Assembly (NCBI GenBank): GCA_024305405.1 | Contig: JAKNDB010000104.1 | Span: forward strand, 1,426,001 to 1,490,000 | From: Dirofilaria immitis | Lineage: Eukaryota > Nematoda > Chromadorea > Rhabditida > Onchocercidae | DNA: 64,000 nt | Reading direction: 5' to 3' | Shown: positions 1 to 64,000 of the stretch, piece by piece | How positions within the stretch are numbered: position 1 is the first letter of the stretch | Layout of the letters: every line of letters begins with the position of its first letter | Position numbers and translations under genes: made by a program | Notes under the pieces: generated by a model | Database searches by the model: none | What the model was told of the DNA's origin: nothing | Seen by the model: only the letters and a program-made list of their open reading frames with translations

Positions 1-3000
1 TGTCCAAGTTTACTAATTGCATTACGAATTTTTCGACCTAGGTCAGCTAAAACCATCTCCCAAGTGTTAAATTTTTACTTAATACCTGCAAGAATAATTT
101 TTTACTGATTCCATTTCTCCCTTCTGATTAATTCAAATGTTAGTTTCGATGAGTGATCAAAACGAGAGAAAAGAAAGCTAAAATAATGTTTCCATGTAAC
201 ATTTCGCTTCTGAAACATTGAGAGATTCAAGTGTTGTTTAACTCAATATAAACACGCCTCACTTCGACATGAGGGATGCCACATGAGATGCCTCCAACAA
301 ATCAAGAAATAAATCAATCATACACTTTCAAATTACATCAGAGATAATATCACCGTAAACACGGCCCACCATAATCGTTAAATTGATTTTGTTCTCCTTT
401 GAGATGGAAAAACGTTGCAGATTTCAATCATATTTCTTTCCCAATTGCACACGACGGATCAGACTGCGTTTCAGCCTCTTTACCATATAGTTTTGGCTTA
501 TATGTAATTTTAAATTACATATTACAGCATCATAGCATTATAAGTTGCAATGCTGCCTCATTTTTTAATAAAACTAACTGACTAGCAAGAGAATCCCGTG
601 GTAACGTTCGCAAGTTTTATATGAAAAAACGAACTTGAAAACCTTAATCTTCTGGTGAAAATTAAGCTTTTAGAGCTAATATAGATATCCATGAGGTCTG
701 TGCTTGTATAATCATCCATCTCAACTCCATCCAGAAAGCTAAATATTCATTAACAAAATCTCCAAAAGTTTAAACAAGAATTAAAATCAAAAAAAAAGAA
801 AATCAAGATGGCTAGCTTATAACCAACTTCTGACTCTTTCAATGTCCTGGAATAATTTGACTAACTTCCTTTTATCATTACATTCGAAAACCTCACTAAA
901 GTTCAGGAAATTTGCAGAAATTACAGAAAACACATAACGTTCAAATGTTTTGGGTGACATACTGAATCACATTTTTCTTGCCAAAATATACAACAAGAAT
1001 GCGTCAAAACATTTACGCTGATCTTTTATTTAACAACGACGATTAAAGATCATCAGCAAGTTGTTTCAAGCATGTAAAGGTTTCACACTTTATGCAATCT
1101 GAAGCATCCTAAATCGACAAAAAAAATACCATGAAGAATGCTGTACACATCACCGGGATTTTTGAAACACATAATTATTTCAAACCATGTATAATATTTT
1201 TATAGTACATATATAGTAACAAAGATGCACACAAAGAGACACAGCACTATTCGTAATGCTAAACATAGGACAAATGAAAATATTGAAATCGGAAAAAAGG
1301 CTGCCTGATTTTTTTCAAGACCACAAAATTAAACACACTGAAAAAACAAAAAAAAGGAAAAATCTCTGTATCTAGAGATTTCGAGACCGCATTTATCCAA
1401 ACATCCCGTTTACTTTTGACTTTCAAATTTCTACCAGTAACTTATTATAACAGTTCGGGCATTGAGTGGATAAGTATCATCGAAAGCCATGTGAAATTTA
1501 CTGCCAAAAGAATTCGGGAAAAAGCCGAAAAAACAAGTACCAAAACTTCTTCAAATCTTAAACAGCACATTTTGAGGATTTCTCGCTCATTCATATGTTT
1601 TGACCCATGAAATTGTTATATATTTTTTGATAAAACGTATGTTCTAGGAAATGGTAAGGGTCTCTTTTAGAGCTAAAAAGCAAATAAAAATAGTACAAAA
1701 CTAAAACGTACAAAGAGAAAAGAAAAAACTAGCGAATCTAATTAGATAATAAAAGGATTCTTTCTTTCAATCCTGCCAACTATAATCTATTGAAAAGCTA
1801 GCAAAATTGTTTAATTGGAGACGTGAAAATAAACTGCTTGGAACCCAGAACTTCGACCTCCAATATCAACGATTTCGGCAGGCTACACATTTATACAAGT
1901 GGGAACAAACTGAATTTAATAGGCGTAACTTTTCCTCTGAACCTCACTGCAGAATAAAACATGTTTATATGAGTCCAGATTTTATACGTACATCTACTAG
2001 GAAATTGTCAGATTGATTTAACTTAGCTTCGTCAGTGATAAAGTTTTCATAAGAATTCCTAAATAGAAGATCTCATACTGTCAAAAAACTCACCGAATCC
2101 AAAGTGACAAAAATTTAAAGGTATACTACAAATTTTCCCTGAGTTGACAAAAATCTGCATCCAACTTATGCAACACATTTTCCATATGAAAAAATAGGAA
2201 TAGGAAAGAAGAGAAAGAATTAGAATATTTCCACCGGTTTACCAAAAGAAACAAAAGAAAAAAACATAGCTCTACTATACATGAGGCAGCAAAATATATC
2301 ACTTCAAGGAAGTATTTTCTTGCAGATAAACAGAAAAATAGGGACAAAGAAGCTTTAAAAATTCAGCTAATCCACGCAAAAATCCACAAATTGAAAATTT
2401 TTCCAAATAAACACTGAATATAACGGTGCAAATACCGGATGACATTAAAAATGATCCTTCATGAGAATCAGAAAAACGATAACAGTGTTAAAATTCAGTT
2501 AGATGGTTTCGAAGACCAAGGAAAATAAACAAAAAAAGGATACTATGTGCATGATGAATATGAAACACCGGGAGCATACCACATTCAAACGATACACAAA
2601 TAAAAAAACAAAGAAACTGAAGAATTCTCTCTTGAAACGAAAACGAACCGGATAATTTTCACCAACAAGATTTGACAAAAAAACACTAGGAAATTATAGA
2701 AATAACACTGACGGCAAAAATCTAAATATAAATGACTGTATGTAACCAGTGTAAGGCCATATAACATATCTATAAAAAGTGTATTTTAAACTGCGAATAA
2801 ACTAATAAACATAAAATTTTTAACAAAATGAAAAATTTATACATGATTAACTACAACCTAAAATCTTATCCATAGATAGTTATTCTTGCATAAAATCGAG
2901 TAAAACGACTTCGCCATATGAAAGCTATATGACGAAATTGTTCTATTCCAGTTCATGCAAGAACAGTATTATGAGATCTAGTATCAGATTAACTATACAA

Positions 3001-3813
3001 ATAAACAACCGAATGCTATACATTATTGCAATGTCAACAATGTCTATGTATTTTAATTAATTTAATTCCTTTGCAGCTCATTCGCAGTTAAAATTAAAAA
3101 TATATATTTCGTTATTTATATATGTATATGCTATATAGATATATATATGTATGTATGTATAGAAAGATAGATAGAGAGATAGATAGATTAGATACATTAT
3201 TATGGAAATACAATGCACTGTACTAAGGACAGAGGGGCAGAACTGGAAGGACTGTGAGTGGGGAAAGTTTTGTAAAATAGTAAGCAATTCAGAAGATAAC
3301 TATTTTCCTGCAGAAAGCGAAGAAAAGAAAGATTGTTACTCAAATTGACTGTTTCTTCATGAGTACAAAAAATAAGTGATATCATGACGATAATGCGGCA
3401 GTTTCCTGAAAAAATAATTTAAAAAACAATCATTCAATGAAAAATCAAGCCCAAAATCATAATTAATACAAACAATCGAAGCATATGTTGTAACTGTGCT
3501 GTATGATAATTGAGCATATGAATCCTCAGGCGAGAGAAAGAAAAATGAAGATGTTTCTTGATAATTCAGTACCTTCTGATTTAATAGAACTTTTCTACTT
3601 GTATTATTTTTTGTGACAACTCTTTTACTTAGCAGTGTACAAAATCGCTGGTCACATTGCTTGCTGAATCATACATTAATCAGCAGCAATAACTTTAAAA
3701 TAGTAAATTTTGTTAAGAAAAATAACTTATACAAACAATATTTCAAACTGATTTCATGCTGTCATTCCGCAATAACCATTTATGTTCGCTTCCGAAAAAT
3801 TTAAATAATTAAT
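1..3813. other. Noncoding DNA downstream of bcl-11
   Basis: No supportable gene. Open frames here are short, Lys/Ile/Phe-rich and lack splice context. Only the microsatellite at 3105-3192 stands out. Confidence 0.6.
3105..3192 (+). repeat. TA/TATG/GATA microsatellite
   Basis: Consecutive ATATAT, TATG and GATA/GATAGA repeats downstream of the bcl-11 stop. Confidence 0.8.
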
Positions 3814-3819
3814 TTTATT
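3814..3819 (-). terminator. Candidate polyadenylation signal for bcl-11
   Basis: An AATAAA hexamer on the minus strand lies about 155 nt past the stop codon; another lies at 3842-3847. In such AT-rich DNA the motif is common by chance, so this is only a candidate. Confidence 0.3.
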
Positions 3820-3971
3820 TAAATCATTGAAAATTATATTATTTATTTAAATCTTCCTCGATATAATTTTAATTTTAGAATCAAGATAAAAAGATAAAGA
3901 ATTATTATCTAGTGCATAGCCCAGTCCTATTGTTACTCCGCACAAGAAATAAGACGATTCCTGTACCTGTT

Positions 3972-4572
3972 TCAGAAGAGTTTTTGCATATCAGAAAACG
4001 ATTCACATTCTTCAATTATCATTTCCTCGTCCTCACCCACTCCAGCAGTACCACCCGTACCTTTGCCATCTTCTCTTGCATTTGAAAGTGCGACGCTATT
4101 AGTATTAATACGATATCCATCACCAGAACCAATATCAGCACCACATGTTGGTGCTAGAGCTGAAGTTGGATTTCGATTCACATTCATTGCCTGAAAATAT
4201 GAAAGGTAATAAAAATTAAGAAAAAAAACCAAGAAACCGGTGTTGTTACTGCATCTCTATCATCTTCTTCGTGGAAAAAGGAACAGTCATTAAATTCAGT
4301 AATCGTCTCAGAATCAAAATCTGGATGTAGAACCTCAAAGATTCCATGCATTATAAAAATCAGAAAGTTTTCTTTCCACTGCTATATTGTAAACAGTTGT
4401 CAGACCTGTAACCAATTGAGAACCATTTTATTGCTTTGAGAGATATTTGTCGGTAATTGTGAGCCATTTAAAGATACATTAGAAAATGCAAGGAGCGATG
4501 TCGCATCAGCAACTGTTGATGCTGCTGCAGTGGCCACCTTGCTTGGACTGTCTATTGCTGCAATTTTTATTG
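3972..4572 (-). CDS. bcl-11: bcl-11 exons 16-18, C-terminal tail
   Basis: Exons 4572-4406 (Ala/Ser-rich, with [16 protein letters not shown]), 4333-4238 (acidic, [12 protein letters not shown] and FFHEEDDRD) and 4190-3972. All phases agree without correction. The last exon ends [20 protein letters not shown] with TGA at 3974-3972. The intron between the last two exons is only 47 nt. The tail is acidic and probably disordered; vertebrate BCL11 ends soon after the last finger, so this tail is an extension. Confidence 0.75.
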
Positions 4573-7018
4573 CTGATTAAAATGAACATTAGTATGGACT
4601 GATCCGAAATATGCGATAAGTAAATTAGGATGTTACCGATACAAATAAATGAAACAAACTGTTTGCTACTTCGGCAGGAGAAAACTGTTGATTATTCTCA
4701 CGGTTCTGATTATTTGCAACGACACATTTCCGCATATGTTTCTCGAGCGTTGAGTGCACCGAAAACGGCATTTGACAAATGTTGCAATGATAAGTTTCCT
4801 GCAGAAAAATACTGCATAGCCATGAGATTCCTTTTCGATAAAAAGGCATAAAAGCAATCAAAGTTTTTCTTTTTAAAAATTTTAAATACCTAGAAAAATT
4901 CCTCAGAACTAAAAAGTTCCTGAAAACTGTATTATTTAAAAACCAAAATCGCTGTATAAGATACGAAGGGACAACGCGATTTTCAAATAGTAAGTAGCAA
5001 TAAGCAAATCTTGCAAAGATTATTCATAATTCCTCATGGAGAATAATAATCTATTTATAACCTTTCCTGTTGACCATGAGTTCGCATATGTCGGGTCAAT
5101 TTACTGCTTTGTGCGCAAGCATACGAACACAAACGACATTTGTATGGTTTTTCTCCAGTATGACTTCGTAAGTGGACAATCAGATTAGAACGATTCGTGA
5201 AAACCTTGAAATACAAAAATACTTATAAATCAAGTTTAACGAATTCAGACTAAATTGGAAGATACTTAAACAGCAAATTATTGCATCAGTTAGATTTGAA
5301 AAAAAAAAAGAAGATATTCAACTAAATTTATAAAAAACCAGTTATGACAGAGATTAACATTTTAAAAATGCGTGCAGAATAGTAAAAGTAAGATCAAAAG
5401 ATACAAACTTAGAACATATGCGATTTAATACATAAAGCTAAATCTTAATTTTGAAATCAAAAACAAATTCTTTTTGTACTATTAATGGATTAAATTTAAT
5501 TTTTCAAAACCATTCGAAAGTTCGCGAACTTTGCAACAGAATGTGCAGCGATCTTTTTAGCATTTGTATCACGACGCGCTGCTGGCTCAGCGAATGCTAA
5601 ATCATCGCCGTCTACAACATTTAGCAGAGTTGATTTCGTATCTTCATTGCTGAAACGGAATAGAAATGAATTATCATATGGTAACGAAGTCGATCTTCAG
5701 ATATGTTTTCTCCTTTTTTTTGATTTTAAAGAGAAGGAAAACGCATTTGCTTGATTAAGGAAATATATTTGTGCAAAGCAGTTTGATCGTTTTATTTTTG
5801 AAGAATTTTTAATAGGTTTACTTTTTGAACATAAAATGCTTCCTTTCCTGCATTGCTTTCCCTAACCGTACGTTAGAAAAGAATTATTCATGAACTTTAC
5901 CCGCATAGTAACTTTAAATTGTTTCTGGATTTTTTTCCAAATACTGCATTTCGTTACGGGAAGATCTAAGAAAAAATTATAAAATCACTACTTTATAAAA
6001 ATCTCGACATGTTTGCAGATTTTTTTGTGTAAAGAAATTCATACTTACAAACCTCTCATCATCAAGCCTCGACAGCTTACTGTGTAATGGAGCTACAGAT
6101 GGTGTTGATGGCGACAGCGCTTCGGAACCATTATTAGACGACCGCTGTCTTTTGCTTCCAAACGCGCCTAAACCATTCCAAGGTCCTTGCTTCATACCTG
6201 GACTGGACAATTGATCCTGCGCTGCGGTATCGGATCTACCAAAAGTTAATCCAAGTGATTGTGTTGCTGAGTTTGGCGCCACAGGTGATGGTTCTTCGGG
6301 ACTGCTATAAGTAATGGAAAGTTTAGTATTGGTGAATAATATTAGGAAGAAAGCAAATTTGCAGTCAAAAAATAAGCAAAGAGGAGTGTTAACTACAGGA
6401 AAGAGTTACACAGCCTTAATTAACTATAACGATTTTCAATCCACAGATCGCGATGAAGAGGAAACCTTGTGATTTTGTTGATTGCATTAAAAGCGCTTCC
6501 ATTGTTATTTGTGGAGGTAACAGATGGACTCCCAACACCAAGCAAATAAGCAGCATTATTTAAAGAAAACTGTGCATAATATTCCTGCATCAAGGCTAGC
6601 ATATTGGGTATATTCGGTTGCGTCCATAAATTCTGTAAATTAAATTCGAAAGAAAAAGCAGAAGTCAGTGTGAAAAATATTTTAAAATGAAAATATGAAT
6701 GTGAAATTTTTGAATTCTTGCTATGCTTTTTTAATACTATTATAGTCAAAAGATTTCATCTTTCTATGTTGTTTTCCATTCTTTCTTATTTTCTCCTTTT
6801 TCCTACAGGATATTTTTATATTCTGATATTTCCCAAATGTCTTTTCTGGTTACCTTCCGTTTATCTTTTCAAATATAAATATAAATTCCCCACCTGTCAC
6901 CTAGGTTCAGTTTCGATCTAAAACTAGTCAACAACAATTCAACCTGCAAAGAAGGATGTTGTTGCTGGTGCTGTTGTTGTTGTTGCTTTGCTGTTGTTGT
7001 TGTTGTTGCTGCTGCTGC

Positions 7019-7088
<70 letters not shown>

Positions 7089-10000
7089 GCTGCTGCTGCT
7101 GTTGCTGCTGTAAAGCAACTGCAGCTAATGTCGCAGCGGTAAGTGAACTGGAAACATTACTGAGAGGGAGAAATGGTGTAGCTGAAATAGCCGCAGATGC
7201 AACACCATTATTTGAATGCCCTTCATCGGTATTCTCTGACTGTTGAATTCTGGAACAATTGAGCTGACAGTAAATACTTATTTAAGCATTCGATTGTATC
7301 GTTTTAGGATATTACCATCACCCCTAAACAAATATGAATTAGAAATTTGAATTTTCGGTACCTTTTAATGCTTGGAACCTTTAAGTGTTCATTAGTTCTA
7401 GACGATATCGCGGTCGAATTTACTACATGACGTAAATCGGTCAGCGGTTCTCCTAAAACAAGACATTTTTCTGAGTTTTCAGCAATTGCTGTCACTCATA
7501 TTTATATATTTATTATGCATTCAATACAAAAAAGAGATAAGACTTAGAAAGTATTAGAATAAAAATCATTATGCCGTGAGATACACTGCCCATCACTCTT
7601 ATTTTCTCTTTTCTCATGGCACTCAATAAACAAATAAGCCAGAGCAAAACAGAACTTACTGAAGCTAATTTTAAAAAATTCTCACTGCAATAACGTACCT
7701 GCTTTTTCAGCGATTTCTTTTAATCTTTCTGAACAAAATGCATTCAGACTGAAGCCACTTTTACCTGAATTCTTATATCAATAATGTCATATAGATGAAG
7801 AAAATGAAAATTTTCAACTTTCTAGAACATGTGGAAATTTATCTAATCTTCCAAAACATTTAAAAAGGTCATCCCATTATTTTATTTAAATTTTAGAAAT
7901 CTGAAAAATTTTTCATACAGACCGTTTAGCTTGTTTTTCGTAATGGAACCAGCGAACGGGGTTGTGACTGTGAGAGGTGGAGGAGGCATTGATGTTTTTG
8001 GTGCTAATAACGATGATGATGGTGATGAAGACAATGATGAGGTAATCACCGTCGATTTTGACAGTCCTGTTCGAGACATACATGGCATCTCTTCCTAAAG
8101 GTTACATATATATGAGAATAATAAACAAATAACTGATAATTTTTGTAATTAGCAACCAAAAATTACTTGCGAAAAAAATTTAATTCATCAGTAAGTGCAT
8201 CAGTAAGTGAACTCTTAGCTATAAAGACATCATTAATCTGAAGTTTTTATTATTCAAAGACTATTATGTAGGCTATTATTGAAATTTAGAATTTCGGAAA
8301 ATAAATTTCTGACAAGTAACAATATAATACATTGCATAAAAATCCTGATACATAAGATTACAATATACAAGATTGTTCGTTTACAAACTATAATTTTTTC
8401 TTACTTTACGGTACTATCATACAAGTGTACAACAACATCATAAAATGTGTAGCCCTTAACAATCTGATATATATGTGCACTATAGTAAAAATGAACAAGT
8501 TAACCTCACAGATACGAAGACCATGAGCGATGAAAACATGCTTCAACAAATTCCAAACATCACTGCAAACATGTTTGCAAGAGTGACAAGTTAACGATTC
8601 TCCTCTTCCAATCAATGGTACATTACCTTGCTTTATATCTGAAAATAATTTAAATTAACTTTCATACTGTTTATCGCTGGAATATATACAAAATAGCCAT
8701 ATATAAGTTCCTCTTATATTTGTTCAAAGACACAAATTCCTTGAGAACTAATAATTATCTATGAGTATGATTTTATTAGCAATTATCATAATGATAACCT
8801 ACCCAGTGTCTTTACCATTACAAATATGTAAGAACACAATTTTCACCTATACTTATTAATAAATAATTTTGGATTATTCATTTTCGATCTTTTCACATGT
8901 ACTTTACATAACTATGATTCAGTGACAGTAAACATGTATCACTTAAAAAAACCTATCTCATGACAATCATTATGCAGATCGCCAGCAAAACAACATCTTC
9001 TATTTCTAATTATAACTGCCTTCATACATTATTCTCTGGGCACTCACGAAAGACTTTTTCTAGTATAATCTATTTGAACATTTAGTAAGATTTGGAGCAA
9101 CCAAATTTGCAATACCGATATAATCCAGTAATATTACTTGCTAACATAATAACATAAAAACAAAGCAATTTGAAGGATTATAATAGATCACACAAAATGA
9201 ATCACATAAATAAAATCATATTATAAATGATACACTTTTTCTGAAAGTGAGATAAAGGGCTTCAATTTTTACAAACTTCAGAATATCGTCTAATTTATCT
9301 ATCCATTTTTTCGTGGCACTGTTTCATTCTAAATTTGCAGTGGCATGAGGAGATAAAATAACCATTAAAGCAATTTTTTCTTTGTTAAATTTTGGATATA
9401 ATTGATATATAGCAAAGCTAAGATAAAAATTTCCACAAAATGCTGAATACTATAAACAATTCTTTCAATTTCGAAAAAGTGATATTTCATTAAAATCCAG
9501 TGATATTCATTAGTTAAAGAGTGTTCTTCGTTTTTTTAACATTTTTCATATGCTGATTCGTATATCAACAAGCGAGTACTTTAATACAAAAGGAAATACA
9601 ACGCTAAAATATAATCGTAATTTCCATAAAAGCATATATAAACACAATATACACACCTATGTAGTATACTGTATACAGCTACTTCAAAAGGTATGCTGGA
9701 ATACGCAAATGTTTTCAGGCACTAAATATATATATGACTTATACATTGTTATTCATTTTTTAAACTTCTCTTTTCATTTTTCCAAACCTTTTACGCTAAC
9801 ATCTTTTGAATACTTGTTAAGGTGACAGAAAGACATAGGGACAGATGATCATTAAATAAACAATTCAGGCCAATCACTGAAATTGCAAAAGAAATATTCA
9901 TTCTATGAAAAAGTATTATTTTCGTCTGAAGGCAACGAAACAATTGTTTCATATATTTCCACTCTTTGTTTTTCAATATTCATTTCAGAAGACTTTTTCG

Positions 10001-13000
10001 TAAATTACCAAATTTCGTAATACTCCCTAAAAGTGTTAGAACTGTGAATAACAAAAACTCACTGCTAAAAATATTCAACACAGATATTCTAATCAATCAG
10101 TATCAAATTACTTCTCCTTCAACGTAATCAAAATATGATTTTGCTTGCATGTGTTTGAAGTTTTGAAGTTCGCATCATAAAATTTCAAATAAGAGCATGG
10201 TACAAATTACTAGGAAATTTATTTAAAACACATTATAGAAACTCTTTGACAAATATATATGTGGTTAAATAGGATTATTGGTTATGATTATTGCTATCTC
10301 CCAAAACAATCAATAACTTATCAACAGGCTCCAATTTCTCTCTTATTTCTGTGTTTTTGTGTGCAGCAATTTTTGTGAAATGTAATCAGTATTTAGTCAC
10401 AGGGAATATAACTGGTCCGCATGGCAAATGGAATCATTTGTGCAATATCCGGTCTTTTCAGTGATAACATTTTAGATACTGTGATCGCGATGACAGGGTG
10501 ACGAGCAAAACTTGTTTTCGGGCTGATAGCCAATCATATCACATTTATCTTCTGCATGTTATGAACGAAAAAAATGCACCAAAAAAAATTGAAATAGTCG
10601 AAAATTTCCAAACAGTCGCTTAAGTATCAAAACATACTAAAAGAAAAGTCTAATTTGCACGAGTCAACGTTCTATTGAAGTGAATAGAATTATCAAAACA
10701 CGTCATTTCGACGACGGTGAGTTGTAAAAATACTAGTTTCTAATTGTTCCTAACATTTTACTGCAAAAATCAACATCGGAATACGAGATTGTAGAAAAAG
10801 GAGGAAATAGTTAAGTATAATAGAAAATATGCTTCAATCACGAATTTTGCCAATATTTTTCCTCCAATTTTTAATGAAAGCCAATGCAATCCTATATTAG
10901 TGCTTATTTTCATCCCTTCGATTATCATCTGCATATCTGAACAAATCATTCCTATTAGGCAGACGATGTTGCTAAAAGGTTCAGTTACTACAGCTATTCT
11001 TTTTTTTTTCAAAATACGAAAAACTTTATTCTGAATGAATGCTCTCAGTTATTAATGGAAAATTTGTATACAAGAGGGATGAGAAATGATGTAAAGTGAT
11101 AAAAGAACATTATAAAAATGTGTGAGAAGTGTTATATTTATCAACTAACTGATAATCAGTCACCGAGTCGATCAATATTCGATTACTCCTTATTAACTGT
11201 TTAGATGTGAAGCTACAGTCACAGAATAAATTAGAATGACAAATGTACATGACAAATATTTTTGTCCAATTTTCAAAACAGTGGTGTTTCATCCAATGAG
11301 AAACATTTTCCTTTCAAAGCGATGATATGATACAACGGAGAGAGGGTAAGAGAACATATGACATAATTCTGACGTTCACTTTCTAGCATTTGTGGACAAC
11401 TTATTTACTTCCAGTATTATTTCTCCCTATCGACCACTTCTTCCGCAAACAAAACTATCTTCCTGCATAAAAAATGTAAGTGCAGGAATGAAATAAATTT
11501 CGTATTTCCAAAGAACCAAAATTTCCTCTTGCACATGTTCTCATAAATGGAATTATCAATTGTCCTGCTCAATAATTCAGGGTGCATGAATTAAATTTCA
11601 GAACATGACGACAAGAAATAATATTAGTTTGCTTCATTCTATATGCGTCATTCCCTTCTCACTTAAATGAAGAGATCATTCTTTATTGAATAAGATGGAG
11701 TAAATCTCCAGCGCGATTTCACGATAGCTTGTGACAAAAGAAAAAAATCTTTCAGAGTTTTTAACTGACAACTTATGCAAATTAGAGACTGCAATAACAT
11801 GTTCGTCAGCAATACCGAAAACCAAAAAAGACAACTAGAAGAACGCTGATTCATCGACCATGTAATAAAATAGATACCGCATTCTCTCGGACAGTAGAAA
11901 ATTATCGTCCAATACATCACAATTTGTAAATTCGTATAATATTTAATGAAGAAGATAATGTACTCACCTAAGGTATCTGTGTCTGTAGTAGCATCAACCC
12001 TATCGTTACGCTTTTGTTGACTTTCACTAGCTGACAACATAAATGAAGCATTCTGATCATTTCCACATGATGATGGAATGCAATGAGAACATGAATCATT
12101 CATTTCCTGAAAATCACTACCTAAGTCGTACGGTATAAAAGATTTTCGTCATAGTAATATAATATGACATCTAATAATATTTTAACAATGCCATATTCAA
12201 GTGATAGAAGTGTTTCTAACCAAGACTACGAATATACTACAGAAAATGCTTAACAGCTTGGGATGAAATACTTACTGCAGATGAATGGCGATAACTGACC
12301 AAGAATCGTCGACGACCAGGTCTAAGAGTTTTGCTGGATGGATGAGTTGGCGATATATTAGCAAGAAACTCGTCCAATGGCGTCCGTTTACTATCACAAC
12401 GTGAAATCTGAAAAGATGACAATTTACAATTATTTAAAGATCTAACAAGAGCTGAATTTGAACTCAAATTCAAAATATTTTCAGTACGTTATTACATATC
12501 ACGATAATTTTTCGCCTTTTATAAGATTCCCACGGTATGTTGTCAATACTATTCTCGGATAACACTAATTTGGAGATCAGATTTATGAGGAATGTTTCAA
12601 TGAAAGAGACCTTATGCTCGACGAATTCTACGAATGTCGATAACGAAAATTCTGCATGACAGTCGCCGCAAACAATACGATCATAATGAATAGAATTTCT
12701 GGACTGTGGCACTGCAGAAACATCATCGCCACAATTCTGACTGGGTGAAGCTTCCTCGTCGTCGCGCAATGTCGTCACATCTTTTATCTCATGATCCACA
12801 TCCATGCATGAATCGATGCCACTGTCAGTGGATGCCAAAGGTATGCTTCCTAATTGATCATTCAAACGCTGAGAGCTTACAGCAGACGATTCCTATTTCT
12901 TAATGACTAATTTGTTCCAGAAAAATTAACACTAACTATTTAGATATTATTTAACCATTTACAATTCTACCGCTTAAGGCATGGATACAGAATCAAGATT

Positions 13001-14087
13001 TATTTGCACGATTTTGTTTAAGCGTATGGAGTTAGACTCATTAAATCTCGATATTTTTTGATGCAAGCCTAATTTTTCAAAAAGAAAGTGCAGAATTTAC
13101 CATAGGATTTATTCACGGTTGTAATGGATGGAGTAGGTCGAGTGATGTCATCATAGACTTTCGATAAGAATAATTCACTTTCATCCGTGACATTAGCTGT
13201 GCTATTAACCACACTAGTAGTAGCAGCAATAATAGTGGTAGAAGACGACTGCTGCTGATCATTACATTTACCGGTCGCAGAAATAGTCATTGTTCTAGCG
13301 CGTTCTACTGCTTTGTCTACTTTTGCGCCACTGCCACCATCATGATTCTCGGCGTTCACTACATCTTCTTTAGTCGTTGCCGGAAGCTGTGTTGGCCGAC
13401 TTAACGCAGGTTTACGTCCACGCCTATTGTAATGTAGATTTTCAGATTCTAAATTACTCGAAAATTTTTTGGAGTAGAATTAAACTCATAAGCTCATTTT
13501 TTTCTTTCAAAAAAGGAAGAGATTGGGAAAAATTCAAAGAAAAAAACTTTCTGAAGAAATTTTGAGAAATACAACAGAAACTTGAAATCTTAGTGATCAT
13601 AACAAACAGTTAAAGCCATAAACACTATGAATAAAGAATAATTAATGATTGACTAGAGAGTAACAATTTTTATCGTTTCAATTTTCCAAGATAGAAAAAA
13701 GTGACCCAAAACGGAACCTCCAGAGATTTATCCGATTAATAAGCATACTATCTATTCCATGATGGTCCAAAAATGACGCTTTATTTTGTAACTAATGTTA
13801 AACATTTATTAGTAATCTCTGAGAAAAATAATTAAAATGACTGGAAAACATCAGTACTCATTAGTGGAATTGCAATTCTTCATCAATATGGCAATATTCC
13901 TTGGATTTTACGAATCTTATAAATATCAAATAACAATGTACCTTTTTGGTTCACTAATTACTGGTGTGTCGGGTAGATCTGCTTTTGAAGTTGTGTTAAT
14001 AGCAGCAACAGTAGAAGTGGTAGCTATCGTAGTTGGATTGTCATTTCTTCTTAGAATTTTCGAACAATTTCGAAGGCCACTGCTCAT
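3972..14087 (-). CDS. bcl-11: BCL11/CTIP-family zinc-finger transcription factor (multi-exon gene)
   Basis: This is a nuclear C2H2/C2HC zinc-finger protein of the BCL11A/BCL11B family, predicted to bind DNA and act as a transcriptional regulator. Exons that I placed by splice signals and phase: 14087-13942, 13423-13101, 12892-12611, 12407-12276, 12106-11968, 8638-8505, 8094-7923, 7764-7699, 7452-7362, 7249-6944, 6632-6466, 6304-6053, 5649-5530, 5204-5062, 4811-4702, 4572-4406, 4333-4238 and 4190-3972, giving about 1,020 codons, longer than vertebrate BCL11A. Fingers lie near residues 235-255, 352-375, 768-790, 796-818 and 830-853. The C-terminal array is almost identical to the family signature ([32 protein letters not shown]). 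The frame needs one extra base in two exons, and the junction between exons 2 and 3 is uncertain in phase. Family assignment is firm; exact ends of exons 1-3, 7 and 15 are not. Confidence 0.85.
4702..4811 (-). CDS. bcl-11: bcl-11 exon 15, C-terminal finger 3 (C2HC)
   Basis: The exon encodes [20 protein letters not shown] then RKCVV. Spacing is Cys-x2-Cys-x12-His-x3-Cys, so the last ligand is Cys rather than the His of vertebrate BCL11. Two acceptors are possible. TTTTCTGCAG (start 4798) is stronger but out of phase with exon 14; ATGCAG (start 4811) is in phase. The donor AACC/GTGAGA (4702) suits exon 16. If it is not used, the frame runs on to a stop TAA (4625-4627), giving an alternative short C-terminus. 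Confidence 0.85.
5062..5204 (-). CDS. bcl-11: bcl-11 exon 14, C-terminal fingers 1 and 2
   Basis: This exon encodes [20 protein letters not shown] followed by [20 protein letters not shown] and RTHGQQE. These match [20 protein letters not shown] and [20 protein letters not shown] of BCL11A. The TGEKPY linker and Cys-x2-Cys-x12-His-x3-His spacing are intact. It is the most conserved part of the gene and the basis of the family call. Confidence 0.93.
5530..5649 (-). CDS. bcl-11: bcl-11 exon 13 with first half of C-terminal finger 1, frame broken
   Basis: The exon begins after TTTCAG and reads [19 protein letters not shown] then [11 protein letters not shown]. The zinc-finger start RCTFCCK lies in a different frame, immediately after a run of five A (plus-strand T run 5554-5558). 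One additional A would join the two frames and also make the exit phase 0, as exon 14 needs. The exon stops after TGCAAA, and the finger continues as VFTNRSNL in exon 14. Confidence 0.7.
6053..6632 (-). CDS. bcl-11: bcl-11 exons 11-12, linker before C-terminal fingers
   Basis: Exon 11 (6632-6466) encodes [20 protein letters not shown] and an Asn-rich stretch, leaving phase 2 at ACAAG/GTTTCC. Exon 12 (6304-6053) encodes a Ser/Pro/Gly-rich region containing [13 protein letters not shown], a likely nuclear-localisation element comparable in place to SPFSKRIKLEK of BCL11A, and SKLSRLDDE. It ends phase 2 at GAGAG/GTTTGT. A stronger GTAAGT lies four bases further on, but that phase does not fit exon 13. 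Confidence 0.75.
6944..7249 (-). CDS. bcl-11: bcl-11 exon 10, polyglutamine exon
   Basis: After an Ala/Ser-rich lead-in (ATLAAVAL) the exon encodes 41 uninterrupted glutamines (7110-6988), mostly CAA with CAG at both ends. The frame then breaks at 6987/6988, where CAA-CAG-CAA is expected but CAA-AG-CAA is seen. With one C restored the exon continues Gln/His-rich to HPSLQ and ends phase 0, which is what exon 11 requires. As written it ends in phase 2 and would hit a stop in exon 11. The same bases read as polycysteine on the plus strand, which is a shadow. Confidence 0.75.
6985..7113 (+). repeat. (TTG)n/(CTG)n trinucleotide tract coding polyglutamine
   Basis: About 43 triplets, read on the minus strand as CAA with terminal CAG clusters inside bcl-11 exon 10. 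Likely length-polymorphic. The plus-strand polycysteine reading is not a gene. Confidence 0.95.
7362..8094 (-). CDS. bcl-11: bcl-11 exons 7-9, linker after second finger
   Basis: Three exons: 8094-7923, 7764-7699 and 7452-7362. Exon 7 encodes [18 protein letters not shown] and a Ser/Pro-rich stretch. Exon 8 encodes [20 protein letters not shown], which parallels the DFSRRLRELAGN region of BCL11A. Exon 9 encodes [11 protein letters not shown] and a Ser/Thr stretch and ends phase 2. The exon 7 donor is weak: ACG/GTCTGT at 7923 is preferred, but CTG/GTTCCA slightly upstream has the same phase. No zinc finger is present here. Confidence 0.7.
8505..8638 (-). CDS. bcl-11: bcl-11 exon 6 with second zinc finger
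   Basis: The exon encodes a C2H2 finger, [19 protein letters not shown] then IAH, directly followed by GLRICE. This matches the BCL11A finger with [26 protein letters not shown]. Cys-x2-Cys and His-x4-His are intact. Phase 1 in and phase 0 out agree with both neighbours. Confidence 0.88.
11968..12106 (-). CDS. bcl-11: bcl-11 exon 5, Ser/Asn/Asp-rich linker
   Basis: Bounded by a TTTTCAG acceptor and a TTAG/GTGAGT donor, phase 0 in and phase 1 out, 46 codons. It starts [18 protein letters not shown] and is rich in polar residues with no finger. It is followed by the largest intron of the gene (about 3.3 kb, 11967-8639). Confidence 0.75.
12276..12407 (-). CDS. bcl-11: bcl-11 exon 4, completes C2HC finger
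   Basis: A clean TTTTCAG acceptor and GCA/GTAAGT donor bound exactly 44 codons. The first residues, ISRCDSKR, supply the closing Cys of the C2HC finger begun in exon 3 (EHK-ISRC versus EHKRKQC in BCL11A). The rest is basic and Ser/Pro-rich ([15 protein letters not shown]). Confidence 0.8.
12611..12892 (-). CDS. bcl-11: bcl-11 exon 3 with first half of N-terminal C2HC finger
   Basis: The exon encodes an acidic Ser-rich stretch and then [19 protein letters not shown] followed by VEHK, ending exactly after the Lys at AAG/GTCTCT. This matches the BCL11A segment [22 protein letters not shown]. The last Cys of the finger is supplied by the next exon. The acceptor is either AAATAG/GAATCG (12892) or CTCTCAG/CGTTTG (12868); both are phase 0. 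Confidence 0.75.
13101..13423 (-). CDS. bcl-11: bcl-11 exon 2, low-complexity N-terminal region
   Basis: This exon is entered at an ATTACAATAG acceptor with one base completing an Arg codon. It encodes [15 protein letters not shown] and then a Ser/Thr/Ala/Val-rich, probably disordered stretch. The favoured donor (TATG/GTAAAT) leaves phase 1, which does not fit any acceptor I see for exon 3. A weaker donor, ACC/GTGAAT, about 15 nt upstream would leave phase 0 and would fit. Confidence 0.6.
13942..14087 (-). CDS. bcl-11: bcl-11 probable first coding exon
   Basis: The proposed start ATG is at 14087-14085 and opens [16 protein letters not shown], followed by a Ser/Thr/Ala-rich stretch. The exon ends in phase 2 at an AAAAAG/GTACAT donor. 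Joining it to the next exon creates the basic motif [10 protein letters not shown], which resembles the SRRKQxKP motif that opens BCL11 and SALL proteins and recruits NuRD in vertebrates. That functional parallel is inference. The plus-strand frame over the same bases is also open (103 codons), but it lacks splice context and family similarity. An upstream noncoding or coding exon cannot be excluded. Confidence 0.5.
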
Positions 14088-14375
14088 TAAGGCGAATGAA
14101 TGTACAACGAATTCGAATAATACGGAAGAAAAAATAGCCACCCAATAATAATTCCAATATAAAAGAAGCGAAATAGAAAGGCAAGACTAAGTTTTTATGG
14201 ATTTATGCAAATTTCTTCACACTTTATGGAGATTTATACAAAATTGATGGATGAATTCTCGAAATCCAAAAAACCAATCTGATCACCGGATAATGACTGT
14301 GAAAATTGGCCAAACTTCTATCAATTGTTCACTTCGAGATTCGTTTAGAATGAAATAATACAACCAGAAGGAACA

Positions 14376-14457
14376 GAACAGAAGAATAGCAATACGATTT
14401 TTTCGGCACTGGGATAGAACAGAAGAATAGCAATACGATTTTTTCGGCACTGGGATA
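14376..14457 (+). repeat. Two perfect 41-bp tandem copies
   Basis: The unit begins GAACAGAAGAATAGCAATAC and ends CACTGGGATA; copies are 14376-14416 and 14417-14457 without a mismatch. A recent local duplication, about 290 bp upstream of the proposed bcl-11 start codon. Confidence 0.9.
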
Positions 14458-15605
14458 CGTAGTAAAATTAATAAAACACCGGGATTGTTACTGAAGGCCT
14501 GAAAAACTTTTATAGTGCAGAAGTTATATTAAAAGATCGAAAACAAAATGAAAATTTAAAACCATCACAAACCATCAATTTTCAAATGGGAATGAAAGCG
14601 GCACATTTCATAAAGACTTTCATATAACATGTTTTTCTTTCATTAATTTATTATAATTTGCAAAAATGTATGAACAATTGGTTTAAACTCCCGAACTATA
14701 ATTGCTAGTCTTGTAAAATCATATGTATATATACTCGAGTGTAGAAGGGACGATATTATGACCATCACCCATAAAAATTTTAAAAATTATTAACAAGACC
14801 AATTGCCCAACTGTTTCGTTCAACTGATCTGTTGATTAAGATTTCAGTAATGTGTATTATGTCAAATGAGAAAAGCGAAAGTGTTCCAGCTTTGCATGAA
14901 GCTTAAGGAAAAATATCCGAATGCTTCTCTTAATCAATGAAGCATATATCCTGACAATCCCATAATAAAAGCCATAAGCATAAAACAAAGAAAAAATAGA
15001 TTAGGAGTTAGCTCATGTGATAATTTAAGAATAAAAATCGAACGGATGAATGCAATTATAATACATTCGTAACAACAGAAAAGTGGAAACTCCTAGCATT
15101 TCCAGATTGTTTTTCTTTTGGTTTGTTGATGAAGAATATAAAAGAGCTGCTAACGGGCAGCTGTGGAAACATAGTTATTCAGGCCGAAACTAAATGATTA
15201 AATTTCTTCAAGACCATATTATCGTGTTATCAGTCCGGAATTATTATTAATCAAAAATTAGGTCAGTTATTTGATAGTTCCATAACATTTATAAAGTAAG
15301 AATGTATTTTCCAACAAGGTCATTTGTGACCTTGTTTTTTACTGAATTAAAGAAGTAATAAGATATAAAAATCTGATGCTTTGCTTTCTGTTTTATGAAA
15401 TCTAGCATCTCTAGCACTTATTATCAAGTCACAAATGGAATTTATAAGAGGACAGCAACAAGGCGCATAATGGTCAACAATACACCGTACTGAATCTCGC
15501 TATAACATTCTGTTTAAAAGTGTGCATTTGTAAATGTATTCGATGAAGTAGAAAGACGGAATGACTTAACAGTCACCGTCCCGGTGATAACGTAGTAATG
15601 GGTTC

Positions 15606-15780
15606 GTGGAAGGAAATGTCGATGAGAAATCATATTCAGTAAACTGGAAGAACTGGTTCAGAATCATGCAAGAACTAAAGATGCTATGTCAGAAAAAGAC
15701 TGTTACCCAGTTCAATTTCGCTGGACAGGAGATCGTCTTAATATCCGGTACAATGATTGCGGAGGTAAAGTGAAAATGGG
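15606..15780 (+). CDS. Possible coding segment, two frames open
   Basis: Plus strand, GC-richer than surroundings. One frame reads ELVQNHARTKDAMSEKDCYP then VQFRWTGDRLNIRYNDCG before a GTAAAG donor-like site. Another frame reads GNVDEKSYSVNWKNWFRIMQ with a long open run. Both cannot be real; a frame break between them is possible. Unrecognised. Confidence 0.2.
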
Positions 15781-16415
15781 AAAGATAAAAGAATATTTAA
15801 CTTACCACAAAATCTGTTTACTACTCCATGCGTTTGGTCATTAGCTAAGTAGAGGAGTAGAAGTGCATGCCGAGATGAAAAACGAGTAAAATCGAGACTT
15901 GAAAAAATTAAAGAAAAAATTGAACTGATGCTTTCTCAAACCATTGACATCATGTTAGTGTGCATCAATTCACCAATATTTGAATCCTTCTTGCTCGAAA
16001 ATTCCAATTATGCTGTAAAATTGTGCATTTCAGTTGCAGCTGCAGCAATGACTTATAAAATAATTACGATCGCTGATAAAATTGAAAATCTTATCTACAA
16101 TAAATCCATTCAACCTAATAAATCTAGGTGTTGACGGTTTATAAAACAACCATCAATTGATATAAATTCACGAAATCCTACAGATCCAACAAACATTTAA
16201 TTGCAATTTAATTTTCACATAACTTTAATAAATATCGTAAGCAAAACAAAAATAAAAAAAGTGGAGTGAAATGAAATTGACATTTGATATAGATCATTTA
16301 ATTTTAATCTATCCATATTCTATCGGCAAAATAAATAAAAGAGAGATTCCAACAAGTACAAGAATTTGCATAAATAAGAAGTACGAGAAGAGACAAGCCA
16401 AGATCTGCTTAGTCT

Positions 16416-16556
16416 CTATTTGGCAATAGTGGCAATAGGAAATGTCATTTTTCCTTCCCTATCCGATGTTGTTGACGAAGAATGGAATGGAAGATGAGCA
16501 CTTCTAAGATCGCTATCTTCCTTAGTGCAATAAATTGGCACGATCGTAAGAACAAG
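16416..16556 (-). CDS. Possible terminal exon of unknown gene
   Basis: Minus strand: CTGCTAG acceptor at 16557, then LVLTIVPIYCTKEDSDLRSA and HLPFHSSSTTSDREGKMTF, ending TIAK and TAG (16418-16416), exactly 47 codons. The composition is protein-like and GC is higher than in flanking DNA. No upstream exon identified. Confidence 0.28.
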   Translation of the reverse strand, partial: LVLTIVPIYCTKEDSDLRSAHLPFHSSSTTSDREGKMTFPIATIAK

Positions 16557-17080
16557 CTAGCAGATGGCTGCTCAGAAGCCTTGCAGACTATTTTTCCCTT
16601 TAAATTTTAGAAATACAATTCTAAAAAAGGAAATTTAACAATACTGTACAATTCGACTGCATTTTATCATGTAGAGATAGATTAGAGTCTTTGGTTTGCT
16701 TCAATGTTGAAATACTAACATTCTAGAATAATCAGATTGAGTTATTCATAAATCTGACTGGTTTTTGATGGCAAATGAATTGTTAACACTATCCAGTAGC
16801 AAATTTATGGATCATAAAGTACTCGTACAAATGAAGTGATTATGACAGATAAGGGAATTCCTACTTCTTGCAATCTTTTGAAGAACAACCTAAATGGGAT
16901 AAGGAATACAATGAGTATAATTTAAAATAAAAACACAAAGAATTGTGGATGTATACAGGTGATGGAAGTAAAAGCAGTAAAACCAGTTGGTGGATAAATG
17001 AAAAAAATTTCTGATTTAGTACTCTCGAGTTTATGAATCCATGAACTCAACATGTACAGGAGAACCATATCGAACAGGTG

Positions 17081-17104
17081 TCATATATATATATATATAT
17101 ATAT
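17081..17104 (+). repeat. (TA)n microsatellite
   Basis: About 12 TA units directly before a coding-like plus-strand segment. Confidence 0.85.
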
Positions 17105-17275
17105 AGAAATTCGGATGCACTTTTGGATTGTTTCCTCGATTAGCGAATCGATATACAAGATAGCATGTCAGACTAATACTCGTGATGAGTTCAGGGCAGC
17201 GAGATTATCTTTTAGAAGGACAAGCAAAAATTCTAAAGGGTATTTTATGCCACATCTGTTTTCTAATAAAATTTA
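17104..17275 (+). CDS. Possible short coding segment after (TA)n
   Basis: Plus strand after a (TA)12 tract: SSISESIYKIACQTNTRDEF then RAARLSFRRTSKNSKGYF and TAA at 17273-17275. The charged C-terminus resembles a cytoplasmic tail of a membrane protein, but this is only an impression. No splice site is clear. Confidence 0.22.
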
Positions 17276-18537
17276 AGAGCCAATTTGAATGACTGTCTAA
17301 CCAAAGATTAACAAATCAGGAATTTCTCGTAACCTGAATTAATTTAAGTTATAAAGTTGTGAAGAAAAAATGAACATTTCATGTCATATGTATAAAATAA
17401 TCCATAAAATCCATTTTTTAACAATAATGGAAAAGTTATAAAATAGAATAAATTTAAATGCAAAATGATCCTATATCTGATACTGTTTGAGGGATGTTAA
17501 ATTCATTTCGCATTCTGCATAGTTCCGTAATTTTCATTGAAAGCAGATAATGAACAAGAGAATTAATAGTAAAGTATTCGGTGAAACACCAACTCAAAAC
17601 GAATTATGATTAAAAATTAATATGCTATAATGACAAGTTCTTCAATCTAAATCAAAACAGTATAACCAAAATGACAGTGATAGAGACGCAGCAGGTCAAA
17701 AATGACATCTATTAGAAGATGAAAATGTGACAAAATTGCATTTGCTAAAATATTTTAAACTGAACAATGCTAAATAAATGATGAAGAAAAAGAGAGAGAG
17801 AAGAGCACTTGAGGTAAAAGAGAAAGAGATGCATACACAAAAGAATCGAAATGAAATGATAACTTCGGGTAAGGTCAAAAGTTGTCAACAAGGTCAAAGG
17901 TAATCAACTGCTCTTGATCGATCGCTACGACACTCCAAACTACTTTTTTCCTATATCGCTCTCTTCGTGACGAAAGATAATGTGATAAATGGCAAATAAA
18001 TCTTCTGTTATATAAATTAATCGAATTATAAAATTGGTTATTAGAATAGGGCACAGCAAATTAGTTCAGTTATTTAGAAATTCTTATAAATTACAGATTT
18101 TACGCAGAATGTGAAAATGATGAATCCTAATTCTACAATAATTCTACAACCATTTTCTTAGTGACACTTCATAAGAGTGCTCGTTGTCTTCAACTGTAGA
18201 TATTCATTAAGCTTCTTTATAGTAATTCGTTTTAAAAGACAGGAGAAAAAGTGGAATAATAATTAGACATCAATGGATAATGAGACATAATTCTTCCTCA
18301 AAATCTTTGCCAGTCATTATTCATCTGCTATAATCTATTCCATTCCATCCAAAAGGATTTCCAAATCAGCTTGAGTGGAATTTTACTTTTTTATCCGTAA
18401 AGCGATAAGTATAAAAAAACCGCATAAACGAGAATAAAAACCGAAGAATAGGAAAAAGGGTCACAGCTTGGCAGTAAAATGAGCCCAATAGCACTTCGAG
18501 GATACACATTTTTCCGTAAACTTCACAACAACAATAA

Positions 18538-18544
18538 CACATAC

Positions 18545-18581
<37 letters not shown>

Positions 18582-18628
18582 TACATATACACACATACAC
18601 ACATACACACACACACACACACATATGC
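18538..18628 (+). repeat. (CATACA)n/(CA)n microsatellite
   Basis: CATACA repeats grade into CA repeats, immediately before the (ACT)n block. Confidence 0.95.
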
Positions 18629-18650
18629 ATAACAGCTATTAATATTATAG

Positions 18651-18836
<186 letters not shown>

Positions 18837-19340
18837 AAACATCATAGGAAATGCAAATAACAACCACCCGCCGCTATCAATCGACCAAACATCACTCCGC
18901 AGACGGCAGCTCAATCTACTATTATATTTCACAAAATTTATTACCGATTTGGATTATTGAATATGGTCAATTGCAGATTTCAGTCGTATCGCATCCTGAA
19001 GAAAGTGCAAGGTACGAGAATTATGACAGATAATATGAGCAATTTTTAGTAACATGGGTCATTATTTCGAATGAAATAATTTGCAAAGTATGAAGTAAGG
19101 TTAAGAAAAAGGATCCTATCAAGTAAAACGATCCATTCCTTCTGCGGGAAAAATGCGGACAAATAAGAAAGCACAGATGAGACAAGAGAGGAAATAATCA
19201 TGCCAAGGATGCGAATCATTCGGACATTACAGACAAAACGGCGGGGACATGGGAAGGTTGCAAGGAGGCAAGCAAGGTGTCCTACTACCTATACATGTAT
19301 ATATTTGTATAAATGATAATACATTAAACCTTTACTTCCA

Positions 19341-19368
19341 CACACACACACGCACACACACACACACA
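19341..19368 (+). repeat. (CA)n microsatellite
   Basis: About 14 CA units with one CG interruption. Confidence 0.9.
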
Positions 19369-19452
19369 TATTTCTTTCACTTTCATATTTGGACTCTGCT
19401 TTCCATTACTCTCACTATGCGACAAATATTCCGGTTGACGAATGGCACATAG

Positions 19453-19480
19453 TGTTGTTGTTGTTGTTGTTGTTGTTGTT
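19453..19480 (+). repeat. (TTG)n microsatellite
   Basis: Nine TTG units, noncoding as far as I can see. Confidence 0.9.
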
Positions 19481-19528
19481 TAATGAGGTCTAATAGCTGC
19501 TCCCTGAGAGCGAAGAGTTGGGTAGGAT

Positions 19529-19627
19529 TCATGTTGTTTTCCTCATCGACATTCTCGGAAGTGTCGATCTTCTAATTGCTTCTGATTGTGGGGTGGTGGT
19601 GTCTGTCTGACACAACGGATCATACAT
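19529..19627 (-). CDS. Possible short coding segment
   Basis: Minus strand: MYDPLCQTDTTTPQSEAIRR then STLPRMSMRKTT and TGA, 33 codons, in a locally GC-richer stretch. It may be a terminal exon fragment. No family, splice context or neighbour supports it beyond composition. Confidence 0.2.
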   Translation of the reverse strand: MYDPLCQTDTTTPQSEAIRRSTLPRMSMRKTT

Positions 19628-20686
19628 CGTTGATCAGCAGGATACTACTCCCTTAGTGAGGGCAGAAGACGACGACCGCGAAAAACACCAAAACAAAACA
19701 ACCACTTAGCTGGCTGTTTTCCATTGACGAGACCCTCCCCGAGCTGCCTTTCCTTACTCCTTCTAGCAGAGGGCTGCAAGAGATTTCTTCTGCCAAGAAC
19801 TGCAATATGCAGTTTTGCAAAAATACATCCAGCCAGCTCTAAAATTTCACGATATTTCCGCATACTGCTGGAAAAAGCCAAAGTGGTTTCTAGTTTTGAG
19901 TTCCAAGGATAAGATGCGTTGATGTCCTGAAGAAATTAGATATTTAGTTGGTCACTTTTCTAAGTTGCAAAACAGTGAAATAAAAAAATTAAGTGAAATA
20001 AATTTCACAAAGAAAGACCACAAAGAAACTGACTTCTGAAGCCGAGTATCAATGAATGACTCAGTTGTTATTTTATACTTGTCATCTTTTTCTATTGAAA
20101 GTTTAGTGTTGGCAATAAGAAACGTCAAACTGCTTCAATAATTCTCAACAAATGAAACATTAATATCAACACTACCCTTTGACCCTAGATTGATCCCTTG
20201 AAAATTCCGACTGGAAACATTCGGCATCTATCGAAAATCTTTAGGCAACTATAAATAAATATTGACTACTACTGAGTGGATGATGATAGTAAACAAAATC
20301 TTCGTTTTCAATGTCGACAACAGCCATGCAGATCAAAGATGAAATTAGGATGAAACATGTGATAGAGAAGGGTTTCTTTGGGTATTCTTTTTGGAAAAAG
20401 TGGACGTGCAGCAAAATACGATAATACAGGTATCCCAATATAATTCACTTATTACTAATTCCATTCCATTTCTAATTATTTTAATAAATAATTGGAAATG
20501 GAAACAAATAAATAAGTATACAAGTGTGGCATAATTTTTATGCATTTATTGATTTATGATTATTTATCTATTTGCTTATTCATCCATCTTCCAACAACAA
20601 ATTTTTCTTACACCTGGCGCTATCAAAGGAAATGTTTTCTCATGACATATTAATACTATACTGTTATTCAATGAGCAGGAGATTGT

Positions 20687-20750
20687 AAGAGAATCTGAAT
20701 CTCTATGATACAGCACAATTTACACTATTATGCATAGAGATTTGAATATT
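20687..20750 (+). repeat. 64-bp hairpin repeat, copy 1
   Basis: An identical 64-bp sequence recurs at 21228-21291. Inside it AATCTCTATG and CATAGAGATT form an inverted repeat around a loop of about 25 bases. It could be a miniature transposon remnant or a structured element duplicated locally. Confidence 0.85.
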
Positions 20751-21227
20751 CGAGTACCATAACTTATTCCTCACTAATACCTTCTTTTGACCTTCCTTTG
20801 TACAGATATGAAGAATTGAAATTGGTAATTGTAATAAGAGCGATCAGTAGAACATGAAACTCAATAGGTTGGTATGTATGGGCCGAAGTACTTCGGCTTT
20901 TAAGCTCTGTAGGCGGCATTTATACTGACCTCAGCAATAATTTAGTGAACTCTCCCATTAAATCAGATTTAAAATGAAATTTGAAACGCTGCAGCAAGTG
21001 GACCGAGACTGAAATAGAATGAAAGGAGAAAAGAATGTTAGCGAAAGTCCGTCCACAATTTGCACGATAATCGAACAGCTGTCAAGATTGCGGTAAACAA
21101 ATGAAACAATTTCAGAGAAATTCTATTAATTAGTTTAATTTTGTTACTTCGCATTCATCTTTCCAAATTTTTATCATTTCAAAAAGTCCATAGGAAATCA
21201 ATTAGACAAACCTATTCTATAGGTTAC

Positions 21228-21291
21228 AAGAGAATCTGAATCTCTATGATACAGCACAATTTACACTATTATGCATAGAGATTTGAATATT
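21228..21291 (+). repeat. 64-bp hairpin repeat, copy 2
   Basis: Exact second copy of the element at 20687-20750, same orientation, 541 bp downstream. The flanks differ, so the duplication boundary is sharp on both sides. Confidence 0.85.
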
Positions 21292-21729
21292 TAATAAGTT
21301 CCTCAGATTCTATTACTAGAATATTTTATTTCAATCCATCTATACTTCAAAATAATCATAGCTAATTATATAGATAACCTGCAATTCTTCCTCCATTTAC
21401 TTGTATTTTCTACTTCGACTATCTATATATATACCCATTAGCCTAGCAATTATTTATCCACATATATTATAAAGGCACAGCTTACATATAAAATGTGTTA
21501 CAAGTACGCTGCGTATTCTCGTTTTACGTGTAATAATAGAAGCAAAAATAATACGAGTAAACGCTTAAACTGTTAAAATATTTAGAAACACTGAACACTT
21601 TTCTGGAACGAAGAACGTTCATTCCAACTTGAACAGTCAAGTAGACTTGCCGAGAAGTCAGTCAGTCATTCAAACTTGCAATGAACTTCATACTGTGCTT
21701 TCAGGAAACTATTCTGCATGTACTGCTAG

Positions 21730-21875
21730 CATACACATACACATACACAATACATACATAGAACCGCACATACACATACACACATACATACACACACATA
21801 CATATACACACACACATACACACGCACACACACACATACACACACATACACACACACATATATATATATAATATA
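21730..21875 (+). repeat. (CATA)/(CA)/(TA) compound microsatellite
   Basis: Mixed CATACA, CA and TA repeats over about 145 bp. Confidence 0.95.
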
Positions 21876-22050
21876 TACACAGAAAATTACATGAATATAT
21901 ATACGAGATGTGTCCATCCATCTATCCATCCTTCATCTATCCGGCGGTCTGTATGTTTGTATGTCTGTCCGAATAGAAGCCAACTTTCAATATATGTGTG
22001 ATATGTTCCTCTTCGTTTTTAAATGTATGCTTTTTTTTCTCCATCGATGT

Positions 22051-22061
22051 ATCTATGTATA

Positions 22062-22126
<65 letters not shown>

Positions 22127-22143
22127 GTGTGTGTGTGTGTGTG
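22051..22143 (+). repeat. (GT)n microsatellite
   Basis: TATG units lead into about 40 GT units with two GC interruptions. Confidence 0.95.
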
Positions 22144-22206
22144 CGTTGATCGGTCGGTCGATCGGTCTCGGTTGGACGGTCGGCTGGTCGATCGACCGCT
22201 GATCGT
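22144..22206 (+). repeat. GC-rich GGTC/GATC tetranucleotide-like patch
   Basis: Directly after (GT)n the sequence becomes unusually GC-rich, with repeated CGGTCGGTCGATCGGTC-type motifs that include short palindromes. Confidence 0.75.
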
Positions 22207-22819
22207 TGGCAGTTGCAGAACCAAAAAGCATCATTATGTTTATAATATATGTGTACGCGTATGTATATATATATATGTATGTGTATGTTATTGACCGCTT
22301 AAGTTTACCTTACCACTTAAATTAACCTTGCCAACCTTTTAATATTTAAATCTAGAATAAAAAACTTTATTTACATTAATTTAATCTTAAGTAATCTTGA
22401 AAAGACACATGTCCATATTTCATTGCATAATTTATTTTTTTAACAGTATGCTCTCTCTTTTCCTTACCTATCGCTTTTTCTCCATTTCAAAAACTGCAAT
22501 TATACCAATTTTTGTTTAAAAACTTATATATGTAGCATTTACAACAGCGCGTAATTATGCCTAAAGATCGAATTTCTAATCGTTTATGAGAAAAGTGCAT
22601 TTTGTTCTCCTGCATGAAGAAAAAAGACAAAGGCCTAGGCTAGCCAAGCTCGACCTGATTTTATCCATTCTCGACTTGTACGATAAGGAATAAGAGAATC
22701 TGAAAGCAGTATTTGTTATAGAGGATGACTAAAAACGGGAACGATTGAAAGGGAAAGGAGAAATAGACAAGACAGAGTAGGAAAGAATGGAATAGCCGGT
22801 TGTGTTAATAAATGTAAGG

Positions 22820-22934
22820 CTAGAGAGACTGGCTATTTGAAGGAGACAACACATCTGCTCTCTTAACCAGTTTTTCTGCAACATCCGATGCAGTCCCGAA
22901 TGACGACGAATCGTAAATGGAAGAGCGGTCGGTC
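22820..22934 (-). CDS. Possible terminal exon, Ser-rich C-terminus
   Basis: Minus strand: CATTCCTTCAG acceptor, then TDRSSIYDSSSFGTASDVAE and KLVKRADVLSPSNSQSL with TAG at 22822-22820. It looks like the C-terminus of a protein and has higher GC than its flanks, but it follows a (GA)n tract and no upstream exon is evident. Confidence 0.3.
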
Positions 22935-22975
22935 CTGAAGGAATGAGCTTGTCGCATTGTTGTTGTTATTAGTTT

Positions 22976-23018
22976 GAGAGAGAGGGAGAGAGAAAGAGAG
23001 AGAAGGAGAGAAAGAGGA
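22976..23018 (+). repeat. (GAGA)n purine tract
   Basis: GAGAGAGGGAGAGAGAAAGAG-type tract of about 40 bp. Confidence 0.9.
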
Positions 23019-23107
23019 AGTGTCGGATTGGCTTCGAATGAAAGCGAAGTGAAACGATTACGCAACGACTGGTTATAATAGGTCAACCCAATCAACCGAC
23101 AAACAAT

Positions 23108-23311
23108 ATGTGTATTCGCAGATGGTGCGGGAAGTATTCAGAAGGCGAAAAATTGCTGCTACTCTCTTCCCATCTAGCTTCTATATGGACTTTCTCCTGT
23201 ATGGTAAGTGCAACTGGAAATGTTATCTCAGGTGAGACACTACTTCAACAACCCTTCTTCAATGGGATTGACATCGTAACCCAAATAATAAGCAATCAAA
23301 ACCATCTGTGA
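23108..23311 (+). CDS. Possible small ORF or first exon with hydrophobic segment
   Basis: ATG at 23108 opens MCIRRWCGKYSEGEK followed by a hydrophobic stretch (LLLLSSHLASIWTFSC). A good GTAAGT donor lies after the next ATG (after 23200), and an ATCTCAG acceptor precedes GETLLQQPFFNGIDIV. It could be read through or spliced. No family recognised; it lies near other coding-like plus-strand segments at 23.7-24.1 kb. Confidence 0.25.
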   Translation: MCIRRWCGKYSEGEKLLLLSSHLASIWTFSCMVSATGNVISGETLLQQPFFNGIDIVTQIISNQNHL

Positions 23312-23757
23312 TAAAACATACTCTGAAAATAGAAGCTGAGGTTTGCTTCAATCGAACATATAGTTAAATGACTGTGAGATACTGAATCTCCAATTAAAAA
23401 TGAGTAAAAATTTCTGAAAAACTATAAAAATATTATTTATCATATCATTGATACATATCAATTTATTGGAAGCAAGTCGATCAAAGATAGGATTTTGAAT
23501 AGGACAACAAAGTTCTTGATCATCTCCGATGTGGGAATTCATATTTTACAAAAGTATCCGGTTACGATCTAATGGTGGCAAGCTGGAGTGCATATGTAAG
23601 TCTACTGAATGGCATCACATATTTAAAAATTGTTCCTTATTTGCTATGCAGGAAATTGACCTTTACCCTTCCACTTGTCGACTGAATTAAATTCATTGTA
23701 CAGCAATATAACCTAGTTCAAATCTTTCCTGAAGGAGATAGAGTTGTACATTGACAG

Positions 23758-24143
23758 TATCCTGATATACTTACTGAAATAACAAGAGTATTCGAGAAGG
23801 GAAGAATTAATGGTACTGAAGAAGAGGAACTATTCAAGATGTCTATGAGAAATTGGTGAGCGTGATATGGCCAGCTGTGAGTGCCCATAGCCTCTCTTCG
23901 CCTACCTACTCAAGAAGTCTTCGTCGATTATCAGGAAAAAATCATTCGTGGTGGTAATAGTGCTACTACTATTGCTTCTGCTATTGCTACTGCTGCTACT
24001 GCTATTGCTACTGTTGTTGGTACTGCCGCTACTAATCGTCAGAAAGTGCAGACTGACGAATAAAGGGTGAAGAAGATAAGGCTGAATTAGACCAGGAGAC
24101 ACTACTGCACTTCCCTCAAGAACCGACGGTCACTCCAGTTTGA
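23758..24143 (+). pseudogene. Coding-like plus-strand segments, gene or relic
   Basis: From a TTGACAG acceptor at 23757, one segment encodes YPDILTEITRVFEKGRING then TEEEELFKMSMRNW and stops at a strong TTG/GTGAGC donor (23855). The same frame just upstream reads NLVQIFPEGDRVVH but is separated by a TGA. A further segment from about 23891 encodes SLRLPTQEVFVDYQEKIIR, an Ala/Thr repeat and RQKVQTDE, ends at TAA 24061-24063, and would continue to GEEDKAELDQETLLHFPQEP and TGA 24141-24143 with one extra base. Either a gene damaged by sequence errors or a decayed copy; I cannot name it. Confidence 0.3.
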
Positions 24144-25006
24144 AGTGCAAAGAAAAATCAACTTGCTGCTCTTACCTACCCTACCATGTCTCTGAAGGAT
24201 GACGCCCTCAGCTGCTATGTTGTCATAGTTCTTTTGCACTTATACTTGACGCTTCAACTTACACAATACATTGACGCTGTCATATGGATCCTCCGAATGG
24301 TACGGCACGGAAGTCAGTAAAAATAACTACTGAGAAGACTGCAGTATCTTTAAATTATTTCCTGTTTTGTAAAAAGTGAATCATCATTAGCTGCACCAAC
24401 CATATTTATGGCTCCATGCATGCTGCAGTTGCGGTAGCAGTTGCAGTATTGTGATCATTTCAAAAAAAAAAATTATAAACATTGCTTTTTCAATTCCATA
24501 CAGTTTAAGAGCATTGAGTAATTCAAATTGATTGAATTGCTAAAATCTGAAAATTTCTAGCCTAATTTATTGTCACAACATAATAATGGCCAAATAATAT
24601 AATAATGATTGGCTATGCCTTCTAACGAATCAACGAATCTGAATTATTCGACAAATTCATATGCTCACGTTAAATTCTTAAGTATTGCACAAATTATATT
24701 TTCATGATGATCTTCATCAAATCTAAAATCAATTTATACATCCTTCTTTCATTTGTTACGTCAAATGTCACGACGAGTGATAACTTGATAATGATTCTAC
24801 TAATGGTTTCAGTTGGATTTCAACATACTGACTTATCTAAAAATCTCAAATTTTCTGTTTGAAGGAATTATTATTATCGTCAAACGAAATGATCATTGCA
24901 AAAATAATTCTTTTGACAGAATATTATTGAGATTTGATATCGAAAAAGGAAATATAATTAAAAAAGCACTTGCAAATCAAAGGGATAATGAGACTTATGA
25001 TAGTGC

Positions 25007-25041
25007 TGGTGATGGTGATAATGGTGATGATAATGATGAAG
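25007..25041 (+). repeat. GATGGTGATAATG short repeats
   Basis: Imperfect GAT/GGT triplet repeats; the open frame over it is probably a repeat artefact. Confidence 0.7.
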
Positions 25042-26005
25042 CATAACATTGATATTAATGTTATCAATATATAAAACAATTATTCACAAAAAGAAATGCG
25101 ATGGTAAATACAAAAAGATTTATAATTTGGAGTTGAACACTTGTTGAGGTTACTATATACTGTTCAAGCAATTAATTAAGAATGAATAAAGTGAGTCGAA
25201 ATATAGATGAAATTTCAAAAACGGAAAGATAAAAGATGAAAAGAAATGAACAGAGGACGATTCAATTATACGAATCGCCGCTATTAAAAATGATGAAATG
25301 TGTGCTTCGGATGGAAGTATCCAAACATATAAATTAGAAAATGGTAGCAAAAATAATGAAAAGTGAAAAATGATAATGACAATGATAATAATATTGGGGA
25401 TGACAGAAAATGATAATTTTATTTTTAGAAGTATAGGCAATGAGGATAATTATAGTTACTAATAACATTAGTGATGGCAATAAAATAAATCAACAAATAA
25501 TACGAGTAAATTAACTACTCGAAGAATTCGTAATGAATCTGATCCCACATTGCCGAGATTTTTACGAGAAGCAACCAACCTTACTATTCACTCCATAATA
25601 CATACAATCATGATGGCTCGTTATCTTTTGCTTCTCTTAATCTGCCATTACAACAACTCCCTTATTTTTCTCCTTAAATAATAATAATAACAGCAGCAAC
25701 CTTTACCCTCTCCGTCCTCCGTACCCAAAATAACTAGTCTACCTACTTACTGATCTACCTGCCGTCGTCACTTGTTGACATCAAGCAACATTATGACTTG
25801 TTGACAATTAGAGAAAGATAATACTGCTAGCTTCAAGCAATGAGCATATATAACATTGAGAGGAGGATAGAATCACTATCCCTACCCTTCCTCTTGTTTA
25901 TATCATAGCTTCTCTCCCTCATCAATTATTGCTTATTTCCTGTTTTGCTCGTTCTCTTGTTTGTTATTTGTTTGTCCATCTACTAATGACTTCATATTGC
26001 TTTCA

Positions 26006-26574
26006 ATGGAAAGAGTACTTTTTAAAGATAGTCATGCTAACGGCAATGGCGACGACGACGATGGTGATGATGACAACGCTGATGGCAGTGGCGATGGCGA
26101 TGGTAGTAGCGATGCCGATGACATCACGCTATTAGACATTCAAGAAAAAAGGAGGCAGAGGGCAAGTATTGAAGAGGAACGGAGAAATGTTCCCGCGGAA
26201 GCTTTAAAACAAGCTATTTTGGTTACATATGATTTTAGCTAACAAAATACGTGATTGTTCGCTGACATCATATGATCTAAACATTGCGGGAATGAAATAA
26301 TACAACAGTGTGAATCTCGTGATTCAATACGAGCATGCGGATAGGTGTTCCAATGAATCAATTGAATCATTAAGCAAATGCAGTGGTTGTTTTGGAGAAC
26401 ATGTTTATAATATTGTATTATACTGACGCCATTTTATGGTTAAACAATGGAAGGAAATGGACATCAGAGAAGCTTGAGAGTCACGGGAAGATTCTCATCA
26501 GAGAACTTTCAAGAAAATATAGGAAAACATCAGCTTTACCATCTTTTGCACCAAGACATCCATTTATGCTAAAG
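26006..26574 (+). CDS. Possible two-exon coding segment of unknown gene
   Basis: An ATG at 26006 opens MERVLFKDSHANGNG, an Asp/Gly-rich run, then DITLLDIQEKRRQRASIEEE and RRNVPAEALKQAIL before a possible donor at 26221/26222. A second segment, from a possible acceptor at 26467 to a good GTAAGA donor after 26574, encodes EKLESHGKILIRELSRKYRK and ALPSFAPRHPFMLK. Both look like protein rather than chance (charged, few Ile/Lys runs, higher GC). Phase between them is not resolved and no downstream exon was found. No family is recognised. Confidence 0.35.
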
Positions 26575-29500
26575 GTAAGAACATCTATTGACGTACACAT
26601 GCATCACGTATACACATATACACACGCAAACGCACGCTTCTAGCTGATTCTACTGTATGTGTGTCTGTGTGTTTATATATCTGTGACTGACTGCCCGGCG
26701 GCGAAGTTTATAGGAGTGGTCGGTGGCATTAGTCAGCTGATCTTTGGTGTGTTATTTTCATAAATGCTATGAATGATATGTACATGAAGCTGCTTATCCT
26801 GATGTGTAGGTAAAATATAAGCACACGTGAATCCTCCTCATCGTTCTAATTAGTGTTGGAGAATGATGGAAAAATCTAAATATGATTGATGTCCTAAAAT
26901 AATTCTATGAAAAGTATATGAAGCGTGAATTGCATTACGGAAAGATGCTGTAAGCAAAAAATTTTAAACATTTCACTTGGAGATAGTATGTAATACAGAA
27001 ACAATCAAATAAATAAGCCATAGCAAATGTTCTTCAAGAAACGAAGCATCGTTCTTAACAGTCAATAGATTATCGACTATTTGCTTCAACAAAGATAAAC
27101 ACATACGTTCGTGCAAGAGATAAGAAATAGCTTAAAAGCATTGAATGCTAAGAATCATCACAATTTTAATGATTGGCTGATCAATTCATTGTGAACATTT
27201 TACGATAGTATTAAAAGTATTTTCCATATTTTCATAGCTAAATTTATACAAATTTTTCAATGAATTTTATAAAATGAAGAATAAAACAATTAGTCTTAAA
27301 TTTAGCTTCATTTCATTAGAAAAGGATTCCAATTGCGAAGATGTTTCACCAACCAGCTTATATCAATAGTTTAGAATATGTGGAGTTATGGGGTGAAGAT
27401 TGATGATCGCTGATATGGTTAAAGTCCAATCTAGCAAGTCGGATGATTTTCCCTAATCGAAATGCAGCGTTCTGTGGCAAAGAGAAGGAATGAAATTCAT
27501 TAAAAGATGATGCTATATTCAAAAATGGATGAATAAACAAGTTATAATTTATTAATAGATAATTATTTTGCTACAATATCAAATAAAACATGACTTGAAA
27601 TATTTGCGGTGCATCTGAGAGCAAAATTATTCCAACTTCAAAGCAATTTGCTATTATTACCGAGAGACATCAATTTCAGAAAATTCAGAAACTGTCAGAT
27701 AGTTGCTGTTTGGCTGCTAACATCGAGAATATTCCAGTGGTGCATGCAGTGTTTTGGAAAAATTCACATTTAAATGATGCTTAGAATTTTAATGAATTTC
27801 ATATTCACATCGATCTTTTTTTTTCAGCTATCTATCAAAATATAGCTACGCAATAGAATCCAGCTATTATACTACTATAATAACATTCATCAAGAAACTG
27901 TAAAAATAATATCAATATAATATGGTTGAAAACGAAAAGAAGAAACATTCAAATTTTAACATATAGATTACTATTAAAGAAGAAGTCTAGCGCTATTTGC
28001 AGTTATCATTTATGCTTATCTTTTTCGTCAATGAGAAATATACAGTTAATAATTCAGTTGTTTAATTAAGGAATTACTGATGAAAAGAAAACTGAAATTA
28101 ATTCTAGAATTCCGGAAAGATAGAGTAGCAGTATATAGAGATGAAAAAGGATAAATATGACTTTGGATTGAATTAGAAAAGAAACTTTTTTGCGCATCAC
28201 GGAGGAATTCAGAGTAGAAGAAATGGATAATACTAACGTATGCGCTTATTCTCTTTATTGTTTACACAATTTTACTGCTTCTGTTCAACTTTGGTTTCAA
28301 ATTCTCTTGAAGGACGGACGAAAAGACGGACGGTTGGACCGTTTCGTGCTTTTAAATTCAACGAAAATATCGAATCTATAATATTTTTTCTTTTTTATTT
28401 ACTCAATGTTTGTCAAATGGGCATTCATCCCGAACATTTTTACATTTTCCTATGTTTATATATGCAAAGATCTTCAAGAATACTTTCTTTACACAATTCA
28501 TCACCCAGTCTCGAATTTTCCGGCCTGTCTCATCCCCATCAACTTCTTCTCAATCTTCCAAACAATCACTATCGTAGATTTACTAGTTTTCAATAGTTTT
28601 CACAAATAAGAAAGAACATCTACCTACCTATCATTATTACACTTTTTGGAAAGTTGAATAATGTTTTAATGTCCAAGTCTTGCAAGAGGCTGCTTTATAC
28701 CTCATAGTAAGTAAAGGGAAAAAAAAACCAGATGAGCATGAATCCTTGATTTAAGATTTCCGGAAGCTCTTCAAGCAATAATTGCAAAACAGAGTATGCA
28801 TGCTTAATACATGGATTGCACAATTATGAATCAAGAATCCGCACTGTTATGGATATATCATATTTATATATATATATATCTCGATGATAGGTATTTAAAT
28901 TTAAATCAATTAATTGACATCGCATAAAATGTGTATTATGTAAAGTTGTTCATTATATTCTGAGATCAGATATCGATAGTTAATGGAAATATCAAATTAC
29001 AAAAAAACAAAAAGGGCTATGTCATGCCGTTTCCTTTTTCTCGAAGATATTGTGGATATAAAAATACAAGGCTAAATAAACAGTCGATAGGGATTTGTTT
29101 ATCTTAGGAAAAGTATGGCTACTTCTTTTCATGTAGTTGTACCTCAGAAACTATGCTTTTTCCTTCATTTGGTATAAAGAAAATTGTAAACATGTGCCTT
29201 ATTTATCAGTACTACATATGAAATTTTAATTTTAATATAAATTCTACCGGTCGACAGCTTTTATTTCGAAGTTAAAAGGAATTAGCTATACATTTATGAT
29301 TTTCCAGAAATTTTATGCATATTTTCTATTTTCTCAAAACACGTCAGTTAACACGTTAAATGAAGTAAACTAAGTTAATTCCTTGCGCAATTGTTCAAAA
29401 TTCCCAATATTGATAGACAGGTAATAATGCTGTCAACAATCTATCAAAATAATGAATAGACAATTCAATTTTCATTATCTTTTTATTATTTGTTGAATTA

Positions 29501-32500
29501 GCTTCGAAGGTTTAAATGATATAGTACGTAATATTTAGCAATGATTAGAAATTAAAGATTAACAATCGATGTTATTTGAAATGGATCATGAAAAAATAAG
29601 AATCAGGTTGCTTCATCAATATTTGGCAACAATTTCAGTGTGCTTCAAGCAATTGCAAATGATGCCAATATTTGTCATTTTTCAATTTTATTGTTTGACA
29701 GAAATTTGCAACTTGCAATTATATGTCGCTTATTGGAAAGGATTTCCTTCGATTCTTTTGCTATGCAAATAGTATACTTATAACCTTTTCATAGATTTGA
29801 CAAAATGACGGGAATGGAATAGATAAGAAAGGAAAAATAACTTCAAAATTAATTGTGAAAAAGTTGCTATCGAGCCGCTTGTCAGCTGAAAAGATTCGTG
29901 TGTATGTATGTGTACATGTATATGTGTGTGTAAATGAACGGGAACACTGGTTTTTCGAGTCGTTCGTTACAAATAATTGTTTGCTACTTGGAATCAGACA
30001 GTCAGCAAACCAAGAATGGTGATATTATTGCTGTAGAAGATACCACCTAATTTGAGAGGAGCTTCGTTGCTTTAGACAGCCGAAAAAAGCAAACTTCATG
30101 AAGGATAGATAAATAGATGGCAAGACGATGGTATAGTAGAGATTGAAGAGAGTTGAGAAAATCAAAGAAAATGGAGGTAGAAAGATGAAATTATAGGTAG
30201 CTGCTAAAGGTTAATAACCAGTCCTCGAAGAAGCTTATATAAGCAATAAGTATCATTGATAAATGAGCAAATGGAGTAAATAGGTGGGAAAGAATTGTTG
30301 TTTAGAATTGATGACATTTTTGTAGCAAAAGATATAATCCGTTCTGAAATGTAATCCAGGAAAATAAACATAATATATAATTTTCTAACCGATGAATTCC
30401 AGTGACATTCACATTACACAATCGTACATTCACGCATAATAACAACATAATGCATGCAGTAGCGCGAACGAACACTTTCGAGAAACTGATTAATAATAAC
30501 TCTGTGATTCTGCTTCAAATGGATTTTCGTTCGCATCATATAATCTTCTCAGGTAGTTTTGTTATCAAGTCAAAATGACAAAAATATTCTTTGAAATTTT
30601 GTATTTTACACGATGTATTATTCTTCTTTCCTTAATTTTACGTTTGTTCTAAGTTGGTAGATTGATAAATGAAACTATTATTAATATTATTGTAATAAGT
30701 CCATACTTAAAATCTAAATTCTGCATAAAATTAAAGTACATGAAAGGGCAAATAATCTTAACTGATTGTGAATAGATCAATGCTGATTGTGAATAGAACA
30801 ATCATGATCATTAATAAAAGGATAAAATAATATCATTAGTTTAAAGAACATGATAAGCTGATTATTTGCAATGATAATCCTAATCGAATCAACAGAAATG
30901 CTTAATTTTTTTGCTGATGCTACTGTAAAACGAAGCTCGAAATTCGTTTTTTCTTTTTTTTTTCTTTCAATTTCTCTATGCATGATACATGATAGTGTAA
31001 TTGTCCACTGCGTGATACTGACATTGACAATCACCTCCGGATTTCTATCTTTATCTTCTTTTCCACCTGATGCTCCACTCTCTCCTATTTCTCCCTTTCC
31101 ACCTTCATTCCTTAACCCGTATTTCACTCAATGACACAATTGTATTAATACAGGATAGGAGATCGAGATGACAATGTTAGCAGGTATCGTTAACAAATTG
31201 GAAAACGAGTTTTCTAATTCCAAGAATTTCCTTCCCTTGCCCTCTATGTTATGTACAAAAATTTTTTGGGACTTTTGTGACTTTTTCTAACTTTCTGCTC
31301 TTGATTTTTCAAAGTCAGAGATACAGGATAACCAATTTTTTTTTCTAACTTATAAGTCTTAGAAATTGAAGCCTTCTTACGAACTGCAAGATAACCTATC
31401 ATCGTTTCTCTTAGTTTAAATTTCAATTTCAACAATGTGTTGAAATTAAATATTGATTATCTAAGGATTAGGAAAATCCTCGTCTCGAAGCCCAGCTTCT
31501 GTAATATTTTACAGACTTATATTGTCTATAATGCTCGAAGCCAAAATTCCTTCTGCTTGATTTGTTACTATGATTCTCTTATTTTATGTCATTCCTAAAT
31601 ATTTTCGATAAAAAAAATGAAAAAAAAGTGAAAGAAATTTGGTTGGACCGATAAATTCAGTGTAATAACTAGTGGAAAATGAAAAGGACATTAAACAAAA
31701 ATATTTTAAAAGCACAAAATATAAAAGAGATGTACAACATCCCTTCTGGCTAAAAACACAACATTATTTCACCTATAGTCTCGATAATAATAACTATAAT
31801 GATAGTAATAGTTATTATTGTAATAACCATGATAGTCATAATAAATAAATATGAAGGTGATAATATGCAATCATTTGTGCATACATATGGGTGTTTATCA
31901 TTTATCATTACGTCTGCATATTTGCTGCTCTTTTCGAATGTGTACTTGCAAATAAGACTTTAGTTTAAGTGATAAGCAATAATGCTATCAAGCTTTGGTG
32001 AAAAGCACAAGCAATCATATAAGTTTGATAAGACAATCTATTTTTTCAAAATGGATAAATGAAAAAGAAAAATGAATTAAATTAAGCAATATTGATAAGC
32101 TTATTTAATTTTTTTACCTAATCCAACTTTAATCTTTTAATCGAAATAGGATCAGTTCAGGCATATGTACCAATAGAAATTTAACAAATGTTGTTCATAA
32201 AAATATGGCTAATCAATGTTTAACACGCTTATCAAGACATAATGACCTATAATAATTCAAAACATGCAGAACATTTATCGAAGATATTTTTACAGAGTTT
32301 ATTTGCTTAAGCCTGGCAACCAAACCGATATCATGATTATGTTGTCATACTGTAGTGATCAGTATTTCTTCAAAATAACACGAAAAAACTCATTCATGCA
32401 ACAATCTCAACGAAAGCAGTATTACTGCGATATTCCAGTATATACATTGTTAATTCACTAAAAACAATTTGAGCTACTGTCGAGAATGAAGTCTAGTAAA

Positions 32501-35113
32501 GATAATAGTCGATCGATCATATCTGCTAACAGTTAAATGAAATCAAAAAGAAAATAAATAGTTATTTATGGTCATTTTTTTCCTTTTCTTAATGCTATTT
32601 TTATTTCTATTCGAGAAAAAGTAGCTTTTTCTACTTTTATTGGAAAACGATATGTTTTACGATTCATTGAATGGCTATTTCGATGATTTCACGAATTTTT
32701 ATGAAATGTTTCTTTAACATAACATAGATTGCCTGTTTTTCGCATGAAAATTTGCAATTTCATGACTTACGTGTAGGAAAGACGTGGAAATAAAAAATTT
32801 TATTCGTATGGTATTGTCCTACACATCGTTATATACTGATATCAATGATCATTAGGATGTTCTGGCTTTTTAATTGTCTTGAAAATAGTGCATGATTTAA
32901 TGATCAAGAGAAATGACTAGGAAATTAGAATCTCTAACATATCGAGATTTTACTTTCGACGATCATTCAAAATACAAAGTTTTTTGATCCATTAATTTAA
33001 GAGTAAACATCTGCATATTCCATCTAATATATATAATAATCCCTCTTCAGTAATGACAGGTTGATGTTTCACAGAAGAATACTGTTTCTAAGGTACAAAA
33101 AAATGACATATCTTGAATTGATTATTTGAACATATGCATGAAATACAAAAAGCATATCTTGAGTTACTTGAATGCTAAAAACTTGGACATTTTTGATGAT
33201 ATCAGAAGCCATAGCTATGATAAATAAATTATAATCACGAAAACCTGTATTGTTCAGATTATTCATGACAATTTTTAATTTAATAATCACATCTCAAAAT
33301 CAGCCATTCCATTAACATAATATACATTGCAATATGTGAAAATCGAGTGATTCATCATAACTTTAACTTGTCCAAGACATTTCAAAATTTCAGAAATGCA
33401 TGAGAAGAAATAATTTTGAAAGCATAAAGAAATATTACAAATTAGAAATTGAAGAAAATATGGATTGACTTTAAGGCAAGGAAAAATTGTAGGAAAAGAC
33501 GCAATAGAAATGTAAGCAAACGATAAAATTTTTTAAAATACTTAAAGACAAAAATTGAGTTAAAATAAGTTACATAGAAATTATTTCAATTAAAATTATT
33601 GCAAGAAATAATAAGTTTAATATCAAGCACTATGCTTATTGATTATTTTTATTTTTCTCAATGATCAATTGATTATAATTTCGTATAGCGTCATGAAGTA
33701 TAAAATGACGGGTTTAGTCTAACATAAATTTACATTAAAATACGATATTTTAAAATATTTTTGCATGTGAAAAAAATTTAAAAATTTAGAAAAGAAAATA
33801 TTTTTGAAAGAAAAAGTACATTTTTAAGGCAATCAAGTGTGATATGATGACTTTATCTTAATTTTCAAAAACAAGTTAGAGATAGAAGATTCGCAAAATT
33901 GAAGCTTGTTGGAAAAAACAAATTAAAGCTTGCTAAAGGAAATGATAGGTTTATTTGTTCTTAATATTTCCCTCGACATTATTTAGAAAGTACACATCAT
34001 TGATATCTTAAAAAAAACTAATTTTAAATCTTTTTACGAACCATTATATTAATGTATAATTGAAATTCAGTTTTTCAAACATTAATTAGCTCTAAATTTA
34101 AAACACTTCTAGATTTGATTGATTAGGTGCAAAATGAACGAATTCTTCAATTTCATAAATAAAATTCACATTATATTGAAAAAAAATATATTAAAATTTC
34201 GAAGAGAAGTTTCACGTTTAATTCTGTATCATTTCCTATAAATTAATAGTGAGGTTGAAATGCTGTAAAACTAATTATGAATTATTATTGAATAGATAAT
34301 GGACATCGAAATGGACATTTTTATTTTGGTTCATTTGTAATGAGTGTTCCTGTGGCATTATTTAATATAATTTTAAACTTCAAAGATGCTATTGAAACCA
34401 TTAAAATACAAATTTTTTTATAATTTTTTCAAAACGATTAAAATATTCCTGTCAATTATTTCTTTATTAGAAACTTCTTAGAAGGCTTTATTACAATCGT
34501 TGCTTGTTATGGATGTTTATTGAAGATAAATGATGTATATTCTCTCTTGAAGCAATACGACTCCATCACAAAACTCGAATTAACTTTTAATTTTGATGTG
34601 AGAAATCAGAACTTGGATTGTCAATATCAACATAAATGCCATGAATTGGATTGGAATAGAATTTCAAATAATGGTTAAGCATCTAGCCTAAAAATTTCTA
34701 AAATGCTAGAATGATCGGAAAATAAACAAGTAATTAAATTCATATGGTTGATATAATATCTAAATTACCATAATCCGTTATGCCATAATATTTAAAATAA
34801 ACACTTATATGATAAATCAAGAATGCTTTGATCTTTGCAGAATATTTCAAAAATCAGAAAAGAAAGAATAAATTATTGCGATGAATTTTTATTTAAAACC
34901 TTTATCAGAATTATTCAAATTTATATCATATCATTTATATCTTTTTATAAAGATTACATTTGCAGTAGAAGTTGAAATGATAAGATGATAGTAATAGTAA
35001 TGAATAAAGTCTGGAATGGTAATTCAAATTAATATTTCTACTCTCTGCGTAAATTTCAACTACTGATGAACTTTTAGCAAAAAAATTGTTTTATGAGTAA
35101 TGCATTAAGCGTT

Positions 35114-35134
35114 GTTTTTTTTTTTTTTTTTTTT
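35114..35134 (+). repeat. Poly-T run
   Basis: An uninterrupted run of about 20 T. A second one is at 35708-35725. Confidence 0.95.
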
Positions 35135-35832
35135 AATTATTATTAATGATGCCATTAATTTGATATTTTTGTGTAATAAATAAATTATATAAGGAATTGA
35201 AAATAACTTGCAATTGTAATACCTGCTCTTTTGTAAATTTCATGCAGGATATTCAAAGGCATCCGAGAAAATAGAAAAGAAAAAACATATTTTAATATTG
35301 CGACAAAAATTAAGATGAAAAAATAATGGGAACATTACAAATCCGAATGATGATGTTTCAAGTTAACAAGTGCGTGGATGCCAGCAAAGTAACTTTAAAG
35401 GTCAATGAAAACGGTTAATACCTGGACATGATAGTTGCTCAATCCATAAAGCAAAATAACAATTGAAAAATTTACCATCACTGACCTAAAAAAGTTTGTT
35501 CACGTAGTCGGAAAAAGTTAGAATTGATAGAGGATGGCGCAATAGGAAGCGAAACTATCTACGTTTGTATGTGTATATATGTAGGTGGATAAAATAAATG
35601 TTTTGTAACGAAAAATGACCACCAGCTGTCTGTCATTGCCACCGTTCTGTTGAAGAGAAATTCTCTTTTTCAAGGTCAAAAGACTCATAGATATGTAATT
35701 TGTCGTTTTTTTTTTTTTTTTTTTTCAATGTAAAAATATAATATGTATGCTTGTGGTTGCCCGTAAAATATGCGTGCATGCGATATATGCTACGATACAA
35801 GTAAACGATCTAATTGAACTTCGGGATAAACA

Positions 35833-36015
35833 ATGAGATCGAGAAGTGTTATCGAGGAGATCGACAAAAATATTCCAAAAACAAGGCAACTGATCCTGTC
35901 CGAATGGCATTCGTACTTCAATAAATGGTATTTTTTGCAACAACAGCACCATCTATTGGCATTTGAGATGAGAACGAAGGCTAATGGCTCATTTCTAAAT
36001 TCAAATTTTGGTTAA
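35833..36015 (+). CDS. Possible 60-codon ORF or first exon
   Basis: ATG at 35833 opens MRSRSVIEEIDKNIPKTRQL then ILSEWHSYFNKW, with a GTATTT donor-like site directly after. It is the only protein-like, GC-richer patch in the 27-41 kb AT-rich stretch. No family or second exon found. Confidence 0.22.
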   Translation: MRSRSVIEEIDKNIPKTRQLILSEWHSYFNKWYFLQQQHHLLAFEMRTKANGSFLNSNFG

Positions 36016-37368
36016 AACTCATTTTACTAAATCAATAATAATATCTTCTGCACTATTCTAATATATTTATTTTAAGAAATGAAATGATAGAGCAAATGTA
36101 ATTAGCATCTAGTAACACCGTTCATTTGCAGATAAAATGAATTTAATGATATGAAATTAGAGTTATTTTTCTTTTTATCAAAACTATTAACTTTCTAGTT
36201 TGACGACTTTTGGTAAGGAATGAAATGAACTTTCTCCTTTTTTCATTTTGGTAAAAGATACAATTTAGAGAGAAGAAAAAGTCTTTGACCAGCAGTTAAT
36301 GGAAGTAACAGTTTCATTGATTCGTTACTGATTTCCAGTCTTTTAGAATCAGCCACTTCTCAACTTTTATCAATTCCCTTGTATTCGACAAGTTAATTGG
36401 CTGATATATTATTTTTATGAGAAAGGAAAAACAAGCAATCTCAATTTTATCTGTTGCGGAATAAATCTCTGGATCAATGCCCGAATTTTCTCATACCAAA
36501 ATATTTAGCAATTCAAGTACGAGAAATGCAGAAGAAAAGGATAAAGTCTCAGCTTATCGAGATAAAATGAAAACATTGTACCGAATCCATTTAAACCTTC
36601 TTGTTTGGGATATAGTCGATGACGTTTAGGGTCTTTAAAACAAACATAGCTGGTATATGACTCGGAAGAAAATGGTATGCTTTCATAAAAGATATATGTA
36701 AAGCATTAAAAGGAAGCCGTAAAAGCGTAGTGCCATATGATAGTTCAACTATACAGTATTTCTGCATTTCCAACTTATCGATGAAGAAATAAATTAAAGT
36801 AAGAGTGATTGTCAAGAAAATGGAAAATATTTGAAAATCACGTATTTCGTATATATGAGAAAAAAAGGTTGATGGATTGATAAAGAAGTTTTTATTGAAG
36901 TATTTTAAGAAGAAAATTTTTAACAGTTTAGCCGAGAGTTCCTATCGAGAATGTTTCGATTCTCGATGATGATATTTATTATAGGAGAACTTTATAAAAT
37001 CGTATTATTAGTGAGCATTTTGATTATTAAGAAGATAACTTCGACGTTCTTGAATGAAAACGTACAATTCGTTGAAATATCAAACTAACCTACTCCAAAT
37101 CTCACAGCCATTTAATTTCTTGTTTTTCCTCAGGACAGAGTGAAATATTAAATAATATGACATTCCTTTTTTTCAAATTTAATTACTGAAATAGCAAACA
37201 TCAATCAATGTCATTTAGCAGAATGTATAATCTGCATAAAAATATTTTTTTGTTTAGTTGAAATTGCATAGCAAAACATGATGATAGTTGTATCCTTAAT
37301 ATAATGAAACAAGTGGATCATGTCTATCTCGTAGTCATAGCAATAAGTGTATAAGAGAGAAGTATCAA

Positions 37369-37420
37369 GAAGTATCTTTCCAATCGAAGAGATAGAAGTA
37401 TCTTTCCAATCGAAGAAATA
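37369..37420 (+). repeat. Two 26-bp tandem copies
   Basis: The unit starts AGAAGTATCTTTCCAATCGA and is repeated once with a single mismatch near the end. Confidence 0.8.
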
Positions 37421-37541
37421 GCTCAGTGGCATGAATTGCCCAGTACTAGTAGATCCGACTAGGCAGAATTTTTCAAAATAGACTCAAAAATAGCTGCATA
37501 ATTGTGAGATCAATAATTAATCGAGGTTTGGTTATAATATA

Positions 37542-37543
<2 letters not shown>

Positions 37544-37577
<34 letters not shown>
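37544..37577 (+). repeat. (TA)n microsatellite
   Basis: About 16 TA units in noncoding DNA. Confidence 0.95.
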
Positions 37578-37580
<3 letters not shown>

Positions 37581-39480
37581 CAATAGAAGCATAATAAGAT
37601 TTCTTTGCCTTTCTGCAATTCTTTTCAAAGTTGGAATATGTCTCATTTAACATAAAGTACGATATACATTGACTAATAGATAATATGAATTGCTCGAAAA
37701 TGTCGTGAAGGTTGTAAGAAGGCAGATGGATCGAAGATTTATTTGCGAGTAATTTCATTTCATTTCTTTGAGTAATTAATTACTCTTTTTGTCCATAACA
37801 AACCAAATAATCTTTTGAAAAAGAGAAATATCAAGATGGTTTCTAAAATGTTATAGAAAGCCAAAATGCACTCTTCGGATCGAGAAGAAAGGATGATTTG
37901 ATACATATAATAATATAACGCACGCCATATTTTATAACAAAGATTTATAAATCGAATAGCAGAAACTTTTCACTTCTAAACAGAATAACTTCTTTATGAA
38001 AAATCGAAAAAATTCTTTTTTTTCAAAAATAATTTGCAATTGAAAATTTCCGAATTCAGAAATGCCGTTCTTCATTTCAATTTGAAATATGCTGTTATAG
38101 TGTGAAATTTATCATCGATTTTCTAGCTTCCCAATTGTTTGCTTATGGATATTTTTTCTTGTTCACTCAAGTAAAGTCTATTTGTCTATCACAGTTTTAG
38201 TAATTTAATATTAGTGTGAATACCAATTTCAAATACATACATATAGCGGGAAGACACTAATGAATTATGAAAGCATATTGCAGAATCAGAATTTTCTGAT
38301 GTGAAAATTCGATTCTGATAATATGCAACCAGCTCATCATTTAGATAAATAACAAGGGAGAAATTTTGTGAAGATAGGTAGAAACAGATAAAAGATGAAG
38401 AAGTTAGAAAGTGCATAAACAAGCATTATACATGAAAAAAGTTTCGGATAATATTTGGAGTATTTCTAGAAATAAAGAGGTATTTTCTTTTCGATTTCCA
38501 TTAAAATTAAAAACAATCTAATCCGATCATGCATGTTTTTTATTTTTTAATGCTAGAAAGACATATGATTTTGAATCGTAAATTATTGAAATTGTAATAA
38601 TAACTTTTCTAAAATGAGAAATTATTCGATTTTTTTATTTTCTTCACTGCAGAAAATATTTCAGCATTGTCCTAGAAAACACTATCAAAAACAACCTTGA
38701 CCTATTAATGAGGCAAAAAATTGAGTTGTGCTATAGTAAAATAAAAAGTTGAGAAACGACAACAACGATTTTCAGTTCTGCTATTACTTGTCATCCTCTA
38801 CGCCTTTTCCTACACCTGTCAACAGTTTTTTCCATAGAATGCGCAAAAATTTTCGCGATCTAACTAGTGCACGTAGAAAAGTTCAAGTAATCAGTTAATT
38901 TTATCTTTAATTGGATTGAATTCTATAAATTAATCTCATTGCTGGACTACCAATCATAAGTTGTTTGCCTACTTCAAAAACTAATATTTCACAGTTATTC
39001 GATTTGGATTGTATGTAATACACTGAGAATAGCAGTGGTTAAGCCAAACATATAAAAGAATTTTTGAAACTTTTTATATATCCAACAAACCTCCAAATTT
39101 TTAAAAAATTTATGCAATTTGTTGATAATATTCATGGGATCAGGACATATATTTAATAAACAAAATATAACGAAAAAATCTGTTTGTTGTCTTTTTTCTT
39201 TTAAATTTATGAGGTAAATGAATTTGTCTTCAAAATTATTCAAAGTTTAATCCTGCCATTTTTTTATTAGTTAAAATGGTTCCTCATCAGAATTAATACT
39301 GATTATATTTTTATAGAAAATATTTCGTATTACTAATTCCAATTCATATTAATTGCGCCTATCAATTCACACTAAATGCGCCTTCCGTTCTCGATTTGCT
39401 TTTCAAAAGAAAATTAATGATTGAATCTGTCTATAGATTTATTCTGTTCAAAATATTTAATAATAAAAATTTTGCTACTT

Positions 39481-39521
39481 CTTTTCTCTCTCTCTTCTCT
39501 CTCTCTCTCTCACTCTTTCTC
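39481..39521 (+). repeat. (CT)n pyrimidine tract
   Basis: CTCTCT repeats with a few interruptions. Confidence 0.9.
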
Positions 39522-41533
39522 ATGTTTTTTCATTATGTTAGAATTTCATCATATGTTCGAAATTGTAAAATAACTAAATTTCTTCATCAGATGATCTCAA
39601 CTGGTCGTTGTCATATGAAAGAGAGACAGACTAAAGCTGTTTAGTTTATAGTAACTTATATTTATATCTGAGTAATTTGCAGGCTGGTATTGTCTTTGCC
39701 AGATTATGCATTTATTTTGTGAAACAATCTGTCTATTGATTAAGGCTGTGTTATACCAAAGTGGTAATGCTTTGGAACTTAACAAAATTTGTAATCAATA
39801 ATATGAATTAAAGCCAAGTATTTGAAAAATCTAAATGATATAAATTTTTGAAATTTCAAGCGTTTTATTTTCAAATATATTTTTACCAACGATTAAAAGG
39901 GAATATATGAAAATAGGATTTGATTAGTTATATATCATTTATTTTCCATCTGCATATTGATAGAAATCATTTCTTGTGTATTGGCAAATAACATAGGTAA
40001 TATGTGAAAAATAAGATACTTGTTGCTTAATTCAACTATACTTCCGAAGGCATTTATTTGAAGAGTAAATAACATAAAAAGAAAAAGTTAACAAAATAAG
40101 AATATAAAATAAGGTATTTTCACCATTGAAAAAGTAAAATTTGATATTCTGATGATGAATTTAGACTAAAAGAAGATTCTGATGAAAATGTGACACATCC
40201 AAAATATGTTCTAGTAACACTAAAAACATAATTAAAATATACTGTCACTTATTTTTGTACTTTACATTTCATATTAGAATGTAAAGCATGAAATTTTATA
40301 TTTCTTTCCTTTTTATATTCTTATTTCTTCCGGTGCAACTAGAAGGCAAATTTTGGATGATTTTCTCTCAGCTATATTAGTTTTGCAATCTACAATAAAA
40401 TGAATGCATTAATACAGATCACAAATAAGACACTCTTGATGAAGTAGTCTCCAACTTTTTCTTGGGAAAATATATATAAGGCTATAAAAATATGTATCAT
40501 TTTGCGAAAAACCAGATAACAGAAATTTTCGAATAAATTCATGCAATGAATTGAAGCGTCGTGGAAATTTGGAAAATCATGGAAAATAATCAAACTGCAG
40601 TTGATCATTTGAACTATAAAAATTATTCTATCTCTCTTTCCGAACTATTAAGATTTCTGAAGCCAAATTTTCTTTTCGTGAAAAATAGAACAGAATTTTC
40701 TGAGTATATGAAAAAATTAAAAAACGATAAGAGCTTTCTGAGTGACAAATTTGACAGAATATGAATTTAATTCATGAAAATTTCTGCATAACATGGTCAG
40801 AAATTAATGTTGAAGGAATAATATGTTGAATGAAAGGAGTGAGTTAGAAGAGATGAAATGATAGTAATACAGTTCATATAAATTTCCTAACTTTCTTTCA
40901 TCCGGATAATCCAAACTCACTCTTATCGTTATAAACTACTAAAATTTAGAACTGTTAGCAAATCTAAAAATTCTCATCTGGATTCCATCTTAATTATATT
41001 TAGGTTTGCAACAGTCTTGAGTAATAAAAAACAGACCTACGATAACAAATAGCAATAAACAAAGAACTAAATTACTGGAAAAATTATTCGCCATTAATCA
41101 AATGAACCTATTTCTTTACGGGAATTCCCATAAAAGGTATGCAACATATATGAACATACATGACCAGAAAAGCAATGGCTAGAAAACTGAATAATCCCAA
41201 TAAAATTGTAAAGAATTTACGGATGTTTTAAAGTGGTAAAAATTCATTCATAAAATGATATTAAAAATTCGAATTTTTAAGCTAAACAAAATTTAATAAG
41301 GAAGTACATATGGCTTCAACAATCATAAATAAAAAGTAACATTATCTGTGAATGTCGATTAAAATGGATCTACTCTTACTACGTGAAATTTAATGCTACA
41401 AAAAATATATAGGTTGCCTATAAATAGCAACGGTTTAATTCTCATATCAAATGAAAGATTGTTTCAAATCTTCAATTAACAAACAGAACTGTTATAACTA
41501 CAACAATTCAATGAATATTTGAGGAATCCATAA

Positions 41534-44500
41534 TTAAATGGCATGTTGATGTGATTTAATTAGTGGCCCAGGTTTCTCAATCTCCAGTTCCTTAATCATC
41601 TTTTTCACGGCACGCGAATTCGAATCCAGCTCTCCATCCAATTCTGCACATTGCTCTACCGTAAGTGAGTGCGTTGCCTGAAATATATATAGAAATTATG
41701 ATAACCTAAAAATTTGTATCATCTATCGCTAGTATGTAGAAGATCAAAACCTGGCAATACTGTACCGATGATCGAATCCTTTAGTGTTACGAATTGATAC
41801 CATTGGTTGCAATGATTTTGACAACCCTGTTACGGCATCTTTGGATAAACTTCTGTCCTTGCTATCGATGAAATCGGTAGCTTCTATAAATTTCATTTTT
41901 AGTCTGATTTTGTGAAGAGATTTCTGTGCTATAAATTAAAATTAGCCATCTTTTAAGTTTATTAAAAATGTTCAATCTATTGCCATCAATTCACAACCAT
42001 TAAATTCTTCTTTTGCTATATACGATTCTAAGAAATAAGATATAATCAGAATATTTATCACTTCCAAAGTTATAAATTGAACAATGACAAACCTTATCAG
42101 TGTTGTTTTCATTGTTCTTACATTCCTTTGCTTGTTTGTGCCGTAATCTCCAGACTTGTTCTGCTACCTGCGATGAGCGCCGTCGATGATGAACGTTGTG
42201 ACAAGAGCCTAATCCATGGAACCTTAAATACTAATATTTAATTAGCACTCAAAAAGTAAATCCTATTAAAAATGATCTGGTAGAATATGACAACTGAGTT
42301 TAGTGAAGTTACAAAATTGAAAAATATCGAAAAACTATCAACAGTACTTGAAAAGTACTAAAACTTACTTTTCACTAATATGTGGTGATTCTATCCACGA
42401 CGGAATACTTTTGGTTCATCACCATCTTCCGATTCCAATGCAAAGTCACAAGAAACACTGCATTCCGCTGCTGCAACAAAATCGAATCATTCCAGAAAGT
42501 TTATGAATAAGCACTTATAACGGATTCACTTATGCTAAAATCTAATAGAAGAAACAAATTCTGCTGCTTCTTACTCCTTCAGTTCCTGGACATGTATTTT
42601 CCGAAATAAGATAATAAGCATTAAAGGGAGAGGCTGATTTCTGAAGCACTGATAAATTCCTCTAAAATCATCAAATCTCATTACGAAAGCAAGAAAAATT
42701 CTCGGGCATCAACACATTCCTCAATTTTTTCACATGACACACAGTATTATTATCATCAAAATAATAATTTAAAATTGCTTCTAAGAACAAAAATGAGAAA
42801 AATAGTTAGCTAACCTATAGTTTTTTCATTAAATTTGCCGGTATATCAGTAGTAAATGATAAGCAATTTTTTTCAGATTCTCAGTTATTCTGTACTTTTC
42901 ACTGAATAGAATTTCTTCCTCAGTTTTATTCAGCGAATGAGAACGTATTTTAAGTTCTTCTGATAAGTCATCTAAATCTAAATCTTTTTGAATTTTATTG
43001 CAAACAGTACTGAGATTTTTGTAAAACAATTTCTCCTTTCACCGTACATACAAGTTTTTGTAAGCATAATCTAGAGAAACGAGGCTTCCTGTGTTAAATG
43101 TTACGAGATTCAGTGATTAATTGCATATCGATATAATATCCTCGCCATTACAACGAAGCAGGAAAAACAAATTCTATTTTTCTCATCTTAAAAATTTCAG
43201 AAAAAAAATCTGGGCAAAACAATTTCAATTTAAAGCATTATCCGTCCAAATTATAACCAATTTTTATTAATTAAATGACAATTCTTATTGACGATAGACA
43301 AGCCACTGCAATGCTTTCTTTGCATATGACCATTCTGGTATAACCAAGATGCATTGACATTAGGCGTTATGTTGGCTCAAATTAAATAATTGAATCAGCA
43401 TATTGCTGTTACTAATTACAACTAATTTTTAACTCTTAAACATTTTAAATATAAAGATATTTAGCTGTCTATGCAGTATTTTCACAGAATATTAGAGTGA
43501 CATTCAGAATGCATTAGAGTCGTTCTGATTTTTAAGATTTTTGAGAGAAACCAGTAATTCCTCAATGCTATTATAAGAAAGTTTTGCTTAAAAGCAACCT
43601 CTACATTCATTAGCAAGAGCATCAAGTCTAATGGCTGCTTCACTTCGTGATCCGATTTTCCTCCTAGTATCATCTTTGCTATCGCTTTCACCAAAACTAT
43701 TTAGATTTTCTGCATTCTTCATCAGCAATTGCAGTTCCTGAAAAAACTTCCAATTTAATTGGACACATTGTCTTTCTTTCTAGCTTCATCTTCAGATTTT
43801 TTTCTTTTTGACGGTTTAACTTTGTCGAGTGTGATCTTCATGCTGTCAAAATTCGAATTTAGACAAGCTAATTGATGAGTCATTCATTCTTGGAAAAAGA
43901 TCATTTCATTTTAACCCATCGGTTAGAAATAAACATGAGAAAATTTTCCAAAACACTAACTCCATACAAAAGGGCCATCGTATCATCGAAATGCTTCTGT
44001 GCACAGCAACTAGAACTTGGATGAGGGCAACTGGGCTGAGATACCGAATACATACATGTATTGGAATCCATCATCAGACATTGACATCTGCAATAACTTC
44101 TCTTCTGCTTCATCCAATTTTATTTCAAAATTTATTTGTAATTCAATTTTTTTTTTTTGAAATAAAAGGAAAAAATTTGCAATTCAATTTCTAACAATTT
44201 TAAAATCAAAGATTGATTTGAAAAGTGGAAATTATTCAAATTATTGATAAAGACAATTATAATTTAGATATGGCCAAAAGACATTTGAATTTTGTTGTTC
44301 ACTAAACGAAAATACAAAAAGTCACCGATAATTTTGCTGCTGTTTATTAACAGTATCTGGCACAGTTTCCGAAGACTTTTTTGTTCGGCATTCCTGAAAT
44401 TACAAACTATCTGTATTTTGAATCACACTCCTTCAATTTTTATTGATGAAATGATTCGTTCGAAACATTTCAATTCTCAAAAATCAAATATTTTGAGCAA

Positions 44501-45126
44501 AAATAGATAATAATTCAATGTCAATAAAAAAATAAATGAATGCCTTTAAAATAGATGATGGCAAACGAGAGACAAAATTGTTTTTGAGCTCACAGCTCGA
44601 TTTTTTCTTCTTGTTTCACCATTTTCTTTTTAAAAATAAACTTTGAAAAGCAGCCGAACGTCCCGACACTTCAGCACATTCATATTCATAACCGTTCTCT
44701 ACAGATGTCGAGGTAGTTGGCTGAAAAGTAGTACCTTTGAATGATCGAAAGATCATTGTTTTATTAATTTTTTTTTTAAATGAAAATCGGAAAGTATATA
44801 GGAAAACAAAATGCCGCATGATTGATTTACCAAACGAGGATCGATATATATTAACTTCTGAAAACTGCCTTAAAAGCCAGCTCTCGCACTATATCCCAGT
44901 AACTTTCCAATCATGGTGAATGTAATACTGTTACTATATTTTATCAGCAAAGATTCAAGCGAAATGCTATATGTCAGGGAAATGTGAGAAATAACAATAT
45001 CAATTCAAAATAATTTACAAAAGATGGATATATACCTTGTTGTCATTATTAAAACTCCAGAAACGAGTAGAAGCTTTCAGGGAACATGAGCTTCCTGACA
45101 TGTTCCTGTTTCTTTAGTAAGATTTC
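41534..45126 (-). CDS. uig-1: RhoGEF C-terminal tail exons
   Basis: About ten small exons downstream of the PH domain. Representative peptides: [13 protein letters not shown] (45126-45036), [20 protein letters not shown] (44720-44620), [20 protein letters not shown] (44393-44326), [20 protein letters not shown] (44087-43961), [20 protein letters not shown] (43737-43599), [20 protein letters not shown] (43009-42815), [12 protein letters not shown] (42470-42369), [20 protein letters not shown] (42222-42122), [19 protein letters not shown] (41928-41751) and [20 protein letters not shown] (41677-41534). The tail is polar with no recognised domain. Frames need one extra base at 44622-44636, 42867-42873, 42821-42826, 42409-42412 and about 41780-41782. 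Exon 45126-45036 is unresolved in frame, as is entry into 43009-42815. Confidence 0.6.
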
Positions 45127-48100
45127 CTGTCGATGACTAAAAGACTTCTCGTAATATATAATGAAAGATAATTAGATAGTTTATCAAATATTCTCATAAA
45201 ATTAGGACTTAACATCCTCAAAGAAATTCTACGAGAAATTTGCATTAGCTGATATTAGTAAAATTTCTTCTCAAATAATACGAATCTTCTAACTTCACAA
45301 AGTGAAATTCTCTTCTAAGCAAATTTAATATATTCCACTGAATTTCACGACAGCTTGTGTTAGCATTAATTGATATTAGAGGAACTGCAGTGACATCTAT
45401 TAAAATCTTCAGTGGTGATCTATAACAAAAAAAAATAAAAAATAAAAGAACTTACCGCTTTCAAAATATTCTTACTGCCTGAAGAACTCCTTTTTCGAGC
45501 ATGTGATCGACGGAATGTTTGATTGGCATCAATACTTTTCGTCGCTTTTCAAGATACTTCGGTACTTTCTTATTGCCTTTCACATTTAATGCAAAACCTG
45601 AAATCTTTTGTATTAACATTCAGTTGTCAACATTCCTGGAAGATTAAATGCTGGAATGATTAACTTTTCTGATTAGGAAATTAGAAACTTTTGAATTGTC
45701 AAGTTAACATATTTCGTCTGTATCTAATATACAGTCGAAATAAAAACATAAATGTTATCATTCCCTAATTTTGTTGACTGAACTCACTGGTTGATTTCGA
45801 ACAGTCATCACTTAAACTAAGCATCAACATTTTAGTTTTTTCCGGTATTTGAACTGCATAATGATCCAACATCATTCGTTTCAGTTCCTTCATCCAGTGC
45901 CGCTTTTGGTCCATATTGGAAGCCTAAATTTTCAATGGTAAAATGGTGAAAGATTTTAAGTTTGCACAAAATTTCCCGAAAAAATAATTCCAGCACTCAC
46001 AGTGATCAGTTTTTTCACTCACTTTTTCAACTAATTATAAAAGATACTTACAAGGAAAACATATTGAATCTTTAGGTTATCGTAGGAGAGCACTTGAAAT
46101 GCCAATGGATCAATAGATATTGATTCATTCAACATCAAGCTTGAACACTGAAAAATTTGATTAAAAATATATTTGACATTCTAGGCATGTCCAATATCTG
46201 TCAATATTTCTCAGTCCTTTTTTTATCTGTATCAATTCATAAATGTTGAAAAGCATGCTTCTAACGCATATTCTAGCATATTTTGCCATAATTATCCATA
46301 TGTATATGATGTGAAGCAATCACTCACCATAATATAGTCTTTGCAAATCAACGCCCCATTCCGTTCTTTTACAATCAATAACATTTCTTCGAATAAAAAT
46401 AATTGTCGATTAGTTTTAGCACCAGCTAACTTAAAGGTAGCTTCCAAAAGCAGGTCACCATATTTAGATAGATCTTCCTTCTCATCGATACACCATTTAT
46501 GGAGAGCATTCTGAAGCTCACGTACCCGTTCCAAATGTTCAACACGCTTCTTCTCTTCGTTTATTTTCTCTGCTTGTGAAGTCATGCAACGAAGAGCTTG
46601 CAAAATGATCGCTCGATCACTATCCGATAGAATTTTTGGTTCGACTGAAGCTTTCAGGATATTCTGTAAATTAAAATTCCAATCAGAAATTCAAGAAATA
46701 TGCCAAGAAATTCCCAAGAAATAACACTGCTTTCCTAATTTACTTTATTCTTTGAACAGAACTTAATTATCAAAGTGCTCTTTTTTAAAAAGTATATTTA
46801 AAAAGTATCTTCTTTTTTTAAAAATATTTAAAGCATCATGAAAATCACCGGAGGCTGTCCTTCTATCTATCTGTAAAAGTTCCAGAAGAACTATTTGCCT
46901 TGACACTTCTAATAACAGGGAGAATCGAAATAATTGAAATGTTACTTCAAGAAAGAGATGATATTTGAGTACTCTTTGTACTGGCTTTAACAGATAAGCA
47001 CTAAGAGGAAGTGAATGCCCAAGTACAGCTTGTCGAAGTTTTAAGGTTTCGGCTATTTTTTATTTTTTAGTAAAGTTGACAATGTTTCAACCATTCTGAA
47101 ATTAGAACAAATAAATTTTCATGTTATCGGATTTTTCAAATTATATGCGCATCAACGAAAAATTTATTTACACAAAGAGAGTCATTCCTGCAAGTTACTT
47201 CAATGTTTAATTTTGTAAGACTGTGCAAATTTTTGGATGAATTAATCATTTCAAAATATTTAGCGCTGCGCAAAAAAAAAAGATTTTGCAATATTTGAAG
47301 AAAAACGCGAACATCTGATATTTGGTGCAATACATGACATAATCATTGAATCCATTCATATTATCCGATAAGCATTTTGCCATCTGAAACATTTATTCTT
47401 CATTTTATTCAAGCATACTATACTAAATGCTATATAAATTTGAAATTAATCATAAGCTTGCAATGTTGAGCTTTTGGTAGTGGTAAAATCACCGTTTTTG
47501 ATGTTTAGAGATCCCATTCCAAAGGAAAGAAACATATTCTCCCTGACTAACTTTGCTAGTTACAGTTGTAATCCTAATCCTAGAACTTTTTTATAGGCTA
47601 TGCTTGTTTCCTTTAAACTATTCAAGCAATAGTAATAATGAATCGATGCTTCAGCTGTATACAGTGTACACAATTATGCAGATCATCATGATATATGTAA
47701 GACCGCCCTAGTCGCATTGTCATCATAAGCACATTACTTGCTGCCACAATGCGGAGCTGAACCAACAATCCACGGTATCACGGCAATAACTCATTACCAA
47801 TTAACTACGTTGCACGACCCTACCAATAATTAAAATGTCATAAGTTGATAACGAAATAATTAAGAGGACAAAAATAATTAAAATCCCCATTCATAAAAAT
47901 AACTGAAGCAACTCACCGAGACAACACTCAATTGTGCGGCATCTAAATCGTGATATAATTTTTTATTGAACAAAAAGATACGCTCAATACAACCAAACGT
48001 GTTGGAAATGTCATCTACGGTCATTTCGAACTCCTCTCGATGATCGACCAGAAAATTCAAGTATCCCTACATATTGCTAATTAATTTCAATAGTTCAAAT

Positions 48101-51100
48101 AATTTTTCGTTTTGTTTATTAACTCACAAAAATTCATAGAAATACTGCTTGCAGAATATTCAAGATATCTACCTTTTTCACATATCTGGCCATCACTTCT
48201 CTCATCCTACGATAATTGTATAATGAGAAATGATATATTTTAGATAACTGCTAAGGCTCATTTTAATTATAAAAATGTAATAGTCAAAGTGACAACTTCC
48301 TTTAAACTCTTAGGATTACTAATTTAGCAGAAAAAAATTCATAGAAGTCATTTAACCAATGACTTCAACTCTCATTTGATACATTCATCCAAAAATTCTT
48401 GCTATTATTTCCTTTCCTTTTTCGCTGAAAGTTTCATAATTTGCTGTTGTTTCAGGAATTTATTTTTAGTGACTTATAGCTTAATTCAACAAACAGTTAC
48501 TAAGATTATCACAGTTTTTACACTGCTCCCGAAAAGTCAAAATAAAAAATGATCCATTAATCAGCGATATATTTCGAGGTTATAAAGAAAGGAAGAACAA
48601 GCACGAGACGAACTTGAAGAACTGAATGCGACGATTTCATTGAAACGAAATTGTTTGACAAAATAACACAACTATCAGCCCATGATTAACTAATGATAGG
48701 CAGATTTTGAAGAGAAGAATCAAAGTCCAAGTGTTATCATTGATATGCAAGGATGCAAGCCATCCTCATCACAAATAAAATTTGTAAAATACATGACGTG
48801 TAAACTACCTGTATAATGTCATTGAGATCATTAACATAAGAACGTTCCGTTTCCAGTAACTCCATAGCAATTCGATCTAACTGCGTTATTGTGCCGCTGT
48901 TTAACAACTTTAAACGACGTACTTCTGATAATGATGATTCATGTCTGAAACAATCAGTTAGGATTGAATAAAATTTTCAAAAGAAATTTATGAATATTCA
49001 AATATTAGTAAAATTTAAACTCAGATCGCGGAGAGAGTATGAATACGTTTGTTTACATTTTGACGAAACTCTCAAGTTCGTGAGATGAGAGATCAGAAAA
49101 GTGTTATGAACAAAATTATAGATTTCAAAATTACATAAATAGAAACCAACGTCAGCAGCTTTTTGCCAGAAGAAGCATTGAGTGAATGAACAGTATCATC
49201 GCTTATTTCAGAGCTTCTCAAACTGCTTCGAGCTGAACTGTAACCTGTTGATGAGCTCACAAAACTTAATCGTTGTCCTGCTTCCTATAAAATGGCAATA
49301 AAAAATAACTGGATAACCAGATACATTTTTAAAAAAGCGTTTATTTTTTGCAACTAAACTAATCACGATAAACGTAGAATTTCGTTTCCTATAATTATTT
49401 GAAGGCTTGTAAAGATGACTTTTGAAAACATAATGTTTAATATTGTACAGCCTTAAGATTTCGTTGACCATCTATTTTAGTACCTTGAACAACTTTTGAC
49501 CTAAAATTGATGGGTTAGATCACTTACAGGATCATCATCAGTATTTATACTGGCTCCATTTTTATAATGTTGATGAGTGGTAATATCAATAGTAGTAGTA
49601 GCATTATTAGCACCAAGTATAGTAGAGGTATGCTGATAAGATCTTTGAAGATTATCAAGAGCTACAGCCATTTTTTGCAGATTATTTGCTCTGTCCTTCG
49701 ATCTTGTTGCCAACGATTGTGAATTTAATACATTTGTCGTCTTTTGAGAAGAACGATTCACTTCTACTTCCCTGTAAAGTCAGTTAAGTTGGAACGGAAT
49801 ATTTAAAGGACATGAATTAAAAAAGAATGTAAATGCGATAAAAAATAGAGAGGCAATTAAAAGCCATTAAGTGCTTCAGCATTCCTTCACTTCTTATTTT
49901 AACTTTAAGAACTAACTGCTTTTAGTTCTTCAATATTTCTTAAGAGAGATTCATCAAATGATGATCTCTAACTGAGACGATCTGCTATCAAAATAAATCA
50001 ACTTAGCAATTATGTTTCTTTCAATGAGCTCTTTGGAAATATTTGAAAAATACTGTTGTATACATCCCCTCGAAAAATATTTCTATTCTTTTCTATATAA
50101 ATATCATTTTTTCCCTCTTGAATCTTTCTCTCATTCTTCTCCATTCAATTTTCTCTCTAAAGTTTTATTCCTTTTTGATTATACAAGAAAATTCAATGAA
50201 TATAAAACATTAAAATTTTCGGAAAATACAAGTAAGGAAATGGATACATTGAAGATAAAAATATTTGTCAAAAAATAAGTTGGTAAATTCATCGATCAAT
50301 AATATCATAACCTGTCCTTCATAAAGATTTTCGATTATACTTTAGTCATAAGCATCTCATGTCGCGAAAAGACTTTTTATTTCCTGCGACATTATATTGT
50401 GATTATTCTACTAGAAAAGAAACGAAGCAGAAAAATCCTGGAATGCAAGTAAGATAATAAGATATCAAGATAGGCATAGTAAAATATAACAGCATAATTT
50501 CAGATCTCTATCCAAATAATTTAATCTAAGAAAAATGGGTTTTAAATAGAAATATATTTACATGCGCCTCAAATATTTCTCGATGATATCACTTAACGTT
50601 TCCGTAAGAAATATTTGGATAAGCCAGAATATGAGATTTAATAGAAACTGACATTAAAGAATTAAGCTGAAGAAAAAATTTAAGCCAATATTTGTAAATT
50701 ATTTTAAAACTTTTTTTTTGGACAGCGAAACTTCACCTATGTATTGCATTAATTAATTTACATTAGAAACAGTGCAAACTATGTTTAGAAAGGAATTTTT
50801 ATGTATTATGAAAACTTCCCCCAAAGAAAGAGTAAAAAAAAGATAGAAAAGTGAAAGAAACTGATGATCATTTATTCTTGCCCAATCACTAATAAATTCA
50901 GGACAAACTATAGAAATTATTGCAAGCACCACGAATAGAATATGCAGATTATAGTTATGATATAATAAATGTTATCAGATAAATTTCAATTTTTTTTATT
51001 CATTCATAAGATTCATTTTTATGATAACTCATAAGGCTAAATTTTAAAAAGCTGTAAAACAATTCAATTAATTAATTTATTCATTTGATATTTGTTAATA

Positions 51101-54100
51101 TCATATCCAAAAACCTATAAGCATAATTAATTTATTCTAATGTCTTTCTTATGGATGAATGATTGGTTAAATAATCGTAGATTTATTTAATAATTGATTA
51201 ATAAACAAAAATCACGACAACATAACCTCTGCTTAAATATTTTTAATTCCAATTAAAGTATTGGATTTCTTATGGATGAATGATTTGAAAAATAATCGAT
51301 ATCTCTGCTCGAATATTCTTAATTCTAATTAACTGCAATCTAAATAAATTTGAAACTGATTAAAAATTAGAATTATATTATTGGATTTTATAATTAGTAA
51401 TACTTAAGAAAGAAATAATTGTTGTAAAAGTATCACGCGATGGTATTGACAGGAAAGCGCAATAACATATTTACATTTTGAAAAAATAGAAATAGAAACT
51501 TCAGAAAAAAAGTTCGTTGATTTATAACCAATATTTTAATTCGAAGTTTTAATGCGACAAAAATTTTTTTCATAACCTTGAAAAGTATTCTTTTATCGTA
51601 TTATTTATTAAATATAGTTAGATACATCTATTGTAAAGATCAAGCAATAAAAAAATCTCATGAATGTGCAAAATTAGTTTAATTATAACTAAGTGAAAAG
51701 AAGAAAAATAAATCGAGATGTGTGAAAGAGACAAATTGTAAAATAATTGCTATAATTTTTGTGATGTGAAACGCTGCAAGAATTAATTTATTCATTATCC
51801 GTGATAAGACTTCAAGAATTATCTATGATTTTTTAGATTAGAACCAAAATTTTTTGACTTATTTTTAAAATTATTCTAGAGGAACCGGTGATTGAACTAA
51901 TTTTAACACTTCCAAACGTAGAACTTTGATGAGTACGTCAGAAAATATCAAAATTAAAAGTTGATGTTTGATATGATCAGTGCTTTAATAAGTTTCGCTT
52001 CTCACATTGCTTCTTTTAGATATTTTCATCCGTTATCATATCAATTTTACTAATAATGTTTCCAATATTTGAGATATTTGCCCATTGAATGAAATAAAAA
52101 AAATGAATTAGATGATAAATTGTTAAAAGAAAGTGAAAATAAACAGTTTGATAGTTGGCAGGAGAAGAACACTATTCATCATATTGGCATGATCATCATA
52201 ATCGATGACATGATCGTTTTTCAAAATGATTTTTCATATTGATTATGAAAATGATTTCAACAATTATATCTAAAAATTTTAAATATGCTTAATAAGGAGA
52301 GAAAATCATAGTAACATCTGCATGTAATAATATTTAAAAATAGGAAAGAGTAAAACGCATAGTGCTATTACAACTGTGTAAGGAAATTTTAAGTTGTTAG
52401 ATTTCTTCAATGAAAAGAAATAAACGAACCAAAAGATTGAATTGTTAGGCATAAAATAGCCTGCTGCAATTGGAGATGGTGAGACTCTTGGCTGCGAACC
52501 TAACATTTTGTTTCCAAGTCAACTGAAGAGGGACAAAGAGCCATAAATTTTAGCATAAGTTGAGGAATGATTGAACTTTGTTACTAAGGCAGAATATGAG
52601 CATTAAGGATGGAAGATATGTAAACAAGATTATATACATAAAATACACGCATCTATGCATGAAGTTTTTGATGGATTAATGATTTAAATATGTATTTCTT
52701 TATAAAATAAAATGCAAACATGAAGAAGACATGTTGCAATAGCATCCATATAAAACAAACAAATCTTTAGTCCAAATATAGCATGCAGTATAAAATATAA
52801 CATGCAGATATGCAATATAGCATGCAAATATGCAATATAAAGGACATATGGTAGTATTACGTGAATAAATGAGCCAATAATGTAGATGTAAAACGGTCCT
52901 ATCAATTATAAATTTAAAAATCATTCAAATTTTCAAATATAAATATGTGGTAACTAACAGATTTTGATGATCGTCATAAGCTTCAGAAACTCATCAACTT
53001 ATCTTTGTCAAAAAGGTATTGAAATATTTTACAAATTCCATTCACTGAATTGATAATTTTATTCGGAAGCGAAGAGGAATGTCTTAAGTTAAACATTTTA
53101 TGATCTATCAGATTAAGACTATTTATTGTTTTTATCATTTAGTACATAAAATGCAAGTTGATAAGGTCATAAGAAGAGTAAAGTAAAAATGAGCAAAAGG
53201 CTCCTTCCTTTTCTATTTCAAACTTTATTTCTGCAAAAGAATGGAATGTGGTAAAAGATCGATTAAAAATAAAAAATCAAAAATAATATTAGACTAATAA
53301 GGCTTAAAGGGACTTATTAAGATTTATATCATTCTTCCAATGAAATCAGTTGGCTTGAGAGTAATAAATAAAGCCATCAGTATTGTTCTTTATTTTAGTG
53401 ATGCATATGGTTAGTTAAATACATATATTTTTAATTCCTACATCATTAATTCCTACAATATTTCTAGCATATTTTTCATCTGTACAAAAACAAATTATCG
53501 TTGAACGATTTGTATTTAATCGATATGCAAATGAAATTTAGAGAGATGAAACTGTTGTTGAAAAAGGATGAATAATGATGCAGAAAGGGATAACAGCGGT
53601 AAGTGGTAAATGAAAAGTTTCTGAATTATATTGAACAATGAAATTATGACAATAGTTGGTAGAAAATGAATGATTAAGGCATTAAACCTGTCTCCAAATA
53701 CCTTTTATAAGCAATACTAATTCACATTGATATTATATTATTAAAGAAATGAATAAGTTTGTTTCGGATGAAAGAAATGTAGAAATTATATAATATTTTT
53801 GAAAGCTGTCATTTAAGTAAATATTATCATTTCTATCTCTGTCCTATATATTCAATCATTTCGCTCGAATTGATAAGACAAAATTATAGCCCTTTTATTA
53901 AATCATAGAAAAAAGTTGAAATAGTAAGAGATGATAACTATTCCAAGATGATAACTATTCCAACTTATTGTGGCCTAAATTTAAGTCTTTGAATATTATT
54001 ATAGTCCTGATTGCAACTATGGCCATAGAAGACAGTGAAGATTTGCAACCATTTTAAACAGTATTGTTCTATAAATCAGAAAACATTAAATTAAAATCTT

Positions 54101-57100
54101 CCATGATAATGAATAATAAGCTTTTGTAGGAAGATATCATTTAAATAAATAAAACGATGATAAAAGCAAGTTTATGGTTAGCATTTAACATAATTTCACT
54201 GCTCATTTACATCTTTGGCCTAATAATATTAGTAAAATTTAAAAATAATTGGGTAGATACTTTCAATTAGTAATAAACAATTCCGTAATACTGCATCAAT
54301 ATACGAATATAGTAAAGGTAAGCAAAGTTATTTTTTATTCTATTTCAATAAAATTCAAATATTTTTAAGATTTTGATTTGTAATAATTTGTTGAAATGAA
54401 GTAACTTACAAATATTTTAAAAAGAGAAAAAGTGCGAGGATAATCAATAGCAAAATGTATGAAAAAGCTCAAAAAAATTTGTAAAAAAGATTTTATCAAA
54501 GAAAATGAAATTTTCGAATAGATTATGTTTTGCCTAAAATCTCATTCATTCCTATTTCCTATCTTTCCAAGGTCCTTTAATTGTAATAATGCATCTTCCT
54601 ATCAATACTAATATTACTGTTAGTGGAACTAGTTTATAGCAGGTGATCATCAGGCATTCTTTCGAACAATACTTCTACATTCATTAATATCAAATAAACC
54701 ATTAACAAATCAATTATGTAATTCAATTACCTACTCTTCAATTCTTTCATCGTTTATTCCAATAAACTCTCAGAATCTTTTCTTTTCTTTATCAACATGA
54801 TTCATTACTCATCTTCCTATAAATTTCTCAGATTTGTCCGCTAATAAATAAATAAATTGTTTTATGACTAGTTTATTCCATTTTTAATGACATAAACAAG
54901 TTTTCTCGTCTTTTCTTCCATCCAAAAGACATTGTTACTTTTAACATCGAAATATTATTTGATCAAAAAATGTTATCCTCAGACAACAATAGCTAAATTG
55001 TTTTTGTTAAATAAAAATTTTTTTAAAATACTTTTTCTTTTAACTAAAAGTTTTACTGACTTTAAGGCCTGGTATATTGTATAGTTAATTAACCAATATT
55101 TTTTTATCCTCATCAAGTTTTTTTCTGCAATAATGGAGGATCACAATATATCAAATTTTAGGTCTTATTTATTTCAGAATAAATCTTTTCTTCAAAAGGT
55201 TATGAATAAAAAAGTTTAATTACGTGATTTCTTAATGAAGGCAAGATTTCACCATTCCGCTTTACAAGTGAATATTCTTCAAGGACTTTACAAAAATTTG
55301 ATAAGTTTCGATATTCTTCAAGAAGTATGATTAAAGTGATGAGGGAATTCTTACTTAACTAGAGGCCCTTTTTATTTAGTTTATAAAACATCGGAGTATA
55401 TTATTGCAGGAACTTTTTTATTCAAAGATATTATAGAATTTTCACTTTAATATTCAAACTTTTATTGACTTAAATCGAGAATTGACTTAAATTGATAACT
55501 ATAAAAAGTGAACGTAAAAAACAATAAGGCCAAAGAATGAGAAAGAGGTATAACCAGTCTGCGAGTGGTTTGAGACATGAGAAAGAATTTGAGAAAGTCA
55601 GAAGAAATAAAGAGTGAACAGGTGAAGAAGCAATAAAGGAGCAAAAGATTGGTATTTGGGACAGAAGAAAATAGGAGCCATCAAGCGATGGTCAACAAAC
55701 AAATTCTTTTCTTCAATAAAGCCTCTATCATCCAATCCTTCCTCCATACATCTAATTTTTCCATTCGACAAATACCCAAATAATAATTCGATAAATAAAC
55801 TATAAATAATAAATCTATCCAGGCTTTACACATTTCCATTATCGAAAAATTCCGATGAAAAATGATATGATTGACTTTTCGGAGTTCGGGGAAATTTGGA
55901 TAAAATTCATCGCTTTTTGTTCACTATTGTAATCTAAATTTTCTCTTATTCTTACAAAAACAAAAATATTTATTTCTTTCATTTAATGATTAAATTGATT
56001 TATTTCATTTCGTTTCTCAATGGAAAAACAATTTTACTTTAGAAGCACAAATTAGGCTCAAATCAAGCTATTAGTAAAGTATTTCTGCTTTTTGATGTTA
56101 TTATTAATAAGATAGTAGTACATTTTATAATAGTGAATTAGAGATAATATCAACTGTAGTATTCCAAAAAGTATAACAGTATATTGTTTTAGTGGTATAA
56201 TAAATTTCATTAGAATCATTTAAGTCTTCATAAAAATCTCATGCTTCGGATATTATTAAAACACAATTATGCGTCGAGGATAGTTAGTTATATTAGGCTT
56301 TATTATTCATCGTTATCTATCTTTAGCCCAATTCGTCGAAACTTATCTAATGTCTAATCATTCTGATCATTTAAAAATTTATGACATAATATAATTAATC
56401 TATAATTATTTTCATTTTCCTATGCGAAAACGAACTATTCATTCTCTCTGCTTCATTCAGTTATTTTTAATGACTATTTTTGCATAAATGAGGAATAAAT
56501 TTAAAGGAATGCTACTAATTAGCATCAAAAATTAAGAAATAGTACGTACGAAACAAGAAAAGATGCAAGCCTTAGCAATTAGCATAAAATATTAGGAAAT
56601 ATAATGAAATACAACAAGGCCTAAGCCTCAAAAATTAGTACGAAATACGAGGAAATGATGTGTAATAAATAAAAGGATACATATTATTAATAAATTAATT
56701 TTTAAAAAGTTAGATGAAATTTTCATTTGACTTTTTAAACACACACTTATCGATCATATATATGCAAAAGTCAGCCATAAATGGATAAATATTTGATAAC
56801 TATTCATTTTTTATAAAATTACAGCACAAAATTTAAACCAGTAGTATTTCAAGATTGACTTCTTCGATGAAATTTTTTCAGCAGATCATTACAAAAAGTT
56901 TTTGAAACCTTGATTTCGAATCGATCGAAGTCTTTTGTTATAAGAGCAAATATTTTTAATAAAAAGTGGTATTGTTTTTATTTATCTGATAAAATGTTTA
57001 CTGGAAAAACAAGCCAAATTTGGTGAGATATCTACCAAATGTTTGGAAGAGTAAAGAAAAAAATATGAAAAGTATTTGATCTTACAAAGAGGACATGAAA

Positions 57101-59525
57101 ACATTTGACCTTAAAATGATATTATTTTCGAAGTTAAAAAGTCTTTTCGTTCTTTTCGCTTAATCGTTGTAGAAAAACAAATCAGATAATGCATGATTCA
57201 GAAAATTTGACATCATAAAAACGAGCGCAAATGTTTCTTTTTATATCCAAAAGTGGAAAATAATTAAGAAGATATTGCTTTAAAATTTGAACAAAACATT
57301 TCATTTTTTGCTTTTCTTGTTGCTTAAAAAAATATTAAGCAAAATAAGCGATTTCTAAAAACTAAACAATTCAGAGAACTTAAATGTTGCTAAAAGATGT
57401 CACAAAAAAATTACCAAATTAAAGTGATTTTTAAAAAATTTAATATTTTAACAAAGTTTTATTGCTAAACTGAGGCATTTTCGAGACGATTTTAGCACTA
57501 TATAACAATTAGAAAATTACAAAGTAAGCTATTAGCCTTCACATCTTTTCAACTCATTTTTGCAAAAAAATCAACAATTTTTAGATAAAAAAACTTGTCA
57601 GCATAAGTTAAATAAAACTAACTCGTCGTTCAATGAAATAATGTTGATAGGTAATGAATTGCGATTATAATCCAAATGTTTACGAATTATTTGTGCTTGG
57701 TTTCCATTGAAACTTGACGTTCTGACAATATCAAAATTGGTGCGAAAAATTGGTGTTTTAGATGTGAGCGATAATTCTTCAGATTTATTCCAAATTTGTG
57801 ACCCAAAGTTGGATTGCCGTTGACTGAAATTATGAATATTTATTATCAAAATCTATTTAAATGCAATAGTACATATATTAAAAATTTTGTATACCATTAT
57901 GAGAAAAATTATTCAAAAATAACTTACAAGAAAAAAGTAGAGTTTCCTCTATTACTTCCTTTCCTTTTAAAAATCTTGGTCCCTTTCCGGCTGTCGTTTG
58001 TACGGCAGCTAACTTATCAGCAACTAATCGTTGCAAAATTTTTTGCGATACGTCGCTATCTATTATCCTGTAAGAATGATAAAATTTTATAATAAAAAAA
58101 TTGTGAAAATCTATCTCGAGTGGACTGCTCTTCATTTCTATTTCAAGAATATATTTTTGGTTACAATAACTTTCAAATAAAATTCATTTGCAAAAGAGAA
58201 CAAAAATATTTGAAGATAAAATATTAAACTTTGAGATACTTATTTCTTACAATAAAATTAAAGATACAATAATTGAATCATGGCAAATGTATATTTATGA
58301 AGCCCGCTCATCTCTTAGTTAATATTTCTGACAATGCTGAAAACGTCCTGAATATATAAATATACAAAAACTCGATATGCCTTCTTCTATAAATTGTCAT
58401 CTCACAATATGGATGTGCAAAATACCAGTCACTACCAATTTTCTGGGAAGTACATTCGACAATGCAAGTGATTATTATTTATTGCACTACTTTTGCCCTC
58501 TTTTCATTCATCTAAACATTTTTGAATTCAACTTCTGAATTTCTTTTAATATGGACGAAGTGCTGCATCAAATTCAATTAATTTTGTACACATATGAACT
58601 AAAATATTTGAATCCCGACTTTTGCGAATCTCTCATGGAAGATTAGAATAATTTGGCTTAAGGTTAAGTGATAAAAAAATCCATGCTACATTGAGTCGCT
58701 GAAATTCTATTCCATTTACGAATTTTATTGAATTTATTTCAACTTATATCTTAATTTATAGACTACAAAGCATTCAAAAATCTAACCTGTATGCACGCGA
58801 TGAACATGCTAAAATTTCGGCTGATGTATGACCTGCAAAACTAAAAGCTTCGACAAAAGTAGTTTACTCTATGACAATTAATCCAACTGGATGAAAATTT
58901 TTTTTTTTTTGATCATGACAACTGGAAAAGATTGAAAAATATAAATCCTTTAATGATATAAATGAGGAAACTTTCGACATGATTTGTCAACTCGCAATTT
59001 GCATTGGATTTTAAACTTTCAATTACCCCAATCGTGTTCAATGGTTGTACTATTTGTAATTGATTCCTGAATCACTGCTGAACGTGCAGGTGTAGTCGTC
59101 GTGCTGCGATACCTAAAAACGTTACATCTTTCATAAATATCCAACCACAGTTTTTAGGCAGAATTAATTGAGGAATCGATTTGAGTCTGAAAATAGCTAT
59201 CCTTTCTTGAATAAACTTACATCGGCAGTTTTTCCAATGTTCCTGCATCAAGATCTCTCTCAGTACTTTTTAATGTAGTTGATGTTGACGACGATGATGA
59301 TGATGACGATAATGATGATAAAGATGAAGACATCAATATTTTTGTTAATTTCAAATTATCATAATCAATGCCATTGACATCACCTTTACCATCCCCGGTG
59401 CAATTATAATTGTTGCCTGATCGAAATTTTTCTTGAACCGATACCATTTCATCTTCTCGATTACAACACCCACCTAAATTCCAGTGTTTATAAAATTTGA
59501 TAAATTTGATAAACTTTAAGTTCAT
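41534..59525 (-). CDS. uig-1: DH-PH Rho guanine nucleotide exchange factor, PLEKHG1-3/UIG-1-like (multi-exon gene)
   Basis: A Dbl-family RhoGEF, predicted to load GTP onto Cdc42/Rho GTPases at the cytoskeleton. Exons placed: 59525-59221, 59112-59027, 58832-58787, 58067-57928, 57823-57684, 52499-52430, 49771-49528, 49284-49151, 48944-48809, 48066-47917, 47383-47313, 47095-46946, 46663-46328, 46147-46052, 45923-45788, 45597-45456, 45126-45036, 44720-44620, 44393-44326, 44087-43961, 43737-43599, 43009-42815, 42470-42369, 42222-42122, 41928-41751, 41677-41534 (TAA). This gives about 1,200 codons: a long polar N-terminus, a DH domain, an adjoining PH domain and a long polar tail. DH and PH sequences fit PLEKHG proteins best; the worm member of that group is UIG-1, so the symbol is by family resemblance. 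About eight exons need one extra base in a homopolymer, and a small exon at 43334-43293 may also belong. Confidence 0.8.
45456..46147 (-). CDS. uig-1: RhoGEF PH domain C-terminal part and basic linker
   Basis: Exons 46147-46052 ([20 protein letters not shown]) and 45923-45788 ([20 protein letters not shown]) complete a pleckstrin-homology fold, including the invariant Trp of the last helix, and match PLEKHG sequences such as PCSNLMLIES and EKRNWTHHIKRLILENHHA. Exon 45597-45456 encodes a Lys/Arg-rich linker ([19 protein letters not shown]). It needs one extra A at 45491-45495 to continue as [13 protein letters not shown] and reach the strong GCG/GTAAGTTC donor. A second GTAAG at 45475 is available without correction. 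Confidence 0.82.
46328..48944 (-). CDS. uig-1: RhoGEF DH domain exons and start of PH domain
   Basis: The Dbl-homology domain starts in 48944-48809 ([20 protein letters not shown]) and continues in 48066-47917 ([15 protein letters not shown] and [19 protein letters not shown]), 47383-47313 ([20 protein letters not shown]) and 47095-46946 ([20 protein letters not shown], the catalytic conserved region 3). It finishes in 46663-46328, which also holds the first PH strands ([20 protein letters not shown] and [13 protein letters not shown]). Glu of conserved region 1 and the KPVQR helix are present, so exchange activity is expected. Exon 47095-46946 needs one extra A within the runs at 47056-47068 to keep the frame. 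Confidence 0.88.
49151..52499 (-). CDS. uig-1: RhoGEF exons 6-8, Ser/Thr-rich region before DH domain
   Basis: The small exon 52499-52430 ([20 protein letters not shown]) is isolated between introns of about 5.2 and 2.7 kb. I accept it because phase 1 in and phase 2 out fit both neighbours. Exon 49771-49528 encodes [20 protein letters not shown] and a polar stretch. Exon 49284-49151 encodes [20 protein letters not shown] and [15 protein letters not shown]. The last donor is uncertain: AC/GTTGGT at 49151 fits in phase, TTG/GTTTCT at 49147 does not. Confidence 0.6.
51142..51330 (+). repeat. Imperfect tandem duplication in RhoGEF intron
   Basis: TTCTTATGGATGAATGATT followed by AAATAATCG, and an ATTTAATTCC-type block, occur twice about 120 bp apart with several differences. 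Intronic in the RhoGEF gene. Confidence 0.6.
52781..52845 (+). repeat. Short imperfect repeats around GCATGC
   Basis: Variants of ATAGCATGCA-ATATGCAATATA recur several times in a RhoGEF intron. Confidence 0.55.
53936..53973 (+). repeat. 18-bp tandem duplication
   Basis: GATGATAACTATTCCAA occurs twice in immediate succession inside a RhoGEF intron. Confidence 0.75.
56511..56650 (+). repeat. Imperfect tandem repeats in RhoGEF intron
   Basis: Three diverged copies of about 50-60 bp share AATTAGCATAAAA-TTA-GAAAT and GCAAGCCTTAGC-type blocks. Confidence 0.5.
57684..59525 (-). CDS. uig-1: RhoGEF N-terminal exons 1-5
   Basis: Exon 59525-59221 opens with an in-frame ATG (59525), but a CTGGAATTTAG acceptor near 59474 means the true start may lie upstream. 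It encodes a polar region ending in a 20-plus residue Ser/Thr tract and leaves phase 2. The next exons encode [55 protein letters not shown] and [19 protein letters not shown]. All phases agree except at exon 58067-57928. There, one extra base in the T/A runs at 57965-57973 lets the frame end phase 2 at the strong GTAAGTTA donor, as exon 57823-57684 requires. No domain is recognised here. Confidence 0.6.
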
Positions 59526-60045
59526 TAAAATTTATTTCACACGAAGATAATGAATTCCAGTGGTTTTTTTCAGATACTTCAGAAGTCGAAAAACTTGCAG
59601 ATAGAAACGTTTAGATATATGAGATAGAAAAAATCGAAGAAGTGGAATTTCAAATTTGATTCTAAGCATTTGAATGACTTTGTAATGAAGTAATATAACA
59701 AAGACCTTATTCCGATTTATTCCGGAAGCAGAATGACTTATTTATCTTGATTTGCGCAGCAGATCTTGGATTAATAATAATGCTGTATGTTACATTTCTA
59801 AGTGTTCTAATTTTGTTTAAATTATCGTATGTCAAATTGTTAAAATTATCTTCATTTTAGTGATCTGTCAAATCGATTTTTCAACATGTACACAAATACC
59901 CCAAGGGAAAACGAAGTGACGTAAATGATTCTCAGTTTGAGGCATACTAAATAGTGACTCTAATCATATCAGGGAAAAATGGAAAATTTTCAGCAATGGA
60001 ATGAAAATGAATAAATTTAATTATTGGAAAATTCACAGAGAAGAT

Positions 60046-60049
<4 letters not shown>

Positions 60050-60090
<41 letters not shown>

Positions 60091-60140
60091 GGGAGAGAGA
60101 GGGAGAGAGAAAGAGAGAGAGAGAGAAAGAGAGAGAGATT
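60050..60140 (+). repeat. (GA)n microsatellite upstream of the RhoGEF
   Basis: About 90 bp of GA with regular GGGA and AAAGA variants, roughly 520 bp upstream of the proposed RhoGEF start. GAGA tracts can affect chromatin at promoters, but that role here is speculation. Confidence 0.95.
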
Positions 60141-61878
60141 AAATGTAGGATGAATATCAATCAAAAGATCAGATATTGTAAAGAAAGAAGAGAGTTGGGA
60201 AAAGCGATAAAAAGAAGATAATATGATAATACTAATAAATATAAATATCATATCTGCAATTACCTAATCCATCGTTCATGTATAATTTGCTCATTTCTAC
60301 AGGTAGCGGCAATTAAATGCCAAATATCATTTCATCATAAACTTTTCACACTAAAAATTTTATTTTGTCCTCATTCTCCTGTAGTGATAACTATAATATT
60401 GAATTGCACGTTCTTGAAGATTTTCGGCTTCTAGCCAAAATGAAATAGAATTGAGCATTTTTTAAACTAGTCAGTTTTTATAAAATAAAAATTTGGGAAA
60501 GGAAAAGAGAAAGAATAATGGATTTCTTGATTTTGGAAATTGCTAATTATCAATTATTATAATTTATAAGAAATATATATATTGATGTTTCCAAGCAAAT
60601 TCGATACCTCATTTTGAAAAAATGCAAAAATCAAAGTAAAACAGATGACTACTGCATATATTAAATAGTAAATTGATATAAATAAATCATTTCTAAATTA
60701 ATGTTAACCGATAGTAATATTGTGCACTAATTCAATCAGTTCCAACAAACTCCAAAAAGATCATTGATAAAAATATTCAGCAAAATTTAATTCATTCGCG
60801 CAACATCATGTTCCATGCAATAGGATGGAGGTAAAGCGTATACGATGGGATTCGAAAGATGATAAAAACTATACCTGAAGATGATAAAGTCAGAGGCGTA
60901 GAACCGAGTGAAAATGAAAAATTGCTAGAATATTTGATCTTTTAAATCAAGACAGAAGTAAGGTCTAGAAGAAGTTTAGATTATTACTAGGGACCGAATG
61001 ATAAGCTTTTTGCAGAAAGAAGACAAAAATTTATTCAAAAGAATAAACAATTTTGGTTGTTTAAAAGAAAGAGAAATATTTTATCATAATATTTATGAAA
61101 TAGTTTTTTCACTGCAATCGATTCTTTTAACAAATGAGAAATAAATTCATTATGTATAATTCGGGACAAGAATAAATTTAAATGCTTTAAAAAATTAACA
61201 TATATATTCTACCATCATAAATAGTAGTTATTACTATTCAGTAGCCGTTTCCACCGTGATCCAGTCATTTATTGGCTTAAATTTGCATAATTAGGAAGAA
61301 TTTTTGACCAAAGGAAACGAGAAGATCTTTTTGATTTATTGAAATTAACATAAATAATTATTATTTGGCAAAGCAATTAATAATTGATATCTAAATGTAA
61401 TCTTCAAAAATGAAAAGTTTTTTTTTTGAGAGATTAAATTCAATGTGTTAAATATCTTGATAACTTCGTAGCGCAGTCATCTAAATCTTGAAGATAAAAT
61501 TTGGCAACAGATTTTTCTCTTATTTAGTTAATTTTGAAACTTATGGGAATATTTTGAATTTTAAGTCGTATTTAAAAATAGGTTGAAATTTAATTGATCT
61601 AAAAGAGACAGAACATTCTTAATTTTTTTCATTTTTGCATAATTTCATAATTTCTGAAGAAATTTGCGTAATTTTGAAGAATAACTATGATATCAAGAGG
61701 TGCCAAAATATTTCATAAATTGTACTGAGTTGGATCATCTCTCAAGAATTTCCGAGCATTTATTTAGTTAATCAGTATAAGTAATTACTGAATGTTTATT
61801 TGCATATTCATCTTTAAAACAAACAGAAAAGAACTAAACATAATTTATATAGAAATAATGAATGAAAGATAATTTAAA

Positions 61879-61922
<44 letters not shown>
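61879..61922 (+). repeat. (TA)n microsatellite
   Basis: About 21 TA units in noncoding DNA. Confidence 0.95.
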
Positions 61923-61924
<2 letters not shown>

Positions 61925-62516
61925 TTTAAAATAAATGAACAAATGGAGAGGAAGCACATATAATTTGCAATCCTAAAATTTTATGGATTTCTTTTTTCAA
62001 AATTTTTGATAATCTGTTCTATCTCGAAAGCATTATTAATAGGAAAAATACTTCTTATATTTCTCAAAGTAAATGATAAAAAAGTTTAAGAAAGATAAAA
62101 AAGTGACATAAAATAACAGTAATATTTGCATATAATCGATACATTGGAGAAAAAAAATGTTCGCGCAGTATAACGACAGTTCATTTCATTGTTTAGGGAG
62201 AATGCAAAAGCATGACCTTGAGTTGAATCTTTGATAAAGCAGACATTTAAGAATACGTATAAGGTTACAAGGTCATCCTACTACTTCTGTTATTTTTGTT
62301 GCCACAGATTACAGGCATTTGTCTAACTAATGTGTCTATCCTTTAAATAAGTTGTTAAATGAAATGGTTTATTGCTCAGCAAGAAAAATCCGTTTACAAT
62401 TCAGAATGAAATAGAACTTAAGCAATCATATATAAGTAAATAAATGGAACAGTTAAATATTTACGAATAGCAATGATTCATGCTTGCACCATATAATCAA
62501 AATGAATCTTTTACAG

Positions 62517-62838
62517 TTTGCAGAAGAAGCGATCGGGAAAGCCAAGCTTAGAGGTAGATGGCTATCCTGACAAGCCAACAACGGAAAGTTATTCAATATA
62601 TCAGTTAAGAAAGAGAAAAAGAGGGAGAAAGCATTTATTCTATCGCCTCCCATATTCTCCTAATCATTCCTATCAAATCACAAAGAAAAGAAAAACATTA
62701 CAGCCTGATAAGCAACTAAGTCGACAGCTTCAGCATTCTCCTTTCAATCATACCGACATTTTTGAAAATGAAAAGATATTCGAAAATGGAACAGTTGCAA
62801 AACTGTTGACAATTATTCACTCATTATCTGATAAATAG
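62517..62838 (+). CDS. Uncharacterised terminal exon, Lys/Arg-rich
   Basis: A 100-plus codon frame follows a CTTTTACAG (62516) or TTTGCAG (62523) acceptor and ends with TAG at 62836-62838. It is lysine/arginine-rich with bipartite-NLS-like clusters (RKRKRGRKHL and TKKRKTL), then NHTDIFENEKIFENGTVAKL. I do not recognise it. Base composition is higher in GC than its surroundings, which supports coding. No upstream plus-strand exon was found between 59.6 and 62.5 kb, so its gene structure is unknown. It points opposite to the RhoGEF gene and lies about 3 kb upstream of it. Confidence 0.45.
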
Positions 62839-64000
62839 CATCTAGCGTTGCTATTTAAAAGCGATCGCGATTGAAGAAAAATAAATGAACATCGATTGTA
62901 AATAAGCAAAATTAACAGTTCTTGTTTTAAACAACGGCAGACTTTCTAGTTTCGATAATTTTTGGTATCATCCAATCATCTTATCTATGTTCTTTTCATT
63001 AATCAATTTCAACATTTTCTGCCGGACAACCTGATAGTAATGAGTTCATTTGTGTCTAAAATTTGTTGATCAATCAATAATTCTTAGAAATATTTAAAAT
63101 TCAATGAAATATTCATAAATGCAATGCATAACACATTCGATATATATTCTGGATCATAGCCAAACGAATGAGAGAAAGAATACTACTGAAAATATGAAAA
63201 GCTAAAATCGAATGGATAATTCAAAAAGCTAAGTAAACAGAAATGATGTTAACAAGTTGAAAATAAAAGACAAGGACTGGTCTGGTAATCTTCATGAAAG
63301 AATTGATATTATACTTTGATTTAGAATCTGCAGTTGCAGCAGCAATAATAAGCAAACATTTATTCATAGTTATAATATATAAGACACTGAACAGAAGTAT
63401 AATTAACAGATGAAAAGAAATGGGATTAAACACGGAACTAAATATCAATAAATCTGAAATTATATATTATAACTAGTTACTTTTTCTTTATCAAATTACT
63501 TTTTTCTTTATCAAATTTATTATCAATATATAGAGAATGAGTTACTTTTTCTTTATCAAATTTATTATCAATATAGAGAATGAGAAGAAGAATATCATGA
63601 TTCCACTGCAAAGAATCCGAGCTCAATTAAGAACAAAAATTATCGACCATTATGCTCTTCTGATTCTTTTTGAGAATTCGGTTATCGAAGTATTTGAAAT
63701 ATCAATTATATCATCAATAATTTCATAATCTCTTGGAAATCAATGAAAAATAAATCACTTCTTAAACAGAAAATAAATGACTGATTAAAAATGAAAATAT
63801 CTTTAGTAAAGACCTGCTAGAGCTAAAAGATGAATAGTTTAAAGTTTTTATTTCCAACTCTCGAGATCGACTTCATCGTTTTGTTTAAATAGTTAAAATA
63901 AATTAAAATGTAATATGAAAAGATAAAAGATACCAAGCGATGGCAGTGTTAGTGATAATTGCAGCAGTAGCAGAAAGATAGCAACAGCAATAACAGCAAT
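62839..64000. other. Noncoding end of the window
   Basis: AT-rich with a 50-bp tandem repeat and, at the very end, a GCAGCA/AACAGCAA-type triplet patch. No gene supported. Confidence 0.5.
63474..63584 (+). repeat. Tandem repeat of about 50 bp
   Basis: The block GTTACTTTTTCTTTATCAAA followed by TTTATTATCAATATA and GAGAATGA is present twice in full and once in part. Confidence 0.8.

Follow-up and report, generated by a model that had tools for sequence, protein, structure and literature searches.

The reading-frame breaks in the uig-1 orthologue of the dog heartworm, Dirofilaria immitis, are explained here as an assembly artefact, in which bases were lost from a nanopore-only assembly but not from the worm (probability about 0.96). 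The gene lies in the window, the 64-kb stretch of DNA that was analysed, which corresponds to bases 1,426,001–1,490,000 of a contig of 1,563,077 bases (C64). Eleven breaks were located in the gene, nine by alignment of an independent D. immitis protein (P0001) and two, in a cassette exon, by alignment of proteins from related filariae. An under-polished long-read assembly had been proposed as the cause in an earlier note on this DNA, and the proposal is upheld by the same one-sided deficits in three unrelated genes, by the dependence of the losses on run length, and by a source described as MinION-only. The artefact is of a known kind, and its source assembly has probably been traced.

uig-1 Orthologue and Its Protein Models

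The uig-1 orthologue occupies 41537–59447 on the minus strand, with 24 exons in the alignment of P0001, and encodes a PLEKHG1-like RhoGEF. In a protein search, the closest relatives were D. immitis and other filarial proteins, including Brugia malayi UIG-1, with Caenorhabditis elegans farther down; matches named UIG-1 or PLEKHG1 are among the best nematode matches listed. P0001 is a predicted D. immitis protein of 1141 amino acids from a contig of 15,145,155 bases, and the comparison with it was made at the protein level. Because that contig is larger than any of the 65 contigs of the assembly analysed here, P0001 comes from an independent assembly, which may be the HiFi assembly that the available text of PMC12562366 describes. 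The protein contains a RhoGEF (DH) domain (PF00621, 111.2 bits over positions 1–180) followed by a PH domain (PF22697, 42 bits). One DH-domain exon (46946–47095, minus strand, 150 bases in the P0001 alignment) carries both a 14-residue segment and one of the breaks; the open reading frame of this exon scores 24.7 bits against the Pfam RhoGEF profile, under the cut-off for the fragment alone.

A RhoGEF domain followed by an SOS1/NGEF-like PH domain, and exons conserved among filariae, are shared with the UIG-1/PLEKHG1-type RhoGEFs, such as C. elegans P0030 and B. malayi BMA-UIG-1 (P0006). The assembled letters alone differ from this type, whereas the independent D. immitis protein is ordinary, and the uig-1 gene of the worm itself is almost certainly intact and ordinary. 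In the available portions of PMC3355063 and PMC3257289, C. elegans UIG-1 is described as an exchange factor specific for Cdc42, as a binding partner of UNC-112, and as active in muscle assembly and in the engulfment of corpses by muscle. The D. immitis orthologue presumably serves muscle in the same way, as an exchange factor for Cdc42.

The deposited D. immitis protein P0005 (1003 amino acids), whose contig equals C64 in length (1,563,077 bases) and which is taken as the model predicted on C64 itself, presents a different picture. Against RhoGEF it scores 52.2 bits, over positions 1–140 of 180, compared with the full-length match of P0001, and its RhoGEF domain is truncated owing to the assembly artefact.

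Several features of the gene structure were noted in passing. An intron of 7.85 kb (49772–57622, minus strand) sets the first five exons apart; the two D. immitis models begin on its upstream side, and the matches of five filarial relatives (P0002, P0003, P0004, P0006, and P0014) all lie downstream, a pattern that points to an alternative start of the gene or to differing models. Two donors of the P0001-based model are weak, that at 44543 being of the GC type and that at 47312 reading GTTCGC (minus strand). Between the DH exons, an intronic open reading frame (47643–47765, minus strand) matches residues 230–254 of P0006 with 66.7% identity over 27 columns and is used as an exon in P0005. It was considered as a dispersed element and rejected, its single match in the assembly being itself; it is either an alternative exon that has been conserved or a conserved piece of intron by which two gene finders were misled.

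Positions of the Missing Bases

Proteins were aligned to DNA with introns allowed and with one missing and one surplus base penalised equally. P0001 was aligned to the whole gene, and the five filarial relatives were aligned to the stretch from 50000 to 41300. With P0001, 1120 codons could be aligned, 1118 of which are identical; split codons or breaks account for the other 21 of its 1141 residues. Nine breaks were found, eight of one base and one of two bases, giving 10 missing bases and no surplus base. As a control, P0005 was aligned to its own contig and gave 992 identical codons out of 992 with no break, so the aligner invented none in that case. The earlier note had called for comparison with an independent assembly, and at the protein level P0001 reads through all nine of the breaks that it covers; these nine of the eleven breaks are thus absent from an independent D. 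immitis assembly.

Eight sites of one-base deficits had been proposed from the sequence alone; six of them hold, and two lie about 40 and 65 bases away from the true position. All positions that follow are on the minus strand. The deficit proposed at 57965–57973 (T5A4 in the gene strand) is recovered with P0001 (break at 57970), upstream of where the relatives' models stop short. In the DH exon described above, the deficit at 47056–47068 (A6 T A6) is confirmed by P0001 and by all five relatives (break at 47055 or 47058). A third deficit had been placed at 45491–45495, across which the frame is in fact continuous; the loss itself is real and lies in the AAAA run at 45536–45539, where P0001 and all five relatives agree on one position (45535). 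At 44622–44636, a deficit was correctly recognised but its size was underestimated, as three bases rather than one are missing from the runs of A5, A4, and A6 at 44601–44631, according to P0001 (one two-base and one one-base deficit) and to one of the five relatives, P0004. The deficit at 42409–42412 (AAAA) was found again with P0001 and all five relatives (42411). In contrast, the frame is open at 41780–41782 and matches P0001, so the site proposed there fails; the nearby deficit is in the TTT run at 41847–41849, as placed by P0001 and all five relatives (41841 or 41850).

Two further deficits had been overlooked, one in the CCC run at 45080–45082 (P0001 and all five relatives, 45079 or 45088) and one at 41663–41668 beside a single C at 41667 (P0001 and all five relatives, 41667). 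The claim that all losses lie in runs of A or T is therefore wrong. The accompanying claim, that the changes are all deficits and never surpluses, stands against P0001.

The remaining two proposed sites lie in a cassette exon (42821–42978), which carries one-base deficits in an A7 run (42867–42873) and an A6 run (42821–42826). This exon is present in the models of Onchocerca, Loa, Elaeophora, and Cercopithifilaria and missing from those of Brugia (P0006) and P0001; because the P0001 model skips it, both sites are read from other species. Four of the five relatives (P0002, P0003, P0004, and P0014) place a break at 42873 or 42876, in agreement with the site in the A7 run. The site in the A6 run is likewise supported: three relatives break at 42826, and P0003 has a surplus of two bases at 42829, which is equivalent for the frame.

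Some differences seen only with the relatives were left out. A deficit of two bases, which four relatives place at 45785–45788 and P0003 at 45602, was read as a different exon end. The surpluses at 42829 (P0003), 44327 (P0004), and 47736 (P0006) were also left out, the latter two lying where the models do not use the same exons, together with the breaks at 45434 in P0004, which has an exon piece of its own there, and at 47675 in P0006.

Missing Bases in Unrelated Genes and Their Dependence on Run Length

Deficits of the same kind were found in a BCL11-like zinc-finger gene in the window and in two muscle myosin genes on contigs C61 and C26, so that four genes, sampled from three of the 65 contigs (C64, C61, and C26), are affected. 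For the three added genes, the references were proteins of other species; the matches listed for them included no D. immitis protein of independent origin. The BCL11-like gene (3406–13941, minus strand) shows three one-base deficits (about 5558, 5061–5069, and 3981–3986) at the same sites with P0121 from Cercopithifilaria and P0122 from Litomosoides. This gene contains a long CAG/CAA glutamine repeat near 6928–7140, which was excluded, and a break at 7095 inside the repeat was dropped from the count.

The C61 myosin, aligned with B. malayi P0154, has ten one-base deficits in 1944 codons; within a few bases, all ten sites were recovered with P0157 and nine with the shorter P0158. The deposited D. 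immitis myosin P0156, from a contig equal in length to C61 and taken as the C61 model, departs from the corresponding Brugia myosin in eleven stretches of at least eight residues each. Its alignment to C61 gave 1075 matched codons out of 1870 and no break, with a trace that seemed incomplete, so this alignment was not used as a control. The C26 myosin, aligned with Brugia pahangi P0182, has fourteen one-base deficits before the fetched stretch ends. Within a few bases, P0188 yields all 14 sites, and past the cut-off it adds a deficit of two bases and one surplus; P0180 yields 13 sites and, past the cut-off, a single deficit of two bases. Breaks of two bases each, at locus positions 9547 and 9581, were dropped; at that point the gene extends beyond the retrieved sequence. 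A further myosin on contig C65 (L033) gave 19 breaks, including 2 surpluses, and was left out because it had been aligned with a distant paralogue, to which 1071 of 1835 codons are identical. About nine further 10-kb myosin loci or stretches (in the range L030–L032 and L034–L039), which had no close reference, were kept outside the count.

Over the four genes, with uig-1 counted by P0001 and with the cassette-exon breaks and the dropped rows outside the count, 37 bases are missing in 36 breaks over 16,402 exonic bases, or 2.26 missing bases per coding kilobase. By gene, the losses amount to 10 bases in uig-1 (2.96 per kb), 3 in 2,807 bases of the BCL11-like gene (1.07 per kb), 10 in 5,852 bases of the C61 myosin (1.71 per kb), and 14 in 4,366 bases of the C26 myosin (3.21 per kb). 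All 36 counted breaks are deficits, and surpluses occur in the dropped rows only.

The losses are nearly always from homopolymer runs; only 2 of the 36 counted breaks have no adjoining run of at least three equal bases. When each break was assigned to the longest run that it touches, a rule that misassigns a few breaks (41667 to TT and 5069 to AAA), the break rate increased with assembled length among A/T runs of three to six bases. No break was found among 3969 A/T runs of length one and 1 among 1565 of length two, followed by 4/506 (0.8%) at length three, 8/178 (4.5%) at four, 12/85 (14%) at five, and 7/28 (25%) at six; the single run of seven bases is broken. For G/C runs of one, two, three, and four bases, the corresponding values are 0/4583, 1/790, 1/68, and 1/7.

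Probable Source of the Assembly

The analysed assembly comprises 65 contigs with 86,694,620 bases, a computed N50 of 4,253,153, and a largest contig of 12,535,412 bases. An ARAGORN scan of the 64-kb window gave no match, nor did an Rfam scan of the window at gathering scores. Long simple repeats lie at 18450–18850 and 21800–22200 and show up in the list of open reading frames as stretches built of one or two residues.

A D. immitis assembly of 110 contigs, 87,899,012 bases, and an N50 of 3,687,191 is reported in PMC9179477. According to the available text of that paper, it was produced from one MinION R9.4.1 flow cell with Guppy 2.3.5 and Flye 2.8.3 (-nano-raw); the correction step named there is Pilon with the assembly's own raw reads mapped and nothing else, and genes were predicted by GeneMark-ES. 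One contig of the analysed assembly (C18) has 3,687,191 bases, identical to the N50 in that paper. This match and the methods as given there point to a nanopore source without polishing by accurate reads. As the contig number, total size, and N50 differ and C18 is a single exact match, the analysed assembly may represent the published one after filtering or in a later release.

Proposed Origin of the Losses and Alternative Explanations

A possible route from base calling to the deposited protein can be outlined as follows. The base caller of the MinION R9.4.1 data may render runs of equal bases one base too short, and a fault common to most reads would be kept in the consensus as a short run, which correction with the same raw reads would be unable to restore. 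Each lost base would then shift the frame, and gene prediction on the contig would thereby be forced to skip or invent exons, leading to the truncated RhoGEF domain of P0005. The losses quite probably originate in base calling, rather than in the assembler or the polisher. The one-sided loss that grows with run length fits the pattern known from nanopore-only assemblies: the available parts of PMC7500977 and PMC12007338 describe short deletions that concentrate in homopolymers and break genes genome-wide; in the latter, the commonest deletion error of a MinION assembly is after four to five equal bases. According to the text of PMC7500977 at hand, short indels of such assemblies escape BUSCO, an insensitivity shared here, and polishing added more insertions than deletions, with polishers changing homopolymers against read support. 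The one-sidedness of the present losses differs from that excess of insertions after polishing; otherwise, there is no real difference.

Pilon correction with noisy nanopore reads, or the assembler, could instead have introduced or left the losses, which would still be an artefact, of another author. The use of mapped raw reads in the methods text of PMC9179477 is compatible with this, as is the behaviour of polishers towards homopolymers just cited. On the other hand, the counted events here consist only of deletions, unlike the outcome of polishing in PMC7500977, and the preference for runs of four to five bases is already reported as the commonest deletion error in the MinION assembly of PMC12007338, so that a correction-step origin is judged unlikely, though well ahead of the explanations that place the breaks in the worm or its messages. 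Some points count against an artefact of any author. The BUSCO completeness of 93.9% reported in PMC9179477 seems too high for an assembly with this many errors, an objection mitigated by the blindness of BUSCO noted above. Four of the five relatives show no break at 44601–44631; there, three missing bases equal one codon, so a gap could hide the loss in these more diverged relatives. Lastly, P0001 is itself a predicted protein.

Among the explanations that place the breaks in the worm, it is very doubtful that even one or a few of them are real, for example through a frame-disabled cassette exon skipped in D. immitis and used in Onchocerca and Loa. Decay of the whole gene, as an allele or pseudogene of the sequenced worm, is still harder to credit. 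Pseudogenes are usually recognised by frame breaks, and eleven are present in uig-1; nevertheless, its splice sites and nearly all aligned codons are kept, two muscle myosins and a zinc-finger gene break in the same way, and the central part of uig-1 (46300–49400, 3.1 kb) has no second copy, its single match in a DNA search of the assembly being itself. Decay would also be expected to leave surpluses and losses anywhere, whereas no surplus and only two events away from runs of at least three bases are found among those counted. The earlier judgement that decay of the gene is unlikely is thus sustained.

Introns or alternative splice sites deserve as little credence as a pseudogene. A good donor (GTAAGA) does lie beyond the break at 45536–45539, where an exon of P0005 ends (45476), and P0005 as a whole is a break-free, intron-based solution. 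Its cost is the loss of conserved segments: 217 of the 1141 residues of P0001 have no identical partner in it, including VLKYHLFLE of the DH domain. At 47056, both frames fall within one exon with no space for an intron, and the unbroken reading is encoded by P0001 and all five filarial relatives. The least probable account is that the message is mended at A-rich runs, by programmed ribosomal frameshifting or by slippage during transcription. Several breaks do lie in A6 or A7 runs, but about ten such events would be needed per message, likewise in the myosins, breaks are also found at AAAA, TTT, CCC, and GGGG, and P0001 requires no such event.

Implications

With the frame breaks read as losses from a nanopore-only assembly, gene models on the analysed assembly are not trustworthy letter by letter, and at the 2.26 missing bases per coding kilobase of the four counted genes several false frame breaks are to be expected per long gene. 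Deposited proteins are already affected, P0005 being without part of its DH domain and the myosin P0156 being altered. For searches for pseudogenes, gene loss, and selection in heartworm, HiFi or chromosome-scale assemblies are to be preferred.
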